From an uncultured Clostridia bacterium (GTDB lineage Bacteria > Bacillota > Clostridia > Christensenellales > Pumilibacteraceae), in assembly GCA_947581755.1 (NCBI GenBank), contig CANPVN010000005.1:1-64000 (forward strand): a stretch of 64,000 nucleotides of DNA. Reading direction: 5' to 3'. Positions 1 to 64,000 of the stretch are shown here, one piece after another. Every line of letters starts with the position of its first letter. Position 1 is the stretch's first letter. The notes beneath the pieces are model-generated. The model was not told the origin of the DNA. It did not search any database and saw nothing but the letters and a program-made list of their open reading frames with translations. Made by a program: the position numbers and the translations under genes.

Positions 1-60
1 TCGGTACTTACCCCGTAACTCCCGCCGCACACCCCCGAATGAGCGTTATGTCCATTTGGC

Positions 61-1254
61 TTATCGGAAGGAATGGCAGAATACTATAGTGCAGAATTAT
101 CTCAAAAAGTTAAGCGTGGGAAAAATATCTCCGCTCAAAAGTGCAAACATTTAGGTGGAAAATGTCCTTTTGGGTTTGTTGTAGGTGCCGATCTTAAATA
201 CGAAATAGATCCGTCTGCCGCACAATGGGTATTAAAGGCATTTGAGATGTATGCGGACGGAAAGCCAGCAAGGCACATTATGTATATGTTCAATGAAAAC
301 AAAGTCCCAAATACTCACGGCAGAGCTTGGACAAAAAATTCGATACATAATATGCTCAAACACAAAAGATACAATGGGTATTATGTTTATAACGGAACGG
401 AAATTAAGGGCGGAATGCCGAAGATAGTCCCCGATGATATATTTGAAAAAGTGCAGGCTCGCATTGCAAAAAACAAAGAGGCTCCTGCAAGGGGCAGAGC
501 CAAAGTACCGTATATTTTAACGACAAAGCTTTATTGTGGGCGTTGCGAACGTTCTATGGTCGGAGTAAGCGGAACGAGCAAACAAGGCGTAGTTCATCAT
601 TATTACAAATGTCTCGGAAACGTTCTTCACGAAGGTTGCAACTTAAAAGCGGTGCAAAAAGAATATCTCGAAGATAAAGTTATAATGCACGTCAAAAAGG
701 CATTGACCGACGAGGTTATAGATAATGTTTCTAAACTTACCTATGCAGAGCTTCAAAAAGAGAAAGGACACAACAATGTAGCCAAACTCAAAAAGGACTT
801 GGAAGAAAACAAAAAGTCCATAAATAACCTAATGAACACGCTTGCATTGGGACGGAATGCCGAACTTATACTCGACAAAATTGACGAACTGAAAGCCGAA
901 CAAGCGGATATAGAGTACAAGATAGCAAAAGAAGAATCTATGCTTTTTACCTTATCCGCAGAAACCATAGCTGCTATATTGCGAGAGATACGAGATGCCG
1001 ATACGACTACTTTGGAGAACAAACAAAGATTTATTGATATTTTTGTTTACAAGATTTACTATTATGACGACAAGAAAGTCGCTGTCTTAATCAATATAGA
1101 CGGCAGTGGCAATAGGGAAGAAATTGCTCTTGATAATGAAAAAGGACCTATACAATCCCCCGTGGGTTCGTATAAGTCCAATGTGGCGGAGCGGGTGGGA
1201 TTCGAACCCACGAGCCGTTTCCGACTACTTGATTTCGAGTCAAGCCCGTTATGA
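61..1254 (+). pseudogene. large serine recombinase, 3' fragment lacking the catalytic domain
   Basis: The translated part starts in the linker after the resolvase catalytic domain (EGMAEYYSAELSQ) and continues through a Recombinase domain (about residues 25-130 counted from the ATG at 73), a zinc beta-ribbon with Cys155, Cys158, Cys180 and Cys189, and a long coiled coil (about 225-290). The N-terminal domain with the catalytic serine is absent, and in-frame stops lie at 16 and 40, so this is a broken gene unless the first 60 bases are misassembled. The frame reads on, antisense, through the tRNA-Ser terminator and tRNA to a stop at 1252; the natural C-terminus was probably near 1130. Such recombinases mobilise phages and integrative elements. 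It is the only mobile-element gene seen in the window. Confidence 0.85.
1139..1179 (-). terminator. intrinsic terminator of tRNA-Ser
   Basis: On the minus strand, 4 bases after the tRNA CCA, a broken hairpin pairs GGAC and ATAC with GTAT and GTCC, followed by TTTTTC. It lies entirely within the reading frame of the recombinase fragment on the other strand, so the last part of that frame is chromosomal tRNA-locus sequence rather than true recombinase coding sequence. Confidence 0.6.
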
Positions 1255-1272
1255 CCACTTCGATACCGCTCC
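1184..1272 (-). tRNA. tRNA-Ser (anticodon CGA), CCA encoded
   Basis: The minus strand folds as a class II tRNA. The acceptor GGAGCGG pairs with CCGCTCC, followed by discriminator G and an encoded CCA. The anticodon stem CTTGA/TCAAG carries the loop CTCGAAA, giving anticodon CGA for serine UCG codons. A long variable arm and the T-arm GTGGGTTCGAATCCCAC are present. It stands alone downstream of ftsW with its own promoter. A recombinase fragment runs antisense across it, which suggests this locus is or was an integration target. Confidence 0.95.
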
Positions 1273-1303
1273 ATTAAGATGCTGTTTCAAAGACAACGGG
1301 ATT

Positions 1304-1333
1304 ATTATAGCAAACTCCCATCCTATTTGTCAA
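1304..1333 (-). promoter_or_regulatory. sigma-A promoter of tRNA-Ser
   Basis: Consensus -35 TTGACA (1328-1333) and -10 TATAAT (1304-1309) are separated by 18 bp; the -10 is preceded by TGC, an extended -10. It lies between the ftsW stop and the tRNA 5' end, about 30 bp upstream of the mature tRNA. Confidence 0.8.
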
Positions 1334-1346
1334 GGAATAAAAGCAA

Positions 1347-2528
1347 TTATTCTGCACTTAGTTTATCTTTATGTTCAAAGTTGAGTCTATGTTTCTTTTC
1401 TTTCTTTTTGAAATGTTTAATATATGTCAGTTCGCTTGACGGATGACTGAGGCGACAGACACTTTCAACAATTCCCATGCCTGCGCAAAAAACAATAATC
1501 GAAGTGGAACCTGCGCTTACAAATGGCAACGGAAGTCCTGTAGGCGGAATGGAGCCGCTTACTACGGCTATGTTCAATAAAACCTGGATGGCTATAATGA
1601 AAGCTATACCCGATGCGAGATAACACCCGAAACGATCATTGCTGTTTCTTGCTATTTTAAGACAACGATAAATCATTATGCAATAGGTAACCATCACCAA
1701 AAGACAGCCGAATAGACCCAACTCCTCTCCTATTATACTGAAAATAAAGTCACTTTCGGCAAAGGTCAAAAATAAATATTTTTGTCGTGAATTGAATAGC
1801 CCGAGTCCGAAGAATCCTCCGCTTCCCAATGCATAATAAGATTGTATCAATTGATAGCCTTCTTCCAAAGGACTTTCCCACGGATCGAAAAATGCCATTA
1901 ATCTATCTAGTCTGTATGGTTCAATCAGAATCAAAATTATAAAGGCGATGACTACGGGTATCGCGATAATGATAAAATGTTTGATACGCGCCCCGCCTGC
2001 GAATAACATTGCGAACATAAGCACCATTACGCATATTGTTATCGACATATTCGGTTCCAAGATTATCAAAAGGCAAATTACTCCGCCTACGCAGAGTACA
2101 GGTAGGATGCCCAAAAAGGAAGTCATTTTTTTATAATTTTTTGCCATGTAACCTGCAGAAAAAATTATAAACCCGAATTTTGACAGTTCGCTTACCTGCA
2201 AAGTAAAAAACGGAAGATTTATCCAACGTTTTGCTCCGTAATTTTCTATCCCTATTCCGGGAATAAAAACCAATACAAGCAATATCAAAGAAACGCCCAA
2301 GATTATGTACTTGAATTTATCGAGCAGATGATAATCTATTCTCGACAATGCTATCATAGCGGCAAAACCGAGAACGGCGCCGATGATCTGTTTATACATA
2401 AAGTAATATTTGTTTCCGTAGTTTACTTCGGCGCTGTAACAACTTGCGGAGTAAACCATCAAAATTCCGAATAGTACAAGCGCTATAGTAACGGCAAACA
2501 ATAAAAAATCATAATGGTTTTTTTTCAC
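1347..2528 (-). CDS. ftsW: FtsW/SpoVE-type SEDS peptidoglycan glycosyltransferase
   Basis: A 393-residue polytopic membrane protein of the FtsW/RodA/SpoVE family, which polymerises lipid II in partnership with a class B penicillin-binding protein. Family signatures GEELG and the PPTGLPLPFVSAGSTS stretch are visible, with about ten membrane segments. The GTG start overlaps the murD stop by 3 bases (GTGA), showing translational coupling. Its place at the end of a dcw cluster that contains spoVD suggests septal or sporulation-specific synthesis; FtsW and SpoVE cannot be told apart here. The usual next genes murG and murC are absent; a tRNA and a recombinase remnant follow instead. Confidence 0.93.
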   Translation of the reverse strand: MKKNHYDFLLFAVTIALVLFGILMVYSASCYSAEVNYGNKYYFMYKQIIGAVLGFAAMIALSRIDYHLLDKFKYIILGVSLILLVLVFIPGIGIENYGAKRWINLPFFTLQVSELSKFGFIIFSAGYMAKNYKKMTSFLGILPVLCVGGVICLLIILEPNMSITICVMVLMFAMLFAGGARIKHFIIIAIPVVIAFIILILIEPYRLDRLMAFFDPWESPLEEGYQLIQSYYALGSGGFFGLGLFNSRQKYLFLTFAESDFIFSIIGEELGLFGCLLVMVTYCIMIYRCLKIARNSNDRFGCYLASGIAFIIAIQVLLNIAVVSGSIPPTGLPLPFVSAGSTSIIVFCAGMGIVESVCRLSHPSSELTYIKHFKKKEKKHRLNFEHKDKLSAE

Positions 2529-3778
2529 TTTTTCAGGTCCTTTACCAAAGAAACAAAATGCTCTCCTCTTTCCGCATACCCGTTATATCTGTCAAAACTT
2601 GCCGCTGCAGGAGATAATAATACAGTATCGCAATTTTTTTGAACAGCGATTTTGACGGCGTCTTCCAATCCGTCGGCAATTTCGATGTTTTCAAATTCGA
2701 ATTTTCGAGCAGCCGAAAGAATTTTATTCTTGATAGCGCCCATGGCTATTACGGCGCATACGCGTTCATCGAGGTTTTTGAATAATCTCCCGAAATCTTC
2801 GCACTTATCGCTACCTCCTACCAAAAGACAGATTTTCCCTTCAATTGCTTTGACTGCCGCCAATGTAGCGTCTATATTTGTGCCTTTGGAATCGTTATAG
2901 AACTTTTTCCCTGCGATCGTATCAATATATTCGATTCTGTGATGCGGCGGAGTAAAATTTTCAAGAGCATAGCCTATGGCTCTGTCGGATATGCCGAATA
3001 TCTTCGCTCCCGCTATTGCCGCCATCGCATTTTGCAAATTGTGCTCTCCTTTCATTTTTATCAGACCTCTTTGACATATAAAACGGTCGCCGAAAAAAAT
3101 CTTATTGTCTTTTTCGTAAACGCCAACCGAAGTTTCCGCTCCCACAAAATAAATTTTACATTTAGGAACGAAGTTTTCCAGCAATCCACATTCTATCTCG
3201 CCGCCGAGAATAAGACTATCCTTTAATTGCATGTTTTTTGCAAGGCTTAATTTTGCAGCCGCATAGTTTTCTCTTGTATGATGTCGATCGAGATGATCTT
3301 CTCCTATATTGAGAATTATCCCGATGTCGGGACGGAAATCAACAATGGTCTGTAATTGAAAACTCGATACTTCTAAAATTGCAACATCTGCGTTATTTTC
3401 CTTGACAACGCTGCAAAAGGACTTTCCTATATTTCCGCACTCTACGCTTTTTATGCCGTCTGCCTTAAAAATTTCGTTTAAAAGTTTTACTGTTGTCGTC
3501 TTTCCGTTTGTTCCCGTAACCGCAATAATCGGCTTGGAAAAAAATCCATAACCGAATTCTATTTCGCCGATTATCGGAATATTTTTATTCTTGCAAAATA
3601 GAAACACCTCATGGTCAAGAGGGAACCCCGGACTGACTACCGCAAGTGTGGCATCGTTCAAAGAACTTTCATTTAAATAATACTCGGGCTCAAAGCCTTT
3701 TTGTTTTGCAAGTTCAAACGCGCCTTTACCGGAAATTCCCGCTCCTGCTATTACTATTTTTTTATAATCATATCTCAT
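2525..3778 (-). CDS. murD: UDP-N-acetylmuramoylalanine--D-glutamate ligase
   Basis: Adds D-glutamate to UDP-MurNAc-L-alanine in the cytoplasmic phase of peptidoglycan synthesis. The 417-residue protein has the Mur ligase layout: a short N-terminal nucleotide-fold domain (AGAGISGKG), a central ATPase domain with P-loop GTNGKTTT at 89-96 and the ENYAAAK region, and a C-terminal domain with HRIEYI and YNDSKGTN. It lies 28 bases after mraY and overlaps ftsW, within the murE-mraY-murD-ftsW transcription unit. Length and motifs are normal for MurD. Confidence 0.95.
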   Translation of the reverse strand: MRYDYKKIVIAGAGISGKGAFELAKQKGFEPEYYLNESSLNDATLAVVSPGFPLDHEVFLFCKNKNIPIIGEIEFGYGFFSKPIIAVTGTNGKTTTVKLLNEIFKADGIKSVECGNIGKSFCSVVKENNADVAILEVSSFQLQTIVDFRPDIGIILNIGEDHLDRHHTRENYAAAKLSLAKNMQLKDSLILGGEIECGLLENFVPKCKIYFVGAETSVGVYEKDNKIFFGDRFICQRGLIKMKGEHNLQNAMAAIAGAKIFGISDRAIGYALENFTPPHHRIEYIDTIAGKKFYNDSKGTNIDATLAAVKAIEGKICLLVGGSDKCEDFGRLFKNLDERVCAVIAMGAIKNKILSAARKFEFENIEIADGLEDAVKIAVQKNCDTVLLSPAAASFDRYNGYAERGEHFVSLVKDLKK

Positions 3779-3806
3779 ATTAAAAGATATGAAACGATGT
3801 GGAGCA

Positions 3807-4802
3807 TTATGCCTGATTAAAACATAAGGTAATCAAAATCACTCCTATGGCAACTACGGCTGTGGTAATCATATAAAGCCCCACTATTTTGCTTTCCTTG
3901 AATCCCTTTCTTTCGAAATGATGGTGTAACGGAGCCATTAAAAAAATACGTTTTTTAGTCAGTTTATAATAACCTACCTGCATTATCACAGACAACGCAG
4001 TGACAAAATAAATTATTCCTATCAAAGGGATATACAACATCAATTTTGAGAAGATTGCGGAACAAGCCACCGCTCCGCCCAAAGCCAAGGCGCCTGTGTC
4101 GCCCATAAATATAGAGGCGGGATGACAATTAAAGCAAAGGAATCCCAACAACGCTCCCGCCAAAGCCCCGAGAACTATAATCAGATTTATATATTCTTCC
4201 GCATAACTTCCGTTCATCAAATATACTATAGACGCAATTATTCCGAATCCGATGATATAGACGCAACTTACACCCGAGGCAAGTCCGTCAAGCCCGTCGG
4301 TAAGATTGACGGCGTTGGTACAGGCAAGATAAACTATTATATAGACGGGAATCGAAAAATAACTTAAAGACACCGTCTTTAGAGAAAACGGTAGAATAAT
4401 TTCATCTCCTACCAACGGATTATAATAGGCATAAACAGATACTATGACAGCTATAACAAGTTGAAATATAATCTTTTGCCAGGGCGTCAACCCTTCGTTA
4501 CGTTTGAAATATACTTTTATAAAGTCGTCAAGAAATCCTACGATTCCATAGCCTAAAGTAACGATCAAGGTAACTATCGCTATGCTTTTTGCTCCTTTTA
4601 TCAAACAAAAACCGGCGATTAAAAAAGCAATTATGAACGCTATTCCGCCCATTGTAGGCGTCCCGCTTTTTGCGGAATGGTTGTCCACATAATGCAATAT
4701 GGTTTGGCGAAGTTTCAGCTTTTTTGCCAACATTCTTACCAAAGGGGTCAATCCCAATGACAAAGCAAAGCCGAGAAGTACGGCAATAAGAATTCGTATC
4801 AT
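3807..4802 (-). CDS. mraY: phospho-N-acetylmuramoyl-pentapeptide-transferase
   Basis: Transfers phospho-MurNAc-pentapeptide from UDP to undecaprenyl phosphate, making lipid I at the inner face of the membrane. The 331-residue protein has about ten membrane helices and the MraY motifs FLDDFIKV, NAVNLTDGLDGLASG and the C-terminal APLHHHFE. The ATG overlaps the last base of the murE stop (TAATG). In many Bacillota murF sits between murE and mraY; here there is no room for it, so the pentapeptide-forming ligase must be encoded elsewhere. Confidence 0.96.
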   Translation of the reverse strand: MIRILIAVLLGFALSLGLTPLVRMLAKKLKLRQTILHYVDNHSAKSGTPTMGGIAFIIAFLIAGFCLIKGAKSIAIVTLIVTLGYGIVGFLDDFIKVYFKRNEGLTPWQKIIFQLVIAVIVSVYAYYNPLVGDEIILPFSLKTVSLSYFSIPVYIIVYLACTNAVNLTDGLDGLASGVSCVYIIGFGIIASIVYLMNGSYAEEYINLIIVLGALAGALLGFLCFNCHPASIFMGDTGALALGGAVACSAIFSKLMLYIPLIGIIYFVTALSVIMQVGYYKLTKKRIFLMAPLHHHFERKGFKESKIVGLYMITTAVVAIGVILITLCFNQA

Positions 4803-6232
4803 TAAGAAAGCCTCTCGATAATATCAAGTATAAATTCTTCGTCATTATACGGAATCTTTTTGCCCATGACTTCCTGATAATTTTCGGCTCCTTTGCCGGC
4901 AATAACGATTATATCATCATTATCCGCCATATTAAGAGCTTTGATTATTGCGGCTTTTCTATCCGGTTCAAGACAATAGTTTGTTTTTCCCGCTCTCTTT
5001 ATACCCTCTTCTATTTCACTTATTATTTGCATGGGAGGTTCATATCGAGGATTGTCGCTCGTGACTATGCAGTAATCCGATAAAGTAGCCGCAACTTCTC
5101 CCATATTGCTTCGTTTTCCGGCGTCTCTGTTCCCGCCGCATCCGAAAACGGTTATTATTCGATGTTTGGCAAATTCTTTTACTGAGGACAAAATATTACG
5201 CAATCCGTCTTCCGTATGGGCAAAGTCTATCAAGACACTGCAATTTTCGGCGTTGATAATATTGAATCTTCCGTCTACTTTTTTCAACGAAAAAATACCG
5301 CGCTCTATTTCGCTATTCGATATTCCAAGCAATCTTGCTATCGTAGCGGCGCATAAGGTATTATACATATTGAATTTTCCGCTTAATGAAAACTTGATGT
5401 GAAGTATATCGTCCATCAGATTCAATACATATTCTATACCGAACTCGCTTATTTCCAAATTTACGGCAAATACATCCGAAGGGTTTTTATAGCCGTAAGT
5501 CAAACATGGTAATTCACAATTATTAAGTATTTCCAAACCTACGGGATCGTCTGCATTTATAACCGCGCATTGGCTGAAATTCCGAGTAAACAGTTTCTTC
5601 TTTGCGGATTTATAGTTTTCCATATTGTTGAAAAAATCCAAGTGATCGCGGGAAAGATTGGTAAAAGCCACTATATAAAATTTGACGCCGCTTAATTTAT
5701 CAAGCGCAAGAGCATGCGCGGAAACTTCCATGACGACGTATTCCACGCCCTTATCTACCATTTCTTTGAGTATTTGCTGAAGTTCTATACTGTCGGGTGT
5801 CGTCAAATTCAGTTCATGATGTTCTTCCGCGCCCCAACCGTTTGTCCCTATAATTCCGCAACGACGTCCGGATGCCTCTATAATATTTTTCAGGACATAA
5901 CTTGTTGTGGTTTTGCCGTTCGTACCCGTGATTCCTATGAGTTTCATCTTTAATGAAGGGTTGCCGTAGAAATTACATGCACATTCAGACAATGTTTTTC
6001 GAGTGTTTTTTACTGTTATCTGAATACAATCCAATGGTAATTTATGCTGTGTGACAATAGCGACGGCGCCTTTTTCCACCGCCTCTTGCGCAAAGAGATG
6101 TCCATCGACTTTTGTCCCTTCCAAACAAAAGAAAAGGCTTCCTTCTTTTACTTGAGATGTATCAAATGCCAACGATGTAATTTCGGTATCTTGCGCATCC
6201 TTAAACAAATCATGTAATTCCCTGAGTTTCAT
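4802..6232 (-). CDS. murE: UDP-MurNAc-L-Ala-D-Glu:meso-diaminopimelate ligase
   Basis: Adds the third amino acid of the peptidoglycan stem peptide. The 476-residue protein has the N-terminal UDP-binding domain, the P-loop GTNGKTTT at 103-110, and the C-terminal motif DNPR (in SDNPRYEPP), which in this family marks enzymes that select meso-diaminopimelate rather than lysine. It is the first gene after the 92-base gap behind spoVD and has its own promoter there (6260-6288). It is directly coupled to mraY by a TAATG overlap. Confidence 0.95.
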   Translation of the reverse strand: MKLRELHDLFKDAQDTEITSLAFDTSQVKEGSLFFCLEGTKVDGHLFAQEAVEKGAVAIVTQHKLPLDCIQITVKNTRKTLSECACNFYGNPSLKMKLIGITGTNGKTTTSYVLKNIIEASGRRCGIIGTNGWGAEEHHELNLTTPDSIELQQILKEMVDKGVEYVVMEVSAHALALDKLSGVKFYIVAFTNLSRDHLDFFNNMENYKSAKKKLFTRNFSQCAVINADDPVGLEILNNCELPCLTYGYKNPSDVFAVNLEISEFGIEYVLNLMDDILHIKFSLSGKFNMYNTLCAATIARLLGISNSEIERGIFSLKKVDGRFNIINAENCSVLIDFAHTEDGLRNILSSVKEFAKHRIITVFGCGGNRDAGKRSNMGEVAATLSDYCIVTSDNPRYEPPMQIISEIEEGIKRAGKTNYCLEPDRKAAIIKALNMADNDDIIVIAGKGAENYQEVMGKKIPYNDEEFILDIIERLS

Positions 6233-6259
6233 ATTTGCCTCCTTAAGTGTTGCCTTACT

Positions 6260-6288
6260 ATTCTAAACTTATGAAATCTCTAAATCAA
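6260..6288 (-). promoter_or_regulatory. internal dcw promoter ahead of murE
   Basis: -35 TTGATT (6283-6288) and -10 TAGAAT (6260-6265) are 17 bp apart, in the gap between spoVD and murE. The same hexamer pair with the same spacing drives rpsT in this window. It would allow murE-mraY-murD-ftsW to be expressed separately from spoVD. Confidence 0.6.
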
Positions 6289-6324
6289 TAGAGAGGTAAA
6301 ATTAGTTACGTTTAGACATATTTT

Positions 6325-8226
6325 TCATTGCTCGCATCTTATCAGAACAATATCGTTTTTTGCCACTTGTGTTGTTGCCGACGGAACACTGCCGATTACA
6401 TTATCGCCCTCTCCTGCAATTTCGACTTGTAATCCCATTCCTTCGAGACGATTGACTGCTTCCTCTACATTCATTCCCAATACGTCGGGCATTTTGATAT
6501 ATTCGATTTCTTCGTCGGTTTTACCCTTAAGCCCTTTGTAATCGAAAATCTTTTTGAATACCTGCCCAACGTAAGGAGCCGCAACCATGCTCCCGTAATA
6601 AACGTAACCGCTTGGCTCATTGACGGTCATTAGGATAACATAAGTTTTGTCTCCTACATTGCTGAATCCTACAAAAGAAGAAACATATTTGCCTTGAGCG
6701 ATTGCTCCGTTTTTGTATTTTTGAGCCGTGCCTGTTTTGCCTCCGATTGTAAAGCCCTCTACACTTGCTTTTTTGCCACTGCCTTCACGAACTACATTTT
6801 CCAATAAACCTCTCAATTTTTCGCTTGTACTCGGACTTATGACTTGTCTTACTTTTTTGGGAGTTCGAGTAAAAATATTTTGTCCGTCATAGCTGTCGAT
6901 GCTTTTTACGAAATAGGGTTCATATAAATTTCCTCCGTTAACTGCGGCGCATACCGCTGTTGCCATCTGTAAAGGAGTAACGGCAACCGCCTGCCCAAAC
7001 CCGATTCTTGCCAAATCAACGGTTTTTACATCTTTTCGTTTCATCAAAATGCCCGAACTTTCTCCGCTGAAATCTATATTTGTTTTGTTTCCGAAACCAA
7101 AAGATTCGAGTCCGTCATAAAAACGATCTACTCCCATCGCAAGAGCGAGATCCATAAATACGCAGTTACAACTGTTTTTGACGCCTTCCGCCAGATGTTG
7201 CGAGCCATGCCCTATGCTTCTCCAACATCTGATTCTTTGCCCGTCCACCATTCGCGCTCCGTTACAATAAAAAGTCGAGTTGTCGTTAACGACTCCTGTC
7301 TCTATCGCAAGCGCGGTAGTAAAAATTTTGAAAGTAGAACCCGGCTCGTAGACATCTACTATCATGGTGTTTTTACTTAACGCGTTGAGTTTCTCTATAT
7401 CGTCTCGCGGAACATTGTTCAAATCAAAAGAAGGGCTGTTTGCCATGGCTATTATTTCACCGCTGTTTGCCTCCATAATAATCATGTTCGAGGAAAGCGC
7501 CTTAAATTCCTCGGTAGCGCCGAGAACGGCGGCTTCGGCAAATTTCTGTATTTGCAAATCTATTGTCAAAGTCAAATTACAACCCGGAATTGCCGGAACA
7601 TATCGCGTTACCGTTTTGTCTGTTTCGGTTCCTTTGATATCGGTATTTGTATAGGCAAATCCGTTGACGCCTCTTAAATATTTATCATAATATGCTTCAA
7701 GTCCGCTTTGACCGACATTATCAATACTCGTATAGCCCAAAAGTTGAGTAAGTAAATCGGAACCGGGATAATTGCGTTTACTGTCCACGGTAAAATATAC
7801 GCCTTTCAAATTTAATTTTTGCAGTCTCATGGCGGTTTCGGGATCTACCTGCTTTTTGACGGTAATCTCGCTAACTTTGTGCTTCGAGATGTTTTCATAT
7901 AACTTTTCATAAGATAAATCCAAATTACGACTCAATTCTGAGGCAACCGTCGATATGTCATCGACTGCGTTTGGACGAACATATATGGAATATACATCTC
8001 TGTTTTCAGTTAATATTTCGTTATTCGTATCGTAAATAATTCCTCTTTTTGCTTGAAGAGGCAGGTCTCTATACCATTGTTCTCCGGCGCGAGTTTGCAA
8101 TTCAACGCCCAAAATAATTTGCAAATAAAACAGTCTGCCGAATAAAACGGTAAATAAAAAGGTTATTGGCAGCATTGCTATCAATAACCTCTTACGTGTT
8201 AACGCTAAATTATTACGATTTTTCAA
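6325..8226 (-). CDS. spoVD: class B penicillin-binding protein with one PASTA domain (SpoVD/FtsI)
   Basis: A membrane-anchored transpeptidase that crosslinks septal or spore-cortex peptidoglycan. An N-terminal signal anchor (about 13-40) is followed by the PBP dimerisation region and the transpeptidase domain with the active-site triad S297-TFK, S352-CN and K497-TG. One PASTA domain ends the protein (about 577-633), the arrangement of SpoVD rather than plain FtsI. The start codon is TTG behind an AGGAGG site. It lies between ftsL and murE in the dcw cluster and may serve both vegetative division and sporulation. Confidence 0.9.
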   Translation of the reverse strand: MKNRNNLALTRKRLLIAMLPITFLFTVLFGRLFYLQIILGVELQTRAGEQWYRDLPLQAKRGIIYDTNNEILTENRDVYSIYVRPNAVDDISTVASELSRNLDLSYEKLYENISKHKVSEITVKKQVDPETAMRLQKLNLKGVYFTVDSKRNYPGSDLLTQLLGYTSIDNVGQSGLEAYYDKYLRGVNGFAYTNTDIKGTETDKTVTRYVPAIPGCNLTLTIDLQIQKFAEAAVLGATEEFKALSSNMIIMEANSGEIIAMANSPSFDLNNVPRDDIEKLNALSKNTMIVDVYEPGSTFKIFTTALAIETGVVNDNSTFYCNGARMVDGQRIRCWRSIGHGSQHLAEGVKNSCNCVFMDLALAMGVDRFYDGLESFGFGNKTNIDFSGESSGILMKRKDVKTVDLARIGFGQAVAVTPLQMATAVCAAVNGGNLYEPYFVKSIDSYDGQNIFTRTPKKVRQVISPSTSEKLRGLLENVVREGSGKKASVEGFTIGGKTGTAQKYKNGAIAQGKYVSSFVGFSNVGDKTYVILMTVNEPSGYVYYGSMVAAPYVGQVFKKIFDYKGLKGKTDEEIEYIKMPDVLGMNVEEAVNRLEGMGLQVEIAGEGDNVIGSVPSATTQVAKNDIVLIRCEQ

Positions 8227-8233
8227 AGTGATG

Positions 8234-8848
8234 TTATCCTCCTATTATCGAACTCACCCACTTACAAAAAGAATCAAACCAATTAGTCCTTTGTTCATAA
8301 GAAACAGGTTCATGGATTTCCACAAGAGTAACCTCACCTACACTTTCGATACCTTCCATACCATTGCCATAGGCTCTGCCGGTAATATAATCGGGATCGG
8401 AGAGTTGATCTATACGATTTGCTTGATCGGTGAGCTGTTCGGCTTTTACGGAATATTCGTTTTGCAGACTGTCCACTCTGCTTGAGGCGTCGCTCACGGC
8501 AATGCCCGTTGCAATAACAATCGCAGAAAGTATTATTACCGCCAACATATAAACAGCCAACATTACTTTTGTTTTGACTTCCATTTTTTCTCGGCTGTTT
8601 TTATTGTTTTCATTCGCCTTATGAAGCATTGTTTCATAAGTCGGCATATAGATTTCGGGATCTCGAGTCACGACGGTCTGTGTGACTTTTTTATTAGCGA
8701 CAGTGTTGGGACGAGTAGGCTTTGAATACTCAAAATCATTTTGGGTATCTTGAGGCACTTCAGTCATAGGAATATCGATATAACTCTTTTCGTTTTCGTA
8801 AGACACCGATCGTTCTTGTTCGGTTGAAGTTCTTCTTTTTGTTACCAT
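8234..8848 (-). CDS. ftsL: FtsL-like bitopic septum protein
   Basis: This 204-residue protein has a long hydrophilic N-terminus (about 95 residues, cytoplasmic), one membrane helix at about 96-118, then a short coiled-coil-like stretch (SRVDSLQNEYSVKAEQLTDQANRIDQLSDP). This is the plan of FtsL/FtsB divisome proteins, and it sits at the ftsL position between rsmH and spoVD. Sequence similarity in this family is low, so the call rests on topology and position. The cytoplasmic tail is much longer than in FtsL from Bacillus. Confidence 0.75.
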   Translation of the reverse strand: MVTKRRTSTEQERSVSYENEKSYIDIPMTEVPQDTQNDFEYSKPTRPNTVANKKVTQTVVTRDPEIYMPTYETMLHKANENNKNSREKMEVKTKVMLAVYMLAVIILSAIVIATGIAVSDASSRVDSLQNEYSVKAEQLTDQANRIDQLSDPDYITGRAYGNGMEGIESVGEVTLVEIHEPVSYEQRTNWFDSFCKWVSSIIGG

Positions 8849-8872
8849 TTTATTTTTTACTCCTTAAAAATA

Positions 8873-9790
8873 TTACTTTTTTTCTATAATTCTGAGTATG
8901 GCACTCTCGCTTCTTTTGTTGTTTTCTCTTTCGAGTTTTCCCGGTCTTATGGGTTTTCCCACATGAATACACGTTGCTTTGTGTCCGCATGCGCATATAG
9001 GTAAACTTTTATCGCAAATACAGTCTGTACACAGCAAGTTGAATGTTTGTTTTACTATTCGATCTTCCAAGGAATGGAATGCAATGACGCATAGTCTTGC
9101 ACCCGGAGCAAGCTTGTCCACAATATCATTGATAACGTCTTCGAGTCCGTTGAGTTCATCATTGACCTCGATTCTGATTGCCTGAAAGCATCTGGTTATC
9201 GAGTGGAGTTGGGAATCGTACGGAACGCTTTTTCTGATTATTTCGGCAAGTTCCGTAGTCGTTTCAATGGGAGCACGCTCTCTCCTTTTGATAATGTTCG
9301 CCGCAATCTTTTTGGAAAATCTTTCTTCGCCATAAGCGAAAAATATTTTTACCAATTCATCAAGCGAATATTCGTTAACTACGATTTTTGCATTCAACTT
9401 TTGAGTTGAATCCATTCGCATATCCAATTCACCGTCAAGGCGGAATGCAAAACCCTTATTCGGAGTATTTAGCTGATGGCTACTTAGACCTAAGTCAATG
9501 ATTGCTCCGTCGATTGTGTCGATTTTAAGTTGTTCGGCTATGTCGCCGAAATTCTTAAAATTGCTTTTTATAAGAGTAAATCTTCCTTCGTAGGCTTTAA
9601 GGCGTTCATAACCATGTTCGATAGCGTCGGAATCAAGATCTGTAGCGATTATTCTTCCTCCCGCTTGCAAAATCGCTTCACTGTGACCGCTTCCGCCAAG
9701 TGTAGCATCGAAATAAAGGCCGTCTTTTTTTATCTTGAGCGCGGAAATTGTTTCATCAAGCAGTACGGGAATGTGATAGGCGTCCGACAT
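8873..9790 (-). CDS. rsmH: 16S rRNA (cytosine(1402)-N(4))-methyltransferase
   Basis: Methylates N4 of C1402 in the ribosomal decoding centre using S-adenosylmethionine. The 305-residue protein has the RsmH start (YHIPVLLDETI), the SAM-binding DATLGGSGHSEAI, the IDLGLSSHQL loop and the C-terminal VIAFHSLEDRIVK. One base separates its ATG from the mraZ stop, so it is co-transcribed as the second dcw gene. Confidence 0.97.
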   Translation of the reverse strand: MSDAYHIPVLLDETISALKIKKDGLYFDATLGGSGHSEAILQAGGRIIATDLDSDAIEHGYERLKAYEGRFTLIKSNFKNFGDIAEQLKIDTIDGAIIDLGLSSHQLNTPNKGFAFRLDGELDMRMDSTQKLNAKIVVNEYSLDELVKIFFAYGEERFSKKIAANIIKRRERAPIETTTELAEIIRKSVPYDSQLHSITRCFQAIRIEVNDELNGLEDVINDIVDKLAPGARLCVIAFHSLEDRIVKQTFNLLCTDCICDKSLPICACGHKATCIHVGKPIRPGKLERENNKRSESAILRIIEKK

Positions 9791-9791
9791 C

Positions 9792-10229
9792 TTACAGATA
9801 ACCTTCGTTCTTTGTCAATTCTTCGTCATAATCTTGGTTGTTAAATTCTTCTTCGACTTTATCCCAATTTTCTTGACTCCAAATTTCCACACGGTTGAAG
9901 TTACCTACGGTGACTATGTTTTTCTTCAGTTGCGCATGCGCAATAAGTTTAGGCGTCAATAACGTTCTACCTTGCGCATCATCTTCGATTATAAAACCGG
10001 AAGTCATAATTCTTCGACGGAGAGAACTGAAACTTGTGGTAGATAATTTGTCATTACTCATTTCCTTGAACATTTCCTCTGCCATATCTTCAGTCATAAC
10101 CAACAGACAGTTATGAGGACCGCAAGTTATAAATAAGCGCTTATCTTTTCCAAGCCCTTCCTTAAGCTTAGCAGGTATTCTTATGCGACCCTTTTCATCC
10201 ATTTGATGTGTATATGTACCTGCTAACAT
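9792..10229 (-). CDS. mraZ: transcriptional regulator and dcw-cluster repressor
   Basis: MraZ is an AbrB-fold DNA-binding protein that binds repeats in its own promoter and controls the division and cell-wall cluster. The true start is the ATG at 10229 (MLAGTYTHQMDEKGRIRIPAKL), 145 residues. GGAGGG lies 10 bases upstream, and a longer in-frame start at 10271 would lie upstream of the promoter -10. Two tandem SpoVT/AbrB-like halves are visible, each with an RIxIP-type or equivalent segment. It is the first gene of the cluster. Confidence 0.95.
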   Translation of the reverse strand: MLAGTYTHQMDEKGRIRIPAKLKEGLGKDKRLFITCGPHNCLLVMTEDMAEEMFKEMSNDKLSTTSFSSLRRRIMTSGFIIEDDAQGRTLLTPKLIAHAQLKKNIVTVGNFNRVEIWSQENWDKVEEEFNNQDYDEELTKNEGYL

Positions 10230-10261
10230 CCTTAGGCTTTCCCTCCATTCTTGATAGTTAT

Positions 10262-10290
10262 ATATTAGCACATTATTTAACCATTGTCAA
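10262..10290 (-). promoter_or_regulatory. dcw promoter, sigma-A consensus
   Basis: -35 TTGACA (10285-10290) and -10 TAATAT (10262-10267) with exactly 17 bp between them. The predicted transcription start falls near 10255, upstream of the mraZ ATG at 10229. The -35 hexamer is interleaved with the MraZ boxes. Confidence 0.85.
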
Positions 10291-10309
10291 CCATTTTTAT
10301 CCATTTGAT
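10281..10309 (-). promoter_or_regulatory. three MraZ-binding boxes at 10-bp spacing
   Basis: On the minus strand the trinucleotide TGG, within an AATGG context, recurs three times with a 10-bp period (complement CCATT at 10281, 10291 and 10301). Known MraZ operators are three or four short TGG-containing direct repeats about one helical turn apart directly upstream of mraZ. Here they overlap the -35, which fits autorepression by blocking RNA polymerase. Confidence 0.75.
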
Positions 10310-10337
10310 AGAATTTTTTTTCCACTTTATGTCCCTA

Positions 10338-10376
10338 AATAAAAAATATAGCTGCCAACAAAAATGACAGCTATAT
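10338..10376 (-). terminator. intrinsic terminator of the 2-oxoacid oxidoreductase operon
   Basis: A perfect 9-bp stem ATATAGCTG/CAGCTATAT (10346-10354 with 10368-10376) is followed on the minus strand by TTTTTTATTT. It lies 30 bases after the gamma-subunit stop and before the mraZ promoter, insulating the two operons. Confidence 0.85.
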
Positions 10377-10405
10377 GATGAATTAATATAAAGTATAGTT
10401 AAAAA

Positions 10406-10945
10406 TTATTTTTTCAAGTTTTTAATATACTCTCTTCCCTTTTTAAGGCATTCAATATTAATGGGAATTACCTTGGGTTTGTTTTCGAATACGTGCTCGA
10501 TAGCTTGTATTGCAAACTCTTCTTTAAGGTCTCCGAAGAGTTCCAAAAGAATACCCAACATTATGATATTTCCGCCCTTGGGATTGATTTCCTGAGCGAT
10601 CGTATCAACGGGAATTTTATAAACGGTAACATCCTTTCTCTTAACGTCGGTGGTAACAATATCCGAGTTAATGAGGATCGTTCCTCCGGGTCTGACGGAA
10701 TCCTCGAATTTTGCGAGCGAAGGATCGTTAAATGCAAGCAAATAATCGGGATGGTCGATAACGGGAGCGGCAATAGGCTCTTCGGAATAAATGACGGAAC
10801 AGTTAGATGTACCGCCTCTCATCTCGGGACCGTAAGAAGGCAACCACGAGGTATTGAGGTTTTGGAACATTGCGGAATAAGAAATAAACTTACCGAGCGA
10901 AAGAACGCCCTGACCGCCGAAACCACTTATGGTTATCTTTTTCAT
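10406..10945 (-). CDS. 2-oxoacid:ferredoxin oxidoreductase, gamma subunit
   Basis: Gamma subunit of a four-subunit ferredoxin oxidoreductase of the POR/KOR/VOR superfamily. At 179 residues it matches the family and shows the N-terminal GFGGQGVLSLGKFIS. It is the last gene of the operon ferredoxin-alpha-beta-gamma, one base after the beta subunit. The enzyme decarboxylates a 2-oxoacid to the acyl-CoA and reduces ferredoxin. Substrate (branched-chain 2-oxoacids or 2-oxoglutarate) cannot be settled from sequence alone; annotators often label this set vorABCD. Confidence 0.9.
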   Translation of the reverse strand: MKKITISGFGGQGVLSLGKFISYSAMFQNLNTSWLPSYGPEMRGGTSNCSVIYSEEPIAAPVIDHPDYLLAFNDPSLAKFEDSVRPGGTILINSDIVTTDVKRKDVTVYKIPVDTIAQEINPKGGNIIMLGILLELFGDLKEEFAIQAIEHVFENKPKVIPINIECLKKGREYIKNLKK

Positions 10946-10946
10946 A

Positions 10947-11693
10947 TTATTTCTCCTCCTTTGTCGTATCTTTAATTACACCCAACGGATAGAAAGGAAT
11001 TGCTCTTTCGGTTACGAATTTTTGAGCATCGAGCGGCGTCAAATGATAGTTTGACGGGCAACTTGCCAAAACTTCGATGAAGGTAAAGCCTTTCTTTGCG
11101 ATCTGGAGTTCGAAAGCTTTTTTGATTGCTTTCTTTGCGGCATTGACATGCGCGGGATTATCGCAGGCAACACGTTCGATGTAGCAAGGACCGGTAAGGG
11201 TCGCCAACATTTCGGCAACATGTATAGGGTTACCGTTGATCTTGGGATCACGACCGTAAATACAAGTGGTGGCTTTTACGCCTTCCATTGTTGTAGGCGC
11301 CATCTGACCGCCTGTCATACCGTAAATACCGTTATTGATGAAGATGATTGTAAAATTCTCTCCTCTGGCTGCCGCATGAACGGTTTCGCACATACCTATA
11401 CTCGAGCAGTCTCCGTCGCCTTGATAAGAGAACACCAAAGCATCGGGATGAACACGTTTTACACCTGTAGAAACAGAAGGCGCTCTACCGTGCGCAGCCT
11501 GAAGCATATCGCATTTGAAATAATTATAACCGAATACCGCGCATCCGACGGGCATAACGCCTATTGCGTTATCACACATTCCGAGTTCCTCTATAGATTC
11601 GGCAACCAATCTATGAACTATACCATGAGTACATCCCGGGCAGTAATGCAAGGGAGTGTCGGTAAGAAGCTGAGGTTTCTTTTGAACTATCAT
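10947..11693 (-). CDS. vorA: 2-oxoacid:ferredoxin oxidoreductase, beta subunit (TPP-binding)
   Basis: Carries the thiamine diphosphate site of the complex. The 248-residue protein has the cysteine motif CPGCTHG near the N-terminus and the TPP/Mg signature GDGDCSSIGM, with the partner NNG about 30 residues on. The C-terminus EVLASCPSNYHLTPLDA is typical of this subfamily. Spacing of one base on both sides shows a tight operon. Confidence 0.9.
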   Translation of the reverse strand: MIVQKKPQLLTDTPLHYCPGCTHGIVHRLVAESIEELGMCDNAIGVMPVGCAVFGYNYFKCDMLQAAHGRAPSVSTGVKRVHPDALVFSYQGDGDCSSIGMCETVHAAARGENFTIIFINNGIYGMTGGQMAPTTMEGVKATTCIYGRDPKINGNPIHVAEMLATLTGPCYIERVACDNPAHVNAAKKAIKKAFELQIAKKGFTFIEVLASCPSNYHLTPLDAQKFVTERAIPFYPLGVIKDTTKEEK

Positions 11694-11694
11694 A

Positions 11695-12747
11695 TTATTT
11701 ACCCTCCTTTATATATTTAACAAGGTCGCCGGGCATCATGACGTTACCACCGGCTCTGCCGTAAAATTCAACGGGCTTTTTGCCGTTTACGGCAAGTCTT
11801 ACGTCTTCAACCATTTGACCCATGCTGAGCTCTACTGTTACAAACTTCTTAACAATACGCTTCTTTGCATATTTTGCAATAGTTTTTGTGGGATAAGGAT
11901 ATAAAGTAATGGGTCTGATAAGACCTGCTTTTATTCCTTCCTTACGAAGTTCGTCTATAGACGCTTTGCAAATACGAGCAACGGAACCGTACGCTACGAA
12001 AATATACTCTGCATCGTCGCAAAGATAAGTTTCGACTTCGGTTTCTTTCTTTGCAATTTCCTCATAAATTTGAGCAAGATGAATATTGTGCTCTTCCAAC
12101 TCGTTTGCATCGATTTTTATAGAGTTGATAAGTCTTTGTGTTCCGCCGTTGTTGCAGTCTACCGCCCAATCTTTTTTAGGCAAGCGGTTGATATTCTTCA
12201 TAGGAGGAATTTCTGCGGGCTCCATCATCTGTCCCAACATACCGTCGCCGATAAGCATAACGGGAACACGATATCTATCTGCCGTATCAAAAGCTTTATA
12301 TGTAATATCAACAAATTCCTGTATGCTTGCGGGTGCATAAACTATACAATGATAGTCACCATGTCCGCCGCCTTTGGTTGCTTGGAAGTAATCGCCCTGA
12401 GAAGGCTGTATACCGCCGAGACCGGGACCGGAACGCATCATATTGATGATTACACAGGGAACCATAGCGCCTGCAAGATAGCTGATACCTTCTTGCTTAA
12501 GGCTTATTCCGGGGCTGGACGAAGAAGTCATTGCTCTTCCGCCGGCACCTGCTGCACCGTAAACCATGTTGATAGCCGAAACTTCGCTCTCGGCCTGTAC
12601 GAACGAGCCGCCCACTTCATTAAGTCTCCAGGACATATATTCGGGTATTTCGTTCTGCGGAGTTATAGGATATCCGAAGAAATATCGGCATCCTGCCGCA
12701 ATAGCTGCTTCTGCTATTGCTTCATTACCTTTCCAAAGTTTTTTCAT
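11695..12747 (-). CDS. vorB: 2-oxoacid:ferredoxin oxidoreductase, alpha subunit (VorB-like)
   Basis: The alpha subunit (350 residues) binds the 2-oxoacid and contributes to the TPP site. Signatures include CRYFFGYPITPQNEIPEYM, QAESEVSAINMVYGAAGAGGRAMTSSSSPG and GPGLGGIQPSQGDYFQATKGGGHGDY. This long form with the QGDY segment is what databases usually call 3-methyl-2-oxobutanoate dehydrogenase subunit VorB, which points to branched-chain 2-oxoacids; 2-oxoglutarate remains possible. It lies between the ferredoxin subunit and the beta subunit. Confidence 0.88.
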   Translation of the reverse strand: MKKLWKGNEAIAEAAIAAGCRYFFGYPITPQNEIPEYMSWRLNEVGGSFVQAESEVSAINMVYGAAGAGGRAMTSSSSPGISLKQEGISYLAGAMVPCVIINMMRSGPGLGGIQPSQGDYFQATKGGGHGDYHCIVYAPASIQEFVDITYKAFDTADRYRVPVMLIGDGMLGQMMEPAEIPPMKNINRLPKKDWAVDCNNGGTQRLINSIKIDANELEEHNIHLAQIYEEIAKKETEVETYLCDDAEYIFVAYGSVARICKASIDELRKEGIKAGLIRPITLYPYPTKTIAKYAKKRIVKKFVTVELSMGQMVEDVRLAVNGKKPVEFYGRAGGNVMMPGDLVKYIKEGK

Positions 12748-12777
12748 ATTTTTGCTCTCTCCATAAAATATTTCTTT

Positions 12778-12990
12778 TTAATCTCGTTCTACGGTAATAA
12801 CGCAGTCCGGGCACATGGTAGCGCACATAGCGCAACCGATACATGCGTCCATATCAATGCACTCTGCCACATTGTATCCTTTGGCATTGGTTCTTTTTGA
12901 TAATGCCAAAATCTTTTTGGGACACGCATTGATACACAACGAACAACCCTTACAATAGGATTCGTCAAAGTGTAATTTTCCTTTTGCCAT
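12778..12990 (-). CDS. 2-oxoacid oxidoreductase delta subunit, 2x[4Fe-4S] ferredoxin
   Basis: A 70-residue protein with two complete four-cysteine cluster motifs, CKGCSLCINACP near residue 14 and CIGCAMCATMCP near residue 51. It is the electron-transfer subunit of the operon it heads. An AGGAGG site precedes the ATG. No clear sigma-A promoter is visible in the 50 bases upstream; only a CGGCAACTGCCG hairpin is seen there. Confidence 0.92.
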   Translation of the reverse strand: MAKGKLHFDESYCKGCSLCINACPKKILALSKRTNAKGYNVAECIDMDACIGCAMCATMCPDCVITVERD

Positions 12991-13040
12991 AAAAATTGTT
13001 CCTCCTGATGATTTTATAAATCACGGCAGTTGCCGAAAAT

Positions 13041-13862
13041 TTATTCGTTTTGTCTTTGCTTGAAGAAAATAAATTGTTGCGCATATCCGGCAAGATTGCC
13101 GTATCTGTCCAAAAAGAACTTCATTACCTTTGCGGGAGTATCGAGAATTTGAGTCTTACAGGCTTTGAATATCCAGGTGTCTACGGGATAAGTATCAAAT
13201 CTATGTAATCCGAATAAAATTATGCAATCCGCAACTTTGGGACCTATTCCCTTTAGAGAAAGCAAAATTTTTCTCGCCGATTCTGTATCGCTCTGTTGTA
13301 ACTCATCGAGCAGATTTTCCGAACAAAGTCTCCGAACCGTAGAATATAAATAGTTGTCTCGGAAGCCGCAGCCAATCATTCTGTAATCGTCGATACTTAA
13401 CGCTTTAAGACTTTCCAATTCGGGAAAAGCAAAATATTCCCCGCGATCTTCGCCCGCTCTTTTGCAGAGTCTTTCTATGATCCCTTTTATTCTCGGAATA
13501 TTATTGTTTGCCGAAATTATAAAAGAAATTATCGTTTCGTATAAATCCTGCTTAAGAATACGTATTCCGTTACCGAAGTCCAACGCATCTTTCAACTCGG
13601 GAAATTCGGAAAGTCTGTCGATAATCTCGGAATAGTCGGTATGCAAATCAAAATAATCTATAAAATATTCAGGCTCGGCGGTGATTATTTCCACATGATC
13701 CCGATATTCGATTACTCTGCAACGTTTGCCCGCGGAACAAACATAATAATCGTTCTCATCGTTTTTAAAATATCTGAATAACTGCCCGCACTCCAAAGTT
13801 TTGGAAACGCTGAAATCCTTGTTGTCGACAATTAATTTATTTTCTTGTTTTTCAATGTACAT
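13041..13862 (-). CDS. OGG1-type 8-oxoguanine DNA glycosylase/lyase
   Basis: A base-excision repair enzyme that removes 8-oxoguanine. It has the N-terminal OGG domain and a HhH-GPD domain. The helix-hairpin-helix LSLKGIGPKVADC holds the catalytic lysine (about K209 from the ATG at 13862), and YPVDTW holds the catalytic aspartate (about D228), matching the K and D of OGG1. The ATG at 13862 is preferred because the only earlier start is a TTG inside the L27 terminator. No Shine-Dalgarno sequence is obvious. Transcription may depend on read-through from rpmA. Confidence 0.9.
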   Translation of the reverse strand: MYIEKQENKLIVDNKDFSVSKTLECGQLFRYFKNDENDYYVCSAGKRCRVIEYRDHVEIITAEPEYFIDYFDLHTDYSEIIDRLSEFPELKDALDFGNGIRILKQDLYETIISFIISANNNIPRIKGIIERLCKRAGEDRGEYFAFPELESLKALSIDDYRMIGCGFRDNYLYSTVRRLCSENLLDELQQSDTESARKILLSLKGIGPKVADCIILFGLHRFDTYPVDTWIFKACKTQILDTPAKVMKFFLDRYGNLAGYAQQFIFFKQRQNE

Positions 13863-13874
13863 TTTTACATACAA

Positions 13875-13904
13875 AAGGGTTGCAATGGATATGCAACCCT
13901 TGAA
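13875..13904 (-). terminator. terminator of the L21-Prp-L27 operon
   Basis: Perfect 10-bp stem AAGGGTTGCA/TGCAACCCTT (13875-13884 with 13892-13901), followed on the minus strand by TTTTGTATGT. It lies 13 bases after the rpmA stop and directly abuts the glycosylase gene. Confidence 0.8.
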
Positions 13905-13913
13905 GTATCGGGT

Positions 13914-14186
13914 TTACGCCGGGTAAACGCTTACCTGCTTTCTGTTGTTTCTGTTTTCGAATCGGACAATACCGTCGGATAAAGCAAATAAAGTATCGTC
14001 ACTTCCCCTGCCTACATTGTTGCCGGGATGAAATGCGGTTCCGCGTTGTCTGACAAGTATATTGCCTGCTCTCACAAGTTGTCCGTCTCCTCTTTTTACA
14101 CCCAAACGTTGCGCTGCGGAGTCTCGACCGTTTTTAGACGAGCCCATTCCTTTTTTATGCGCAAATAATTGTATATTAATAAACAT
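13914..14186 (-). CDS. rpmA: 50S ribosomal protein L27
   Basis: L27 reaches the peptidyl-transferase centre. The 90-residue protein begins [17 protein letters not shown]: in Bacillota this N-terminal extension is cut before the A/HKKG stretch by the protease Prp to expose the functional N-terminus, and the prp gene is adjacent. A GGAGG site lies in the 2-base gap region behind prp. Third gene of rplU-prp-rpmA. Confidence 0.98.
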
Positions 14187-14188
14187 TT

Positions 14189-14518
14189 TTATTTTACCTC
14201 CAATTTAATGAAATCCGAATAACTTTCGTATAAATCGGAAATCCCACACAACATCGTTTCGAGAATAATATCGGCGTCATGCCTGTCTTGGTCGGAAATA
14301 TCATCCGACAAAACCGCTTTCAAATAGCCCGCGTTATCATCCCTTTCAAGTTCTATTTTCAACCCGAGTACGGTCATGAGTCCCAAAACCGCTGTTTGAA
14401 TAATACTTGAAAGAGCCGCGCATACAATATCTTCCCCTTCGATACCGAATCCCGTGTGACCGGACGCCTCGATGGAAACGATGTGATTGAGTTTTCGATT
14501 CAGCTTTATCGACGTCAT
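14189..14518 (-). CDS. prp: ribosomal-processing cysteine protease Prp
   Basis: Cleaves the N-terminal extension of L27. The 109-residue protein has the two catalytic positions of the family: His in ASGHTGFG (about residue 21) and Cys in EDIVCAALS (about residue 33). It overlaps the rplU stop by one base (TGATG) and lies three bases before rpmA, the conserved context of Prp. Confidence 0.95.
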
Positions 14519-14805
14519 CAGATTTGTGTAATTTGCAAACGAGTAAAGGGTTGTCTGTGACCCTGCTTTCTACGCTCGTTTTTCTTTGCCTTATATTTAT
14601 AGACAATGATCTTTTTTGCTTTTCCGTGGCTGAGTACTTTAGCCGAAGCGGTTGTGGCAACGGGTTCAACCGTTTCGCCGTCAACTTTAAGCAACACATC
14701 AAGCTTTATTTCTTCGCCGACATTTGCTTCTATCCTTTCGACTTCGATAATATCGCCTTCCGATACTTTGTACTGCTTGCCGCCGGATGCTATAACTGCG
14801 TACAT
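14518..14805 (-). CDS. rplU: 50S ribosomal protein L21
   Basis: Primary 23S rRNA-binding protein. The start is the ATG at 14805 ([18 protein letters not shown]), 95 residues; AGGAGGTG lies 7 bases upstream and overlaps an earlier in-frame start at 14823, which is therefore rejected. The C-terminal [17 protein letters not shown] is typical of L21. First gene of rplU-prp-rpmA, behind a structured leader. Confidence 0.97.
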
Positions 14806-14831
14806 ATTTTTGCACCTCCTCACTGATGTCT

Positions 14832-14886
14832 CCGATGTTAAGGCAACTTACGTTTTCCATGGGACGCGCCCGCCTTTTCCAATCGG
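14832..14886 (-). ncRNA. putative L21 (rplU) leader, cis-regulatory RNA
   Basis: The minus-strand 5' UTR of rplU folds into three nested helices: CCGAT with ATCGG (14882-14886 with 14832-14836), AAGGC with GCCTT (14872-14876 with 14840-14844), and an inner GGG/CCC around 14861-14871. Ribosomal protein L21 leaders are a known cis-regulatory family in Bacillota; I assign this by position and nested structure, not by a covariance search. Confidence 0.5.
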
Positions 14887-14896
14887 CTCAATAAAT

Positions 14897-14926
14897 AGTA
14901 TATCTTATATATAAGATACTTGTCAA
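14897..14926 (-). promoter_or_regulatory. promoter of rplU-prp-rpmA
   Basis: -35 TTGACA (14921-14926) and -10 TATACT (14897-14902), 18 bp apart. The spacer contains the inverted repeat CTTATATATAAG. The transcript would start just upstream of the nested L21 leader. Confidence 0.75.
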
Positions 14927-15059
14927 GCAAAATAGAAGAAAAATTTTTTTCATTATAAAAAGAAAGGGGTTGAAATCGGTATTTCGCGGCAAAAAACTCC
15001 ATTTGTAATTTAATTTTGTTTCAAAATCGGATATTTTATAAAGTTTCTCTATTTGCATA

Positions 15060-15088
15060 TAAAAAGACGCGGCATAAAGCGGCGTCTT
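15060..15088 (-). terminator. terminator behind the DivIVA-like gene
   Basis: Stem AAGACGC/GCGTCTT (15064-15070 with 15082-15088), extended by an inner GC/GC pair, followed on the minus strand by TTTTTA. The interval 14927-15059 between it and the rplU promoter is AT-rich and I see no feature in it. Confidence 0.7.
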
Positions 15089-15097
15089 GAAAATATT

Positions 15098-15652
15098 TTA
15101 TTCCTCGAAAATTCCGAGATCTTTCATTATATCTTTTAAGTCTTCTGTCGGATGCAAAGCTTCTTCCAACGAAAACTCCTCTTCGGGCTTTTTATCCTCA
15201 TCGGGCTCTGCAAGTGTTTTGGATTTCATTTCGGAATGTAATCTTTTTGTTTCGTTTTTATATATTGTCTCGGTGTCCGCCTCTTTCAGAGACGCTATCA
15301 GTTTTGAAACTTTATCATTGAATTCTTTTTCGTTACCGCCATGACGTTTTACGAGCTTTGCATAATATTCCAACCATTTTTTGTGAAATTGTTCGAGATA
15401 AGCTATTTCATTTTCATATTTCTTTTTGGAAAGTTCTTCGAGTTCGGCAGCCTTTTGTTTTGCCGCATTCACGGTTTGTTCTATCAGATCCTTTTTCCTT
15501 CTGTAAGAATCGACCTCTTTTTCGAGTTCTTTGATAAGATTTTTTTGTTCGGCAATTCTGTCTCTCTGTTCCGTTAAGGACTCGTTCAAAGAATTTATAT
15601 ATGTATCGACCTCGGTTATACAGTATCCTTTCTTATCTATTCTGAATCTCAT
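15098..15652 (-). CDS. DivIVA-like coiled-coil protein
   Basis: The 184-residue N-terminus FRIDKKGYCITEVDTYINSLN matches the DivIVA membrane-binding motif (F..GY...EVD.Y...L), followed by a long coiled coil (about 22-95) and an acidic, disordered C-terminus. DivIVA-family proteins bind negatively curved membranes at poles or septa. It follows pncB after 6 bases, so it is probably co-transcribed with it; its cellular partner is unknown. It is not at the ylm/ileS locus where divIVA usually sits, so it may be a paralogue. Confidence 0.7.
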   Translation of the reverse strand: MRFRIDKKGYCITEVDTYINSLNESLTEQRDRIAEQKNLIKELEKEVDSYRRKKDLIEQTVNAAKQKAAELEELSKKKYENEIAYLEQFHKKWLEYYAKLVKRHGGNEKEFNDKVSKLIASLKEADTETIYKNETKRLHSEMKSKTLAEPDEDKKPEEEFSLEEALHPTEDLKDIMKDLGIFEE

Positions 15653-15658
15653 TATTAA

Positions 15659-17083
15659 TCACTCCTTGATTCCCATTAAAGATTTTTTCAAATTATATAA
15701 TTCATCGGAAATATCCACACGATAAATGTGAGGTCTTACCATTCTTTTATATTCGTCCCAGAATTTGTCAAGTTCGGATTTGCAGTAATTTGCGCTGTCT
15801 TGCAGAGACGGCGTCGTATAAACAAGTTCACCGCGTTTGAATATTTGTTTTAACAGCGGACGCGCTTCGTAATCTTTTAAGGTAATGCTCTTCCACCTTT
15901 CCGTTTCGTGAGTAAGAGTCAATGGTTTTTCAAGTTTTTCGCCTTTCAGAGCGATAAGATCGGCTATGGCTTTACCGGTGGATCTACCGTATATTCTGTA
16001 CAATTCTTTGAATCCCGGATTGGTAACTTTTTCCAAAGAGTCCGAAATTTTCATTCTTGCTTTCGGCTTGCCGTCAATCTCTATTTGAGACATTTTATAT
16101 ACGCCTCCGAGACTTGGAGTGTGTTCGCTTGTAATCAACTTTGTGCCTACGCCGTAAACATCTATTTGAGCATTTTGCAATCGCAAGGATTCCAAAACAT
16201 TTTCATCAATATCTCCGCTTGCAAAGATTATTGCATCCTTAAATCCTGCCGCGTCAAGCATTTCTCTTGCCTTTTTGGATAAATATGCAAGATCTCCGCT
16301 GTCCAAACGAATACCGACAGGTTTGTGTCCTTCCGCTCGCAACCTTTCGAAAACTTTGATTGCATTGGGTATTCCGGATTTCAGAGTATCATAAGTATCC
16401 ACCAACAACAGACAATCGTCGGGATAAATATCCGCAAAAGCATTGAAAGCGTCGAGTTCGGAGTCGAAACTCATGACCCAACTGTGCGCATGAGTTCCTT
16501 TTACCGCGACATTGAACATTTGTCCCGTAAGAACATTTGATGTGCCCGAGCAACCGCCTATAATAGACGCTCTTGCTCCGTATATTCCCGCATCCGGACC
16601 CTGCGCGCGCCTGAGTCCAAATTCCGCTATACTTTTCCCTCCGGAAGCCCTTACGATTCTGTTGGATTTTGTTGCGATCAAAGTTTGATGACCTATTATA
16701 TTCAATAACGCAGTTTCTATAAGTTGCGCTTGCGCAAGCGGCGCTTTTACTATCAAAATAGGTTCATAAGGAAAAACTATTTCTCCTTCGACTACCGAAT
16801 AAATATCTCCTGTAAATTTAAAACTTTTGAGATAGGAAAGAAAATCTTCGCCGAATAAATTCAGAGATCTGAGATATGCGATATCCTCATCGGAAAAATA
16901 TAAATTTTTTATGTAATCGATGGCTTGCTCGAGACCCGCGCTTACCGCGAGATTCAATTCGCCCTTTTGTCGAAAGAATAAATCAAAAACGGCTTCATTT
17001 TCATGTGTTCCGCATTTGAAATAGCCGTTCATCATAGTCAACTGGTATAGATCAGTCAATAAAGTAAAATGCCTATTTTCCAT
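15659..17083 (-). CDS. pncB: nicotinate phosphoribosyltransferase
   Basis: Converts nicotinate and PRPP to nicotinate mononucleotide in NAD salvage. The 474-residue protein starts LLTDLYQLTMMNGYF and has FGLRRAQGPDAG, SGTSNV and the GIRLDSGDL motif of the type II phosphoribosyltransferase fold. It overlaps the membrane protein gene upstream by 11 bases. NAD kinase is encoded elsewhere in this window (25534-26376). Confidence 0.96.
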   Translation of the reverse strand: MENRHFTLLTDLYQLTMMNGYFKCGTHENEAVFDLFFRQKGELNLAVSAGLEQAIDYIKNLYFSDEDIAYLRSLNLFGEDFLSYLKSFKFTGDIYSVVEGEIVFPYEPILIVKAPLAQAQLIETALLNIIGHQTLIATKSNRIVRASGGKSIAEFGLRRAQGPDAGIYGARASIIGGCSGTSNVLTGQMFNVAVKGTHAHSWVMSFDSELDAFNAFADIYPDDCLLLVDTYDTLKSGIPNAIKVFERLRAEGHKPVGIRLDSGDLAYLSKKAREMLDAAGFKDAIIFASGDIDENVLESLRLQNAQIDVYGVGTKLITSEHTPSLGGVYKMSQIEIDGKPKARMKISDSLEKVTNPGFKELYRIYGRSTGKAIADLIALKGEKLEKPLTLTHETERWKSITLKDYEARPLLKQIFKRGELVYTTPSLQDSANYCKSELDKFWDEYKRMVRPHIYRVDISDELYNLKKSLMGIKE

Positions 17084-17600
17084 TTTTGTCTCCTTTTGGA
17101 AAAATTGCTCCGATTATTATTATCCCGATAAGAATGACCGCTATCGGCAGAATAATATTAATCGAAATTATATTCCCCGCTTCCATAGAAAATAATATTG
17201 ATAAAATACCGAAAAACAAGGAAATAAAAAGATGCAATCTGATTTCTTTGCTCATGCACAGAGTTATCAACGATGCCGCGGCGGGCGCGGCGATGAAAAT
17301 CGGATAAAGATTGGCATACGACAGCGCAGATATTCCCTCTGCCAAAAACCCGACCGATGAAGATATGCACAAAAAAATGCCAAGCCACAGAAGCAAAGAA
17401 TTTGTCTGTACAAACGAATTTACCGTCATTGCGAGTCCGATAAACAGCAATGCGGCAAAAAGAATTATAAGCCTAAATTCGTAAACAGTCAACCCGAGTC
17501 CGACAAACAACAAAAAAATTCCGAATAATATTGTGGCTATCCCATCAATTATTATACAGATTTGTTTTTGTGTATTAGAAAGACTTTCTTTGGACTTCAT
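17073..17600 (-). CDS. polytopic membrane protein of unknown function
   Basis: I do not recognise a family. The 175-residue protein is strongly hydrophobic with about six membrane helices, short polar ends (MKSKESLSNTQK at the N-terminus, PKGDKNGK at the C-terminus) and a brief internal loop MSKEIRLH. It is transcribed from its own promoter (17633-17662) and overlaps pncB by 11 bases, so a link to nicotinate uptake or NAD salvage is possible but unproven. Confidence 0.75.
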   Translation of the reverse strand: MKSKESLSNTQKQICIIIDGIATILFGIFLLFVGLGLTVYEFRLIILFAALLFIGLAMTVNSFVQTNSLLLWLGIFLCISSSVGFLAEGISALSYANLYPIFIAAPAAASLITLCMSKEIRLHLFISLFFGILSILFSMEAGNIISINIILPIAVILIGIIIIGAIFPKGDKNGK

Positions 17601-17632
17601 TTTGCACGCTCATGCCTTTTCAAATATATAGA

Positions 17633-17662
17633 AGTATAAGGCATTTTCCAATGGTTTGTCAA
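17633..17662 (-). promoter_or_regulatory. promoter of the membrane protein-pncB-DivIVA unit
   Basis: -35 TTGACA (17657-17662) and -10 TATACT (17633-17638), 18 bp apart, about 30 bp upstream of the first start codon. Confidence 0.75.
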
Positions 17663-17770
17663 GGCAAATTGACGATGTTTGAAGTCTGTTTTTAAAGAAT
17701 TATGGCAGTTTTCTATAAATCGAAAAGAATAATATCTTCAAAAGTGCTTGTTATATATGATACAATACTA

Positions 17771-17787
17771 TTTATGTCTGACATAAA
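17771..17787. repeat. palindrome TTTATGTC-T-GACATAAA, copy 1
   Basis: A perfect 8-bp inverted repeat around one central base, six bases behind the VanW-protein stop and about 110 bp upstream of the promoter at 17633-17662. A 16-base core is identical to the copy at 20514-20529. No U-tract follows on either strand, so a protein-binding site is more likely than a terminator. Confidence 0.6.
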
Positions 17788-17793
17788 CAGTCA

Positions 17794-19032
17794 TTATGGC
17801 GCTATTGCAATCAAGCCGTAAGTTGCAGAATAAGTATCGGTTCTTATCAACTTTTTATTTATAAGTTCGTTTTGTTCATTATAGTACAACAGATAACCTT
17901 TGCTTTTTGTTTCGCCTTTTCCATACCAAATACGTTTTTTTGTTCCCGATTCGGAATTTTCTTCGAGATACTCATATTTTTCATCTACAACCTCTCTGTC
18001 ACCCGGCGGATCTTTTTTATAGATTTCTTCACTCATGGTTTGAATATAATAAGGCATTTTTGTTCCGTAAAATTCAACGACAGCAGATGTGTCCGTTCCG
18101 TAGCAACGTATAAATACGGGAGTTGTTCCGCTATTTGTAAATTTTAAGTCACTTGAACCCGAATTTACCATAGCGTCAAATGAAGGCGCGACATAGGAAG
18201 GCTGCAAAGAATGATTATTTGCCATTGTGATTTGCATATCGGCAAGCAAGGCGCAGTTATATAATGTTGTCGAGGCTTGACAGACGCCTCCTCCGTATCC
18301 TTTTATATAATTCCCCTTTACTATTATTTTTGCTTCCTTAAAACCCGCGCGCTCGTTTCTTACTCCAACCGTCTCATTAAAACTGAATTCATCTCCGGGT
18401 TCGAGAATTGTCCCGTTGATTTTACTTAATGCAAGACGGATATTATGTTTACGATTTTCATTACTTGCGGAATAGTCCGTAGAAAATCGAGCGCGAAGAT
18501 TTGTTAACTTCATATTGTCTTCCGTTGTAATATCTGCTTTTATCTCGTTGGGAGTAACATTAATTATCGGTGATTTTGTTTTTTTGAGAGAACAATAAAT
18601 CGATGAATACAGAGAATCTTCATCCGTTTTTCTTCCGGATTTTTCTGTAATAATCCTGAAATATTTGTATCCGTTCGGGGTAAATATAATTTTGCTGTTT
18701 TCGGGCTCTTTATCTATATTTTTTATTGCTGTGTCTACGGTCTTTTCGAGTAATGGAAAAGAATATAACATCGCCGTTTTAAAATCCGCTCCGGCATACA
18801 GGCATTTCTCCACCGCACATATTTTTTCGGGTAGGTCTGCATTGATTTTTCTGTAGTATAGTTCCTCAGCGACCAAGTGATTTGTAGGTTCTATGTATTT
18901 ATCCTCGTATGTTATGCTGTAATTTTCGTATTTTAAAGTAATCGTAGTTAGTGAATCGGGCTTAAAAGCGCATAAAAAAAGCGCTATGAAAAGATTAAAT
19001 ATCATAAATAATACGCAATAAACTCTTTTCAT
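17794..19032 (-). CDS. VanW-domain (YoaR-like) membrane-anchored protein
   Basis: An N-terminal membrane anchor (VLFMIFNLFIALFLCAF) is followed by an extracellular region with a VanW domain (about residues 185-330: ARFSTDYS, EFSFNETVG, GGGVCQASTTLYN, NHSLQPSYV). VanW proteins are common in Bacillota and lie beside glycopeptide-resistance genes in some strains, but their biochemical role is unknown. The ATG at 19032 is chosen because GGAGG lies 6 bases upstream and overlaps the earlier GTG at 19044. 34 bases follow the cca stop, so both may share a transcript. Confidence 0.85.
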   Translation of the reverse strand: MKRVYCVLFMIFNLFIALFLCAFKPDSLTTITLKYENYSITYEDKYIEPTNHLVAEELYYRKINADLPEKICAVEKCLYAGADFKTAMLYSFPLLEKTVDTAIKNIDKEPENSKIIFTPNGYKYFRIITEKSGRKTDEDSLYSSIYCSLKKTKSPIINVTPNEIKADITTEDNMKLTNLRARFSTDYSASNENRKHNIRLALSKINGTILEPGDEFSFNETVGVRNERAGFKEAKIIVKGNYIKGYGGGVCQASTTLYNCALLADMQITMANNHSLQPSYVAPSFDAMVNSGSSDLKFTNSGTTPVFIRCYGTDTSAVVEFYGTKMPYYIQTMSEEIYKKDPPGDREVVDEKYEYLEENSESGTKKRIWYGKGETKSKGYLLYYNEQNELINKKLIRTDTYSATYGLIAIAP

Positions 19033-19066
19033 GTGCGCCTCCACAAATTTAATATGTGGGCAAACA

Positions 19067-20422
19067 CTATGTTTTATTCGATGCGTTTCTATATATTTTT
19101 ACCATTTTTGCCGCTCTCGCAAGTAACCACTCTCGGTTATTCAATTTGGGATTGAGTACGCAATCCCTGTATAAATCTGCCAAAATATTTCCAATAACTG
19201 CCCCGTGAGCGCCGAGTTCGATCAAGTCATCTCCGTCAATACAAAGTTCTTGAATCGACAAAGGAGTTCCGTCAATCAAAATTTTTTCTTTCATTGCTTG
19301 CAATTTATCGGCACTGTTAAAAACAAATTGGGTATCGAATCCGCAACCCCTGATATCAGCTTCTTTTAATTTTGTAATTTTATCAATTCTATTAAAATTA
19401 TTTACCACAAATAATTTAACTTTACTTTCCGATGCTTCTCCTTTCAGATCAAACATATGCGCTTTGACCAATGCTACGGTTTCATCGATTTCAAAATTCG
19501 AATATCTTAACCGTTTCATAATAGTTCTCGTAATTTCTGCGCCTATTACATCATGCCCTTTCATGTGCCCCAAGCTATCGATACATAAAGGTTTTCCTAC
19601 ATCATGAAATAATGCCGCCTCTCGTATATCGGGCGCGGAATATTTTACCACTTGAAAAATATGTTCCAAAACATCATATTTATGATATTTTGGATTTTGC
19701 CTTACTCCATTACATAGATTCAATTCAGGTAAAATAATTGCAAGCAGCCCCGTTTCTTTTAGTAATTTCATACCTCGATAATGAGCGTATTTAACTCCGT
19801 AAGCGATATCGGCTCTTAAAATTTTTTGTAATTCGTCCCTTATCCTTTCGGAAGAAATGTCTTTTATCAATGCCGCGTTATCGCAAATCGCCTTTTTTGT
19901 AGTATCTTCTATTTCAAAATCAAGTTGCGCGGCAAACCTGACCGCACGCATAAGTCTCAAACCGTCGGCGCGCAATGTCGAATCGCTTATTTTACGAATT
20001 TTTTTGTTTTTAATATCGTCGTATCCGTTCAAAGGATCCACTGTTTTTCGTTGGGTTATATCGAAATATATTGCATTTACGGTAAAATCTCGCCTCAACG
20101 CGTCCTCTTCGAGTCCGCAACCGAACGTTACGGAATCCGGAGAATGTCCTTTTGTATATGTTTCTTGCCTGAAAGGGGTATACTCGTATTCTTCACCGTG
20201 AAATATAACCTTATAGGTACCGAGACGTCGATTGATACATGTGATAGGTATTTCTTTTGAAAACATTTCTTGCGCGGGTAAAATACCGCAAATATCTTTA
20301 TCCGTCTGTTCTTCTTTTCCGAATAGCAAATAATTGCGTACGCTTCCTCCGACAAGATAAAGGTGTGCATTTGCAGCCTTGGATAATTCATATAAATTTT
20401 GAGATACCGGCATTTCCATCAT
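19067..20422 (-). CDS. cca: CCA tRNA nucleotidyltransferase with HD domain
   Basis: Adds or repairs the 3' CCA of tRNAs. The 451-residue class II enzyme has the nucleotidyltransferase motif LVGGSVRNYLL with metal-binding DKD, RRDFTVNA, and the RNA-binding VRFAAQLDFEIE region. A C-terminal HD phosphohydrolase domain follows (ALFHDVGKP, about residues 268-276). The tRNA-Ser in this window encodes its own CCA, so repair may be the main role. The promoter places transcription start almost at the ATG, suggesting a leaderless mRNA. Confidence 0.93.
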   Translation of the reverse strand: MMEMPVSQNLYELSKAANAHLYLVGGSVRNYLLFGKEEQTDKDICGILPAQEMFSKEIPITCINRRLGTYKVIFHGEEYEYTPFRQETYTKGHSPDSVTFGCGLEEDALRRDFTVNAIYFDITQRKTVDPLNGYDDIKNKKIRKISDSTLRADGLRLMRAVRFAAQLDFEIEDTTKKAICDNAALIKDISSERIRDELQKILRADIAYGVKYAHYRGMKLLKETGLLAIILPELNLCNGVRQNPKYHKYDVLEHIFQVVKYSAPDIREAALFHDVGKPLCIDSLGHMKGHDVIGAEITRTIMKRLRYSNFEIDETVALVKAHMFDLKGEASESKVKLFVVNNFNRIDKITKLKEADIRGCGFDTQFVFNSADKLQAMKEKILIDGTPLSIQELCIDGDDLIELGAHGAVIGNILADLYRDCVLNPKLNNREWLLARAAKMVKIYRNASNKT

Positions 20423-20428
20423 ATTACA

Positions 20429-20457
20429 ATTATAGCAAATTTAATAATCTTTGACAA
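20429..20457 (-). promoter_or_regulatory. promoter of cca-vanW unit
   Basis: -35 TTGTCA (20452-20457) and -10 TATAAT (20429-20434) with 17 bp between; TGC precedes the -10. Only TTGTAAT separates the -10 from the cca ATG, so the expected start of transcription is at the start codon. Confidence 0.75.
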
Positions 20458-20513
20458 TAATTACGCTGAAATTTATCGAAAAAAAATTCTCTATTTGAAA
20501 CAAAACAATGAGA

Positions 20514-20528
20514 TTATGTCTGACATAA
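20514..20528. repeat. palindrome TTATGTC-T-GACATAA, copy 2
   Basis: Second copy of the palindrome at 17771-17787. It lies between the dacF terminator and the cca promoter. The two copies bracket the cca-vanW unit, 2.7 kb apart. Confidence 0.6.
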
Positions 20529-20530
20529 AT

Positions 20531-20565
20531 AGAAAAGAAGCCCTGAAAATTCCTTTCAAAGCTTC
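20531..20565 (-). terminator. terminator of dacF
   Basis: On the minus strand GAAGC-TTT-GAAA pairs with TTTC-AGG-GCTTC around the loop GGAAT, followed by TTTTC. It begins 21 bases after the dacF stop. Confidence 0.7.
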
Positions 20566-20585
20566 AATATTCTCGTGATTTACGA

Positions 20586-21752
20586 TTACCAATTTCCTAT
20601 AAAATCATTTATTATATCAAGATAAGACGCCTTCTTTATATCTTCTCTTACAACAAGCGGGATCGTTGTGCTTTCCGTACCGTCTATTTCTATTTTTATT
20701 GCGCCGACCCTGTCTCCCGATTTTAAGGGAGCTTTTAAATTGTTGATATCGAATTGTATTACAGGATCGTTTTTGTCACCTTTTTTAAGAAGATAAAAAT
20801 AATCATCTTCGGGATACAATTTTGTGGTTTTTTGTTTTGCGCCTATGATTGCGTAATCTCCGTCTATTGCCTTGTCTTTGAAAATAATTTGTCTGGTTTC
20901 ATAATTTCCGAAGCCGAAATTAAACATCTTACTGACTTCGGCGTTCCTTGTTTTTGCATCGGGCGCTCCGATTGCAACGGATATCAATCTTGTCGAACCT
21001 CTTTTTGCGGTAGCAGCCAAACAAGATAATGCCTCGGAAGTAAAACCGGTCTTTCCGCCATCGCAGCCCTCATAAAATCTTATAAGTTTGTTCGTATTGG
21101 TAAGTCCCGTGATTCTGCCGCTCGGATGAACAAAATCATACATCCATATGCCGGAATAATCGAAAAATTTCTTGTGACTTATCAGATGTCTGAACATAAT
21201 TGCCGCATCTAAGGCGCAACAATATTGATTGGGCGCGGGAAGTCCCGTACAATTGACAAAATAAGTATTTGTCATTCCCCATTCCTCTGCTTTTTTGTTC
21301 ATTTCGGAAACAAAACCTTCGACGCTTCCGCTGAGCATCTCGGCTATTGCCACACAGGAGTCATTTGCAGAAGCGATAATGATGCTTTTTATCAGCTCTT
21401 CCGTTTTGTAAGGGCTTCCTGCATCCAAATATGCCTGAGAACCGCCCATTGATGCGGCGTTAACGCTTGCCGTTGTATCATCATCCAATTTGATTTTACC
21501 TTCATCAAGCGCTTCGAAAGCCAAATTCAGAGTCATGATTTTTACCATACTTGCAATCGGCAGTCTTTGTTCGGGGTTTTGGGTATACAAAACTTTTCCC
21601 GTATTATAATCCATTATAACTGCCGATTTGCAATTATATCTTATATCCTTAGTCTCCTTTATCGGTTGTTCGGCAAACACTTCATTTTTGACGGGTGCAA
21701 TTATAATTGTAAGCAATACCAACAAAAGGACTGTAAATACTCTTTTTTTCAT
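20586..21752 (-). CDS. dacF: D-alanyl-D-alanine carboxypeptidase (DacF/PBP5 family)
   Basis: Removes the terminal D-Ala from peptidoglycan stem peptides outside the membrane. The ATG at 21752 (MKKRVFTVLLLVLL) is chosen: GGAGG lies 6 bases upstream and a signal peptide begins directly. Catalytic motifs are S68-MVK71 (counted from that ATG), SANDS and GGKTGF. A C-terminal PBP5-type beta domain and an amphipathic end (DIINDFIGNW) follow. In spore formers DacF acts on the forespore cortex; the surrounding sporulation genes fit this. Confidence 0.92.
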   Translation of the reverse strand: MKKRVFTVLLLVLLTIIIAPVKNEVFAEQPIKETKDIRYNCKSAVIMDYNTGKVLYTQNPEQRLPIASMVKIMTLNLAFEALDEGKIKLDDDTTASVNAASMGGSQAYLDAGSPYKTEELIKSIIIASANDSCVAIAEMLSGSVEGFVSEMNKKAEEWGMTNTYFVNCTGLPAPNQYCCALDAAIMFRHLISHKKFFDYSGIWMYDFVHPSGRITGLTNTNKLIRFYEGCDGGKTGFTSEALSCLAATAKRGSTRLISVAIGAPDAKTRNAEVSKMFNFGFGNYETRQIIFKDKAIDGDYAIIGAKQKTTKLYPEDDYFYLLKKGDKNDPVIQFDINNLKAPLKSGDRVGAIKIEIDGTESTTIPLVVREDIKKASYLDIINDFIGNW

Positions 21753-21805
21753 TTTTTCCTCCTTTGTTAATATTTGCAATGTACAAGAATTAATTCATTT
21801 TATTT

Positions 21806-22402
21806 TTAGGAATAAGCAAGTAGTTTACATCCGAAAGGAATTAAAATACTCATAATTATTATGAAGGCAGTTGTGACTATAAGAAACATAAGAGAGATTT
21901 TCAGGTTCTCTTTTTTGGAAGCAAAACATGATGCTTGTTCAATAATCCATACAGACAGTACCGAAAATATCGCGCCGCATCCGAGACGATAAATCAAGAT
22001 TCCCAAAATAACCAAAATAATAGCGGATATGCCGCATACTTTGAACATAATGATTATTTCGAAACCAAGGCAATAACCGAAATATAATGGAATTAAAGCC
22101 GTTAAATATGATGCTATCGGATGACATGAAAATAGAAATATCAAGGCGGTAGCTATTGCAACAATAAAAAAGGAAGAAACAAAAAATCCGAACGCGCCTC
22201 TGTTTTCCGATGCGATTTGAATATAGATATTCGGTGACTCTTCCATATATTCAGGAGCATTATCGATGGATGCTCCATACCAAAAGCCGACGAGCGCGCC
22301 GAATGCGAAAATTCCAAGCATAATCAATAATTTCTTGTAATTTCTTCTCAACACATCGCAAAGATCAAACCATATTAAATTAAAACTTTTTAAAGAATTC
22401 AC
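21806..22402 (-). CDS. polytopic membrane protein (SpoIIM-like position and size)
   Basis: A 198-residue protein with five or six membrane helices and a short cytoplasmic N-terminus (NSLKSFNLIWFDLCDVLRRNYKK). Size and placement among sporulation genes recall SpoIIM, the engulfment protein. I do not see the PQN-type loop of SpoIIM, however, so I leave it unnamed. It shares its orientation with dacF downstream and the Spo0A-like gene upstream. Confidence 0.6.
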   Translation of the reverse strand: MNSLKSFNLIWFDLCDVLRRNYKKLLIMLGIFAFGALVGFWYGASIDNAPEYMEESPNIYIQIASENRGAFGFFVSSFFIVAIATALIFLFSCHPIASYLTALIPLYFGYCLGFEIIIMFKVCGISAIILVILGILIYRLGCGAIFSVLSVWIIEQASCFASKKENLKISLMFLIVTTAFIIIMSILIPFGCKLLAYS

Positions 22403-22434
22403 AACATATACTTATGAACTTCGCTTCACCGATA

Positions 22435-22755
22435 TTACTGTTTATAAAAGATAAGATCATAAATTTTTATTAAAAATTCCTTTAGACTGATTCGCCCGTT
22501 TTCCGCTATGCAATCCGAGAAATATTCTTCGTCGGTCTTTATCGCATCGCAAATGCAAGCGGTCATTGCCTTAATAACCGCGCCTGTCGTTATCCCGTGA
22601 TTTTCGGCTATGAAAAGATAAATCTCACGAACATAATTTTGTATATTGCCCGCTCTTTGATTCATAGCCAAAAGAGCCTCTTTAAAATATGTATAACCTT
22701 TGCGATGAGGTAAAATATGAAGCCTTAATAATTCCTTGGAAATTTCAATATCCAT
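22435..22755 (-). CDS. stand-alone Spo0A C-terminal (DNA-binding) domain protein
   Basis: 106 residues aligning to the DNA-binding effector domain of Spo0A, the sporulation master regulator: LHILPHRKGYTYFKEAL corresponds to GVPAHIKGYLYLREAI, and ITTGAVIKAMTACICDAI to the recognition-helix segment TTASRVERAIRHAI. There is no receiver domain and no phospho-acceptor aspartate; only 60 bases separate it from spoIVB upstream. Three of four basic residues of the recognition helix are replaced. No good Shine-Dalgarno sequence precedes the ATG. It occupies the canonical spoIVB-spo0A position. It may be a decayed spo0A, a partner protein, or a paralogue. Confidence 0.75.
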   Translation of the reverse strand: MDIEISKELLRLHILPHRKGYTYFKEALLAMNQRAGNIQNYVREIYLFIAENHGITTGAVIKAMTACICDAIKTDEEYFSDCIAENGRISLKEFLIKIYDLIFYKQ

Positions 22756-22815
22756 AGCTTTTATATTTTGCCACTAAAAATCATAAAAATAAACGCTGTT
22801 GTTGACATTTAATGT

Positions 22816-23829
22816 CTAATTTTCAAGCATCCAATCAATATAAGTTCCGTATCCTTTCGTGGGATCGTTGACAAAAACATGAGTAACGGCTCCGACAAGT
22901 TTTTCATTTTGAATGATAGGACTCCCGCTCATGCCTTGAACGACTCCTCCCGTGGAATTTAACAGTCGATTATCCGTAATTCGTATAACCATACCTTTGT
23001 CGTCGATATGCGGTTGATATGTCGCTTTTATGATTTCCGCTTCGTAAAAATCCGGCTTATCGGACACTGTCGTATAAATATATGCCTTACCCGGAACAAC
23101 TTCCGAGCGCGTTGCCGTCTCGATTTTTATACCCTCTTTGGTGTAATCAAAGGCGCCGTAGACGCCGAATTTATTGTTTTTGTCTATGGTTCCCAATTTA
23201 GAAGAGGTAAAAACCGCGCGTAATTCCCCGGGATATCCTTTTTCTCCTTTTATGACTCCCAAAACTTTGCAATCATAAACGGAGCCTCCGCTAATTGCAA
23301 TATATGCGCCTTTATTGTCGCATATAGGATGGCCGAGACAGCCGAATCTTCCGTTTGCAAGATAATATGTCAAAGTCCCTACGCCCATCACATTTTCTTT
23401 TAATGTTATCCCGAGTTTGAATTTTCCTGTTAAAGCCTCTTTCAGCGGGCATACTTCGACATTTATCATTGTCCCTTCGCGACATAAAGAAATCGTCGCA
23501 ACGCTTCCGCTGAACGACGAAAGATAATTGACAATATCATCAACCGTTTGAATGGGTTGTCCGTCAAAAGCCCTGATGTTATCTCCGGGTCTCAAATAAT
23601 TTTTTAATGAGGCTCTTCCTGCATCCGTCATGACAGAATCTATTCGTTCAATGATAACTCCGTTGCATTTCAAATTTATTCCTATAGGTGTTCCACCCAA
23701 ATACACATAGTTATCAATATTTTCGGCATATACTATTTGATTATATGAAATATAAACAGCCGCAATATTAAGTAATAATATTCCTGCGATAAGTGTAAAA
23801 ACGATTGAAATTCTCTTTAGCAAACTCAT
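22816..23829 (-). CDS. spoIVB: SpoIVB peptidase (family S55)
   Basis: Forespore-secreted serine protease that triggers pro-sigma-K processing in sporulation. An N-terminal membrane anchor (about 8-30) is followed by a PDZ domain (about 55-130: LRPGDNIRAFDGQPIQTVDD) and the S55 domain, with catalytic His in CLGHPI and catalytic Ser in GMSGSP. At 337 residues it is shorter than the Bacillus enzyme but all key motifs remain. It lies 29 bases after recN, in the standard recN-spoIVB order. Confidence 0.93.
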   Translation of the reverse strand: MSLLKRISIVFTLIAGILLLNIAAVYISYNQIVYAENIDNYVYLGGTPIGINLKCNGVIIERIDSVMTDAGRASLKNYLRPGDNIRAFDGQPIQTVDDIVNYLSSFSGSVATISLCREGTMINVEVCPLKEALTGKFKLGITLKENVMGVGTLTYYLANGRFGCLGHPICDNKGAYIAISGGSVYDCKVLGVIKGEKGYPGELRAVFTSSKLGTIDKNNKFGVYGAFDYTKEGIKIETATRSEVVPGKAYIYTTVSDKPDFYEAEIIKATYQPHIDDKGMVIRITDNRLLNSTGGVVQGMSGSPIIQNEKLVGAVTHVFVNDPTKGYGTYIDWMLEN

Positions 23830-23858
23830 AAATTTAGTTTTTATTTATGAGAAGATTT

Positions 23859-25532
23859 TTATCCGTTGCTTTTTTTCAAGTTTTTGTAATTATCGCCCCA
23901 GATTTTCATTTGTTTTGCGCTCAATTCCGACTGTTCGGAAATATCTTTTGCGCCCAAAAGTCGGGATATTTCCGATATGGATTGATCTTCGTCCAACAAC
24001 TCTACATGACTTAAAGTGGTATCCCCTTTTATTTCTTTTGAGATAAAGAAATGCCTGTCTGCCATAGCCGCGATAGAAGCCAAATGAGTTATACATATAA
24101 CCTGATGTTTAGATGCTATATCCGCCAATTTTTGCGCAACCACTTGTCCCGTTTTTCCGCTTATTCCGGCATCGATTTCATCGAAAATCATCGTAGCCGT
24201 CTCTCCGGAATTTCCCGGCATAGCTTTAAGAGCCAACATAAATCTCGAAGCTTCGCCACCGGAAATAATTTTCGCAAGAGGCCTTAAAGGATAACCCGGA
24301 TTTGTGGAAAGATAAAATTCGACATTATCATAACCATCTTCCCCTACGTTTTCCGCGCTATCCGGAGGTTCGGAAAAATGTATTTCAAATCTTGATGACG
24401 GCATTCCCAAAGATTCAAGTTGAGATATTATTTCATTTTCGAAGTTTTCGGCGTAGGTCTTTCTGATGTCGGACATTTTATCGGCATAAGTCATGATCTT
24501 CTCGGAAACAATATCGTATTGTTTGACCAATTTGGAATAATTTTCTGCGCCTTGAGAGAGAAAATCATATCGTTCTTTTGCGGAATACCAAAAGCGCAAC
24601 ATATCCTTATATTCGCCGTATTTGCGTTTGATCTCGCGGATTTTTCCCAGTCTGTCTTCAAGAGTTTCCATTTCATCCTCTTCGAAAGAGGCATTTTCCT
24701 GTTCGAACATTATCGAATCTTCGATATCTTCGAATTCTACCGATAAGGAATGAAGTCTTTCGTAAATAGAGGCATAATTGTCCGATAACGACGCTATTTG
24801 AGAAAGTTGTTTCAAAGCATTATATAAATTTTCGGGATGCAACGCATTAAGCACATTTTGTAAAGTTTCGGAAATTTTCTCGGAAGAAAGCAATAACTTA
24901 CGCCTTTCTACAAGTTCCTCTTCTTCGTTTTCTCTCACAGCCGCCTTTTCGATTTCTTCTATTTGATATTGAAGCAAATCCATGTTGCGTTTTCTTTGAG
25001 AATCGTCGCCCAAATCTTTTATTTTGCGTTTTATATCGTTGAAGGTTCTTAAAAGTTCTTTCAGGCAGGCTCTTTCGGTATCAAGAGCGGTTCCGATATA
25101 ATTATCCAACATTTGAAATTGCTCGTTTGAGTCAAATAAATATTGAGATTCGTTTTGCCCGTAAATATCAAGAAGATAGGAAGAAAACTTTTTAAGCATA
25201 CCGAGAGTTGCAGACCTTCCGTTTATACGTATTTCGTTTTTTCCTTCCGTATTGAATTTCCTTGTGATGATCGCTATCTCATCTTTTTCGACGCCGCACT
25301 CCTCGAATATCTCATCCGGAATATAGGAAAATACCCCTTCTACAATTCCTTCGTTTGTTCCGAATCGTAAAAGAGTACTGTCAAACCTGTTGCCCATAAG
25401 CAGCATAATACAATCGATTATTATTGATTTGCCCGCACCTGTCTCTCCGCTTAAAATATTTAATCCATTTGAAAATTCCAATTCGAGCTTATCGATGAGG
25501 GCTACATTTTTTATGTATAATCTTTCCAACAT
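23859..25532 (-). CDS. recN: DNA repair protein RecN
   Basis: SMC-like ATPase that organises ends in double-strand-break repair. The 557-residue protein has an N-terminal Walker A (GETGAGKS), two coiled-coil stretches in the middle, and the C-terminal signature and Walker B region (KIISGGEASRFMLALKAM, MIFDEIDAGISG). It starts one base after the nadK stop. Confidence 0.96.
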   Translation of the reverse strand: MLERLYIKNVALIDKLELEFSNGLNILSGETGAGKSIIIDCIMLLMGNRFDSTLLRFGTNEGIVEGVFSYIPDEIFEECGVEKDEIAIITRKFNTEGKNEIRINGRSATLGMLKKFSSYLLDIYGQNESQYLFDSNEQFQMLDNYIGTALDTERACLKELLRTFNDIKRKIKDLGDDSQRKRNMDLLQYQIEEIEKAAVRENEEEELVERRKLLLSSEKISETLQNVLNALHPENLYNALKQLSQIASLSDNYASIYERLHSLSVEFEDIEDSIMFEQENASFEEDEMETLEDRLGKIREIKRKYGEYKDMLRFWYSAKERYDFLSQGAENYSKLVKQYDIVSEKIMTYADKMSDIRKTYAENFENEIISQLESLGMPSSRFEIHFSEPPDSAENVGEDGYDNVEFYLSTNPGYPLRPLAKIISGGEASRFMLALKAMPGNSGETATMIFDEIDAGISGKTGQVVAQKLADIASKHQVICITHLASIAAMADRHFFISKEIKGDTTLSHVELLDEDQSISEISRLLGAKDISEQSELSAKQMKIWGDNYKNLKKSNG

Positions 25533-25533
25533 A

Positions 25534-26376
25534 TCAATCGCTATCCGTAGTTCCGAGAATATTCAGTTTTTCCAACAAGTTGGAATAAAAATTATAACCG
25601 GGTTTTCGTATAAAATCCAAGTATTTTTCCGCGCGGGATATTTCTATCGTATCCCCGACTTTTGCGGTCATAACATTATTTCCGTCGACGATAATCATCG
25701 AATCCATACTGAATTTTTTCAAATAAACTTTTATTATCTCGTTGTTATTTACTACTATCGGCCGCGAATGAAGTGAATGCGAGTTTATCGGAGTCAAAAT
25801 GTGAACCGAAGCATTAGGGCTTACTACAGGTCCGCCCGCAGATAAAGAGTATGCCGTAGATCCCGTCGGAGTACAAACAATAAAACCGTCACACGCATAA
25901 CGATCCACAAGTTGTTCCCTTATTTTAATATCCAATGTTATCATTTTTGCATCATTATTTCGATAAATAACAATTTCATTCAAGGCATAAAAGGACTTGT
26001 CGTTAACGGTAACTTTTATCAATTCTCTGCGGTCCAATGTGTGTTCGCCTAACAAAAGTTCAATGAGTTCATCATCTAAAGCGGAAGGCGCGATTTCATT
26101 CAAAAAGCCTTTGGTTCCCTTATTTATTCCTATTATGGGAACTTTGTTTATCCTGCAATAATCAACCAATCCGAGAATTGTTCCGTCGCCACCGATAGAT
26201 ATTATTACATCGGGCTTTACTCCGCACTCCAAACGAAAGAAATTTCCGCAGAAGTTTTCATGTAATTTCTCGTGATATAAAATATCTATAGAGTTGCTTT
26301 TCAACAAATCGGCAACTTTTGCGGTTACTGATAGATCCGAATCTTTATATAAATTTGTGTATATTCCGACTTTCAT
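25534..26376 (-). CDS. nadK: NAD kinase
   Basis: Phosphorylates NAD to NADP. The 280-residue protein carries the kinase motif GGDGT at 62-66 and the conserved CTPTGSTAYSLSAGGPVV. It sits between dxs and recN. In many Bacillota argR lies between nadK and recN; here the two genes are separated by one base, so argR is absent from the block. Confidence 0.96.
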   Translation of the reverse strand: MKVGIYTNLYKDSDLSVTAKVADLLKSNSIDILYHEKLHENFCGNFFRLECGVKPDVIISIGGDGTILGLVDYCRINKVPIIGINKGTKGFLNEIAPSALDDELIELLLGEHTLDRRELIKVTVNDKSFYALNEIVIYRNNDAKMITLDIKIREQLVDRYACDGFIVCTPTGSTAYSLSAGGPVVSPNASVHILTPINSHSLHSRPIVVNNNEIIKVYLKKFSMDSMIIVDGNNVMTAKVGDTIEISRAEKYLDFIRKPGYNFYSNLLEKLNILGTTDSD

Positions 26377-26407
26377 ATTTTAATTATACAATATATCCCA
26401 ATCTTTT

Positions 26408-28222
26408 TCAAGTGTATTTTTTAATTATTCTCAATATATTTTCTCTGTTTAGCCCCGATCTCTCCAATGTGCTTTCGATATCGCGATTATCGTTGATCTT
26501 ATCGGGATGAGCAACAGTTTCGAGAGTCGCATGTAAGGACGCTCCGTAATAACTCCTTACGCTTTGACCGAACCCGCCTTGAAGGACATTATCCTCCAAA
26601 GTAATAATCAATTCCCCTTTTTTATTGAGCGTATTCAATACATCAATGTCAAGCGGTTTGATAAACAATGTATTGTAAACATTTACGTCGTCTATGGATT
26701 GAGCGATATCCACCATCCTGTTTCCCGCAGCAAGAATATGGATTTTGTTATCCGAGGTTTTCAATTTTTCCCATTTCCCCATAACTATAGGGGCATTTGT
26801 ATTATAGATATTGGAACAAGACTTTGGATATCGTATTGCCAAAGGCCTATTAAAATCAAGAGACCATTGTAAAATATCGATGAATTCGGGAATATCTTTA
26901 GGCGTACAAACAGTCATTCCGGGCATTAAAGATAAATAACTCAAATCATAAATTCCCTGATGCGTCTTACCGTCGGCGCCAACGGCTCCCGAGCGGTCGA
27001 TCAAAAATCTTACAGGCAATTTCTGCAAACAGACGTCATGCAAGACTTGATCGAAGGCGCGTTGCAAAAATGTTGAATAAACCGCAAAATAAGGTTTCAT
27101 GCCCGATGCCGCCAATGCCGCCGCAAATGTTACCGCATGTTGTTCCGCTATCCCCACATCATAAAAAAGATCGGGATATTTTTCGGCAAAAAACTTAAGT
27201 CCCGTACCGTCCCTCATTGCCGCCGTTATTACAGCCAATCGTTCTTCCGTTTCCGCCGCTTTCAAAAGAAATTTTCCGACTTCCGAAGAAAAAGAGTATT
27301 CGTTTTTATCTTTTTCGGCAATGGATCCGACTCCGTGAAATTTACTCGGGTTGTTTTGAGCAGTAAAATCACCTCTTCCTTTTTCGGTACATACATGTAT
27401 CAAAACAGGCTTATCCGTATTCTGTACACTCGAAAAAATTTCGATTAGTTCTTGAATATCGTGGCCGTCAAAAGGTCCCAAATATCTTATTCCCAAACTT
27501 TCGAATATCTTATTTGACAGTATCAAACTTTTGAGTTTGTTTTTTCCTCTGTCCATAGCGTAGACCAATTTGTCACCGAAAAACGGCAAAGCCGACACCG
27601 CTTTTTTTACATTGCGCTTTAATGTATGATATTTTCCGCTCAATCGGAGTTTATTCAAATACCTGCTCATAGCGCCTACATTTTCGGAAATACTCATTTT
27701 ATTATCGTTAAGCACAATGATCATTCCCGATTGTGATTCGCCTATCTGATTGAGCGCTTCATACGCCATTCCACCCGTTAGCGCGCCGTCGCCGATAATC
27801 GCAATTACGTTATTCGACTGTTTTTGTCTGTCTCGAGATATTGCGAAGCCCAAAGCGGCAGATAAGGATGTGCTACTATGTCCGGCAAGGAAAGCGTCGT
27901 ATTTGCTTTCGCTCGGAGAAGGAAAACCCGATATTCCGTCGTTGGCTCTTAGCGAGGCGAAAAGATCTCTTCGCTCTGTTAAAATCTTATGCGTATAACA
28001 TTGATGTCCAACATCCCATATAAATTTATCCGTAGGACAGTCAAATACATAATGCAGAGCAAGAGTCAATTCAACTATGCCCAAATTTGAGGCGAGGTGC
28101 CCGCCGCGTATATTCACCGTTTCAATAATTTTTTGTCTTATCTCCTCGGCGTATAAGCCGAGTTCCTCTATATTTAGTTGTTTCAAATCCGACGGAGAAT
28201 TGATTTTATCCCAAAATTTCAT
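26408..28222 (-). CDS. dxs: 1-deoxy-D-xylulose-5-phosphate synthase
   Basis: First enzyme of the non-mevalonate isoprenoid pathway, condensing pyruvate and glyceraldehyde 3-phosphate with TPP. The ATG at 28222 (MKFWDKINSPSDLKQL) overlaps the ispA stop as ATGA and is preferred to an upstream TTG. Motifs include GHSSTSLSAALG, GDGALTGGMAYEALN, the GIAEQHAVTFAAALA segment and DRSGAVGADGKTHQG. About 604 residues. It is coupled with ispA in the same pathway. Confidence 0.96.
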   Translation of the reverse strand: MKFWDKINSPSDLKQLNIEELGLYAEEIRQKIIETVNIRGGHLASNLGIVELTLALHYVFDCPTDKFIWDVGHQCYTHKILTERRDLFASLRANDGISGFPSPSESKYDAFLAGHSSTSLSAALGFAISRDRQKQSNNVIAIIGDGALTGGMAYEALNQIGESQSGMIIVLNDNKMSISENVGAMSRYLNKLRLSGKYHTLKRNVKKAVSALPFFGDKLVYAMDRGKNKLKSLILSNKIFESLGIRYLGPFDGHDIQELIEIFSSVQNTDKPVLIHVCTEKGRGDFTAQNNPSKFHGVGSIAEKDKNEYSFSSEVGKFLLKAAETEERLAVITAAMRDGTGLKFFAEKYPDLFYDVGIAEQHAVTFAAALAASGMKPYFAVYSTFLQRAFDQVLHDVCLQKLPVRFLIDRSGAVGADGKTHQGIYDLSYLSLMPGMTVCTPKDIPEFIDILQWSLDFNRPLAIRYPKSCSNIYNTNAPIVMGKWEKLKTSDNKIHILAAGNRMVDIAQSIDDVNVYNTLFIKPLDIDVLNTLNKKGELIITLEDNVLQGGFGQSVRSYYGASLHATLETVAHPDKINDNRDIESTLERSGLNRENILRIIKKYT

Positions 28223-29070
28223 ATTTCCCTTTTTGAACAATATTTTACGGTTTCTGCCAAAAATTCTGTATCATAATTTAAGACATCCAAAGTATTAACT
28301 GCTTTATTTATATAGAACTCCAATATTTTAACGGTATAATCCTTACCGTAAAGACCGACCATGGATTTTTTATCAATAGCACCCTTTTCTTTTTCATCCA
28401 TTAAGTCATCCGATAATTGAAAAGCATACCCCAAACATTGCGCGTATTCGGCTAAAATCTGTAATGTTTTTTCATCGGCGCCTGCGACTATTGCTCCCGA
28501 TAGCACGGAAGCCGCAATCAATTTGCAAGTTTTACCGTTTATTATTTCCAAGAGTAGATTTTTTAAATCCAAAGCATCGGAAACGATTTCCAAAGCCTGC
28601 CCTCCTATTGTGCCTTGCGCTCCCGTCAACTCGGATATAAGTTTTGCCGCACTCAAATACAGAGATTTATCTCTCGCCTGCGCTATTGACTCATATAAAT
28701 ATTCATGAGATAAAGACAAAAGCGAATCCCCCGCCAATAATGCCACTGCCTCTCCGAATACTTTATGATTCGTAGGTTTCCCTCTTCTCAAATCATCGTT
28801 GTCGAGCATGGGCAAATCATCATGAATCAATGTATAATTATGCAATATTTCTATTGCGCAAGCCAATAAATAAATCGAATCGCATTCCGCGCCTCCCAAC
28901 ATTCTGTATGTTGACAGAGTAAGAACGGGACGCAAACGCTTTCCGCCCGAAAACAAAGTATAAGCAATACTTTCGTCAAGTTGTTTGCAGATCCCCGCGG
29001 GAATATATAATTCATGCAGCTTATTTTCGATTTCCGCAGCGCGGATTTTTAATTCCGATTCGAAATTCAT
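28219..29070 (-). CDS. ispA: polyprenyl synthetase (farnesyl/geranylgeranyl diphosphate synthase type)
   Basis: Builds C15 or C20 prenyl diphosphates for quinone and undecaprenyl phosphate synthesis. The 283-residue protein has the first aspartate-rich motif DDLPMLDNDD and the second DDLMDEKE, plus GGKRLRP near residue 38. It overlaps xseB upstream and dxs downstream, both by 4 bases. Chain length is not certain from sequence. Confidence 0.93.
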   Translation of the reverse strand: MNFESELKIRAAEIENKLHELYIPAGICKQLDESIAYTLFSGGKRLRPVLTLSTYRMLGGAECDSIYLLACAIEILHNYTLIHDDLPMLDNDDLRRGKPTNHKVFGEAVALLAGDSLLSLSHEYLYESIAQARDKSLYLSAAKLISELTGAQGTIGGQALEIVSDALDLKNLLLEIINGKTCKLIAASVLSGAIVAGADEKTLQILAEYAQCLGYAFQLSDDLMDEKEKGAIDKKSMVGLYGKDYTVKILEFYINKAVNTLDVLNYDTEFLAETVKYCSKREI

Positions 29071-29273
29071 TTATTGTCTCCGTTAAGAACATCGTCAAGT
29101 TCCGTTTTGATAGTCTCGATTTTTCCGCTGCATTGTTTAAGTTCATTGATGCATATTTTGCTCAACGAAACTCCTTTTTCAAATAACTCTATGCTTTTCT
29201 CTAACGGAAGTTCTCCTTTCTCGAGTTGATTTACAAGCGCTTCCAACTCTTTTAAATTTTCTTCAAAACTCAT
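29067..29273 (-). CDS. xseB: exodeoxyribonuclease VII small subunit
   Basis: A 68-residue helical protein that binds the large subunit XseA in exonuclease VII. FEENLKELEALVNQLEKGELPLEKSIELFEKG is the typical family start. One base separates it from xseA, and its stop overlaps ispA. Confidence 0.95.
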   Translation of the reverse strand: MSFEENLKELEALVNQLEKGELPLEKSIELFEKGVSLSKICINELKQCSGKIETIKTELDDVLNGDNK

Positions 29274-29274
29274 T

Positions 29275-30504
29275 TTATGCTCTCCTGTTTATATTCTTGA
29301 TTTCTGCGTCGAAACTACCGTCTCTCATTAAGATATTTACATCATTTCCGACGCTAAGCTCGGATACTTCGTTTATTTCTTTACCCGATAGACTGACTTT
29401 GCCATATCCTTGACCGATTACTTTCAGCGGACTGAGAAGATCGAGGCGTGCGGTTTCTGCGGTAAAAGCGTTGTTTGCGGAAGCAAAAATATTGTCCTCG
29501 GCACGAGAAAGCCGACTGCAAAGTTTTTCTATGCTATCTCGTTGTTTCTTTAAATCGCTGTGCTTTTCCAGAGAAATACAGCATTTTAATACTCTGTCCT
29601 TGAGTTTACCGCTTATAGAGACGCTGTATCGATATAACTTTTCGGTTCGGTATAAAACTTTTCCGAAACATAATTCGAAATTGTTTTTAACGGCAGTTTT
29701 CATATCGAATATAAGCTCCGACAAACTTTGCGCCGCTCTTCTGTTTATATCGGCAACGATTTGCGCCGCTATACTCGGAGTACCCGCTCGCGCTGCTGCG
29801 CAAAAATCACAGAGCGAATAATCGATTTCATGTCCTATTGCCGAAAGCACGGGAATGGAAGAAGCGTTTACTGCTCGAGCAAGAGATTCGTCATTGAAGC
29901 ACGAGAGATCGCTTTGCGAACCTCCGCCTCTTGCCATAACGATCAAATCGACATTTGTTTTATTTGCCGAGTTTAACGCATTTAAAATCGTGGTAACCGC
30001 GTTGTCGCCTTGCACTCTTACCGAGTAAATGAATATATCGGGCTTAAAATCCGTTTCGCCTATGACTGTAACAAAATCATGCAATACCGCGCCCTCGGCA
30101 CTTGTAATGAGCGCCAGACTCTTTATAAGCGAGGGTAACGGTCTGCCTTTGCAAAGTCCCTCTTCTTCGAGTTTTTTTCTGAGACGCAAGAGAGCAAGTC
30201 GTTGCTCTCCCTCTCCGTCCTTTTCTATATATTTTATATTAAGAGAAACTTTGCCGGAACCGGGATAAAAAGTCACTTTACCCGTTACCTTGACTTTTGC
30301 ACCAATCTTCAGATCTTCAACAGTTCCAAATCGATAGCAAGACAAAACGGAATCTTCGTCTTTCAAAACCAGAAAAGTATTATTTGCTACAACTTTGAAT
30401 TCAAAAATTTCACCGCCTACGGTAACGTCATGCAAAATAATCTCGTCTTCGAAAACACCTTTCAAATAGTTATTTAATTGTTTTATAGTGAGAATTTTAT
30501 TCAC
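29275..30504 (-). CDS. xseA: exodeoxyribonuclease VII large subunit
   Basis: Catalytic subunit of the single-strand-specific exonuclease VII. The 409-residue protein has an N-terminal OB-fold (about 1-100) and the catalytic domain with LITSAEGAVLHDF, the glycine-rich VMARGGGSQSDLSCFND and IGHEIDYSLCDFCAAARAGTPS. Its start overlaps the folD stop by 8 bases. Confidence 0.96.
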   Translation of the reverse strand: MNKILTIKQLNNYLKGVFEDEIILHDVTVGGEIFEFKVVANNTFLVLKDEDSVLSCYRFGTVEDLKIGAKVKVTGKVTFYPGSGKVSLNIKYIEKDGEGEQRLALLRLRKKLEEEGLCKGRPLPSLIKSLALITSAEGAVLHDFVTVIGETDFKPDIFIYSVRVQGDNAVTTILNALNSANKTNVDLIVMARGGGSQSDLSCFNDESLARAVNASSIPVLSAIGHEIDYSLCDFCAAARAGTPSIAAQIVADINRRAAQSLSELIFDMKTAVKNNFELCFGKVLYRTEKLYRYSVSISGKLKDRVLKCCISLEKHSDLKKQRDSIEKLCSRLSRAEDNIFASANNAFTAETARLDLLSPLKVIGQGYGKVSLSGKEINEVSELSVGNDVNILMRDGSFDAEIKNINRRA

Positions 30505-31345
30505 GAAGTTGTGCCGCCTTGGATATATTCCTCATCAGCATTGCGACGGTCATGGGACCGACTCCTCCGGGCACCGGAGTAATATATCCGGCTACCTCTT
30601 TAACATTTTCGAAATCGACGTCACCCGACAAGCCGCGCTCGTCTCTGTTCATTCCTACGTCTATTACTATAGCGCCCTTTTTCACCATATCCGCAGTTAT
30701 AAGATTTTTCTTTCCAACGGCTGAAACCAAAATATCGGCATGCAAAGTAATTTCTTTTAAATGTTTTGTTTTCGAATGGCACATTGTGACGGTAGCGTCG
30801 TTTTCCAACAACAGAAGCGCGGTAGGCTTGCCTACTATATTACTTCTTCCCACGACGACCGCGGAAGTACCCGAGATTTTTCTGCCTGTGCTTTGAATAA
30901 GTTCGATAATACCGCAAGGTGTACATGCGTTCAAAGAGGGATTGCCGAGCATAAGGTTACCCGCATTTACAGCCAAAAAGCCGTCGGCATCTTTTTCGGG
31001 AGAAATAAAAGATAAAACATGGTTTTGACGCATATGCGCAGGAAGAGGCAACTGTATAAGCATAGCATCGATGCGTTCGTCTGCATTCATTTTCTTTATC
31101 AAGTCGATCAAAAAATCTTCCGTTGTACTTTCGGGAAGGCGATATGCGAATGATTCTATAAAACATTGCTCACAAGCGGCAATTTTGTTTTTTACATATA
31201 TCTGACTCGGACCGTCCTCTCCTACCAATACGACGGCAAGTCCCATTTTTCTGCCTTTTCTTTGATAAAACGCTTCGGCTTCTTGTCTGACGGAAGCCTT
31301 TATCTGTGCGGCAATCATTTTTCCGTTAATAATCTCTGCGCTCAT
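30497..31345 (-). CDS. folD: bifunctional methylenetetrahydrofolate dehydrogenase/cyclohydrolase
   Basis: Interconverts methylene-, methenyl- and formyl-tetrahydrofolate. The 282-residue protein shows the catalytic lysine segment SQIYVKNK, QLPLPAH, DADGF and the cofactor-binding VVVGRSNIVGKP, plus PVPGGVGPMTVAML at the end. It lies between nusB and xseA in the long minus-strand block. Confidence 0.97.
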   Translation of the reverse strand: MSAEIINGKMIAAQIKASVRQEAEAFYQRKGRKMGLAVVLVGEDGPSQIYVKNKIAACEQCFIESFAYRLPESTTEDFLIDLIKKMNADERIDAMLIQLPLPAHMRQNHVLSFISPEKDADGFLAVNAGNLMLGNPSLNACTPCGIIELIQSTGRKISGTSAVVVGRSNIVGKPTALLLLENDATVTMCHSKTKHLKEITLHADILVSAVGKKNLITADMVKKGAIVIDVGMNRDERGLSGDVDFENVKEVAGYITPVPGGVGPMTVAMLMRNISKAAQLRE

Positions 31346-31349
31346 TTGT

Positions 31350-31751
31350 TTATTTTTCTCCTTTTTTTCTGATAATCCTTGCCAAAATGCCGTTTATGAA
31401 TTTGTAACTTTTTTCGGTGGAGTAAATTTTGCTTAACTCCAACGCTTCGTTTACCGAGACTTCATCGGGAATATCCGAAAGATATAAAATTTCATAACTT
31501 GCGATTAAAATGATTGCCAAATCAACTTTGTAAATACGATCCGCGGAAAAAGATTTGCTGTCTTCGGTAATCAATTGCAACAAAGAATCGTATTTTTCTT
31601 CGATGCCGTTATACACTTTTTTGATATATTCCGCTTCTTCATTCGAAGAGGACGCAGAAATAAGAGACAATGTAAAATCGCCTCTTTCATGGTTCACGCA
31701 TGATTCGTAAACCGCTTTGAATAAGTTTTCTCTTGCTGTTCTTCTACTCAT
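31350..31751 (-). CDS. nusB: transcription antitermination factor NusB
   Basis: All-helical RNA-binding protein of the rRNA antitermination complex. The ATG at 31751 gives MSRRTARENLFKAVY, the usual NusB start; an upstream TTG at 31766 is less likely. About 133 residues with the family motifs VNEALELSKIYSTEKSYKFINGILARI. A hairpin covering the asp23 stop lies 20 bases upstream. Confidence 0.93.
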   Translation of the reverse strand: MSRRTARENLFKAVYESCVNHERGDFTLSLISASSSNEEAEYIKKVYNGIEEKYDSLLQLITEDSKSFSADRIYKVDLAIILIASYEILYLSDIPDEVSVNEALELSKIYSTEKSYKFINGILARIIRKKGEK

Positions 31752-31770
31752 AATTTTTTTAAGCAAATAA

Positions 31771-31792
31771 CCCTTTAAGTTTTCTTAAAGGG
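31771..31792 (-). terminator. hairpin over the asp23 stop codon
   Basis: Perfect 9-bp stem CCCTTTAAG/CTTAAAGGG with loop TTTT (31771-31779 with 31784-31792). On the minus strand it is followed by TTATTTG, a weak U-tract. The stop of asp23 (31785-31787) is inside the stem. It may attenuate transcription into nusB. Confidence 0.5.
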
Positions 31793-32120
31793 TATTTGTT
31801 ACAAGTTTGGCGTTAAAATCAACTGCCAAAATATTGATATTGATTTTTCCAAGCCTGTACACAGTCATTGTTTCCACACTGCGCTTTACATTTTCCTGAA
31901 TTTTGTAAGATACTTCGGGACAACTTTCATTTTGAGCCACATTCAATGAAATATCCACATTCAAGACATTGCCATTACGCCGTATGACAACACCGGAACC
32001 CGCAAGTCCCGCAACTCCGTTGATTTCCTGTACGGCGAGTTCTATGATAGATTGCGCAATGTTACTACCGTATTTTACTCCGCCGGCCGAACCGAAATTG
32101 TATGAAGTCAAAAATGACAT
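31785..32120 (-). CDS. Asp23/Gls24 family protein
   Basis: A small (111-residue) Asp23/Gls24-type protein, a family linked to cell-envelope stress in Bacillota; the copy beside nusB is widespread and of unknown function. The ATG at 32120 (MSFLTSYNFGSAGGVKYG) has GGAGG 6 bases upstream. The body shows ELAVQEINGVAGLAG and the DISLNVAQ strand typical of the fold. Confidence 0.88.
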   Translation of the reverse strand: MSFLTSYNFGSAGGVKYGSNIAQSIIELAVQEINGVAGLAGSGVVIRRNGNVLNVDISLNVAQNESCPEVSYKIQENVKRSVETMTVYRLGKININILAVDFNAKLVTNTL

Positions 32121-32146
32121 TTCCAACCTCCATCTTATGTACTTAT

Positions 32147-32174
32147 ATTATAGCATAATTTTACAAAAAATCAA
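32147..32174 (-). promoter_or_regulatory. promoter of asp23 and the downstream block
   Basis: -35 TTGATT (32169-32174) and an extended -10 TGC-TATAAT (-10 at 32147-32152), 16 bp apart, in the gap between spoIIIAH and asp23. It would give vegetative expression of asp23, nusB and the genes below, independent of the sporulation operon. Confidence 0.65.
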
Positions 32175-32183
32175 ACTCTTTTA

Positions 32184-32669
32184 TTATTCAATGGGAATTA
32201 TAATAACATTATTTGCGGATTTATTTGTTTCGGTAACGACTACATTGAGAATTTGCGCCGCTTCGAGTTCAGTGATCTCGGGAGATTTGACTATTACATT
32301 TATATTTTCCGTTGAAGCGGTCACAAATACATCGTCATATCCCAAAGCCTTTATAAGAGTTTCAAGAGCCTGCTCTACTTCGGTGGTCTTTGCGAGCATG
32401 AGTTTTGTATTTTCCGCTTCTTTTACGGCTTCTGCGCTTGAAGAAGTGTTCGCTATTAAGGCGTCAAGTTGAGCAATACTCTCTTTGCGAGCGGTATTTC
32501 TGTCTACACGCGCCGATTCGAAAAAACTTGCATAGTTGTTTGTACTATCCACATAATCGTTTTTATTATTCGAAGCGTTTTTGTTCAAAAAGATATTCAA
32601 ACAACCTGCCGCTACCAATAAAACGAGCATTCCGCACAATATAAAAATCTTCTTTTTCTTACTTAACAT
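32184..32669 (-). CDS. spoIIIAH: stage III sporulation protein AH
   Basis: Mother-cell membrane protein whose extracellular domain binds forespore SpoIIQ to form the feeding-tube channel. The 161-residue protein has a short cytoplasmic start, one membrane helix (about 8-26), a helical linker rich in Ala and Glu, and a C-terminal ring-building-motif domain (TEVEQALETLIKALGYDDVFVTAS..INVIVKSPEI). It ends the complete spoIIIA operon. Confidence 0.93.
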   Translation of the reverse strand: MLSKKKKIFILCGMLVLLVAAGCLNIFLNKNASNNKNDYVDSTNNYASFFESARVDRNTARKESIAQLDALIANTSSSAEAVKEAENTKLMLAKTTEVEQALETLIKALGYDDVFVTASTENINVIVKSPEITELEAAQILNVVVTETNKSANNVIIIPIE

Positions 32670-32690
32670 TATTATCTATCCTCCAAAAAT

Positions 32691-33188
32691 TTATTTTTTC
32701 ATTGCATAAACCAATACATTATCCGCCGGAATATTCAGCAGTTTTGAAACTGCCATTATGATACTGATTTTTACCGATACATTTTCTCCTCCTTGACATA
32801 CAATGACGGCACTGATTGCTTTGGGATAATTCTGTTTAACGACTATAGGTCCCGTTGAGCCCGAACTTGTGGAGAGCTGCGGATATGAGCTTACGTTCTC
32901 GCCCGAACTCGTAACGTTTTGCGCCAAAACACTTTCGATACTCGATTCCCAACTGATAACAACTTTTGCATCTCCGGCTCCTTTTATAGATGTTATCAAT
33001 TGCTCAATATCTCGTTGCATTTCAGTGCAATAGTCGTTCAGATTCTCTGTCGAGTCACTATCGTTTTTGCCTTTGTCCGAAGAATAAAAATATATTCCGA
33101 GCATAATGGCAAGCGCGATAACGGCAATGATGATTTCGATATGTTTAATGCTTTTAAGCTTTTCTATAAGCTTGATGCCTTTATTCAT
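32691..33188 (-). CDS. spoIIIAG: stage III sporulation protein AG
   Basis: Forms the large ring of the SpoIIIA-SpoIIQ complex between mother cell and forespore. The 165-residue protein has one N-terminal membrane helix (about 18-32) and an extracellular ring-building domain (GAGDAKVVISWESS ... VSVKISIIMAVSKLLNIPADNVLVYAMKK). It overlaps spoIIIAF by 8 bases and lies 21 bases before spoIIIAH. Confidence 0.92.
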   Translation of the reverse strand: MNKGIKLIEKLKSIKHIEIIIAVIALAIMLGIYFYSSDKGKNDSDSTENLNDYCTEMQRDIEQLITSIKGAGDAKVVISWESSIESVLAQNVTSSGENVSSYPQLSTSSGSTGPIVVKQNYPKAISAVIVCQGGENVSVKISIIMAVSKLLNIPADNVLVYAMKK

Positions 33189-33663
33189 AAATTCGAATCA
33201 TCTCCTCTTCGACTTGCAAAAATTCCGTCACCTTTTTTTTCAAATACTCATACTTATTTATATGCAGCATTTCGTTTTCGATGACAAGTTTTTTTATAAA
33301 AATTTCTACTCTTTCGATTTCGGTATATTCCCCTTTTTTTAATGTTATTTTTACCTCTATTCCTTCGATGCCGTCTTTCTTAAGAGCCTCTTCCGTACCT
33401 TTTTCCAACTTATCGGCAATATAATCCGTGCTTGCCGATATATATGTATTGTCCGGAGGAATTTCGGAATTCATCAATGTTCCTATATCACTGCAACCTT
33501 TGTTGATTATAGTCGGTAAAGGCAAAACTATAATCAAAACGGCTGCCGCCGCAAATATAGAACGACAGAAATTTTTCAATTTGCCTCCGAGAAGCAGATC
33601 TGCCGCAATACCGAGAATAATTACTCCCAAAAGCGAAAGTATCCATGTAGATAAAACATTCAT
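33181..33663 (-). CDS. spoIIIAF: stage III sporulation protein AF
   Basis: A 160-residue membrane protein of the SpoIIIA complex with two N-terminal helices (about 5-50) and a soluble C-terminal ring-like domain (EGIEVKITLKKGEYTEIERVEIFIKK). It overlaps spoIIIAE by 4 bases and spoIIIAG by 8. Confidence 0.9.
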   Translation of the reverse strand: MNVLSTWILSLLGVIILGIAADLLLGGKLKNFCRSIFAAAAVLIIVLPLPTIINKGCSDIGTLMNSEIPPDNTYISASTDYIADKLEKGTEEALKKDGIEGIEVKITLKKGEYTEIERVEIFIKKLVIENEMLHINKYEYLKKKVTEFLQVEEEMIRIYE

Positions 33664-34808
33664 ATAATCAGATTTCCCGTCAAAACGACCAATATAATGA
33701 AAATGAAATATAAAAACGTTACACCGAAAAGGCAGGCAACAATTGTCTTTATGCTTTTTCCTATCTGACTTAACAAAGTACTGACTTGCTCACATCCCAA
33801 GGGTTCCGCAACAGCAGCAAGAAAATTCAACGACAATCCGAAAATTATAATTTGCAATATAACGGGAATTACAGAGATGAGCAATAAAACTATGGCGCAC
33901 ATACCTACCGCATTTTTTATCAAAACGCTGCCGGAAATTATGACTCCCAATCCATCGGAAAGATAACCTCCTATTATCGGCACATAATTGCCCAATGCAA
34001 ATTTTGTCATGCGCACGCTTACGTTGTCGTAAACGGACGCCGTTATTCCCTGTACTCCCATATAAGCCAGAAAGATAAAGAACGAGACAGACATTAACCA
34101 TTTTACGGCATTGATAAAAAAGTCGGATAACTTCTTTAATTTTATCGAAGAGGAAATACCGCTTATGAATCCGAAAACCAAAGATGCTATTATCAAGGGA
34201 AAAATTATATTCACCATCAGACGGGTTATACCCGTACCGAAAATCGCAATCATAGGTTGATATACGCCTGCCGTTGTTGTGGCTCCGCTTCCCGCCATAA
34301 GCGTTATTATTACGGGGAAAAATATATTTATTTGTTTTTCTATATCGTTTACCATATCTTTGGCTTTCAAAACCAAAGATGATACTTGTACGGATAATAT
34401 AACGATAATCAATGCGCTGAAAATAAAACCAACCATATCTCCTACCGACTCGGAGGCAAATCTGCCCTTTATGGAATTTATCACGGCGCAAGCGATACAA
34501 ATTGCCAATACGGTACTGAGAAATGGTAATATCTTTTTTGCCGATAAGCCTATCAGTTCGCAAATATAGACGAAAAAATTACCGGCGTCCAAAGCAATAT
34601 CGCCGTTTATTATTTCCTTTATTCTTTCGGTCACCGAACCAGAATCGAAAATCAGTTTTTCATCCCGATCCAATTGCGAGAGATAGTTGTCCATTTCAGA
34701 GGTATCAAGATTTTCCAAAAGTCCATTTATATCTTTGTCCTTTTCCATACCGTCGGATGCCCCGGCGCAAAGAGGAAAGACAAATAATAAAATGCCGAAA
34801 ATAATCAA
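33660..34808 (-). CDS. spoIIIAE: stage III sporulation protein AE
   Basis: Polytopic membrane protein (382 residues) proposed to be the transport pore of the mother cell-forespore channel. A signal-like N-terminus (IIFGILLFVFPLCAGASDG) is followed by about seven membrane helices; the conserved VYQPMIAIFGTGITRLMVNIIFPL, ALGNYVPIIGGYLSDG and KNAVGMCAIVLLL segments are present. In operon order between AD and AF. Confidence 0.95.
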   Translation of the reverse strand: MIIFGILLFVFPLCAGASDGMEKDKDINGLLENLDTSEMDNYLSQLDRDEKLIFDSGSVTERIKEIINGDIALDAGNFFVYICELIGLSAKKILPFLSTVLAICIACAVINSIKGRFASESVGDMVGFIFSALIIVILSVQVSSLVLKAKDMVNDIEKQINIFFPVIITLMAGSGATTTAGVYQPMIAIFGTGITRLMVNIIFPLIIASLVFGFISGISSSIKLKKLSDFFINAVKWLMSVSFFIFLAYMGVQGITASVYDNVSVRMTKFALGNYVPIIGGYLSDGLGVIISGSVLIKNAVGMCAIVLLLISVIPVILQIIIFGLSLNFLAAVAEPLGCEQVSTLLSQIGKSIKTIVACLFGVTFLYFIFIILVVLTGNLII

Positions 34809-34822
34809 TATAATAATGATTT

Positions 34823-35212
34823 TTACTGCAAAAGATTTGTAATAACATCTATAAGCATTTTGAATACAGGGATTGAAACTCCGAGAATAATAAATTTTCC
34901 CGCCAAAATGACTTTGTCCGCCAAAGATTTGCTTCCTGCGTCCTCTATTATTCCGGCTGAAAAATCCGTTAAATAGCTTATTCCCAATATTTTTAAAAGT
35001 ATAAATGACAGACCACCTCCTATAGACGACGATTGTAAAAAATCATCAACGGTATGGAATATATCGGTAGCGACGTCTATTATCATAAAAAGCAGTAAAA
35101 CACTGCCGACTATAGTGGCAAGTATAGCAAATGTCGGATTATCCTGTTTCAGTATCAAGACGCATAACGCCGTTATGATCCCCGTCAAACAAATTTGCGC
35201 TATCTGAGTCAT
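34823..35212 (-). CDS. spoIIIAD: stage III sporulation protein AD
   Basis: A 129-residue protein with four membrane helices, related to SpoIIIAC, part of the SpoIIIA machinery. The conserved ending GISYLTDFSAGIIEDAGSKSLADKVILAGKFIIL is seen. Its ATG overlaps the spoIIIAC stop by one base. Confidence 0.94.
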   Translation of the reverse strand: MTQIAQICLTGIITALCVLILKQDNPTFAILATIVGSVLLLFMIIDVATDIFHTVDDFLQSSSIGGGLSFILLKILGISYLTDFSAGIIEDAGSKSLADKVILAGKFIILGVSIPVFKMLIDVITNLLQ

Positions 35213-35421
35213 TAAAATAATCCGAAAAGAGTCTTAAGAGAATTGAACAATTGCGCAATCATATCTACTATGAGTAGAAGCACAATAACCAATCCCGCCA
35301 AGGTTGTGAGTGTTGCTATCTCTTCTTTCTCCGCCTTTTTGAGAATTTGATTTACTATTGCCGTTATAAGACCAACGGCGGCTATTTTAAAAATAATATC
35401 GATATTCATATTGCACCTCAA
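35212..35421 (-). CDS. spoIIIAC: stage III sporulation protein AC
   Basis: A 69-residue protein with two membrane helices (about 6-24 and 37-60), short like SpoIIIAC of Bacillus. The segment ILKKAEKEEIATLTTLAGLVIVL is typical. It overlaps spoIIIAB by 4 bases and spoIIIAD by 1. Confidence 0.93.
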   Translation of the reverse strand: MRCNMNIDIIFKIAAVGLITAIVNQILKKAEKEEIATLTTLAGLVIVLLLIVDMIAQLFNSLKTLFGLF

Positions 35422-35894
35422 ATAAACAGAATACCCAATATCAATCCGAACAGAAAACCCAATTTGACATAATTCTTTCCGTGAGCATTCAAAAGTTTTT
35501 CGCTCTTTTGCAAATATGCCGAAAATTTGGATTTATAATTTTTCAGTTCCGCAACTTGAGTCTCGGCATCGGTATTTCCCAACGATTGAAAAAATTCTTT
35601 TATTGCGATTTCCTCTTCCGTATTTTTCTTTGAAATTTTCAACTCGTCCCCTTGAAGATATTTCGAGTATTCCCTAAGAGTTTGTCCGAATGAAGATTTT
35701 GATTTTGCAAGATATTGTTCTGTCAAAACACCTATAGGCTGCTGCCTGAAACCTATATCCGATATAAGATAATCGCAATATCCGATCAGTTCATCAAAAT
35801 ATAAAACTTTGTCCTTTAATCGTCGAAAAAAATAGAAACCTATCATTGCTCCCGAAAATCCGAATATAAACATTATGAATAGTTTGCTTATCAT
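35418..35894 (-). CDS. spoIIIAB: stage III sporulation protein AB
   Basis: The ATG at 35894 (MISKLFIMFIFGFSGAMIGFYFFRRLKDKV) overlaps the spoIIIAA stop as ATGA and puts a membrane helix at the N-terminus; a longer in-frame start at 35966 would lie inside spoIIIAA. About 158 residues, with a soluble helical middle (about 25-140) and a C-terminal helix (KLGFLFGLILGILFI). Like its family it resembles type II/IV secretion inner-membrane F proteins. Confidence 0.9.
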   Translation of the reverse strand: MISKLFIMFIFGFSGAMIGFYFFRRLKDKVLYFDELIGYCDYLISDIGFRQQPIGVLTEQYLAKSKSSFGQTLREYSKYLQGDELKISKKNTEEEIAIKEFFQSLGNTDAETQVAELKNYKSKFSAYLQKSEKLLNAHGKNYVKLGFLFGLILGILFI

Positions 35895-36823
35895 TTTTTC
35901 GCCTCGTAATATATTCTCCCCTCTGCGTCGCAAACTTGCTCTATGGTTCCCTTCCCGCAGCGACATGACAATATAACAAAACGCTTAAAGGCAAAATCCA
36001 TATATTCTCGAAATCGGAGTTTTTGTCTCAATTCCTCGACATCCTTTGCGTGAGCCGATGCTATAACGGCGACGCCGCTACCGGCGGCTTCGATACATGC
36101 CGACAAATCATCAGAGGTCGCTATCTCATCTGTAATAAGGACATCGGGAGTCAATGTTCTGACTGCACATTCAAAGGCATATTTCTTTTTACAAGCGCTT
36201 ATTATATCGGTATTAAATCCGACATCGAGTTGCGCTATTCCGAAATTTACGGCTGCAATTTCACACCTTTCATCGGCTATTGCGACATTGTAAACCTTTT
36301 TGCAAGTTGAAAAATTGCGGGATATATCTCTCAACATCGTGGTTTTTCCTGCCCCGGGTGGAGAAATTATCAAAGCGCCGAGCGGAGTATTTTGCTCATC
36401 AAACAAAAATCTGAAAATTTTATCCGAACAACCCGCAATATGATGCGGCAGTCGGATATTAACCGAGGTCACGTTTTTTATTGTTTTGACTTCGTTTCCT
36501 TCGTATACCGTCTCACCGGCAACGCCTATCCTTATTCCGCCCTCAAGGGAAACATATCCGTCTTTTAATCTGTTATTGTGCGCATATAAAGAAAATTCAC
36601 AGGCGCGCGCCAAAACAATTTGAGGTATCTCCTGCCCGATTATGAATGCTCCATCGGGTGTGTCGGAAATAACTCCCGATGTTCCTATGTACTTATAATC
36701 GCCCCCGTAATTTATCAGCAAAGGCGCTCTGCTTCTAAGGCGTATTTCATACAATTTTTCAAGATTCAACTTCGAAAACATCGCTATTATATATTTGGGC
36801 AAAATCTTTTCCAATACAGTCAT
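35891..36823 (-). CDS. spoIIIAA: stage III sporulation protein AA, ATPase
   Basis: Secretion-type ATPase thought to power or assemble the SpoIIIA-SpoIIQ channel. The 310-residue protein begins VLEKILPKYI...LYEIRLRSRAPL, then has Walker A SPPGAGKTTMLRDISR (about 151-166) and Walker B DVLITDEIATSDD. The ATG lies only a few bases behind AT-rich sequence with no Shine-Dalgarno site. First gene of the eight-gene operon, behind the mtnN terminator. Confidence 0.95.
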   Translation of the reverse strand: MTVLEKILPKYIIAMFSKLNLEKLYEIRLRSRAPLLINYGGDYKYIGTSGVISDTPDGAFIIGQEIPQIVLARACEFSLYAHNNRLKDGYVSLEGGIRIGVAGETVYEGNEVKTIKNVTSVNIRLPHHIAGCSDKIFRFLFDEQNTPLGALIISPPGAGKTTMLRDISRNFSTCKKVYNVAIADERCEIAAVNFGIAQLDVGFNTDIISACKKKYAFECAVRTLTPDVLITDEIATSDDLSACIEAAGSGVAVIASAHAKDVEELRQKLRFREYMDFAFKRFVILSCRCGKGTIEQVCDAEGRIYYEAKK

Positions 36824-36873
36824 AGTATATAATATTTTCGAACTTGTCCCAATATGAAAAATTTTTTTGAAAC

Positions 36874-36915
36874 AAAAAAAGAAATCCCTTATGGCTCATA
36901 GTGTCAAGAGGGATC
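36874..36915 (-). terminator. terminator of mtnN (gpr-mtnN unit)
   Basis: ATCCCT (36884-36889) pairs with AGGGAT (36909-36914); on the minus strand the hairpin is followed by TTTCTTTTTTT. It separates mtnN from the spoIIIA operon. Confidence 0.65.
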
Positions 36916-36939
36916 TCAAATAAATCCGAAAAAACTTTT

Positions 36940-37620
36940 TTAAAGTTCTTTAAGCAGTTCCAAAATTAAACGACTGTTTTTCTGTGCTGCTTGTCTTTTA
37001 AAGGTCATATAATCTAAAATTCCGTTATCATTGGCGGAATCGCTCAACGTCCTTATGGAAAGAAAGGGAATTTCGGATTTATAACATACTTGCGCAATTG
37101 CGGCAGATTCCATATCGCACGCTTTGGCTTTGAATTCTCTTTTTATTCTCTCCTTTGAAAGTTTATCCGATACAAAACAATCTCCCGTAGCGATAACTCC
37201 TATGGAATAAGGAATATCCGAAAGGTCGGCTATTTTCTCCGCCTTTTTGCAAAGTTCATCCGAACAGGGAATTTCCGTAAAATCATATTCATCAAGTTGC
37301 CCCGGTCTTTTGCCTTCGAAAGGAATCGAAAAATCATGATATACGGTAGCAGATGCGATTACCGTAGTGGATTTCTCGGCTTCGATTCCCCCCGCTGTAC
37401 CTGTTGAAAAAATCATTTTCGGTTTGAAAACGGAAATAAGGACAGTTGTTGCCATTGCGGCATTTACCTTACCTACACCGCAAAGAGAGATAACAACTTC
37501 TTGTTTCCCGATTTTACCTTTGGTAAATTCCATTCCCAACAAAGTTTCTTTCTTGCTTTTTTTCATTGCTTGTTCAAAGAGTTCGATTTCCTCTTTTAAT
37601 GCGCCGATTATACCTATCAT
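36940..37620 (-). CDS. mtnN: 5'-methylthioadenosine/S-adenosylhomocysteine nucleosidase
   Basis: Splits adenine from methylthioadenosine and S-adenosylhomocysteine. The ATG at 37620 (MIGIIGALKEEIELF) is chosen by homology, with GGAG 11 bases upstream. About 226 residues with GVGKVNAAMATTVLI, FSTGTAGGI and the MESAAIAQVCY segment with catalytic residues. It follows gpr directly. Confidence 0.95.
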   Translation of the reverse strand: MIGIIGALKEEIELFEQAMKKSKKETLLGMEFTKGKIGKQEVVISLCGVGKVNAAMATTVLISVFKPKMIFSTGTAGGIEAEKSTTVIASATVYHDFSIPFEGKRPGQLDEYDFTEIPCSDELCKKAEKIADLSDIPYSIGVIATGDCFVSDKLSKERIKREFKAKACDMESAAIAQVCYKSEIPFLSIRTLSDSANDNGILDYMTFKRQAAQKNSRLILELLKEL

Positions 37621-37679
37621 GAGTAAAAAATCTCCGTAAATAATATTTTTGATAAGTATATCAATTTTGAGGATATAAG

Positions 37680-38459
37680 TCAAATATTAAAGCTCATATT
37701 CAAAGCGTCTGCTATAACCGTTGCGCAATCTTCCACAAGCACATCTATATCTTTGGGCGTTACTATCATATTCATAAGATCTTCGTCCGCTTCATCGATT
37801 AATTCCGAATTGCCGACGGCTTCAGAAATGATGGTTGAAGAATAAATAACCATGGGAACCCCCAGACTTATTACGGGAACCCCCAAAGACTCGACATTCA
37901 AACGTTGTTTGTGATTACTGACTCCGCTGCCCGGGGTTATTCCGCTGGAACAGATCTGAAATGCGGAAGAAAGCCTTTTATAACTCGCAGATGCCAAACT
38001 GTCTATGGCGATAATGAGTTCGGGATTGACCTTTTTAGTTACGCCTTGGATCATATCAAAACTTTCTATTCCCGTAACGCCGAGGACATTGGGACAAAAA
38101 CCGCTTATTTCTTTATGTTTTCCAAAGAGAAAACTGCGAGTAATATTGATACGCTTTAATGCTTTACTTCCCAAGGCGTCCGCGGTAAGATAAGGATTCC
38201 CGAGTCCCACAACCATAATTTTATTCACATCGACTGTGTATTCATCTATTGCCTCAGAGAGCGCTTGGGATAATCTGTGATATTGAGAAGAATTTCCTCT
38301 TCTTACAATTTCGCTTTCCAAAGTAATATATTTACCTATCGGCTTGCCTATTTTTTCAGCCAAATCTTTGTCCACTGTAATATCCGTTCGTTTGATAAGG
38401 TTGTTTAAATTCTTTGTTTCATACTTATCGGTAAGTTCCATAGCCATATCGGAATACAT
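37680..38459 (-). CDS. gpr: GPR germination protease, shortened form
   Basis: Degrades small acid-soluble spore proteins at germination. The 259-residue protein keeps the core: KRTDITVD at the pro-sequence, the VVGLGNPYLTADALGSKA motif, VLGVTGIESFDMI, IAIDSLAS (aspartate region) and SSGITPGSGVSNH. The stretch between the IISEA helix and MIVTPKDIDVLVED is only about 15 residues, roughly 70 fewer than in Bacillus GPR. AAGGCGG precedes the ATG. It is co-oriented with mtnN. Confidence 0.9.
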   Translation of the reverse strand: MYSDMAMELTDKYETKNLNNLIKRTDITVDKDLAEKIGKPIGKYITLESEIVRRGNSSQYHRLSQALSEAIDEYTVDVNKIMVVGLGNPYLTADALGSKALKRINITRSFLFGKHKEISGFCPNVLGVTGIESFDMIQGVTKKVNPELIIAIDSLASASYKRLSSAFQICSSGITPGSGVSNHKQRLNVESLGVPVISLGVPMVIYSSTIISEAVGNSELIDEADEDLMNMIVTPKDIDVLVEDCATVIADALNMSFNI

Positions 38460-38518
38460 AAAAAGCCGCCTTGAAATATAATTTTAGTTAGTTTATGCAA
38501 AAAACTGCTTTACAACAC

Positions 38519-38547
38519 TTGATTTTATCTTTATTTTATGGTAGAAT
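38519..38547 (+). promoter_or_regulatory. promoter of rpsT
   Basis: -35 TTGATT (38519-38524) and -10 TAGAAT (38542-38547), 17 bp apart, identical hexamers to the murE promoter. It is about 40 bp upstream of the GTG start. Confidence 0.65.
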
Positions 38548-38585
38548 ATACAAGTTAAAATCGAAATGATTCAAGGAGAAAAATC

Positions 38586-39074
38586 GTGCCCAACATTAAG
38601 TCTGCTAAAAAGCGCGTATTGGTAAATCAGAAAAAAAACCAAGAAAATCGTGTACTTCGTTCACAAATGAACACTGCTATCAAAAAGTTCAACTTCGCTA
38701 TTGACACCAATAATATTGCCGAGGCTGAAACTTTGCTTCCCGAAACCATGTCTATAATTGATTCCATGGTTTCCAAAGGTATTATCCATAAAAATAATGC
38801 CGACAATAAAAAGGCTGCTCTTTCCAAGAGACTTTCCGACGTAAAGAGCGGAAAAGTTGTTATCAATATAAAGAAAGATAACAAAACTATCGCAGCCGAA
38901 AAGGCAAAAGCCGCTCAAGAAGCAAGAGACGCTATCAAAGCGGAAAATAAGCGCAAAAAGGAAGAAGCAAAACTCGCAAAAGAAAAAGCCGAAGCCGAAA
39001 AACTCGAAGCCGAGAAAGCGGCAAAAAAAGCGTCAAGAAAAAGGACGACAAAAAAAGAAAAAGAGGAAAAATAA
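38586..39074 (+). CDS. rpsT: 30S ribosomal protein S20 with long charged C-terminal tail
   Basis: S20 binds 16S rRNA early in 30S assembly. Residues 1-89 are ordinary S20 (PNIKSAKKRVLVNQKKNQENR ... NADNKKAALSKRLSDVKSGK). Residues 90-162 form a tail of Lys, Ala and Glu (KAEAEKLEAEKAAKKASRKR) not found in typical S20 proteins of 85-90 residues. The start is GTG, 7 bases behind AAGGAG. It is a monocistronic plus-strand gene between gpr and clpX with its own promoter and terminator. Confidence 0.95.
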   Translation: MPNIKSAKKRVLVNQKKNQENRVLRSQMNTAIKKFNFAIDTNNIAEAETLLPETMSIIDSMVSKGIIHKNNADNKKAALSKRLSDVKSGKVVINIKKDNKTIAAEKAKAAQEARDAIKAENKRKKEEAKLAKEKAEAEKLEAEKAAKKASRKRTTKKEKEEK

Positions 39075-39107
39075 CATTTCCCCATTAATACTTTAGTTTG
39101 TTTATTT

Positions 39108-39143
39108 AAAAGGGCACAGTGCCGCTATGCCCTTTTTTGTTTT
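39108..39143 (+). terminator. terminator of rpsT
   Basis: Stem AAAAGGGCA/TGCCCTTTT (39108-39116 with 39128-39136) followed by TTGTTTT. Confidence 0.85.
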
Positions 39144-39180
39144 ATAAATTTACCGAAAAAAAAATTATAATTGTTATTAT

Positions 39181-39220
39181 AAAAATCCCGCTATATCGTT
39201 TTCCGATAAGCGGGATTTTT
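39181..39220 (-). terminator. terminator of tig-clpP-clpX, possibly bidirectional
   Basis: Perfect 12-bp stem AAAAATCCCGCT/AGCGGGATTTTT (39181-39192 with 39209-39220), 3 bases behind the clpX stop. On either strand the hairpin ends in a U-run, so it may also back up rpsT termination. Confidence 0.8.
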
Positions 39221-39223
39221 GCG

Positions 39224-40462
39224 TTAAGCGGATTGTTTTCTCAGTATAACGGGCTTTCCTCTATTCAAAATGCAGTCGCGAGTTATAATGATTTTCTCTA
39301 TGGATTTATCCGAAGGGGCAAAAAACATCAAATCAAGCATCGATTTTTCTATAATCGATCTCAATCCCCTTGCTCCGGTATTAAGATCTATCGCCTTTTT
39401 TGCAATGGCTTCTATTGCCTCGGGTTCAAAATCCAATTCCACTCCGTCAAGTTGCATTAAAAGTTTATATTGTTTGATAAGAGCATCTTTTGGCTCCGTT
39501 AAAATACTTACCAATGCGGATTTATCCAAAGGATGGAGACTTACGGTTACGGGCACTCTGCCTACAAATTCGGGAATAAGACCGTATTTTATTAAATCCT
39601 GAGGCTGAATTTGTGTAAAAATCTTAGTCGAATCGCTTTCTTCGAATTTAACGTCGGCGCCGAATCCCAAAGAATGTTGGGTCGTTCTCTTTTCTATAAT
39701 TCCGTCGAGTCCCACAAATGCTCCGCCGAATATAAACAATATATTAGTCGTATCTATTTGGATACATTCTTGCTGGGGATGTTTTCTTCCGCCTTGAGGA
39801 GGCACGTTTGCGATCGTAGATTCAACAATCTTAAGTAACGCTTGTTGTACTCCCTCACCGGAAACGTCGCGAGTTATGCTGACGTTTTCTCCTTTTCTTG
39901 CTATTTTATCGATTTCATCGATATAAATTATTCCTTTTTCTGCGCGCGCAATATCATAATCGGCATTTTGTATAAGCTTAAGTAAAATATTTTCCACGTC
40001 TTCTCCCACATAACCGGCTTCGGTCAAAGTGGTTGCATCGGCTACGGCAAAAGGCACATTCAAAATTCTCGACAAAGTTTGAGCCAACAAAGTTTTGCCG
40101 CATCCTGTAGGCCCCAACATTAAAATATTGCTCTTTTTAAGTTCTATGCCGTCTTTTTTATTCTTTCCGACATTTTTGGAATTGAATTCAACTCTTTTAT
40201 AGTGATTATAAACGGCTACGCTTAACACTCTCTTTGCATCGTCTTGTCCCACGATATAATCGTCAAGCGCAAGTTTAATTTCGGCAGGAGTCAATAAATT
40301 TATACTCCCGCCGTTTTTCACTTTACGCTCTTCGAGTTCCTCATGACAAAGTTCTATGCACTCATCGCAAATATTGACGCCTTTGGGACTTGTGAACATA
40401 TGCTGGACTTCATATTCGGATTTCCCGCAAAACATGCAAATCGATTCGAAATTTTTGTTCAA
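39224..40462 (-). CDS. clpX: ATP-dependent Clp protease ATP-binding subunit ClpX
   Basis: AAA+ unfoldase that feeds substrates to ClpP. The 412-residue protein has the N-terminal zinc-binding domain with four cysteines (C9, C12, C32, C35 region), Walker A GPTGCGKT, Walker [12 protein letters not shown], sensor FIFGGAF, and the ClpP-docking loop variant HSLGFGAD in place of IGF. It lies 13 bases behind clpP. Confidence 0.97.
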
Positions 40463-40475
40463 TTTATACTCCTAA

Positions 40476-41069
40476 TTATTTTCGTTTATCGAAAATTCTG
40501 TCTATAAGACCATACTCCAAGGCTTCTTGCGCGCTCATATAATGATCTCTATCGACATCTTGTTCGATTTTTTCCAACGGCTGACCGCTGTTTGAAGCAA
40601 GAATAGCATTCATGCGCTTCTTTATTTTCAATATATGCTCGGCTTGAATAGCTATATCGCTCGCTTGCCCTTGTGCGCCGCCCATGGGTTGGTGAATCAT
40701 AATTTCGCTGTTGGGTAGACTGAATCTCTTACCTTTCGTGCCCGACGAGAGCAAGAATGCTCCCATAGATGCAGCCATTCCCACACATATCGTATTGACA
40801 TCGCACTTTATATAATTCATTGTATCATATATTCCCATACCTGCGGTAACGCTTCCACCGGGACTGTTGATATACAAACTTATATCTTTTGTGGAATCCT
40901 TGCCTTCGAGATAAATAAGCTGAGCTATTACTATGTTTGCGCTGATATCATCAATCTCTCCCGACAAGAAAACGATACGATCTTCAAGCATACGAGAATA
41001 GATATCATACGTCCTTTCACCCCTGTTGCTTTGCTCAACTACATAAGGGATCAAACTGTTTTTTATCAT
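40476..41069 (-). CDS. clpP: ATP-dependent Clp protease proteolytic subunit
   Basis: Serine peptidase chamber of ClpXP. The ATG at 41069 ([26 protein letters not shown]) matches the family start; an in-frame ATG at 41090 overlaps the GGAGG and is unlikely, though the spacing from GGAGG to 41069 is long (14 bases). Catalytic triad: Ser in MAASMGAF, His in MIHQPMGG and Asp in DVDRDHYM. About 197 residues, between tig and clpX. Confidence 0.96.
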
Positions 41070-41148
41070 AGTACTATTATAAACCTCCATTCAAATCATT
41101 AATCATAAAAAAGATATGTTTTTTTCCGTTTCGATGTCTTTTTTTGAC

Positions 41149-42615
41149 TTATTTATTTTCGCCTTTTTTGGCAGTTGTCTTTTTGGGTTTTTCGGTAGTC
41201 TCTGCGGTCTCTTTTGCAGACGCCGTCTTTTTTGCCGTCGCCTTCTTGGGCTTTTCTGCAGTCTCTGCGGGTTTTTCTTTTTCAGCGTCGGTCGCTTTCT
41301 TGGTTGTCGTCGCTTTTGTTTCCTTTACATATTTGTTTTTAGTCTCAAGGAAAGCGATTGTTTTATCCATCAACGCCTCTTGTCTTATATAAACATATTG
41401 CGAGTCTACCAAGGTCTTTTTGAATTCTTCCGCGGTTTTATTATCTCTTTCCGCCAAAGATTTGATCTTGTTATCCAAATCTTCATCGGTAACTTCGATG
41501 TCATTGTCTTTTATGAGTTGTTCAACAACAAGTCTCGTCTTAACGGAATTTTCCGCTTCGGGTCTTCTTTGCTCTCTGAAGTTCTGAAGATTGGAATTTG
41601 TTATTTTGAAATAATCATCAATCTTCATATTCGGATACATATATGAAATTCTGTATTTAAAATCATCTATTATATAATCGAGTTGGGATTCTATCATACA
41701 ATCGGGAATTTCAACTTCGGCATTCTTGACTACCGCATCGAGAAGTTTGTTTTCGTCGTTGTATTTTGCGTTAGAAGCCTTTCGCTCGGTAATATTCTTT
41801 TTAATATCTGCCTTATATTCGGCGAGAGTTTCGAATTTAGATGTATCGGAAGCAAACTTATCGTTTAATTCGGGCAATTCTTTTACAAAGATTTTAAGAA
41901 CGGTTACGGTAAAAACAGCGTCTTTGCCTGAAATATTTTCAACCCCGTAATCATCGGGAAATTTGACATTGAGATCTTTTGTTTCGCCTATCTTCATTCC
42001 GATCATTTGTTCTTCGAATCCGGGGATAAATTGTCCGCTTCCTATGGTAAGCATCTGATTTTTGGCAGTACCGCCCTGAAAAGCGACCCCGTCGATCTTA
42101 CCGCAATAATTTAGATTTACTATATCTCCGTTTTGTACTTCTCTGTCGGTAATTTCGATTTGGCGACTTAATTTTTCACGCGCGATTTCCAATTCGGAAT
42201 CGACTTCTTCGTCTGTAACCGTATATTCGGTTTTGGGTATTTCAAGTCCCGTATATGCGCCGAGTTTTACTTCGGGCTTTATTGATACCAAAGTCGAAAA
42301 TATCAATCCGTTATTATCGAATTTTTCGATTTCTATATGAGGTTGTTCTACGGGTATTATATCTTCGTGTTCATCGAGCGCTTTAACATATACTTCATTT
42401 ACGCAATTATTGAATGCCTCGTCGAAAAATACATTTGCACCGTAAGTCATTTCGATAATCTTACGAGTAGCATGCCCTTTTCTGAATCCTTGAACATTGT
42501 ATTTGTTCTTTGTTTCACGATAAACCTTGTCTACTTTAGCTTCCCATTCATTTGCATCCACTTCAAAAGTGAATTTAACTTGACTCTTTTTAAGTCTTTC
42601 AATTTCGTATTTCAT
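41149..42615 (-). CDS. tig: trigger factor with Lys/Thr-rich repeat tail
   Basis: Ribosome-bound chaperone and peptidyl-prolyl isomerase. The ribosome-binding domain holds the GFRKGHATRKIIE signature (about 43-55), then a FKBP-type PPIase domain (about 160-245) and the C-terminal chaperone arms. After about residue 426 follows a 60-residue tail with two imperfect 13-residue repeats, ETAEKPKKATAKK and ETTEKPKKTTAKK. Typical trigger factors end near 430 residues. First gene of tig-clpP-clpX. Confidence 0.95.
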   Translation of the reverse strand: MKYEIERLKKSQVKFTFEVDANEWEAKVDKVYRETKNKYNVQGFRKGHATRKIIEMTYGANVFFDEAFNNCVNEVYVKALDEHEDIIPVEQPHIEIEKFDNNGLIFSTLVSIKPEVKLGAYTGLEIPKTEYTVTDEEVDSELEIAREKLSRQIEITDREVQNGDIVNLNYCGKIDGVAFQGGTAKNQMLTIGSGQFIPGFEEQMIGMKIGETKDLNVKFPDDYGVENISGKDAVFTVTVLKIFVKELPELNDKFASDTSKFETLAEYKADIKKNITERKASNAKYNDENKLLDAVVKNAEVEIPDCMIESQLDYIIDDFKYRISYMYPNMKIDDYFKITNSNLQNFREQRRPEAENSVKTRLVVEQLIKDNDIEVTDEDLDNKIKSLAERDNKTAEEFKKTLVDSQYVYIRQEALMDKTIAFLETKNKYVKETKATTTKKATDAEKEKPAETAEKPKKATAKKTASAKETAETTEKPKKTTAKKGENK

Positions 42616-42641
42616 TATATCCTCCGATTTTATGCCATAAC

Positions 42642-42670
42642 ATTATACTATAAAGGAAAGACATTGTCAA
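42642..42670 (-). promoter_or_regulatory. consensus promoter of tig-clpP-clpX
   Basis: -35 TTGACA (42665-42670) and -10 TATAAT (42642-42647) with 17 bp between: a perfect sigma-A consensus, divergent from the rqcH promoter 8 bp away. Confidence 0.85.
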
Positions 42671-42677
42671 ATTGTAT

Positions 42678-42706
42678 TTGACTATTTTGTCGGTTAAGTT
42701 TATAAT
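42678..42706 (+). promoter_or_regulatory. promoter of rqcH
   Basis: -35 TTGACT (42678-42683) and -10 TATAAT (42701-42706), 17 bp apart, divergent from the tig promoter. Competition between the two close-set promoters is possible. Confidence 0.8.
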
Positions 42707-42741
42707 CTTATATGAAAAATATTTGAAAACCGGAGTAGATC

Positions 42742-44442
42742 ATGCCGAATGACGCTATAATTTATTATCGACAGGCAAACGCTTTGAATGACTTGCTTAG
42801 CGGCGGAAGAATAGATAAAATAATCATGCCTTCCAAAGATATGATAGAATTATTTATCCACGCAAAAGGAAACAATTATTGTTTGCTGATGTCTGCCGAA
42901 CCCTCTCATTCGAGAATACAACTGACTTCCGTCCGTTTGCCGACGCTCCCCACAGCTCCCGCATTTTTGATGCACCTTCGAAAGCATATAGGGAACGGCA
43001 AAATTTTGTCGGTGGAAAGCGTAAAATACGAAAGGATAGTCATAATAAGGATTCTGAAAACAGATGAGTTGTTTGATGCCACCGAAAAACAGTTGTTTAT
43101 TGAAGTAATAGGCAAATACAGCAATATTATTCTTGTGAATGCCGATGGAAAGATTTCCGAAAGTATAAAACATATACCGCTTGACGCTACGAGCAAACGT
43201 CAGATATTACCCGGGATGAATTATGTTTTACCGGAAGCGCAAAATAAACTTACATTGGCGGAGCATGAACAATTTACTCAAAAGCTTATGCAATTCGAAG
43301 GTGCGAATTTGTATAACTATATAATGAGTAATCTTGCGGGGTTTTCCCCCGCTTCCATCCGAGAAGCGATTTACAGAGTTTTGGGGGCGAAGGATTATAG
43401 CGGAAAATTATCCGATGAAACAGCCGCGAAATTGACCGAAACTCTTAATATGTTATATGAACAAGAAGGGACTCCCTGCGTCTATTTCAATAACGGTATC
43501 CCCTGCGATTTTTCGGCTACGGAATTTTTAAGTCTCGGTACCGACATGAAAAAATATTCCGCGCTTGGCGACGCCATGGATGTCTATTTTTCGGCAGCGG
43601 CAAATACAAAAACCGAAACAAACACCGAAAAGAACAAGTTGGCAAACGAAATACGGCACCTTATTTCCAAAAACTCAAAAAAAATAGCCAATTTCGAAAC
43701 CAAAAGAGCGGAAAATCAAGAATATGAAGAAATGAGAATCAAAGGAGAACTTATAACCGCAAATATTTATCGAATCGCTCCGAAAGCAACCACTGTTACT
43801 CTCGATAATTATTATACAGGCAAGCCCATAAACATAGCGTTGGATCCACAAAAAACGCCGCAGCAAAACGCGCAGAATTATTATAAAAAATATTCCAAAA
43901 TGAAAAAAACAATAGAAATGTGCGAATTGCAAATCGAAAAGGGTCGAGAAGAGATCGAAGCATTGGAACAATTACAGTTAAATCTTTCTTTATGCTCCAC
44001 TCCCGCAGAACTCGATGAAGTCTTTTCGGAAGCCGAAAAAATAGGGATCAACGCCAATCCGCATAAACACAACAAAAAGAAAATAATTCTATCGGAACCT
44101 ATAAGACTTTTAATTATGGATTATGAAGTTATGATAGGAAAAAACAGTATACAGAACGAAAGAATAACAAGATCCGCAAAACCCGAAGATATTTGGCTGC
44201 ACGCAAGCAAAATTCCCGGAAGTCACGTTATAATAAAGAATATAAACGGAGCCATAGTGCCCGATTCCGTGATAGAAACGGCAGCGCGTCATTGCGCATA
44301 TTTTTCCAAAGCGGGAAATGCCGACAAAGTACCTGTAGATTACACTTTTAAAAAATACGTTTCCAAACCAAAGGATGCCCCCATGGGAAAATTTGTCTAT
44401 ACCAATCAAAAGACGATTTATGTATCCCCTTTGAAACCTTAG
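42742..44442 (+). CDS. rqcH: NFACT family protein RqcH, ribosome quality control
   Basis: Binds obstructed 50S subunits and directs C-terminal alanine tailing of stalled nascent chains. The 566-residue protein has NFACT-N (PSHSRIQLTSVRLPTLPTAPAFLMHLRKHIGNGKI), a helix-hairpin-helix region (LAGFSPASIREAIYRVLG), a coiled coil (about 295-440) and the C-terminal NFACT-R domain (EDIWLHASKIPGSHVII). Older annotation calls it fibronectin-binding protein. It is monocistronic, divergent from tig-clpP-clpX, whose product ClpXP degrades alanine-tailed proteins in Bacillus. Confidence 0.95.
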   Translation: MPNDAIIYYRQANALNDLLSGGRIDKIIMPSKDMIELFIHAKGNNYCLLMSAEPSHSRIQLTSVRLPTLPTAPAFLMHLRKHIGNGKILSVESVKYERIVIIRILKTDELFDATEKQLFIEVIGKYSNIILVNADGKISESIKHIPLDATSKRQILPGMNYVLPEAQNKLTLAEHEQFTQKLMQFEGANLYNYIMSNLAGFSPASIREAIYRVLGAKDYSGKLSDETAAKLTETLNMLYEQEGTPCVYFNNGIPCDFSATEFLSLGTDMKKYSALGDAMDVYFSAAANTKTETNTEKNKLANEIRHLISKNSKKIANFETKRAENQEYEEMRIKGELITANIYRIAPKATTVTLDNYYTGKPINIALDPQKTPQQNAQNYYKKYSKMKKTIEMCELQIEKGREEIEALEQLQLNLSLCSTPAELDEVFSEAEKIGINANPHKHNKKKIILSEPIRLLIMDYEVMIGKNSIQNERITRSAKPEDIWLHASKIPGSHVIIKNINGAIVPDSVIETAARHCAYFSKAGNADKVPVDYTFKKYVSKPKDAPMGKFVYTNQKTIYVSPLKP

Positions 44443-44461
44443 AATACCATATAAATTTATA

Positions 44462-44501
44462 ATAAATAAGCGGTTAGAATTTGCTCTAACCGCTTATTTA
44501 T
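44462..44501. terminator. bidirectional terminator between rqcH and the facing membrane gene
   Basis: A 17-bp perfect stem, ATAAATAAGCGGTTAGA with TCTAACCGCTTATTTAT (44462-44478 with 44485-44501) and a 6-base loop, lies between the converging genes; AT-rich arms give U-runs on both strands. Confidence 0.85.
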
Positions 44502-44541
44502 TATAATATTGTTCTATCACGATTTTGTTTTTCAGTGATTA

Positions 44542-44865
44542 TTAAAGAGAGTAATTCAAATAAATACAAACTCCGGCAAGAATAATTCCCACAGCCATAA
44601 ATACTATTATTGTTATGGCTTTCTTAAATTCGGGAGATCTCTTATTGACATCTCCTGTCAAGAAAAGGATTGCTCTTATCATTGATATTGCTGCCGGTAC
44701 AATAAAGAACGCCAAACCGATCGTCATTATCAACAATCCCGTTTCATATAGACATAAGCTGATGATAATCAAAATAGCCGATACAACCATCATGATATCG
44801 CATAATTGTCTCATGCCAAAAGGTTTAAAATATGATACAAATGCATTTTGTTTTTTTTCTGCCAT
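44542..44865 (-). CDS. small membrane protein of unknown function
   Basis: 107 residues with a polar N-terminus (MAEKKQNAFVSYFKPFGMRQ) and three or four membrane helices separated by the short basic loop TGDVNKRSPEFKK. I do not recognise a family. It has a strong promoter of its own and stands between rqcH and rluD, facing rqcH. Confidence 0.75.
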   Translation of the reverse strand: MAEKKQNAFVSYFKPFGMRQLCDIMMVVSAILIIISLCLYETGLLIMTIGLAFFIVPAAISMIRAILFLTGDVNKRSPEFKKAITIIVFMAVGIILAGVCIYLNYSL

Positions 44866-44911
44866 AAAAGTAAAATCTCCCGATTCGGTTTAAAAAATAA
44901 CTATCCTTAAT

Positions 44912-44940
44912 ATTCTAATATATTAAAATCGTTTTGTCAA
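44912..44940 (-). promoter_or_regulatory. promoter of the 107-residue membrane protein
   Basis: -35 TTGACA (44935-44940) and -10 TAGAAT (44912-44917), 17 bp apart, about 45 bp upstream of the start codon. Confidence 0.75.
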
Positions 44941-44970
44941 GTTTTTAGAGTATTATAATTGCGATTCGCC

Positions 44971-45876
44971 TTAAAGTTTTTCTCTTCTCAATGTATTTAA
45001 TACCGTAAGAAAATCCTCTGGCTCTTCCGCAACAAATTCAAGCGGCTTCTTTGTTATCGGATGAATGAATTTCAATGAATATGAATGTAATAACTGTCCT
45101 TGTGTTTTGAAGCGTTGTTTCTTAAAGCCATAATCTTCATCACCCACTATAGGATGCCCCTTGTACTTACAATGCACGCGTATTTGATGAGTGCGTCCCG
45201 TTATCAAATCAAATTCCACATAAGAATTTTTCTCGAATGTTTCCAATGTTCTGTAGCCTGTACGGGATTCTCTTCCGTCAAACGCCACCGTCATTAACTT
45301 TCTGTCTTTTTTATCTCTGCCTATCGGAGCATCTATTATTCCCGTTTCGGGAAAAAAAACGCCTTCTACTATCGCATGATAAGTTTTTTTGATTTCACGA
45401 GCCGCTATCATTTTCGACAATGCCAAATGAGCAACATCGTTTTTCGCGACAACCATAAGTCCCGTTGTGTTTTTATCCAACCTGTGTACAATACCCGGTC
45501 GAATTACGCCGCCTATTGCAGATAAATTTTTTAATCTGTACATAAGCGCATTTACCAGAGTTCCCGTATAATTTCCCGAAGCGGGATGAACCACCATTCC
45601 CCGCGCTTTGTTTATAACAGCCAAATCATCATCTTCGTAAATTATATCCAATGGAATATCTTCGGGATCGATTTCCGAAACGGGATCGGGAATTTCCAAT
45701 TCTATTACATCACCCGAAGAAACGATTTTACCCGATTTGACTTTTTCTCCGTTGAGCAGAATCTTACCGACGCTATTCAATTTTGTAATAAAAGATCTTG
45801 TATATTCTGTCGTAGAGGTAAGATATATATCGAGTCTTATCGGGTTATCTGTTTCCGCAACTATCAAATTCTTCAC
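44971..45876 (-). CDS. rluD: RluD-type 23S rRNA pseudouridine synthase
   Basis: Isomerises uridines in 23S rRNA. An N-terminal S4 domain (RLDIYLTSTTEYTRSFITKLNSVGKILLNGEKV) precedes the catalytic domain with HRLDKNTTGL, whose Asp is the nucleophile. I place the start at the GTG at 45876, with GGAG 6 bases upstream; this leaves a 32-base overlap with lspA. An ATG at 45927 would add 17 residues with no family support. Next to lspA as in many Bacillota. Confidence 0.92.
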   Translation of the reverse strand: MKNLIVAETDNPIRLDIYLTSTTEYTRSFITKLNSVGKILLNGEKVKSGKIVSSGDVIELEIPDPVSEIDPEDIPLDIIYEDDDLAVINKARGMVVHPASGNYTGTLVNALMYRLKNLSAIGGVIRPGIVHRLDKNTTGLMVVAKNDVAHLALSKMIAAREIKKTYHAIVEGVFFPETGIIDAPIGRDKKDRKLMTVAFDGRESRTGYRTLETFEKNSYVEFDLITGRTHQIRVHCKYKGHPIVGDEDYGFKKQRFKTQGQLLHSYSLKFIHPITKKPLEFVAEEPEDFLTVLNTLRREKL

Positions 45877-46540
45877 TGTTCGCTCCGCCTTCGGAATTAT
45901 TCTCTTGTTTTTCGGTGGATAAACCATTGAGTTCGGCGGTAGTCATTTCTCGGTCGGATTTCTTTTTCTCTTTGCTGTTTTTGTCCTCGAAAAAGAAGAT
46001 TATAAAGACGGCAAAAAGTATGACGCCCACGGTCAAAAAGGAATCGGCTATATTAAATACCGCGAAACTCTTACCGAGAGGTCCCAAATCCAAACCGAAA
46101 TAAACAATTTCTATAAAATCTCTTACATATCCGAATGCTATCCTATCGATAAGATTGCCGATAGCTCCGCCTATAATAAAACTGACGGCAAGTTTTGCCA
46201 CAAATTTTTTGTTCCTGAGCCAATATAACAGAAAGAAAAAAAGAATCAAAGCGAGAAAAGTGAGAACAATAAAAAATATCATTATACCTTTATCGCTCAT
46301 TATTTTTTCCAGCCCGAATGCCCAACCGAACCCAGCTTTATTATTAAGCGTATAATGCCAATTAAGGAAATTGGGAATAAATTGTATGATTTCTTCCTCT
46401 TCCATGTTTGACTGAACAATGGTTTTTGTAACAAGGTCAAGTATTACAGCGCCGATTATAATGACAAATTCGATTTTATTGTCTTTGATATATTGCCAAA
46501 AGGCTTTGAAAAAATCCGTAAATTTACTTTTTGTCTTCAT
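45845..46540 (-). CDS. lspA: lipoprotein signal peptidase (prolipoprotein signal peptidase II)
   Basis: Cleaves lipoprotein signal peptides after lipidation. The 231-residue protein has four membrane helices and the two catalytic aspartates in GNLIDRIAFGYVRDFIEI and FNIADSFLTVG. Beyond the last helix it carries an unusual 45-residue polar tail (DKNSKEKKKSDRE ... SEEFDSCGNR), making it longer than the usual 150-170. It overlaps sepF upstream by 17 bases and rluD downstream. Confidence 0.93.
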   Translation of the reverse strand: MKTKSKFTDFFKAFWQYIKDNKIEFVIIIGAVILDLVTKTIVQSNMEEEEIIQFIPNFLNWHYTLNNKAGFGWAFGLEKIMSDKGIMIFFIVLTFLALILFFFLLYWLRNKKFVAKLAVSFIIGGAIGNLIDRIAFGYVRDFIEIVYFGLDLGPLGKSFAVFNIADSFLTVGVILFAVFIIFFFEDKNSKEKKKSDREMTTAELNGLSTEKQENNSEGGANSEEFDSCGNR

Positions 46541-47012
46541 AAGGTACCGCTACTTCCACTCCTTCGGGAGAAAGGAAAAAGATATTGCTTGAAATTCTGT
46601 GAATGCTTCCGTTAAGAGCGTAAGTAGCCCCCGATATAAAATCCAAAACTCTTTGCGCCGAAGTCGGTTCCGCATCATCGAGATTGACAATCGCGGGTTC
46701 TCTCCTTTTCAGAAAATCAATCAAAGTCTGCACATCATCCGGTGTAGTCGGTTTATAAACGACTACATTCTGATAATTGCGCGGAATGGAATCGATATTC
46801 GAATAAATTTGAGAACCGGGAGTCGGATTAGTCGGAGTTTGATAAGCGGGCATATAATTTTGTTTGGAAGGCGATCTCATATCGGATGACGGATATATGG
46901 GTTGAGGATTATAACCGTTGTTGGGATATATATCCTCATAAAATTCATAATCGTCTGTATTATCCTGTTTATTATTATCCCTACCTCTTCTTCTGTCTCC
47001 GAAAATAGACAT
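46524..47012 (-). CDS. sepF: cell division protein SepF
   Basis: Membrane-binding anchor of the FtsZ ring. The 162-residue protein has a disordered, Asn/Pro/Tyr-rich N-terminus (about 8-75) and the SepF domain (VVVYKPTTPDDVQTLIDFLKRREPAIVNLDD ... AQRVLDFISGATYALNGSIHRISSNIFFLSP). It follows yggS by 3 bases, the conserved yggS-sepF order. Confidence 0.95.
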   Translation of the reverse strand: MSIFGDRRRGRDNNKQDNTDDYEFYEDIYPNNGYNPQPIYPSSDMRSPSKQNYMPAYQTPTNPTPGSQIYSNIDSIPRNYQNVVVYKPTTPDDVQTLIDFLKRREPAIVNLDDAEPTSAQRVLDFISGATYALNGSIHRISSNIFFLSPEGVEVAVPYEDKK

Positions 47013-47015
47013 TAA

Positions 47016-47684
47016 TTAATTACCTCCGTTATATATTCTCGGTCCGAAAATAGCTTTACCGATACGTATGATATTAGCCCCGTATTTTATCGCAATTTTA
47101 TAATCGTCGCTCATTCCCATGGACAACCATTTAAAATTATACTTTGTTTTATTGTTTTCGTATAATGTCTGCATTCGAGCATACAAATCTTCCTTTGCGC
47201 CTATAGGCATGACGGTCATAAGTCCGCTCAAATGTAGGTTACTCTTAAGCGTTATGTAATCCGCGAGTTCGTTTAGTTTGTCCTCGGGAATTCCGCTCTT
47301 GTTTTCTTCGCATCCTATATTGACTTCGATGAGAACATCCATCGTAACTCCGACATTGCCGCATCTTAAATCGATTTCATCGACAAGTTCTGGTCTGTCA
47401 ACAGAATGGATCATTTTTACTTTATCCGCTATATATTTAACTTTATTTGTTTGTAAAGCGCCTATTTGATGCCAATTATATTTTGTCGTTACAAGAGGAT
47501 ATTTTTCTTTGAGTTCCTGAACTTTATTTTCCCCTATATCGGTGATACCGTAAGTTCCCAACTCGTTGATTATTTCCGCAGGAATTGTTTTGGTTGCGCA
47601 TAATAAAGTCACCGATTGCTTAGCGAGAGAAATTTCTTCTTTTATCTTCTCGATATTTGCCTTGATATGTTCGGAATCCAACAT
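47016..47684 (-). CDS. PLP homeostasis protein YggS/YlmE
   Basis: Alanine-racemase-fold protein that binds pyridoxal phosphate and maintains its cellular pool. The 222-residue protein has the PLP lysine in LLCATKTIPAE (about K34), GENKVQELKEKY, WHQIGALQTNK and the end MGMSDDYKIAIKYGANIIRIG. First gene of the yggS-sepF-lspA-rluD unit. Confidence 0.95.
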   Translation of the reverse strand: MLDSEHIKANIEKIKEEISLAKQSVTLLCATKTIPAEIINELGTYGITDIGENKVQELKEKYPLVTTKYNWHQIGALQTNKVKYIADKVKMIHSVDRPELVDEIDLRCGNVGVTMDVLIEVNIGCEENKSGIPEDKLNELADYITLKSNLHLSGLMTVMPIGAKEDLYARMQTLYENNKTKYNFKWLSMGMSDDYKIAIKYGANIIRIGKAIFGPRIYNGGN

Positions 47685-47865
47685 ATAAAATTTTCTCCAA
47701 CATTTGATATTTTAATGTTTTTTACAGAAAATACTATGATTATGTCCAATTTTATGTTTTATATAACAGTCTTTTTATTCGATTATATAGATTAATATCG
47801 CAAGAAAAATTTTCAAGGAAAAATTTTTTCATTTTACAGATACTTTTTTTATAAGGAGCAATCTC

Positions 47866-47991
47866 ATGAAAAAGAAGTCTAAGCATTCATCAAAATTTTT
47901 CTCGAAAAACTTCAATCCTTCGGGTAGTTATACCGGAAACTATATCGATAAAGATTACAGCAAGCCCGAACAAGATGCAGATGATTTATAG
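47866..47991 (+). CDS. 41-residue small protein, conserved-looking
   Basis: A short gene with AAGGAG 7 bases before its ATG encodes 41 residues: a Lys/Ser-rich start (KKKSKHSSKFFSKN), the centre NPSGSYTGNY and the acidic end QDADDL. I recall similar small clostridial proteins with a GSYTG centre and a DADDL end but cannot check this here. It has no hydrophobic segment. It is an isolated plus-strand gene between yggS and the GalT-like gene; the 181 bases upstream are very AT-rich without a convincing promoter. Confidence 0.65.
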   Translation: MKKKSKHSSKFFSKNFNPSGSYTGNYIDKDYSKPEQDADDL

Positions 47992-48019
47992 ATATTACTC
48001 CGAATAACGAAGTAATATC
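47991..48019. terminator. hairpin between the small protein and the GalT-like gene
   Basis: GATATTACT pairs with AGTAATATC (47991-47999 with 48011-48019) between two converging genes; the stem begins at the last base of the small protein's stop. No U-tract follows, so termination is only inferred. Confidence 0.4.
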
Positions 48020-48021
48020 CA

Positions 48022-49368
48022 TTAGGCTATCGAAAGTTTAGCCAAAAATTGAGAAAACTCGGCGTCATCGAATACTCTTAAATCTTCCAATAACTTTTCG
48101 GATTCTGTGTTGATGGCGTCCTTTATATCGATTTGCGCCTCGATAGAGGAAATTTTATTGTCTCCTACTTCCTTCATAAGTTTTATAAGCATTTGTTTAT
48201 AAGGTCTTAGTTCGGGAGGCAATAACTCCGCAGAAAAAGGCAGTTCTTTTGTAAGATAAATATCGAATTGAGTCATATGATTGTCAAGAGCCGAATCCAA
48301 AGTTATTATTCCGAATTTGTCCAAATCGGTTGCTTCTGCTTTAACGGCGGATTTCGATTTTGATGTTGAATTATCGAAAATCATCTCTACGCAATATTTA
48401 TTTTCAATCATTCTTACCGAAACGATTACTTCTCTGTTTTCGTCTTCTCCGAGATAGGTCTTTGCCAACTTCATGGTAAATTCCACAAGTTTTTCTCTAT
48501 TGGTGCAGGTAAATCGCATAGCGGACATATACCAATCCACTATACTGATATTAATATACGGATATTCCTTGGATTTTACTTTTTTAAGTTCGGGAGTACG
48601 GTGAAAAGGAAGAGTCTTGTAGCCGCCCCAGAGATGCGCATGAGCGCATTTATAAGGCAAAACGGCAAAATATTCCGGTATGAGTTCCACAAAATCAAAA
48701 GCATAATTCAAAGAAGAAAAATCGAAAATTGCCGGTGAATGATATTCACAAATAAGTTTTCCCAATCCCGTCGCATATTGCGCTTTGTCGAAAATCCAAA
48801 AATTGTTTTCATCGCCTATCGGCAATAAAACAGGTCTTGTTGCCTTAGTTAAACCGAATCCGACATTTTGCAAGCACATATCGCATTCGGGATATTTGCC
48901 ATTGTTCTTTTCAATCGGTTTGACAACATTGATTTCAAGTTTTCCTTTTGTACCCTTTGCTTCCCAACGGCGCAGCGTGGGGTTTTGTATTACAGAACCG
49001 TTTTTCGAGCAATATTCGGTTAACCAGGACATCGCCTTTGTCGAAGAGCGTTTCAAAATATTGCCGAATTCATCGGTCATCTGTCCCGGTCTTAATGATA
49101 CGATATCCATCATATCCTGAAAAAATTCCGTCTTATTTTCGGGCTTTATAAGGGCTTTATCGAGAGCATATTGATATAATTGTTCCAATAAAGCGTCGGG
49201 AGAAGTCATGTCATCGATTTCATCGACATTGATCTCATATTGCTCGTAATCTTTCAACGAGAGTTTTTCCAAAATCTTATTACGGCAATAGACAGCGTCA
49301 AGTTCATCCATCGATAAATGTTCTTCGCCATAAATAAGTAATTTTTCTATCACGGGATAAATATTCAT
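48022..49368 (-). CDS. class 2 (Firmicutes-type) hexose-1-phosphate uridylyltransferase-like protein
   Basis: A 448-residue relative of GalT class 2 enzymes, which exchange UMP between UDP-glucose and galactose 1-phosphate. It has the N-terminal helical part (IEKLLIYGEEHL ... YCRNKILEKL), then KYPECDMCLQNVGF matching the YPKCxLC motif. The active-site region CAHAHLWGG keeps an H-x-H as in SHDHFQGG, with Gln replaced by Trp. A late segment VDWYMSAMRFTC matches the family. It is some 50 residues shorter than typical members and has no galK or galE nearby. Fourth gene of ileS-methyltransferase-rlu-galT. Confidence 0.7.
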   Translation of the reverse strand: MNIYPVIEKLLIYGEEHLSMDELDAVYCRNKILEKLSLKDYEQYEINVDEIDDMTSPDALLEQLYQYALDKALIKPENKTEFFQDMMDIVSLRPGQMTDEFGNILKRSSTKAMSWLTEYCSKNGSVIQNPTLRRWEAKGTKGKLEINVVKPIEKNNGKYPECDMCLQNVGFGLTKATRPVLLPIGDENNFWIFDKAQYATGLGKLICEYHSPAIFDFSSLNYAFDFVELIPEYFAVLPYKCAHAHLWGGYKTLPFHRTPELKKVKSKEYPYINISIVDWYMSAMRFTCTNREKLVEFTMKLAKTYLGEDENREVIVSVRMIENKYCVEMIFDNSTSKSKSAVKAEATDLDKFGIITLDSALDNHMTQFDIYLTKELPFSAELLPPELRPYKQMLIKLMKEVGDNKISSIEAQIDIKDAINTESEKLLEDLRVFDDAEFSQFLAKLSIA

Positions 49369-49384
49369 TTATTTTCCTCCTTTT

Positions 49385-50092
49385 TTATTCCGGTTTTGTT
49401 ATGTTTATAAATTTTTCTACATTAAAATATTTCCAGGGCGCATCTTCCAAAGGCGGAAACACCTTAAAAACCATAGATTGATTGGTTATAGGATGATTAA
49501 ACTTCAAACTATATGCCCAAAGCGCAAGATTTCCGTTCGCTTTCGCTCCGTATTTGACATCACCCCATATCGGACATCCTATTCCCGCCAACTGAACCCT
49601 CGCCTGATGGCTTCTGCCTGTTATCAAATCAACATCGATCAGAGAATATTTTTTGTAAATTTCCTTTACCGAATAATCCAATACAGCCATTTTGGCATTT
49701 TCCCATTTTGCGGGTACAATAGTGACTTTATTATTGATTTCATCTTTTAACAAATAATTGCTTAATCTTCCTCTTCTGTCGAGAGGACAACCGCAACATA
49801 CCGCAAGATAATGCTTTTCTATATTTCCTTCTCTTATTTGCTCGGATAATCTCGATGCCGCCTTACCTGTCTTTGCAAAGACCATAACTCCGCCCGTGGG
49901 TCTGTCCAATCGGTGTACGAGTCCCGCAAATGCATTCCCCGGCTTATTATAAGTAACTTTGAGATATTCCTTTATTACCGATAACAAATCGGGGTCCTTG
50001 GAACTGTCGGATTGTGAGGGTATATTTTGAGGTTTGATAACTACTATAACGTGATTATCCTCGTAAATTACAGCCAAATCTTTATAATCCAT
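49385..50092 (-). CDS. RluA-family pseudouridine synthase without S4 domain
   Basis: About 235 residues from the ATG at 50092 (MDYKDLAVIYEDNHVIVVIKPQNIPSQ), which overlaps the methyltransferase stop as TAATG; an earlier in-frame start at 50128 lies inside that gene. The catalytic motif is HRLDRPTGGVMVFAKT; later GRSHQARVQLAGIGCPIWGD is typical. The RNA target is unknown. It lacks the S4 domain present in the rluD product of this window. Confidence 0.9.
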   Translation of the reverse strand: MDYKDLAVIYEDNHVIVVIKPQNIPSQSDSSKDPDLLSVIKEYLKVTYNKPGNAFAGLVHRLDRPTGGVMVFAKTGKAASRLSEQIREGNIEKHYLAVCCGCPLDRRGRLSNYLLKDEINNKVTIVPAKWENAKMAVLDYSVKEIYKKYSLIDVDLITGRSHQARVQLAGIGCPIWGDVKYGAKANGNLALWAYSLKFNHPITNQSMVFKVFPPLEDAPWKYFNVEKFINITKPE

Positions 50093-50946
50093 TATATTTG
50101 CCTCCGCCACATACCGCTGCAACCGCACGGTAATACAATTTGCTCATCGGTAGGTAAGCACACTTCGTATCCCTCATGTACTCCGCCGAAGTCACTGAAA
50201 ATCAAAGATAAAATATTATCCAATACAGACGATTGCAGACCCGTGGTATAGCTGTTAATGAGATAAAACAACGGATTGTCATTAAGAACTTGTTTGGTTA
50301 AGGTAACCAAGTCGTATAGATTATCCTCGAGTTTCCACAACTCTCCTCCGGGTCCCCTGCCGTAACTCGGCGGATCCATTATTACGGCATCGTACTTATG
50401 TCCTCTTTTAATTTCGCGCATAACAAATTTCTTGCAATCATCTACTATATATCTTACGCTGTCGGGAGCAACTCCAGATAAGCAAGCATTCTGTTTTGCG
50501 CGTTCCACCATTCCCTTTGCGGCATCTACGTGAGTAACTTTTGCTCCTGCTTTTGCGCATGCTACGGTTGCGCCTCCCGTATAAGCAAAGAGATTCAAAA
50601 CGCTGACAGGTTTTTTGTTTATTAGTTCGGTCATTCTTTCCCAATTTACGGATTGCTCGGGGAACAAACCCAAATGTTTGAATCCCATTGGTTTTACCGC
50701 AAATTTGAGATCCCTCCATTCCACGGTCCATTCGTTTTTAAAGGGTTTAAGAATTTCCCAAGACCCTCCGCCTGATGAAGAACGGATATATCTTGCATTG
50801 AGTTTGGGAAATTCCGATAAATTTTTTCCCGTATGCCATATAACCTGAGGGTCGGGGCGTAAAAGATATATATCTTTCCACTGTTCGAGTTTCATTCCAT
50901 CCGATGTGGCAAGAATTTTGTAATCTTCCCATCCTGTCGCCGTCAT
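50092..50946 (-). CDS. class I SAM-dependent (RlmI/RlmK-like) methyltransferase
   Basis: A 284-residue Rossmann-fold methyltransferase resembling the catalytic part of 23S rRNA cytosine methyltransferases of the RlmI group, without a PUA domain. SAM-binding VLNLFAYTGGATVACAKAGAKVTHVD and the catalytic-region DPPSYGRGPGGE are clear. Its ATG overlaps the ileS stop by 4 bases. rRNA as target is inferred from family. Confidence 0.85.
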   Translation of the reverse strand: MTATGWEDYKILATSDGMKLEQWKDIYLLRPDPQVIWHTGKNLSEFPKLNARYIRSSSGGGSWEILKPFKNEWTVEWRDLKFAVKPMGFKHLGLFPEQSVNWERMTELINKKPVSVLNLFAYTGGATVACAKAGAKVTHVDAAKGMVERAKQNACLSGVAPDSVRYIVDDCKKFVMREIKRGHKYDAVIMDPPSYGRGPGGELWKLEDNLYDLVTLTKQVLNDNPLFYLINSYTTGLQSSVLDNILSLIFSDFGGVHEGYEVCLPTDEQIVLPCGCSGMWRRQI

Positions 50947-53900
50947 TTTATCGTTTCCATACTAAGCGTGACTTTGTGTCCGTTAATATTCCACTCTTTA
51001 ACATTAAGATAAGTGGAAGTATCTATTTTATCCGCCAAAACATCCGTTGCGATTTCTGCGCCGAGTTTGACAAATACATCGGTTATTTCGTCGTCTGCGT
51101 TATATCCGAGTTTTATATGATCCGTTACTTCGAATCCGCATTCTTTACGCATAGTCTGTATCTTGCTGGTGAGTTCTCTCATGTGTCCTTCTCTTATGAG
51201 TTCATCGGTAAGTTTAAGATCCAACACTGCGGTAATTCCTTTATCGGATTCGGCTGCAAAACATTCTTTATTCACAACGGAAATAAGCAAATCTTCCTCG
51301 GTAAGTTGGATTTCGGTATCTCCTATCGAAGTTACGAAAGCGCCTGTAGTTTTTATCTTCTTTATAATTGTTTCGGCGTCCTTATTCAAAAGCGTTCTGA
51401 TTTCGTTGATTTTGGAACCGTATTTGGGTCCCAAAGTCTTAAGTTGAGGCTTTGCTTCGTATTTTATATATTCTTCGGCGTTATCTATATACTCAACTGA
51501 TTTGACATTGAGTTCTTCCGCAATAATAGCCGAAAATTCGTCATTCAAGCCTTTAAGGTTTTCGCCGCTCAACAAAAGTTTTGAGAGCGGTTGTCTGTTT
51601 TTGATATTTGCCGCATTTCTTGCCGCTCTGCCTACCGCTACACTCTTTAATACGATATCCATTCCGTATTCGAGATTTTTGTCTATATATTTTTCATCAC
51701 ATACGGGGAATGAAGTCAAATGAACGGATTCGGGAGCGTTTTTATCGGGATTGCAAACGATATTGCGATAAATACTCTCCGCAATAAAAGGCGTAAAAGG
51801 CGCTGTCAATTTTGCGAGATTGACCAAAACTTCATAGAAAGTCATGTATGCCGCTATTTTATCTTCAGGCATTCCGTTTACCCAATATCTTTCACGACAT
51901 CTTCTGACATACCAATTGGAAAGGCTGTCGGTAAAATCGGCAATGGCGCGCGCGCTTTCCGTTATTTTGTAATTATCAAGCCAATTATCGACTTTTCCTA
52001 TTAAAGTATTGAGACTTGATAAAATCCACTTATCCATAAGGGTAAGCGCACAATCGGAAAGTTTATACTTTGTGGGATCGAAACCGTCTATTTCCGCATA
52101 CAAAACATAGAAAGAATAACAATTCCATAAGGTGCCGAGATATTTACGCTGAATCTCGCTGACGGCGTCCAATGAAAATCTGCTGGGAAGCCACGGCGAA
52201 GAATTGGTGTAAAAATACCATCTTACAGCGTCCGCGCCCGTGACATTCAAAACTTCCATAGGGTCTACGACATTGCCCTTGTGTTTACTCATCTTGATTC
52301 CGTCTTTATCCAAAACAAGTCCCAAGACGATGCAATTACGGAAAGGCGCTTTATCGAACATCAAAGTGGAAATTGCCATTAAGGTGTAGAACCAACCTCT
52401 TGTCTGATCTACGGCTTCGGAAATATAATCCGCAGGATAGGTCTTTTCAAAAACTTCTTTATTTTCAAAAGGATAATGATATTGCGCAAAGGGCATGGAA
52501 CCGCTGTCATACCAACAATCTATAACCTCGGGAGTTCTGTGCATTTTGCCGCCACATTCGCAGTCAAGAACAACTTTATCCACATAAGGTTTATGAAGTT
52601 CAATATCTCCCGAAAGTTTTCCTTCTCGTTTCAGTTCTTCTTTAGAGCCGATCACCTTTTTCTTACCGCATTTATCGCATACCCAAATGGGCAAAGGTGT
52701 ACCCCAATATCTTTCCCTCGACAAGCCCCAATCCACTACATTTTCAAGGAAGTTTGCCATTCTTCCCTTACCTATCGTATCGGGCATCCAATTTACGGTA
52801 GCGTTATTTTTTAAGAGTCTGTCCCTTACTTCCGTCATCTTGATAAACCAAGTGCTTCGAGCGTAATACAACAAAGGAGTATCGCATCTCCAACAGAACG
52901 GATAACTGTGAGTCACTTTAAGTGTTTTGAAAAGAAGATTTCTGTTTTTTAAATCTTTTATAATATCTTTATCGGCATCTTTGCAAAAGACGCCCGCATA
53001 ATCTCCCGCTTCGGAAGTAAATTTTCCACGCTCATCGATCAATTGAGCAAAAGGCAAATCGTATTTGCGACCGACTTTTGCATCATCCTCACCGAATGCA
53101 GGCGCAATATGGACTATTCCCGTTCCGTCGGTAAGTGTAACATAATCATCGCAAGTAACATAATACATATCTCTTCCCTTTTCGTCTTTAAAATAATCGA
53201 AAAGCGGTTCATAATGCATTCGTTCCAATTCTCTGCCTTTCTTTATTTCCAGAATTTCAAAATCATCGAAAATCGTATTTATAAGTTCTTTTGCGAGTAT
53301 ATATTTTTCTTCTCCGCTCTTGATCAAAGCGTATTCATAATCGGGACCTACGCAAAGAGAGACGTTGCTCGGCAAAGTCCAGGGAGTGGTTGTCCAAGCA
53401 AGGAAATAGGTATTCTTCTCTCCCGCTACTTTGAATTTTGCAATAGCGGTAGTCTCTTCGACATCTTTATATCCTTGCGCTACTTCATGACTCGATAAAG
53501 CAGTTCCGCATCGAGGACAATACGGTACGATTTTGTGTCCTTTATATATAAGTCCCTGTTTGTCTATCTCCTTTAAGGACCACCATACCGATTCTATATA
53601 GTTATCATCATAGGTAATATAGGGATTTTCCATATCTGCCCAATAGCCTACGCGATTACTCATTTCCTCCCATTTGCCCTTATATTTCCAAACACTTTCC
53701 TTGCATTTTTGAATAAAAGGTTCTATTCCGTATTTTTCAATATCCTGTTTGCCATCCATTCCCAAAGTTTTTTCCACCTCGAGTTCTACGGGCAAACCAT
53801 GGGTATCCCATCCCGCCTTACGCAAGACATGATAACCTTTCATTGTTCGATATCTGGGAATTATATCCTTCATGGCGCGAGTTAAAATATGACCGATATG

Positions 53901-54062
53901 CGGTTTGCCATTTGCCGTCGGCGGTCCGTCATAAAAAGAAAATTCTTTTCCGCCTTCATTCTTTTCTGTGCTCTTTTGAAAGATATTATTTTTTTCCCAA
54001 AACTCCGAGATTTCTTTCTCTCTCTCTGCAAATTTTAAATCCGGATTGACCTTGTTGTACAT
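50943..54062 (-). CDS. ileS: isoleucyl-tRNA synthetase, type 2
   Basis: Charges tRNA-Ile. About 1039 residues from the ATG at 54062 (MYNKVNPDLKFAEREKEISEFW), 7 bases behind AGGAG. Class I motifs are PPTANGKPHIGHILTRAMKD and KMSKHKGNVVDP; the editing domain lies between them. AGWDTHGLPVELEVEKTLG and the long C-terminal region mark the eukaryote-like type 2 lineage, which is known for natural mupirocin tolerance. First gene of its operon, with a consensus promoter. I see no T-box. Confidence 0.96.
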   Translation of the reverse strand: MYNKVNPDLKFAEREKEISEFWEKNNIFQKSTEKNEGGKEFSFYDGPPTANGKPHIGHILTRAMKDIIPRYRTMKGYHVLRKAGWDTHGLPVELEVEKTLGMDGKQDIEKYGIEPFIQKCKESVWKYKGKWEEMSNRVGYWADMENPYITYDDNYIESVWWSLKEIDKQGLIYKGHKIVPYCPRCGTALSSHEVAQGYKDVEETTAIAKFKVAGEKNTYFLAWTTTPWTLPSNVSLCVGPDYEYALIKSGEEKYILAKELINTIFDDFEILEIKKGRELERMHYEPLFDYFKDEKGRDMYYVTCDDYVTLTDGTGIVHIAPAFGEDDAKVGRKYDLPFAQLIDERGKFTSEAGDYAGVFCKDADKDIIKDLKNRNLLFKTLKVTHSYPFCWRCDTPLLYYARSTWFIKMTEVRDRLLKNNATVNWMPDTIGKGRMANFLENVVDWGLSRERYWGTPLPIWVCDKCGKKKVIGSKEELKREGKLSGDIELHKPYVDKVVLDCECGGKMHRTPEVIDCWYDSGSMPFAQYHYPFENKEVFEKTYPADYISEAVDQTRGWFYTLMAISTLMFDKAPFRNCIVLGLVLDKDGIKMSKHKGNVVDPMEVLNVTGADAVRWYFYTNSSPWLPSRFSLDAVSEIQRKYLGTLWNCYSFYVLYAEIDGFDPTKYKLSDCALTLMDKWILSSLNTLIGKVDNWLDNYKITESARAIADFTDSLSNWYVRRCRERYWVNGMPEDKIAAYMTFYEVLVNLAKLTAPFTPFIAESIYRNIVCNPDKNAPESVHLTSFPVCDEKYIDKNLEYGMDIVLKSVAVGRAARNAANIKNRQPLSKLLLSGENLKGLNDEFSAIIAEELNVKSVEYIDNAEEYIKYEAKPQLKTLGPKYGSKINEIRTLLNKDAETIIKKIKTTGAFVTSIGDTEIQLTEEDLLISVVNKECFAAESDKGITAVLDLKLTDELIREGHMRELTSKIQTMRKECGFEVTDHIKLGYNADDEITDVFVKLGAEIATDVLADKIDTSTYLNVKEWNINGHKVTLSMETIK

Positions 54063-54161
54063 TATTAAACTCCTGAAATTATATAAATACACGACACCGC
54101 TGTGAATTTCTTTTTACAACAGTGCTGTCGAGAAAATCTTCTGAATCTTTCCTCTGTATCT

Positions 54162-54190
54162 ATTATAAAATATTTGAGCAAATTAGTCAA
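54162..54190 (-). promoter_or_regulatory. promoter of the ileS operon
   Basis: -35 TTGACT (54185-54190) and -10 TATAAT (54162-54167), 17 bp apart. The 5' UTR of about 90 bases contains an imperfect hairpin (CGACA..CTG with CAG..TGTCG, about 54090-54133) but not the T-box TGGNACCGCG core. Confidence 0.8.
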
Positions 54191-54244
54191 GACGATTATG
54201 TAAAAATATTACTTTATTCTCAATGAAAATAAAAAATTTTTTAT

Positions 54245-54291
54245 TAAAAAAAGCGGCCGAGAACTTTTACGCTCTCAAAGCCGCTTTTTGT
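54245..54291 (-). terminator. terminator of ilvE operon
   Basis: On the minus strand, 13 bases after the ilvE stop, AAAGCGGC and AGAG pair with CTC and GCTTTTT around an inner loop; a run of T follows. It separates the aminotransferase-tyrS-yigZ-ilvE unit from ileS. Confidence 0.75.
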
Positions 54292-54304
54292 TTTGCATGA
54301 ATAA

Positions 54305-55363
54305 TTATTTAATTCTTGTTACCCAGCCATGAGGATCGGGAAGTTCGCCTACCTGAATTTTGGTAAGTGTGTCATACATAAGTTTTGCAATGGGACCCAT
54401 CTCTCCTCCGTTGACTACATATTCTTTATCTCTGAGTCTGAATGCACCTACGGGAGAAATAACCGCAGCGGTACCCGTTCCGAAAACTTCGGTAAGTTTG
54501 CCGTTTTCGGCTGCTTGGGCTATCATTTCGATATCCACTTCGGTTTCCTCTACGGGGATACCCTTGTCTTTAAGTAATTGAATTACACTGCGACGAGTGA
54601 TACCGGGCAAAATACTTCCGAGTAAAGCGGGAGTCAATACCTTTCCGTCTACTACAAAGAAGATATTCATAGCACCGACCTCTTCTACATATCTGTGCTT
54701 TATTGCATCAAGCCACATTACTTGATCGTATCCTATCTTTTTGGCTTCCTCGCCCGCTTTAAGAGAAGCGGCATAGTTACCTACAACCTTGTGATGTCCC
54801 GTACCGCCTCTGGCTGCGCGAACATATTTCTCTTCCACATAAAGTTTTACGGGAGCGAGACCGTTTGCATAATATGCGCCTACAGGGCTTAATATAACGA
54901 ACAATATGTATTTTTTTGCGGCATGAACACCGAGAGCATCTTCGCATCCCATCATCGCGGGACGAAGGTAAAGCGAAGTACCGGGCTCCGTGGGAATCCA
55001 ATCTTCGTCGAGAAGAATAAGCTTCTTTATTGCGTCAAGCACAAAATCCACATCGAACTTGGGAATGCAGATTCTGTCAGCCGAATCGTTCATACGATTG
55101 AGATTGTCTACAGTACGGAATAATCGGATTTCTCCTTGTTTGTTTTTGTAGGCTTTGGTTCCTTCGAAGCAAGCCTGACCGTAATGGAAAACAGAACAAG
55201 CGGGTTGCAAAGAAAAATTCTGATAAGGTTGAATTCTTGCGTTACCCCATTCGCCATTCTCATATTCCATGACGAACATGTGATCGGTAAAGTATTTACC
55301 GAAACCGAGAGGTCCCGTAGGTCGTTTTCTGGGTTCTGTCGTTTTAATGATCTTAAGTTCCAT
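54305..55363 (-). CDS. ilvE: branched-chain amino acid aminotransferase
   Basis: PLP enzyme (fold type IV) for the last step of Ile, Leu and Val synthesis, or the first step of their breakdown. The 352-residue protein has FHYGQACFEGTKAY, LYLRPAMMGCE, the PLP-lysine segment HHKVVGNYAASLKAG (Lys after HH) and the FGTGTAAVISPVG phosphate-binding loop. It would supply or consume the branched-chain 2-oxoacids used by the ferredoxin oxidoreductase in this window. AGGAGT precedes the ATG. Confidence 0.95.
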   Translation of the reverse strand: MELKIIKTTEPRKRPTGPLGFGKYFTDHMFVMEYENGEWGNARIQPYQNFSLQPACSVFHYGQACFEGTKAYKNKQGEIRLFRTVDNLNRMNDSADRICIPKFDVDFVLDAIKKLILLDEDWIPTEPGTSLYLRPAMMGCEDALGVHAAKKYILFVILSPVGAYYANGLAPVKLYVEEKYVRAARGGTGHHKVVGNYAASLKAGEEAKKIGYDQVMWLDAIKHRYVEEVGAMNIFFVVDGKVLTPALLGSILPGITRRSVIQLLKDKGIPVEETEVDIEMIAQAAENGKLTEVFGTGTAAVISPVGAFRLRDKEYVVNGGEMGPIAKLMYDTLTKIQVGELPDPHGWVTRIK

Positions 55364-55385
55364 GATTTTTTATACTCCTAAGTTT

Positions 55386-56003
55386 TTAATACTTGACAAA
55401 AGTTTGATATAGCGTTTCAGTCAAAGCTTTGCCCGCGCTCAATTCCGTCACGAGACCTGTCAAATCAAAGTCAACGGGACACGCTATGGTTACGGCTACA
55501 TTACTATTATACTCTTTTAAAATAATTTTGCATAGTATATTTGCTATACTTTTTTCGAATTTTTTCAAAAAAGCAAAGTCCATTTCAACGCGATAAACAT
55601 CACTTAAAATATATTCCGCAATTTTCGCTTCGTTTAGCGCCTGTGTCGCCGATGCGGAATACGCTCTTGTCAAACCGCCGGCTCCGAGTTTTATTCCACC
55701 GAAATATCTGACTACCGCAACCAAAGTAAATTTCAGATTGCGCGCCTTTATTACTTCCAAAATGGGTTGTCCCGCAGTCCCCGAGGGTTCTCCGTCATCG
55801 GAAAATTTCATTTTATTTCCCGCTTCATCTGCAATATAGGCATAACAAACATGCGTCGCATCGAAATATTTTTTACGCAATTCTTTCAATCTGCAGACTG
55901 CTTCATCTTCATTTGCTATATGAAATACGAAAGTAATAAATCTCGATCTTTGTATAGTAAACTCCGATTCGTTATTGTCGCTTACCGTAAGATATTTATT
56001 CAT
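55386..56003 (-). CDS. YigZ/IMPACT family protein
   Basis: A 205-residue protein with the UPF0029 IMPACT domain (SRFITFVFHIANEDEAV ... SDDGEPSGTAGQPILEVI ... VVRYFGGIKLGAGGLTRAYS) and a C-terminal DUF1949 domain. Its molecular role is unsettled; related proteins act in translation control. It overlaps tyrS by 4 bases. Confidence 0.92.
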   Translation of the reverse strand: MNKYLTVSDNNESEFTIQRSRFITFVFHIANEDEAVCRLKELRKKYFDATHVCYAYIADEAGNKMKFSDDGEPSGTAGQPILEVIKARNLKFTLVAVVRYFGGIKLGAGGLTRAYSASATQALNEAKIAEYILSDVYRVEMDFAFLKKFEKSIANILCKIILKEYNSNVAVTIACPVDFDLTGLVTELSAGKALTETLYQTFVKY

Positions 56004-57208
56004 TTCAAAATTACTTTCAAATGAACTTTTTTACCTTTGTGCAGAATAAAATCGACATTATCGGTAAAGTCTCCGATTTTTTCGGAAAGATTTTCTACCT
56101 TTGTATCGTTTATTTTAACTCCTCCGCCTTCTATGAGTCTTCTCGCTTCGCTCTTTGATGCGGCAACGCCCGCTGCGCACATAATATCTATGACGGAAGC
56201 GTCGCGAGTGAGTTCAACGGTAACGGAAGGCATCTCGCCTTCTCCGCCGAATGCGGCTTCCGCTTGCAAGCGCGCTTTTTCCGCTTCGGATTCGCCATGC
56301 ACAAGTTTTGTGACCTCGTAAGCCAAACGTTTTTTTGCCTCGTTTATTCTTTCATCCTTATATTTTGTAAGTTCGGCAATTTCCTCCAAATCCATAAAAG
56401 TCAAAAGTTTTAGACATTCTTCGACTTTACAATCCTCGACGTTTCTGAAAAATTGATAAAAATCATACGGCGAAGTTTTTTCCTTATTGAGCCATAAAGC
56501 GCCTTTCTGAGTTTTTCCCATTTTCTTTCCGTCCGAGGTTTCGAGAAGCGCAAAAGTAGCGGCGTAAACAGTTTCGCCCTCCTGCCTTCTGACGAGATCC
56601 GCTCCTGCCAGAATATTGCTCCATTGATCGTTTCCGCCTACTTCCAATTTACATCCGTACTTTCTGTAAAGGACAAGATAATCATACGCCTGCATGAGCA
56701 TATAATTGAACTCCAAAAAACTCAATCCTTTTTCCATTCGCGTCTTGAAGCATTCCGCCGTAAGCATTTTGTTTACCGAAAAGTGCGTTCCCACCTCTCG
56801 CAAAAAGTCAATATAATTGAGAGATTCGAGCCATTCGGCGTTATTTTCCAAAATTACTGCATTGTCGCCTTCGAAATTCAAAAACCTCGACATTTGATTT
56901 TTGAATGCCTCGCAATTTCGCGCTATGGTCTCGCGAGTCATCATCGATCGCATATCGGTTCGCCCCGTAGGGTCTCCGACCAAAGCGGTTCCTCCGCCTA
57001 TAAGAGCAATAGGTCTGTGCCCCGCTCTTTGCATGTGCGCCATCGCCATAATGGGAATATAATGACCTATATGCAAACTGTCTGCCGTCGGATCGAAACC
57101 TACATAAAAAGTAACCTTTTCCTTTCCGAGAAGATCATACAGTTCATCCTCATAGACGGTCTGTTTTATAAATCCACGTTCCTTTAAAGTGTCAAGTACG
57201 TTCTTCAA
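56000..57208 (-). CDS. tyrS: tyrosyl-tRNA synthetase
   Basis: Charges tRNA-Tyr. The 402-residue class I enzyme has HIGHYIPIMAM (ATP binding), the second signature KMGKTQKG, and a C-terminal S4 RNA-binding domain (ASKSEARRLIEGGGVKIN). It is the short-insert form. It lies 17 bases after the aminotransferase and overlaps yigZ. No T-box leader is visible before the operon's first gene. Confidence 0.97.
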   Translation of the reverse strand: MKNVLDTLKERGFIKQTVYEDELYDLLGKEKVTFYVGFDPTADSLHIGHYIPIMAMAHMQRAGHRPIALIGGGTALVGDPTGRTDMRSMMTRETIARNCEAFKNQMSRFLNFEGDNAVILENNAEWLESLNYIDFLREVGTHFSVNKMLTAECFKTRMEKGLSFLEFNYMLMQAYDYLVLYRKYGCKLEVGGNDQWSNILAGADLVRRQEGETVYAATFALLETSDGKKMGKTQKGALWLNKEKTSPYDFYQFFRNVEDCKVEECLKLLTFMDLEEIAELTKYKDERINEAKKRLAYEVTKLVHGESEAEKARLQAEAAFGGEGEMPSVTVELTRDASVIDIMCAAGVAASKSEARRLIEGGGVKINDTKVENLSEKIGDFTDNVDFILHKGKKVHLKVILK

Positions 57209-57225
57209 TGTAAATTTACCTTCTT

Positions 57226-58413
57226 TTATTTTGCCAATTTATCTTTCAAGAGATTACCGAGAGAATGGATACCTTTGTCTATCTGTTCCAACGAAGCATT
57301 CGAGAAATTGAGTCTGAATGTATTGAGTCCGCTGCCGTCAACATAGAACACGCTACCTTGAATATATGCAACACTGTACTTTTCGATCGCTTCAAGCAAT
57401 ATTTTACTCATATCCATATCTGCTTCTACATGCCCCCAAAGGAAGAGTCCGCCTTCGGTATCTATGTATTTGTATTCTTCGGGCATATATTGATTAATGG
57501 CTTTAATCATCGCCGTTTTATGCTCTCTGTAAACGGGCAACGCTCTCTCTATATTCTTCTTTATCAAACCCGATTCGAGGAATCTGTTGACTATCAACTG
57601 AGAAAGGTTACAAGTCGAAACATCCGCGCCTTGCTTTCCTATAGCCATTTTTCTTATGACTTCTTTATTTCCGACCGCTACGCCTATACGCAATCCGGGA
57701 GAAATAATTTTGGAAAAACTTGTAAGATAAACAACATTACCCGCATTATCGAAGTGTTTTATACTGGGAACAGCCTCACCTGCAAAACGAAGTCTCGAAT
57801 AAGGATCGTCCTCGAGAAGCATAACATTATATTTGGATGTAACTTCTACGATCGCTTTTCTGTTTTCTACGGTATAAGTTTTTCCGGTAGGATTCGAGAA
57901 TGTGGAAACGACATACATAAACTTGGGTTTATGCTGTTTTATTTTCTTTTCGAGATCTTCGATATCAATGCCTTGAGGTGTGGAATTTACACCGATGATC
58001 TTTGCCTGATAAGAATTGAATATCTGAAGCGCAGTAAGATAAGTGGGATTTTCGACCAAAACGACATCGCCTTTGTCGATAAAAATCTTACTCATAAGAT
58101 CTATACCTTGCTGACCGCCGCTTATAACGAGAATCTCATCCAAATCCGCTTTAATGCCTACATCGGCAACGAAATCGATCAATTTTTCTCTGAGTTGTTT
58201 GAAACCTTCCGTTGTACCGTACTGAAGAGCGGCAACGGGTTCTTCCGTTAAAATTTGATTGCAAATTTCTTTTACCTCGTTTTTGGGCAAACATTCCGAA
58301 GACGGGAATCCGCCTGCAAAAGAAATTATCTCGGGACGAGTCAGATACTTCAAGATCTCTCTTGTTGCCGCCCCCGTGAGGTTTGCCATTCTTTCGCTGT
58401 AATTGTAAGTCAT
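57226..58413 (-). CDS. PLP-dependent aminotransferase (2-aminoadipate/aromatic type, class I fold)
   Basis: A 395-residue fold-type I aminotransferase related to LysN, KAT and the catalytic part of MocR regulators, but with no N-terminal DNA-binding domain. ISFAGGFPSSECLP, the ISGGQQGIDL loop, TFSNPTG, the PLP lysine in TSFSKIISPGLRIG and the substrate arginine region NTFRLNFS are present. Substrate is uncertain; broad branched-chain, aromatic or aminoadipate activity is known in the family. An 18-bp palindrome lies just upstream of its ribosome binding site. Confidence 0.88.
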   Translation of the reverse strand: MTYNYSERMANLTGAATREILKYLTRPEIISFAGGFPSSECLPKNEVKEICNQILTEEPVAALQYGTTEGFKQLREKLIDFVADVGIKADLDEILVISGGQQGIDLMSKIFIDKGDVVLVENPTYLTALQIFNSYQAKIIGVNSTPQGIDIEDLEKKIKQHKPKFMYVVSTFSNPTGKTYTVENRKAIVEVTSKYNVMLLEDDPYSRLRFAGEAVPSIKHFDNAGNVVYLTSFSKIISPGLRIGVAVGNKEVIRKMAIGKQGADVSTCNLSQLIVNRFLESGLIKKNIERALPVYREHKTAMIKAINQYMPEEYKYIDTEGGLFLWGHVEADMDMSKILLEAIEKYSVAYIQGSVFYVDGSGLNTFRLNFSNASLEQIDKGIHSLGNLLKDKLAK

Positions 58414-58434
58414 TATAATTATCTCCTTTTTTTA

Positions 58435-58452
58435 ACGGTAAGTTCTTACCGT
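58435..58452. repeat. perfect palindrome ACGGTAAG-TT-CTTACCGT
   Basis: An 18-bp perfect inverted repeat between the Gx-transporter stop and the aminotransferase ribosome binding site. On the minus strand it is followed by a purine run and AAGGAG, not by a U-tract, so it could be an operator or a 5' UTR hairpin. Confidence 0.6.
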
Positions 58453-58456
58453 GATT

Positions 58457-58960
58457 TTACGTATATATTTTTTCGGGCAGAAACTTTACTACCAAAAAAG
58501 CAACTATCCCGACAAAAAGTCCCGCTATAACGCTCGCGCTCAACATTAACGGCAAAATTGCCATCAAATTCGTCGATGTTATCAAACTTGCGACCGCGAG
58601 TTGAGTAATATTGTGAAATACCGCGCCTATAAAACTCAATGCCATAATGCTGATTTTCGGTACCAAAAATATATATAATAACAGCATTACACTCAAACTT
58701 ATAAGTCCCGCGGGAAGAGAATAAAGCAACGAACCGGGATTCCCCGCTATCAATGCGCCCAAGACACATCTCAAAATAAGAACAATATAGGCATCGATAT
58801 ATCCCAAAAGTATTAATGCCAACAATGTTATTACATTACTCAAGCCCATCTTTGCTCCGGGCGCAAAAGAAAGTAACGGCGGCAACATACTTTCTATTAT
58901 ATACATAAGCAATGCCATTGCGACAAATAAAGAAATTCTGACAATTCGTTTGATTTTCAT
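58457..58960 (-). CDS. Gx transporter family protein (heptaprenyl diphosphate synthase component I-like)
   Basis: About 167 residues from the ATG at 58960 (MKIKRIVRISLFVAMALLMYIIESMLP); an earlier in-frame start at 59038 lies inside the upstream gene and encodes Arg-rich shadow sequence. Five or six membrane helices; FAPGAKMGLSNVITLLALILLGY and GNPGSLLYSLPAGLISL are typical of the family, which is often found beside NusG domain II proteins and FMN transferases. It resembles S components of ECF transporters. The transported ligand is unknown. Confidence 0.88.
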   Translation of the reverse strand: MKIKRIVRISLFVAMALLMYIIESMLPPLLSFAPGAKMGLSNVITLLALILLGYIDAYIVLILRCVLGALIAGNPGSLLYSLPAGLISLSVMLLLYIFLVPKISIMALSFIGAVFHNITQLAVASLITSTNLMAILPLMLSASVIAGLFVGIVAFLVVKFLPEKIYT

Positions 58961-58962
58961 AC

Positions 58963-59364
58963 TTACCCCGTTACAAGGTCGCCGGGACCGCCTTCTATGT
59001 CGGCAACAATCTCTATAACTATCTCTTGAGGCAGACAAATAATTTGTTGTCCTTCGAGTTTTATTCGTCCGGTCTTTTCACAATAATGATCCGGACATCT
59101 GCTGTCTTTGACATACGCGCAACCTTTCTCTATTATGAGGCAGAGCCGCCCGCCTCCGATAACGAATTTTCCATCCTCCTCCAAAGAATAATAATCGGTA
59201 ATCTTACCGTCGATTCTTACCGAAACAAACTTTCCTTCCGGTTTACGAAACGATACAAACATAATCAAAATTATCAAAACGACTGCCGCGCCGAAAATGA
59301 AAATATCCATTAATTTAAACGGTTTACTGTTTTTCAGTGCTTTTATCTTCTCGGAATGCGTCAT
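58963..59364 (-). CDS. membrane-anchored NusG domain II protein
   Basis: 133 residues: a cytoplasmic start, one membrane helix (about 19-40), then an extracellular domain with the family motif CPDHYCEKTGRIKLEGQQIICLPQEIVIEI. The two cysteines and the GQxIICLP segment are the hallmark. The role is unknown; such proteins sit with Gx transporters and ApbE and have been seen in flavin-based extracellular electron-transfer loci. It overlaps apbE by 4 bases and is 2 bases from the Gx gene. Confidence 0.88.
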   Translation of the reverse strand: MTHSEKIKALKNSKPFKLMDIFIFGAAVVLIILIMFVSFRKPEGKFVSVRIDGKITDYYSLEEDGKFVIGGGRLCLIIEKGCAYVKDSRCPDHYCEKTGRIKLEGQQIICLPQEIVIEIVADIEGGPGDLVTG

Positions 59365-60584
59365 TTATCATACCCGTAAAAATAAAATCTTTGATAATCG
59401 CCACTCGTAACTATAGTAACATTTCCCGCAAAGGACATTTGCACAATATTGTCTCTTATAAAGGGATTGCGTTCCGTAGGACTGACAACATTTACCGTCC
59501 AAGGCAAAACCTTTCCGTCAACTTTAGAATTTAAGAGGTACATATTTCCGGCGATATTGATTATAGCCGAAACAATCCCGTTTTCGATACAAATATCTCG
59601 CGCGATATCGACCGCATATCCTTTTGCGATTCCCCCCATGTCAAGTTTTAAGTCTGCATTTTTTTTGGAAACATAGTATTTTCCGTCGGATTGCCAAAGA
59701 TTTAAGTCATCCATATCGCAATTTGTTTTTTCAAGTTCCGTTTCTTCTTGTGTAGGCAATTTTTCAGGAAAATTCCAACTTCCGGATTTGGATCCCGGAT
59801 ATGGTCTGTATTGCTTTATTCCCTCTATGTCAACGCACCACATTCTGCTTAATCCCACAACAGCGGGATTGAAAGCGCCTTCGGTTTCTCGATAAATCGA
59901 GAATGCTTCCGATAAAATTTTATAAGTTATCTCGCTTATTTCAAGGGTTACATCCTTATCCATAGCATTGAATTTGCTCAATTCGCTATCGGATAAATTC
60001 AACCCTACCGATTTTTCGATTGCATGCCATTGACTTAAAATCGTGTTTTTTACCGAGTCTGTATCTTTTCCCATAAGAGTGAGTCTGTATTCCATGGTGT
60101 CGGCAAAGATATTGCCACGATAATCGTCATAAGAGTTGCCGTAATCGGCGGATATTGTATCATCGGTAGATACTCGGGGCGTTCCGTGAACCAAATCGTA
60201 ATCTTTATATTCATCATATTGCGAATCCGTAAACGCAACATCTCCTACAATTGCCATTTTTTTATCGGCGGTAAACAATACCGCGTTTAAATTTTTGCTT
60301 TCCAAAAAGGCTATGCCCTTCTCCAATCCCATTACACAAACCGCGGTAGCATAGGCGTCGGCTCTCGTACTGTCGGAAGTTATGATCGTCGCGGAAATCA
60401 CAGCGTCGGGCTTATTGATATATTTTCCCGACAACTCGTCATATTCCAAAGTATATGGCATACCTCTTCGCGCGTCGATTATATGGGTTACCTGAATATA
60501 CCCGTCGGGGTAATTTACCGAGCATCCGCAAAAAGCCGCAAACGAAAATATTATTGCTATCAAAAGCGTCGGTATTCTTTGCAC
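59361..60584 (-). CDS. apbE: FAD:protein FMN transferase, circularly permuted
   Basis: ApbE attaches FMN to threonines of exported flavoproteins. This 407-residue lipoprotein (signal with C21 as likely lipid site) has the domain halves in reverse order. Residues 29-115 are the normally C-terminal part: THIIDARRGMP, then ISATIITSDSTRADAYATAVCVMG with metal ligands D76 and T80. Linker 116-160 follows, then residues 163-407 are the normally N-terminal part: TEGAFNPAVVGL, LDMGGIAKGYAVD and finally TSGDYQRFYFYGYDK, where a standard ApbE would continue into H-x-IDP. All key motifs are kept, so the fold is probably active. GTG start behind GGAGA. Confidence 0.88.
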   Translation of the reverse strand: MQRIPTLLIAIIFSFAAFCGCSVNYPDGYIQVTHIIDARRGMPYTLEYDELSGKYINKPDAVISATIITSDSTRADAYATAVCVMGLEKGIAFLESKNLNAVLFTADKKMAIVGDVAFTDSQYDEYKDYDLVHGTPRVSTDDTISADYGNSYDDYRGNIFADTMEYRLTLMGKDTDSVKNTILSQWHAIEKSVGLNLSDSELSKFNAMDKDVTLEISEITYKILSEAFSIYRETEGAFNPAVVGLSRMWCVDIEGIKQYRPYPGSKSGSWNFPEKLPTQEETELEKTNCDMDDLNLWQSDGKYYVSKKNADLKLDMGGIAKGYAVDIARDICIENGIVSAIINIAGNMYLLNSKVDGKVLPWTVNVVSPTERNPFIRDNIVQMSFAGNVTIVTSGDYQRFYFYGYDK

Positions 60585-60661
60585 TTACTCTCCTTTTTTC
60601 TCTGTCCGATGATAGAAAATCTTTAAGCGTTATTTTAAATCTTCATTCACCTTGCCTGTTA

Positions 60662-60690
60662 ATTATACTACCTATTTATTTTTTTTGCAA
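60662..60690 (-). promoter_or_regulatory. promoter of apbE-NusG II-Gx unit
   Basis: -35 TTGCAA (60685-60690) and -10 TATAAT (60662-60667), 17 bp apart, in the gap between the fbp stop and apbE. The 5' UTR is about 70 bases. Confidence 0.7.
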
Positions 60691-60705
60691 GAGTTTTTTC
60701 CGATT

Positions 60706-62634
60706 TTACTGTCTTTCCTTTATAATGCCCATTTTGTAAGCTTCTATGAGTTGATTCAACTCATCTATTCGATTTTTTAAGAGCGCGCCGTCATCGGTAT
60801 CTCGCACCAAAACTCTCTCTTTCATATTTTCTATTTTCTGAATTTTGGGTAAGGGTTGGACTGCCGCTTCGTCGTCGGAATCAAACACATACGGTTTATG
60901 TTCGGCAATGGCTATGTATCGGGAATTGTAAATCAATGTATACCCGCCTATGCCCGTAGTTCCTTGATACGACTTTGCCATGCCTCCGTCGATAACAAAA
61001 AGTTTTCCGCCCGCTCTTACAGGAGACTCACCCTCTTTGCTCTTTACGGGAATATGACCGTTGATGATATGAGCGGTTTCGGGATCCAATCCGAATTCCG
61101 TAATAATGCGATTGCAAATTTCGGGATCCCCTATTTTTTTGTAATACTGGTTCGCCGTTTCTTTATGTGTTGCTTTATCGGCAATGAAGCATCTTTCAAA
61201 GGTCGTCATTTTATTTTTTGCAAATAGCGGAGAAACACTGCCGCACCACATATACCACATAATATCGGCGTCATAATATGAAGACGGCATAAAGTATGCT
61301 CTTCTGACTCTGCTTTCAAGATAATCATAAAGTCTCTTTCCGCAGAAAGCGCCTTCTCCGAAATCCAGAGAAAGAAAATTGCCGTCCTCATCCATGGGCA
61401 CGCAGCCGTGATACAACAAATTACCGTTAAAGCAACTGTACATACTGCCGTGACTGAACAAAAATTTTATATGTCTCTGGAGTTTTTCGCTCGAGACAAA
61501 TGCTGCCGAAAGTCTCTTCATAAGTTCATATTCTTCCGGCGTAAGTTCATTTTCGTGTCCTTTCTTTACTGTAGGAAGATTTTTATCTCTAAGTTCGTAT
61601 CTTTTTCCTTCTATTTCGACTGTTCCCGTTTTTTGGTCAAAGGTATGCAAAATCAATCTGTTTTTCATTCCGAATTCGGGATGTCTCATTATAAGTTGTT
61701 CGTCTAACTTAAATTGAATTACAGCAATCGCCTTATGCATTTTAGCCGCAAGTTGCATATCTACGGGATCGTATTTGTTTTGCTCGAATTGCTTGGGTCT
61801 GAAAAATTCGCAATCATCATCGGCATATACTTCGGAAGCAAATGCGGACAAAGGACGCAAATTGATACCGTATCCTATTTCCAACATATCAAAATTGTTG
61901 TAACTTACATTCATTCTCAAAACGTTTGCAATACAACTCCAATGTCCCGCGGCTGCGCCCATCCAAACCACATCATGGTTTCCCCACTGAAAATCAACAT
62001 TATCATAATGTACAAGATATTCCGCAATAAGATCGGGATGAGGACCTCTGTCAAAAAGATCGCCGACAATATGGAGTCTGTCTACAGCCATTCTGCTTAT
62101 TGTGAAACAAAGTTCGCAAATAAAATCTTCCGCCATAGAAGTGTCGATCAAAGAATTGATTATTTCACTGTAATAATAAGCCTTGTTCTCGTCATCTTCG
62201 GCATGCAAAAGTTCGTCCATAATATAATCGAATCCTTTCGGCAAACGTTTGCGCACTTTGCTTCTCGTATATTTCGAGGATGTTGAGCGACACACTTCTA
62301 TTAATTTATATATCGTGACACGGCACCATTCGTTGAAATCGGATTCATATTTTTTTCGTCCCAAAATGACTTCGGGATTGCAAATAAGAGTAGCTAATTC
62401 GTCTCGTTCTTTTAACGTGGATTTTCCGAAAAGCCAATCTATCTTTTCGCGTATAACTCCCGATGCGGATTTCAGCATATATATAAAAGCCTGATGTTCT
62501 CCGTGCAAATCCGAGAAAAAATACTCGGTTCCCTTTGGTAAACTCAAAATTGCTTTTAAATTGATGATTTCCACTGCCGCGCTCTTAATATCCGGATATT
62601 CCTTGGAAAGTAACTCCAAATAGCGTTCTCTCAT
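60706..62634 (-). CDS. fbp: fructose-1,6-bisphosphatase, class III
   Basis: Gluconeogenic phosphatase of the Bacillota type, a calcineurin-like metallophosphoesterase. The 642-residue protein has the metal-binding motifs SDLHGEH (about 41-47), GDLFDRGPHPD and WGNHDVVWMG, and a late NGHIPVKSKEGE with a metal-ligand histidine. It lies 16 bases after valS, so the two may be co-transcribed. Length matches the family (640-670). Confidence 0.96.
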   Translation of the reverse strand: MRERYLELLSKEYPDIKSAAVEIINLKAILSLPKGTEYFFSDLHGEHQAFIYMLKSASGVIREKIDWLFGKSTLKERDELATLICNPEVILGRKKYESDFNEWCRVTIYKLIEVCRSTSSKYTRSKVRKRLPKGFDYIMDELLHAEDDENKAYYYSEIINSLIDTSMAEDFICELCFTISRMAVDRLHIVGDLFDRGPHPDLIAEYLVHYDNVDFQWGNHDVVWMGAAAGHWSCIANVLRMNVSYNNFDMLEIGYGINLRPLSAFASEVYADDDCEFFRPKQFEQNKYDPVDMQLAAKMHKAIAVIQFKLDEQLIMRHPEFGMKNRLILHTFDQKTGTVEIEGKRYELRDKNLPTVKKGHENELTPEEYELMKRLSAAFVSSEKLQRHIKFLFSHGSMYSCFNGNLLYHGCVPMDEDGNFLSLDFGEGAFCGKRLYDYLESRVRRAYFMPSSYYDADIMWYMWCGSVSPLFAKNKMTTFERCFIADKATHKETANQYYKKIGDPEICNRIITEFGLDPETAHIINGHIPVKSKEGESPVRAGGKLFVIDGGMAKSYQGTTGIGGYTLIYNSRYIAIAEHKPYVFDSDDEAAVQPLPKIQKIENMKERVLVRDTDDGALLKNRIDELNQLIEAYKMGIIKERQ

Positions 62635-62650
62635 TTTTACCTCCGCACTT

Positions 62651-64000
62651 TTATTTTAACATCTCGAGTTTTTGAGTAAGCAACTTTTTCATATCGGTAT
62701 ATTTTTGAAGTTTTTCTCGTTCTTTTTGAATAAGTAAGGCGGGCGCCTTGGATACGAAACTCTCTTTGGAAAGCAAACTTTGCGCTCTTTCTATCTCGGC
62801 GTCCACCTTCTCCATTTCCTTATTCAATCTTTCGCGTTCTTTTTCAAAATCAATAAGCTGATCCATGGGAATGTAAATTTCTCCGATCTCTGTCACGAGA
62901 AGATTCATATTGCCTTGAGGCGCTTTATCGACTATGTGAACTCCGTTGCCGCTTGCCAACTTTTCTATATAATTTATTCCCGCCTTTACGGTATCCTCTA
63001 CACCGTCGTTGGGTTTAATATAAATTTCCGTTCGTTTCGACTGAGGAACATTAAGTTCCGCTCTCATATTTCTTATGCTTCGTATCGTGTCGGTAATAAG
63101 CCTTATCTTTTTTATGGTTACATTGGACACAAAGTTACGTTTTGCCGTAGGATAAGGAGAAATCATTATATCTTCGGCATCTTTATTTGGCAATTCGTTA
63201 TAAATCTCGGCAGTGATAAAGGGAATTATAGGGTGCAATAATTTCAAAGTTTCTCTCAGAACATACAACAACACGGAAATGGTCGAATTTCTTTTATTCA
63301 GATCGTCGCTGTAAAGAGAAGTTTTTGAAAATTCGATATACCAATCGCAGAAAATATTCCAAACAAACTCATAAAGCTCTGCCGACGCCAATCCGATTTC
63401 GTACTTATCCATATATTTAGTGACTTTTACAACCGTGGAATTAAGTTGCGCAAGGATCCATTTATCCGCCAATGTCTTTTTTACTTTTTCAATGGGAATT
63501 ATTTCCGCTCCGTCGCAGTTTCCGAGAACAAATCTTGCAGCATTCCAAATCTTGTTCATGAAATTTCGGTAGCCTTCTTGTTTTTCTTCGGAATATTTGA
63601 TATCCCCGCCCATCGCTATTCCGTTGACAAGCGAAAATCTTAAAGTATCCGCGCCTACTGTTCTTATGACTTCCAGCGGATCTACACCGTTTCCCGAAGA
63701 TTTGCTCATTTTTTTACCGTGAGCGTCTCTTACTATACCATGAATAAGCACATCGGAAAAAGGCTTTTTGCCTGTATAATTGAGTCCCGAAAAAATCATC
63801 CTCGAAACCCAGAATCCTATAATATCATACGCCGTTACAAGTACCGATGTCGGATAAAAATATTCGAGATCGGGAGTTTTTTCCGGCCAGCCCATCGTGG
63901 AAAAAGGCCATAAAGCCGACGAAAACCAAGTATCCAAAACATCCTCATCTTGTCTCATCGGTTTTCCGCACTTCGGACAAAACGCTTTGTTTTCCACGGT
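62651..64000 (-). CDS. valS: valyl-tRNA synthetase, C-terminal part (runs off the window)
   Basis: Partial class I synthetase; the start and HIGH motif lie beyond 64000. Visible are the CPKCGKPM knuckle, DVLDTWFSSALWPFS, the KMSKS motif in GKKMSKSSGNGVDPLEVI, the anticodon-binding helical domain, and the C-terminal coiled-coil arm (DFEKERERLNKEMEKVDAEIERAQSLLSKESF) that is diagnostic for ValRS. The reading frame is open to the window edge. Confidence 0.96.
   Translation of the reverse strand, partial: TVENKAFCPKCGKPMRQDEDVLDTWFSSALWPFSTMGWPEKTPDLEYFYPTSVLVTAYDIIGFWVSRMIFSGLNYTGKKPFSDVLIHGIVRDAHGKKMSKSSGNGVDPLEVIRTVGADTLRFSLVNGIAMGGDIKYSEEKQEGYRNFMNKIWNAARFVLGNCDGAEIIPIEKVKKTLADKWILAQLNSTVVKVTKYMDKYEIGLASAELYEFVWNIFCDWYIEFSKTSLYSDDLNKRNSTISVLLYVLRETLKLLHPIIPFITAEIYNELPNKDAEDIMISPYPTAKRNFVSNVTIKKIRLITDTIRSIRNMRAELNVPQSKRTEIYIKPNDGVEDTVKAGINYIEKLASGNGVHIVDKAPQGNMNLLVTEIGEIYIPMDQLIDFEKERERLNKEMEKVDAEIERAQSLLSKESFVSKAPALLIQKEREKLQKYTDMKKLLTQKLEMLK

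Follow-up and report, generated by a model that had tools for sequence, protein, structure and literature searches.

A palindrome repeated around the replication terminus in a group of Clostridia, with a PadR-membrane protein encoded beside dif as its candidate reader

In the MatP/matS system of E. coli, MatP is a ribbon-helix-helix protein and matS, GTGACRNYGTCAC, is palindromic and without polarity. We know of no MatP-like terminus organiser in Clostridia, nor of membrane helices or a PadR domain in ZapT, a terminus protein of Caulobacter. According to the available part of the source, the Ter macrodomain of E. coli carries 23 copies of the 13-bp matS in 800 kb (PMC3330122), and ZapT is described, in the available parts of two papers, as a protein other than MatP that links the replication terminus with the Z-ring (PMC7188993, PMC7858052). 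The motif described here, CTRWTTATGTCWGACATAAWYAG, is likewise short and recurs through the terminus, but it differs from matS in sequence and length, being an odd palindrome of 23 bp centred on a W, with helically phased flanks. Its candidate reader differs from MatP in being a PadR protein with membrane helices, encoded beside dif in Clostridia, and would resemble ZapT as a terminus protein other than MatP, although in another lineage.

The window, the whole stretch of 64,000 nucleotides analysed here, contains two copies, found by pattern matching as exact TTATGTCTGACATAA and located among the following features.

17768..17790, no strand: terminus palindrome, site 1; 15-bp core at 17772-17786, extended 23-bp form CTATTTATGTCTGACATAAACAG; exact match
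17794..19032, minus strand: VanW-like gene (Pfam VanW, 6.5e-45); context only, no functional link claimed
19067..20422, minus strand: cca-like tRNA nucleotidyltransferase gene (Pfam PolyA_pol, 1.3e-23); context only
20430..20610, no strand: phased AT/GC flanks of site 2, ~90 bp each side of base 20521; phase score z 3.81
20512..20532, no strand: terminus palindrome, site 2; 15-bp core at 20514-20528; exact match
20586..21752, minus strand: dacF-like D-Ala-D-Ala carboxypeptidase gene (Pfam Peptidase_S11, 1e-66); context only

As the sequence-only reading had noticed, both sites are palindromic and share an identical stretch of 16 bases, TTATGTCTGACATAAA, which is the palindrome plus one letter. 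Site 1, 7 bp past the stop of the VanW-like gene, is the top site of the genome (24.5 bits, E 5.7e-5, model R1), and site 2, which lies 57 bp past the dacF stop and precedes the cca start by 91 bp, scores 23.1 bits (E 1.6e-4, same model). The suggestion that the two sites mark both ends of one transcription unit (cca-vanW) did not carry over to other copies, which stand alone or form pairs or triples spaced 1-5 kb and as a rule bracket no unit; the relative G013 has no pair around the cca-vanW unit. An ancestral site after vanW was also rejected, as a different gene occupies that place in G013.

The genome of the window (G000; 1,671,451 bases in 58 contigs) was searched whole, with the reversed pattern as control, and held four exact copies against none for the control, and 32 copies with at most two mismatches against nine. 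In 101 genomes, this one and 100 relatives, 84 exact copies were present in 21 genomes against one reversed, the relatives accounting for 80. The exact copy is absent from G016 (genus g17, 96 percent complete), where weaker ones are present. When 77 sites were placed relative to genes, 45 lay in or overlapped genes and 32 were intergenic, with 21 of the latter no more than 20 bp past a stop codon (expected, 9.9 percent). Selfish spread in viruses was set aside, the motif occurring in 111 IMG/VR stretches, which by a rough estimate is about chance level. A search of the open literature listed no paper that describes the motif or places a PadR protein at a terminus.

The copies are confined to the replication terminus, in the region of dif and of the flip in GC skew, and occur on both replichores. 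In G013, contig C1, which makes up 476 kb of ~1.9 Mb, carried every one of the 15 sites that have no more than one mismatch (0.25^15, ~1e-9), so that the palindrome, like matS, is a short terminus site near-absent elsewhere; at up to two mismatches there were 41 sites against seven reversed. GC skew and gene strand flip on C1 at ~170 kb, and it carries the sole dif, at 169,240. The contigs with the skew flip also hold the exact sites in G003 and G022, the latter having dif at 213,155 and the flip between ~208 and 225 kb. In the window's own genome, all ten sites with at most one mismatch fell on contigs C1, C2, C5 and C13. The terminus contig of G013, as sampled, holds counterparts of 23-62 percent of the genes on these four (0-9 percent for seven of nine other contigs), and the dacF-like gene has a 55 percent identical counterpart on that G013 contig. 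In the window's genome dif, at C13:15,594, and the exact site at C13:16,811 are 1.2 kb apart, and the distance is likewise 1.2-1.5 kb in G024, G029 and G035. By synteny, skew and dif, the window's genome follows the terminus plan of G013. Site density is uneven, because C8 and C9 of G000, which map near dif in G013, lack any site with fewer than two mismatches, and two exact sites of G047, 14 and 47 kb from dnaA, count against confinement to the terminus. The sequence-only reading had proposed a regulator or chromosome-organising site and had asked whether copies keep to intergenic DNA or to one replichore. Terminus clustering favours the organising half of that proposal, while sites occur in genes as often as between them and on both replichores; many copies are coding, yet they are gathered in one chromosomal region rather than spread at random.

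The local dif is CTATTCGCAAAANACAGCTTTTNCGAATAG, and the palindrome does not match its arms; XerD half-sites, considered as the identity of the palindrome, were dropped once this dif was found, and a B. subtilis-type dif was searched for and not found. A tyrosine recombinase gene 6 bp from the copy at C13:16811, and in the same place in G013, is the chromosomal Xer at the terminus. A phage attachment site, prompted by this gene, was rejected on that ground and because the prophage uses dif. A single Xer gene adjoins dif in XerH/difH, and the present arrangement, with a single Xer gene immediately beside the terminus dif, resembles both that system and XerS/difSL. The best NCBIfam match of the recombinase is XerS, at 191 of 267 bits and therefore below the cut-off, which, together with the palindrome not being the dif site, sets the locus apart from XerS/difSL, the pair linked in the available part of one source (PMC2731167).

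A search for conserved transcription factors near the copies, as the sequence-only reading had advised, led to the gene adjoining dif, which encodes a PadR winged helix (PF03551, E 1.3e-19, 70.4 bits, cut-off 27), a long acidic linker and a C-terminus with four predicted membrane helices. In G000 this gene occupies C13:825-2741, and the PadR domain covers residues 1 to ~115 of the product. In a Pfam scan of this protein, PadR was the single match and MatP was absent. Proteins of this type are 532-860 aa long, with an acidic linker of ~270-590 residues; the 28 orthologues whose whole sequence was read each carry three or four membrane segments at the C-terminus. The gene lies no more than 13 kb from dif, on one contig, in 13 of the 16 genomes with both. 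Of 29 promoters of this gene that could be read, 9 contain the palindrome (at most two mismatches), namely in g1, g11 and g17, and in G000 and g17 it adjoins the -35 box. In genus g2 the operator at this position differs, ACTAT-N7-ATAGT, and a consensus derived from it gave, in G001, 20 matches in 247 kb of terminus against one in 133 kb elsewhere (reversed control, one and zero), a test that is partly circular because the consensus was written after five matches of a looser pattern had been seen. Genus g8 has a related but weaker element at the gene, and in G003 the gene is ~250 kb from the skew flip. Family f3 (G062) has the protein type, ~65 kb from the flip, but showed no recurrent palindrome; the same system was accordingly rejected for that family.

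It is quite likely that this PadR-family protein reads the palindrome and, by way of the copy in its promoter, regulates its own gene as well. In the available parts of the papers describing them, LmrR, bcPadR1 and cdPadR1 share its winged-helix domain, ATGT/ACAT half-sites and sites in their own promoters, but are small soluble regulators, whereas the candidate is large, with an acidic linker and a membrane domain. Known PadR operators, as given in the same partial sources, place ATGT and ACAT 8-10 bp apart (PMC3506622, PMC5050560); the palindrome has these half-sites with a spacer of 3, not the ATGT-N8-10-ACAT form, and most of its sites are outside promoters, unlike those of PadR-family regulators. 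The differing spacing leaves room for another terminus protein, MatP-like or a XerS-interacting factor, that reads the sites and happens to regulate the PadR-membrane gene too, and G013, whose terminus cluster is the clearest, lacks a palindrome in the 420 bp preceding that gene. We nevertheless consider such a protein unlikely, given the linkage of the PadR-membrane gene to dif noted above, the binding of two PadR proteins to their own promoters described in the available parts of those papers (PMC3506622, PMC5050560), and the apparent joint change of operator and terminus motif in g2.

Around the palindrome, AT-rich and GC-rich DNA alternates every 10.5 bp out to ~90 bp, with a periodicity power of 0.216; none of 500 random draws exceeded 0.016. 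The phasing recurred in 28 G013 sites with one or two mismatches that were outside the defining set (mean z 1.91 against 0.02 +/- 0.22). In the window, the highest phase score among ~1,700 positions sampled throughout was 3.44, below that of site 2, and the flanks of site 1 showed no clear phasing (z 0.04). The 23-bp palindrome is the centre of ~180 bp of helically phased DNA, and this phasing indicates that the DNA is probably bent or wrapped. A terminator or REP-like element was rejected, since a T-run is absent, the loop is one base, the flanks are unconserved except in phasing and the sites are terminus-confined.

Type II topoisomerases cut with a 4-bp stagger and their symmetry axis therefore falls between bases, whereas the palindrome has a central base (W). 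This bears on the improbable alternative that the copies are strong, terminus-specific sites of DNA gyrase or topoisomerase IV, the phased flanks wrapping around the enzyme as it relieves supercoils or links where forks meet, and the PadR-membrane protein being an autoregulated neighbour only. The preference for DNA just past stops would suit such sites, as would the ~10.5-bp period, for the E. coli gyrase motif, in the available part of its description, shows phased GC variation with a period of 10.75 bp from -63 to -17 and from 20 to 66 around the cut (PMC6379681). That motif, however, is degenerate and genome-wide, whereas the core here is sharp, odd and confined to the terminus, with phased arms that extend past 66 bp.

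An ordinary transcription-factor regulon, under a PadR-type or DdrO/RDRM-like regulator, is very unlikely and already largely refuted by site position. A few copies do lie in promoters (cca and the PadR-membrane gene), and the half-site is identical to the one in the Deinococcus RDRM, TTATGTcATTgACATAA, a 17-bp palindrome with a 3-bp spacer upstream of repair genes in the available part of the source (PMC1978522). The likeness to RDRM stops at the half-site, the spacer being 1 bp here and most copies lying outside promoters, in or across genes or just past stops and confined to the terminus. One site, at codon ~107 of mtaB, retains zero to two mismatches in six genera although its surroundings have diverged, and constraint on codons or protein was rejected because codons stay at or near ATG TCW GAC ATA while adjacent residues vary; this site shows that the palindrome is kept by selection on DNA. 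On the leading strand, the sole asymmetric base, at the centre, is A in 9 and T in 6 of those 15 sites of G013 that have no more than one mismatch. The placement in genes and past stops, the lack of polarity and the retention of the mtaB copy therefore argue against an ordinary promoter motif. Polar fork traps like Tus-Ter or RTP-Ter, which multiple sites flanking a terminus might recall, are scarcely credible for a perfect palindrome that lacks, among these 15 sites, the opposite orientation of Tus or RTP sites on the two replichores.

The terminus specificity of the sites is shown, while their reader and its membrane tether are inferred. The palindrome is probably the site through which a system with a PadR-membrane reader and a membrane tether organises the replication terminus, best read as MatP/matS-like, with a protein that would be unrelated to MatP and itself membrane-anchored. 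DNA reader, spacer and membrane anchor would form one polypeptide, encoded beside dif and XerS, doing alone what MatP and ZapB do jointly in E. coli. Because the protein is membrane-located and its sites extend over a terminus of several hundred kb, we infer, with the balance about even, that it draws this region together and keeps it at the membrane, probably where the cell divides. The fuller scheme could equally well hold or fail: a one-protein anchor with a probably disordered acidic arm would read dozens of palindromes over a few hundred kb around dif, wrap their phased and probably bent DNA, hold the terminus at the membrane or septum and limit itself via the palindrome in its own promoter, site and reader having drifted together between genera.

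A PadR-membrane anchor acting on palindromes would, if true, give gut Clostridia a new means of organising the end of their chromosome ahead of division. The sites, defined by sequence, can be tested at the bench together with dif, the recombinase next to it and the candidate protein. The phased 180-bp sites are natural probes for DNA wrapping, and the motif variants across genera provide a ready test of how reader and chromosomal sites change together.

The two palindromes that the sequence-only reading had placed on either side of cca-vanW were both exact and lay where it had put them, and a genome-wide count of the 15-bp core gave four exact copies in the 58 contigs of the genome itself (G000), compared to none for the reversed pattern used as a control:

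Window, core from 17772 (site 1): 7 bp past the stop codon of the VanW-like gene
Window, core from 20514 (site 2): between two genes, 57 bp from the stop codon of dacF and 91 bp from the start of cca
C1:124822: within an mtaB-like gene
C13:16811: 6 bp past a tyrosine-recombinase gene

Allowing up to two mismatches gave 32 sites versus 9 in the control. Downstream of site 1, the minus strand at 17073-17600 encodes a predicted membrane protein of 175 aa with no Pfam or NCBIfam match. Across G000 and 100 relatives, 84 exact copies were present in 21 of the 101 genomes, versus one for the reversed control; all but one were in family f1, and seven of the eight genomes of genus g17 carried 4-11 each. 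The strict form CTNWTTATGTCWGACATAAWNAG was found in 12 stretches among ~85,000 species genomes, all from uncultured Clostridia MAGs, and the 15-mer in 111 stretches of IMG/VR.

The sites are confined to the terminus region. In the relative G013, where 41 sites with up to two mismatches were found versus 7 in the control, contig C1 holds all three exact, all 12 one-mismatch and 18 of the 26 two-mismatch sites, and dnaA is on another contig. On G013:C1, sampled in 20 stretches of ~16 kb, GC skew is positive and genes are on the plus strand to ~160 kb, and from 176 kb skew is negative and genes are on the minus strand, indicating a terminus near 170 kb. An inverted repeat common to G000 and G013 lies upstream of the recombinase at this flip, with the G000 form CTATTCGCAAAAGACAGCTTTTGCGAATAG, and is identified as dif:

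C13:15594-15623 of G000 (locus L077): dif, upstream of the Xer gene and ~0.1 kb away, form CTATTCGCAAAA-N6-TTTTGCGAATAG

With up to three mismatches, the dif pattern occurred in 19 of 74 family genomes (at three places in G054) and its reversed control in none; in G013 and G022 it stands at the skew flip. The recombinase is an Xer protein (Phage_integrase, 3.2e-30), with XerS as the top NCBIfam match at 191 bits, below the cut-off of 267. Streptococci also have a linked Xer/dif pair; here, in Clostridia, a dif of its own type is paired with just one XerS-like gene at the terminus.

The 15 G013 sites with at most one mismatch span -165 to +237 kb from dif, 14 of them within 166 kb, and the sites show no polarity. 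Contig C1 of G003 flips at ~320-330 kb and carries all three exact sites of that genome, and C1 of G022 flips between ~208 and 225 kb and carries two of four. G047 fits this pattern less neatly: dnaA shares a contig with two exact sites, at distances of 14 and 47 kb, and genus g17 may thus be less confined to the terminus. The ten G000 sites with at most one mismatch fall on C1 (five), C5 (two), C13 (two) and C2 (one), contigs for which 23-62 percent of tested genes have a counterpart on sampled G013:C1; the values for nine contigs without such sites were 0, 0, 0, 3, 4, 4, 9, 20 and 48 percent, the last two being C8 and C9, which map within 60 kb of the G013 dif yet lack sites at this threshold. 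The window spans C5:1-64000 and has negative skew throughout, with 55.9 kb coded on the minus strand and 3.7 kb on the plus strand; counterparts of its genes lie -63 to +214 kb from the G013 dif, which places it near the terminus.

In four genomes (G000, G024, G029 and G035), the distance between dif and an exact palindrome is 1.2-1.5 kb. The palindrome as a recombination site was ruled out, as dif is separate and serves for an inovirus-like insertion: in G000, a prophage with a G2P-type Rep and, as judged by eye, a Zot-like ATPase occupies C13 ~3784-15592 (L077), and a 169-nt direct repeat, comprising the Rep end and half of dif at the junction, reveals its insertion at dif. On contig C39 of G054 (L041), a dif-like site is accompanied by an additional copy of a gene for a PadR-membrane protein and by a palindrome inside a Rep gene of phage type, so parts of the system may be transported or duplicated when a phage inserts at dif.

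The form of the site was examined by aligning 77 distinct exact sites of the 84, leaving out all five of G028 and two of three in G003. The alignment extends the core to a longer odd palindrome: position -11 is C and +11 is G in ~66 percent, the bases that adjoin the core are mostly A or T, and the central base is W (T for 74 of the 77 once oriented). Beyond the core, composition is conserved and base identity is not, with AT maxima ~17, 27, 37, 48, 57, 68, 80 and 90 bp from the centre. Between 14 and 60 bp, the 10.5-bp period had a power of 0.216, and 500 sets of random positions drawn from the same loci reached at most 0.0156. This phasing held in 28 G013 sites with one or two mismatches, none of which had served to set the phase (mean score 1.91; 1,000 random sets, mean 0.02, sd 0.22, maximum 0.64). 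Site 2 has phased flanks (z 3.81, above every sampled window position, maximum 3.44), and the flanks of site 1 lack phasing (z 0.04). Compared with gyrase sites as described in PMC6379681 and PMC12393610, the likeness is restricted to the flanks. Both window cores (17772, 20514) share their half-site, TTATGTC/GACATAA, with the Deinococcus radiation response motif, in which the spacer is 3 and not 1 as here; the match is probably coincidental.

By a simple gene caller made for this analysis, 45 of the 77 sites were in or overlapping genes and 32 between them. Twenty-one of these 32 fell within 20 bp past a stop codon, where 9.9 percent of the intergenic positions of these loci lie (binomial 3e-14, with related genomes counted separately, so that sites are not fully independent). 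Within mtaB, parsed in 31 of 32 sequences (L210-L239 among the loci), the site lies at codon ~107 with 0-2 mismatches in g1, g8, g9, g14, g15 and part of g17, and is missing in g2, g5, g10 and g11 and in G035 and G039 of g17. It reads ATG TCW GAC ATA or nearly so inside a variable stretch, indicating that the DNA is conserved here and not the protein. Further genes in g17, including a second carboxypeptidase gene and unnamed genes, hold recurrent copies.

A search for conserved transcription factors near other copies was productive, as gene starts adjoining sites in g17, G024 and G000 led to one family, whose G000 member adjoins a one-mismatch site. The protein starts with a PadR domain (1.3e-19), continues with an acidic linker and ends in a hydrophobic C-terminal part. 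Its profile, A2, matched 110 of 171 relatives, 57 of 74 within the family, some matches outside being short PadR proteins. Both dif and the gene were located in 16 genomes of the family; they share a contig and are at most 13 kb apart in 13 of these, the exceptions being G020, G028 and G050. Of 30 fetched loci (L374-L403; one not parsed, one broken), 28 yielded a protein, 532-860 aa long, whose C-terminus has three or four membrane segments predicted from hydropathy only. The winged helix is nearly invariant across genera and the linker is not; the latter runs from ~270 to 590 residues, with repeats, and is possibly phase-separating or length-tuned.

A palindrome with up to two mismatches lies within 260 bp upstream of the gene in 9 of 29 cases (G000, G010, G016, G024, G029, G035, G043, G051, G054). 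In g17 it is usually preceded by another copy at a distance of 41-43 bp, and in G000, G029, G035 and G054 it stands directly before a TTGACA-N17/18-TATAAT promoter, read by eye. G013 has none upstream, g2 has a different palindrome, and in g8 a conserved but weaker element lies close to the -10 box. The g2 genome G001 has no exact copy of the family palindrome, and its gene (C1:311303) is at its terminus (~C1:309-330 kb by skew). With up to four mismatches, the consensus TACTATGYCWGRCATAGTA, joining outer bases of the G001 operator to the family core, matched 20 times over 247 kb of C1 and once over 133 kb of C2, and its reversed control once and not at all; the consensus was composed after five matches of TACT-N11-AGTA on C1 and none on C2, so the count is partly circular, although the controls are not. 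For cdPadR1 of C. difficile, PMC5050560 likewise reports TACT-N11/12-AGTA.

These observations suggest that the PadR-membrane protein would read the palindrome, may regulate its own gene and could tether the terminus. Such a role would be of a known kind, common to MatP/matS and ZapT, and as far as the open-access literature goes, its novelty lies in the site, the architecture of the protein and the lineage.
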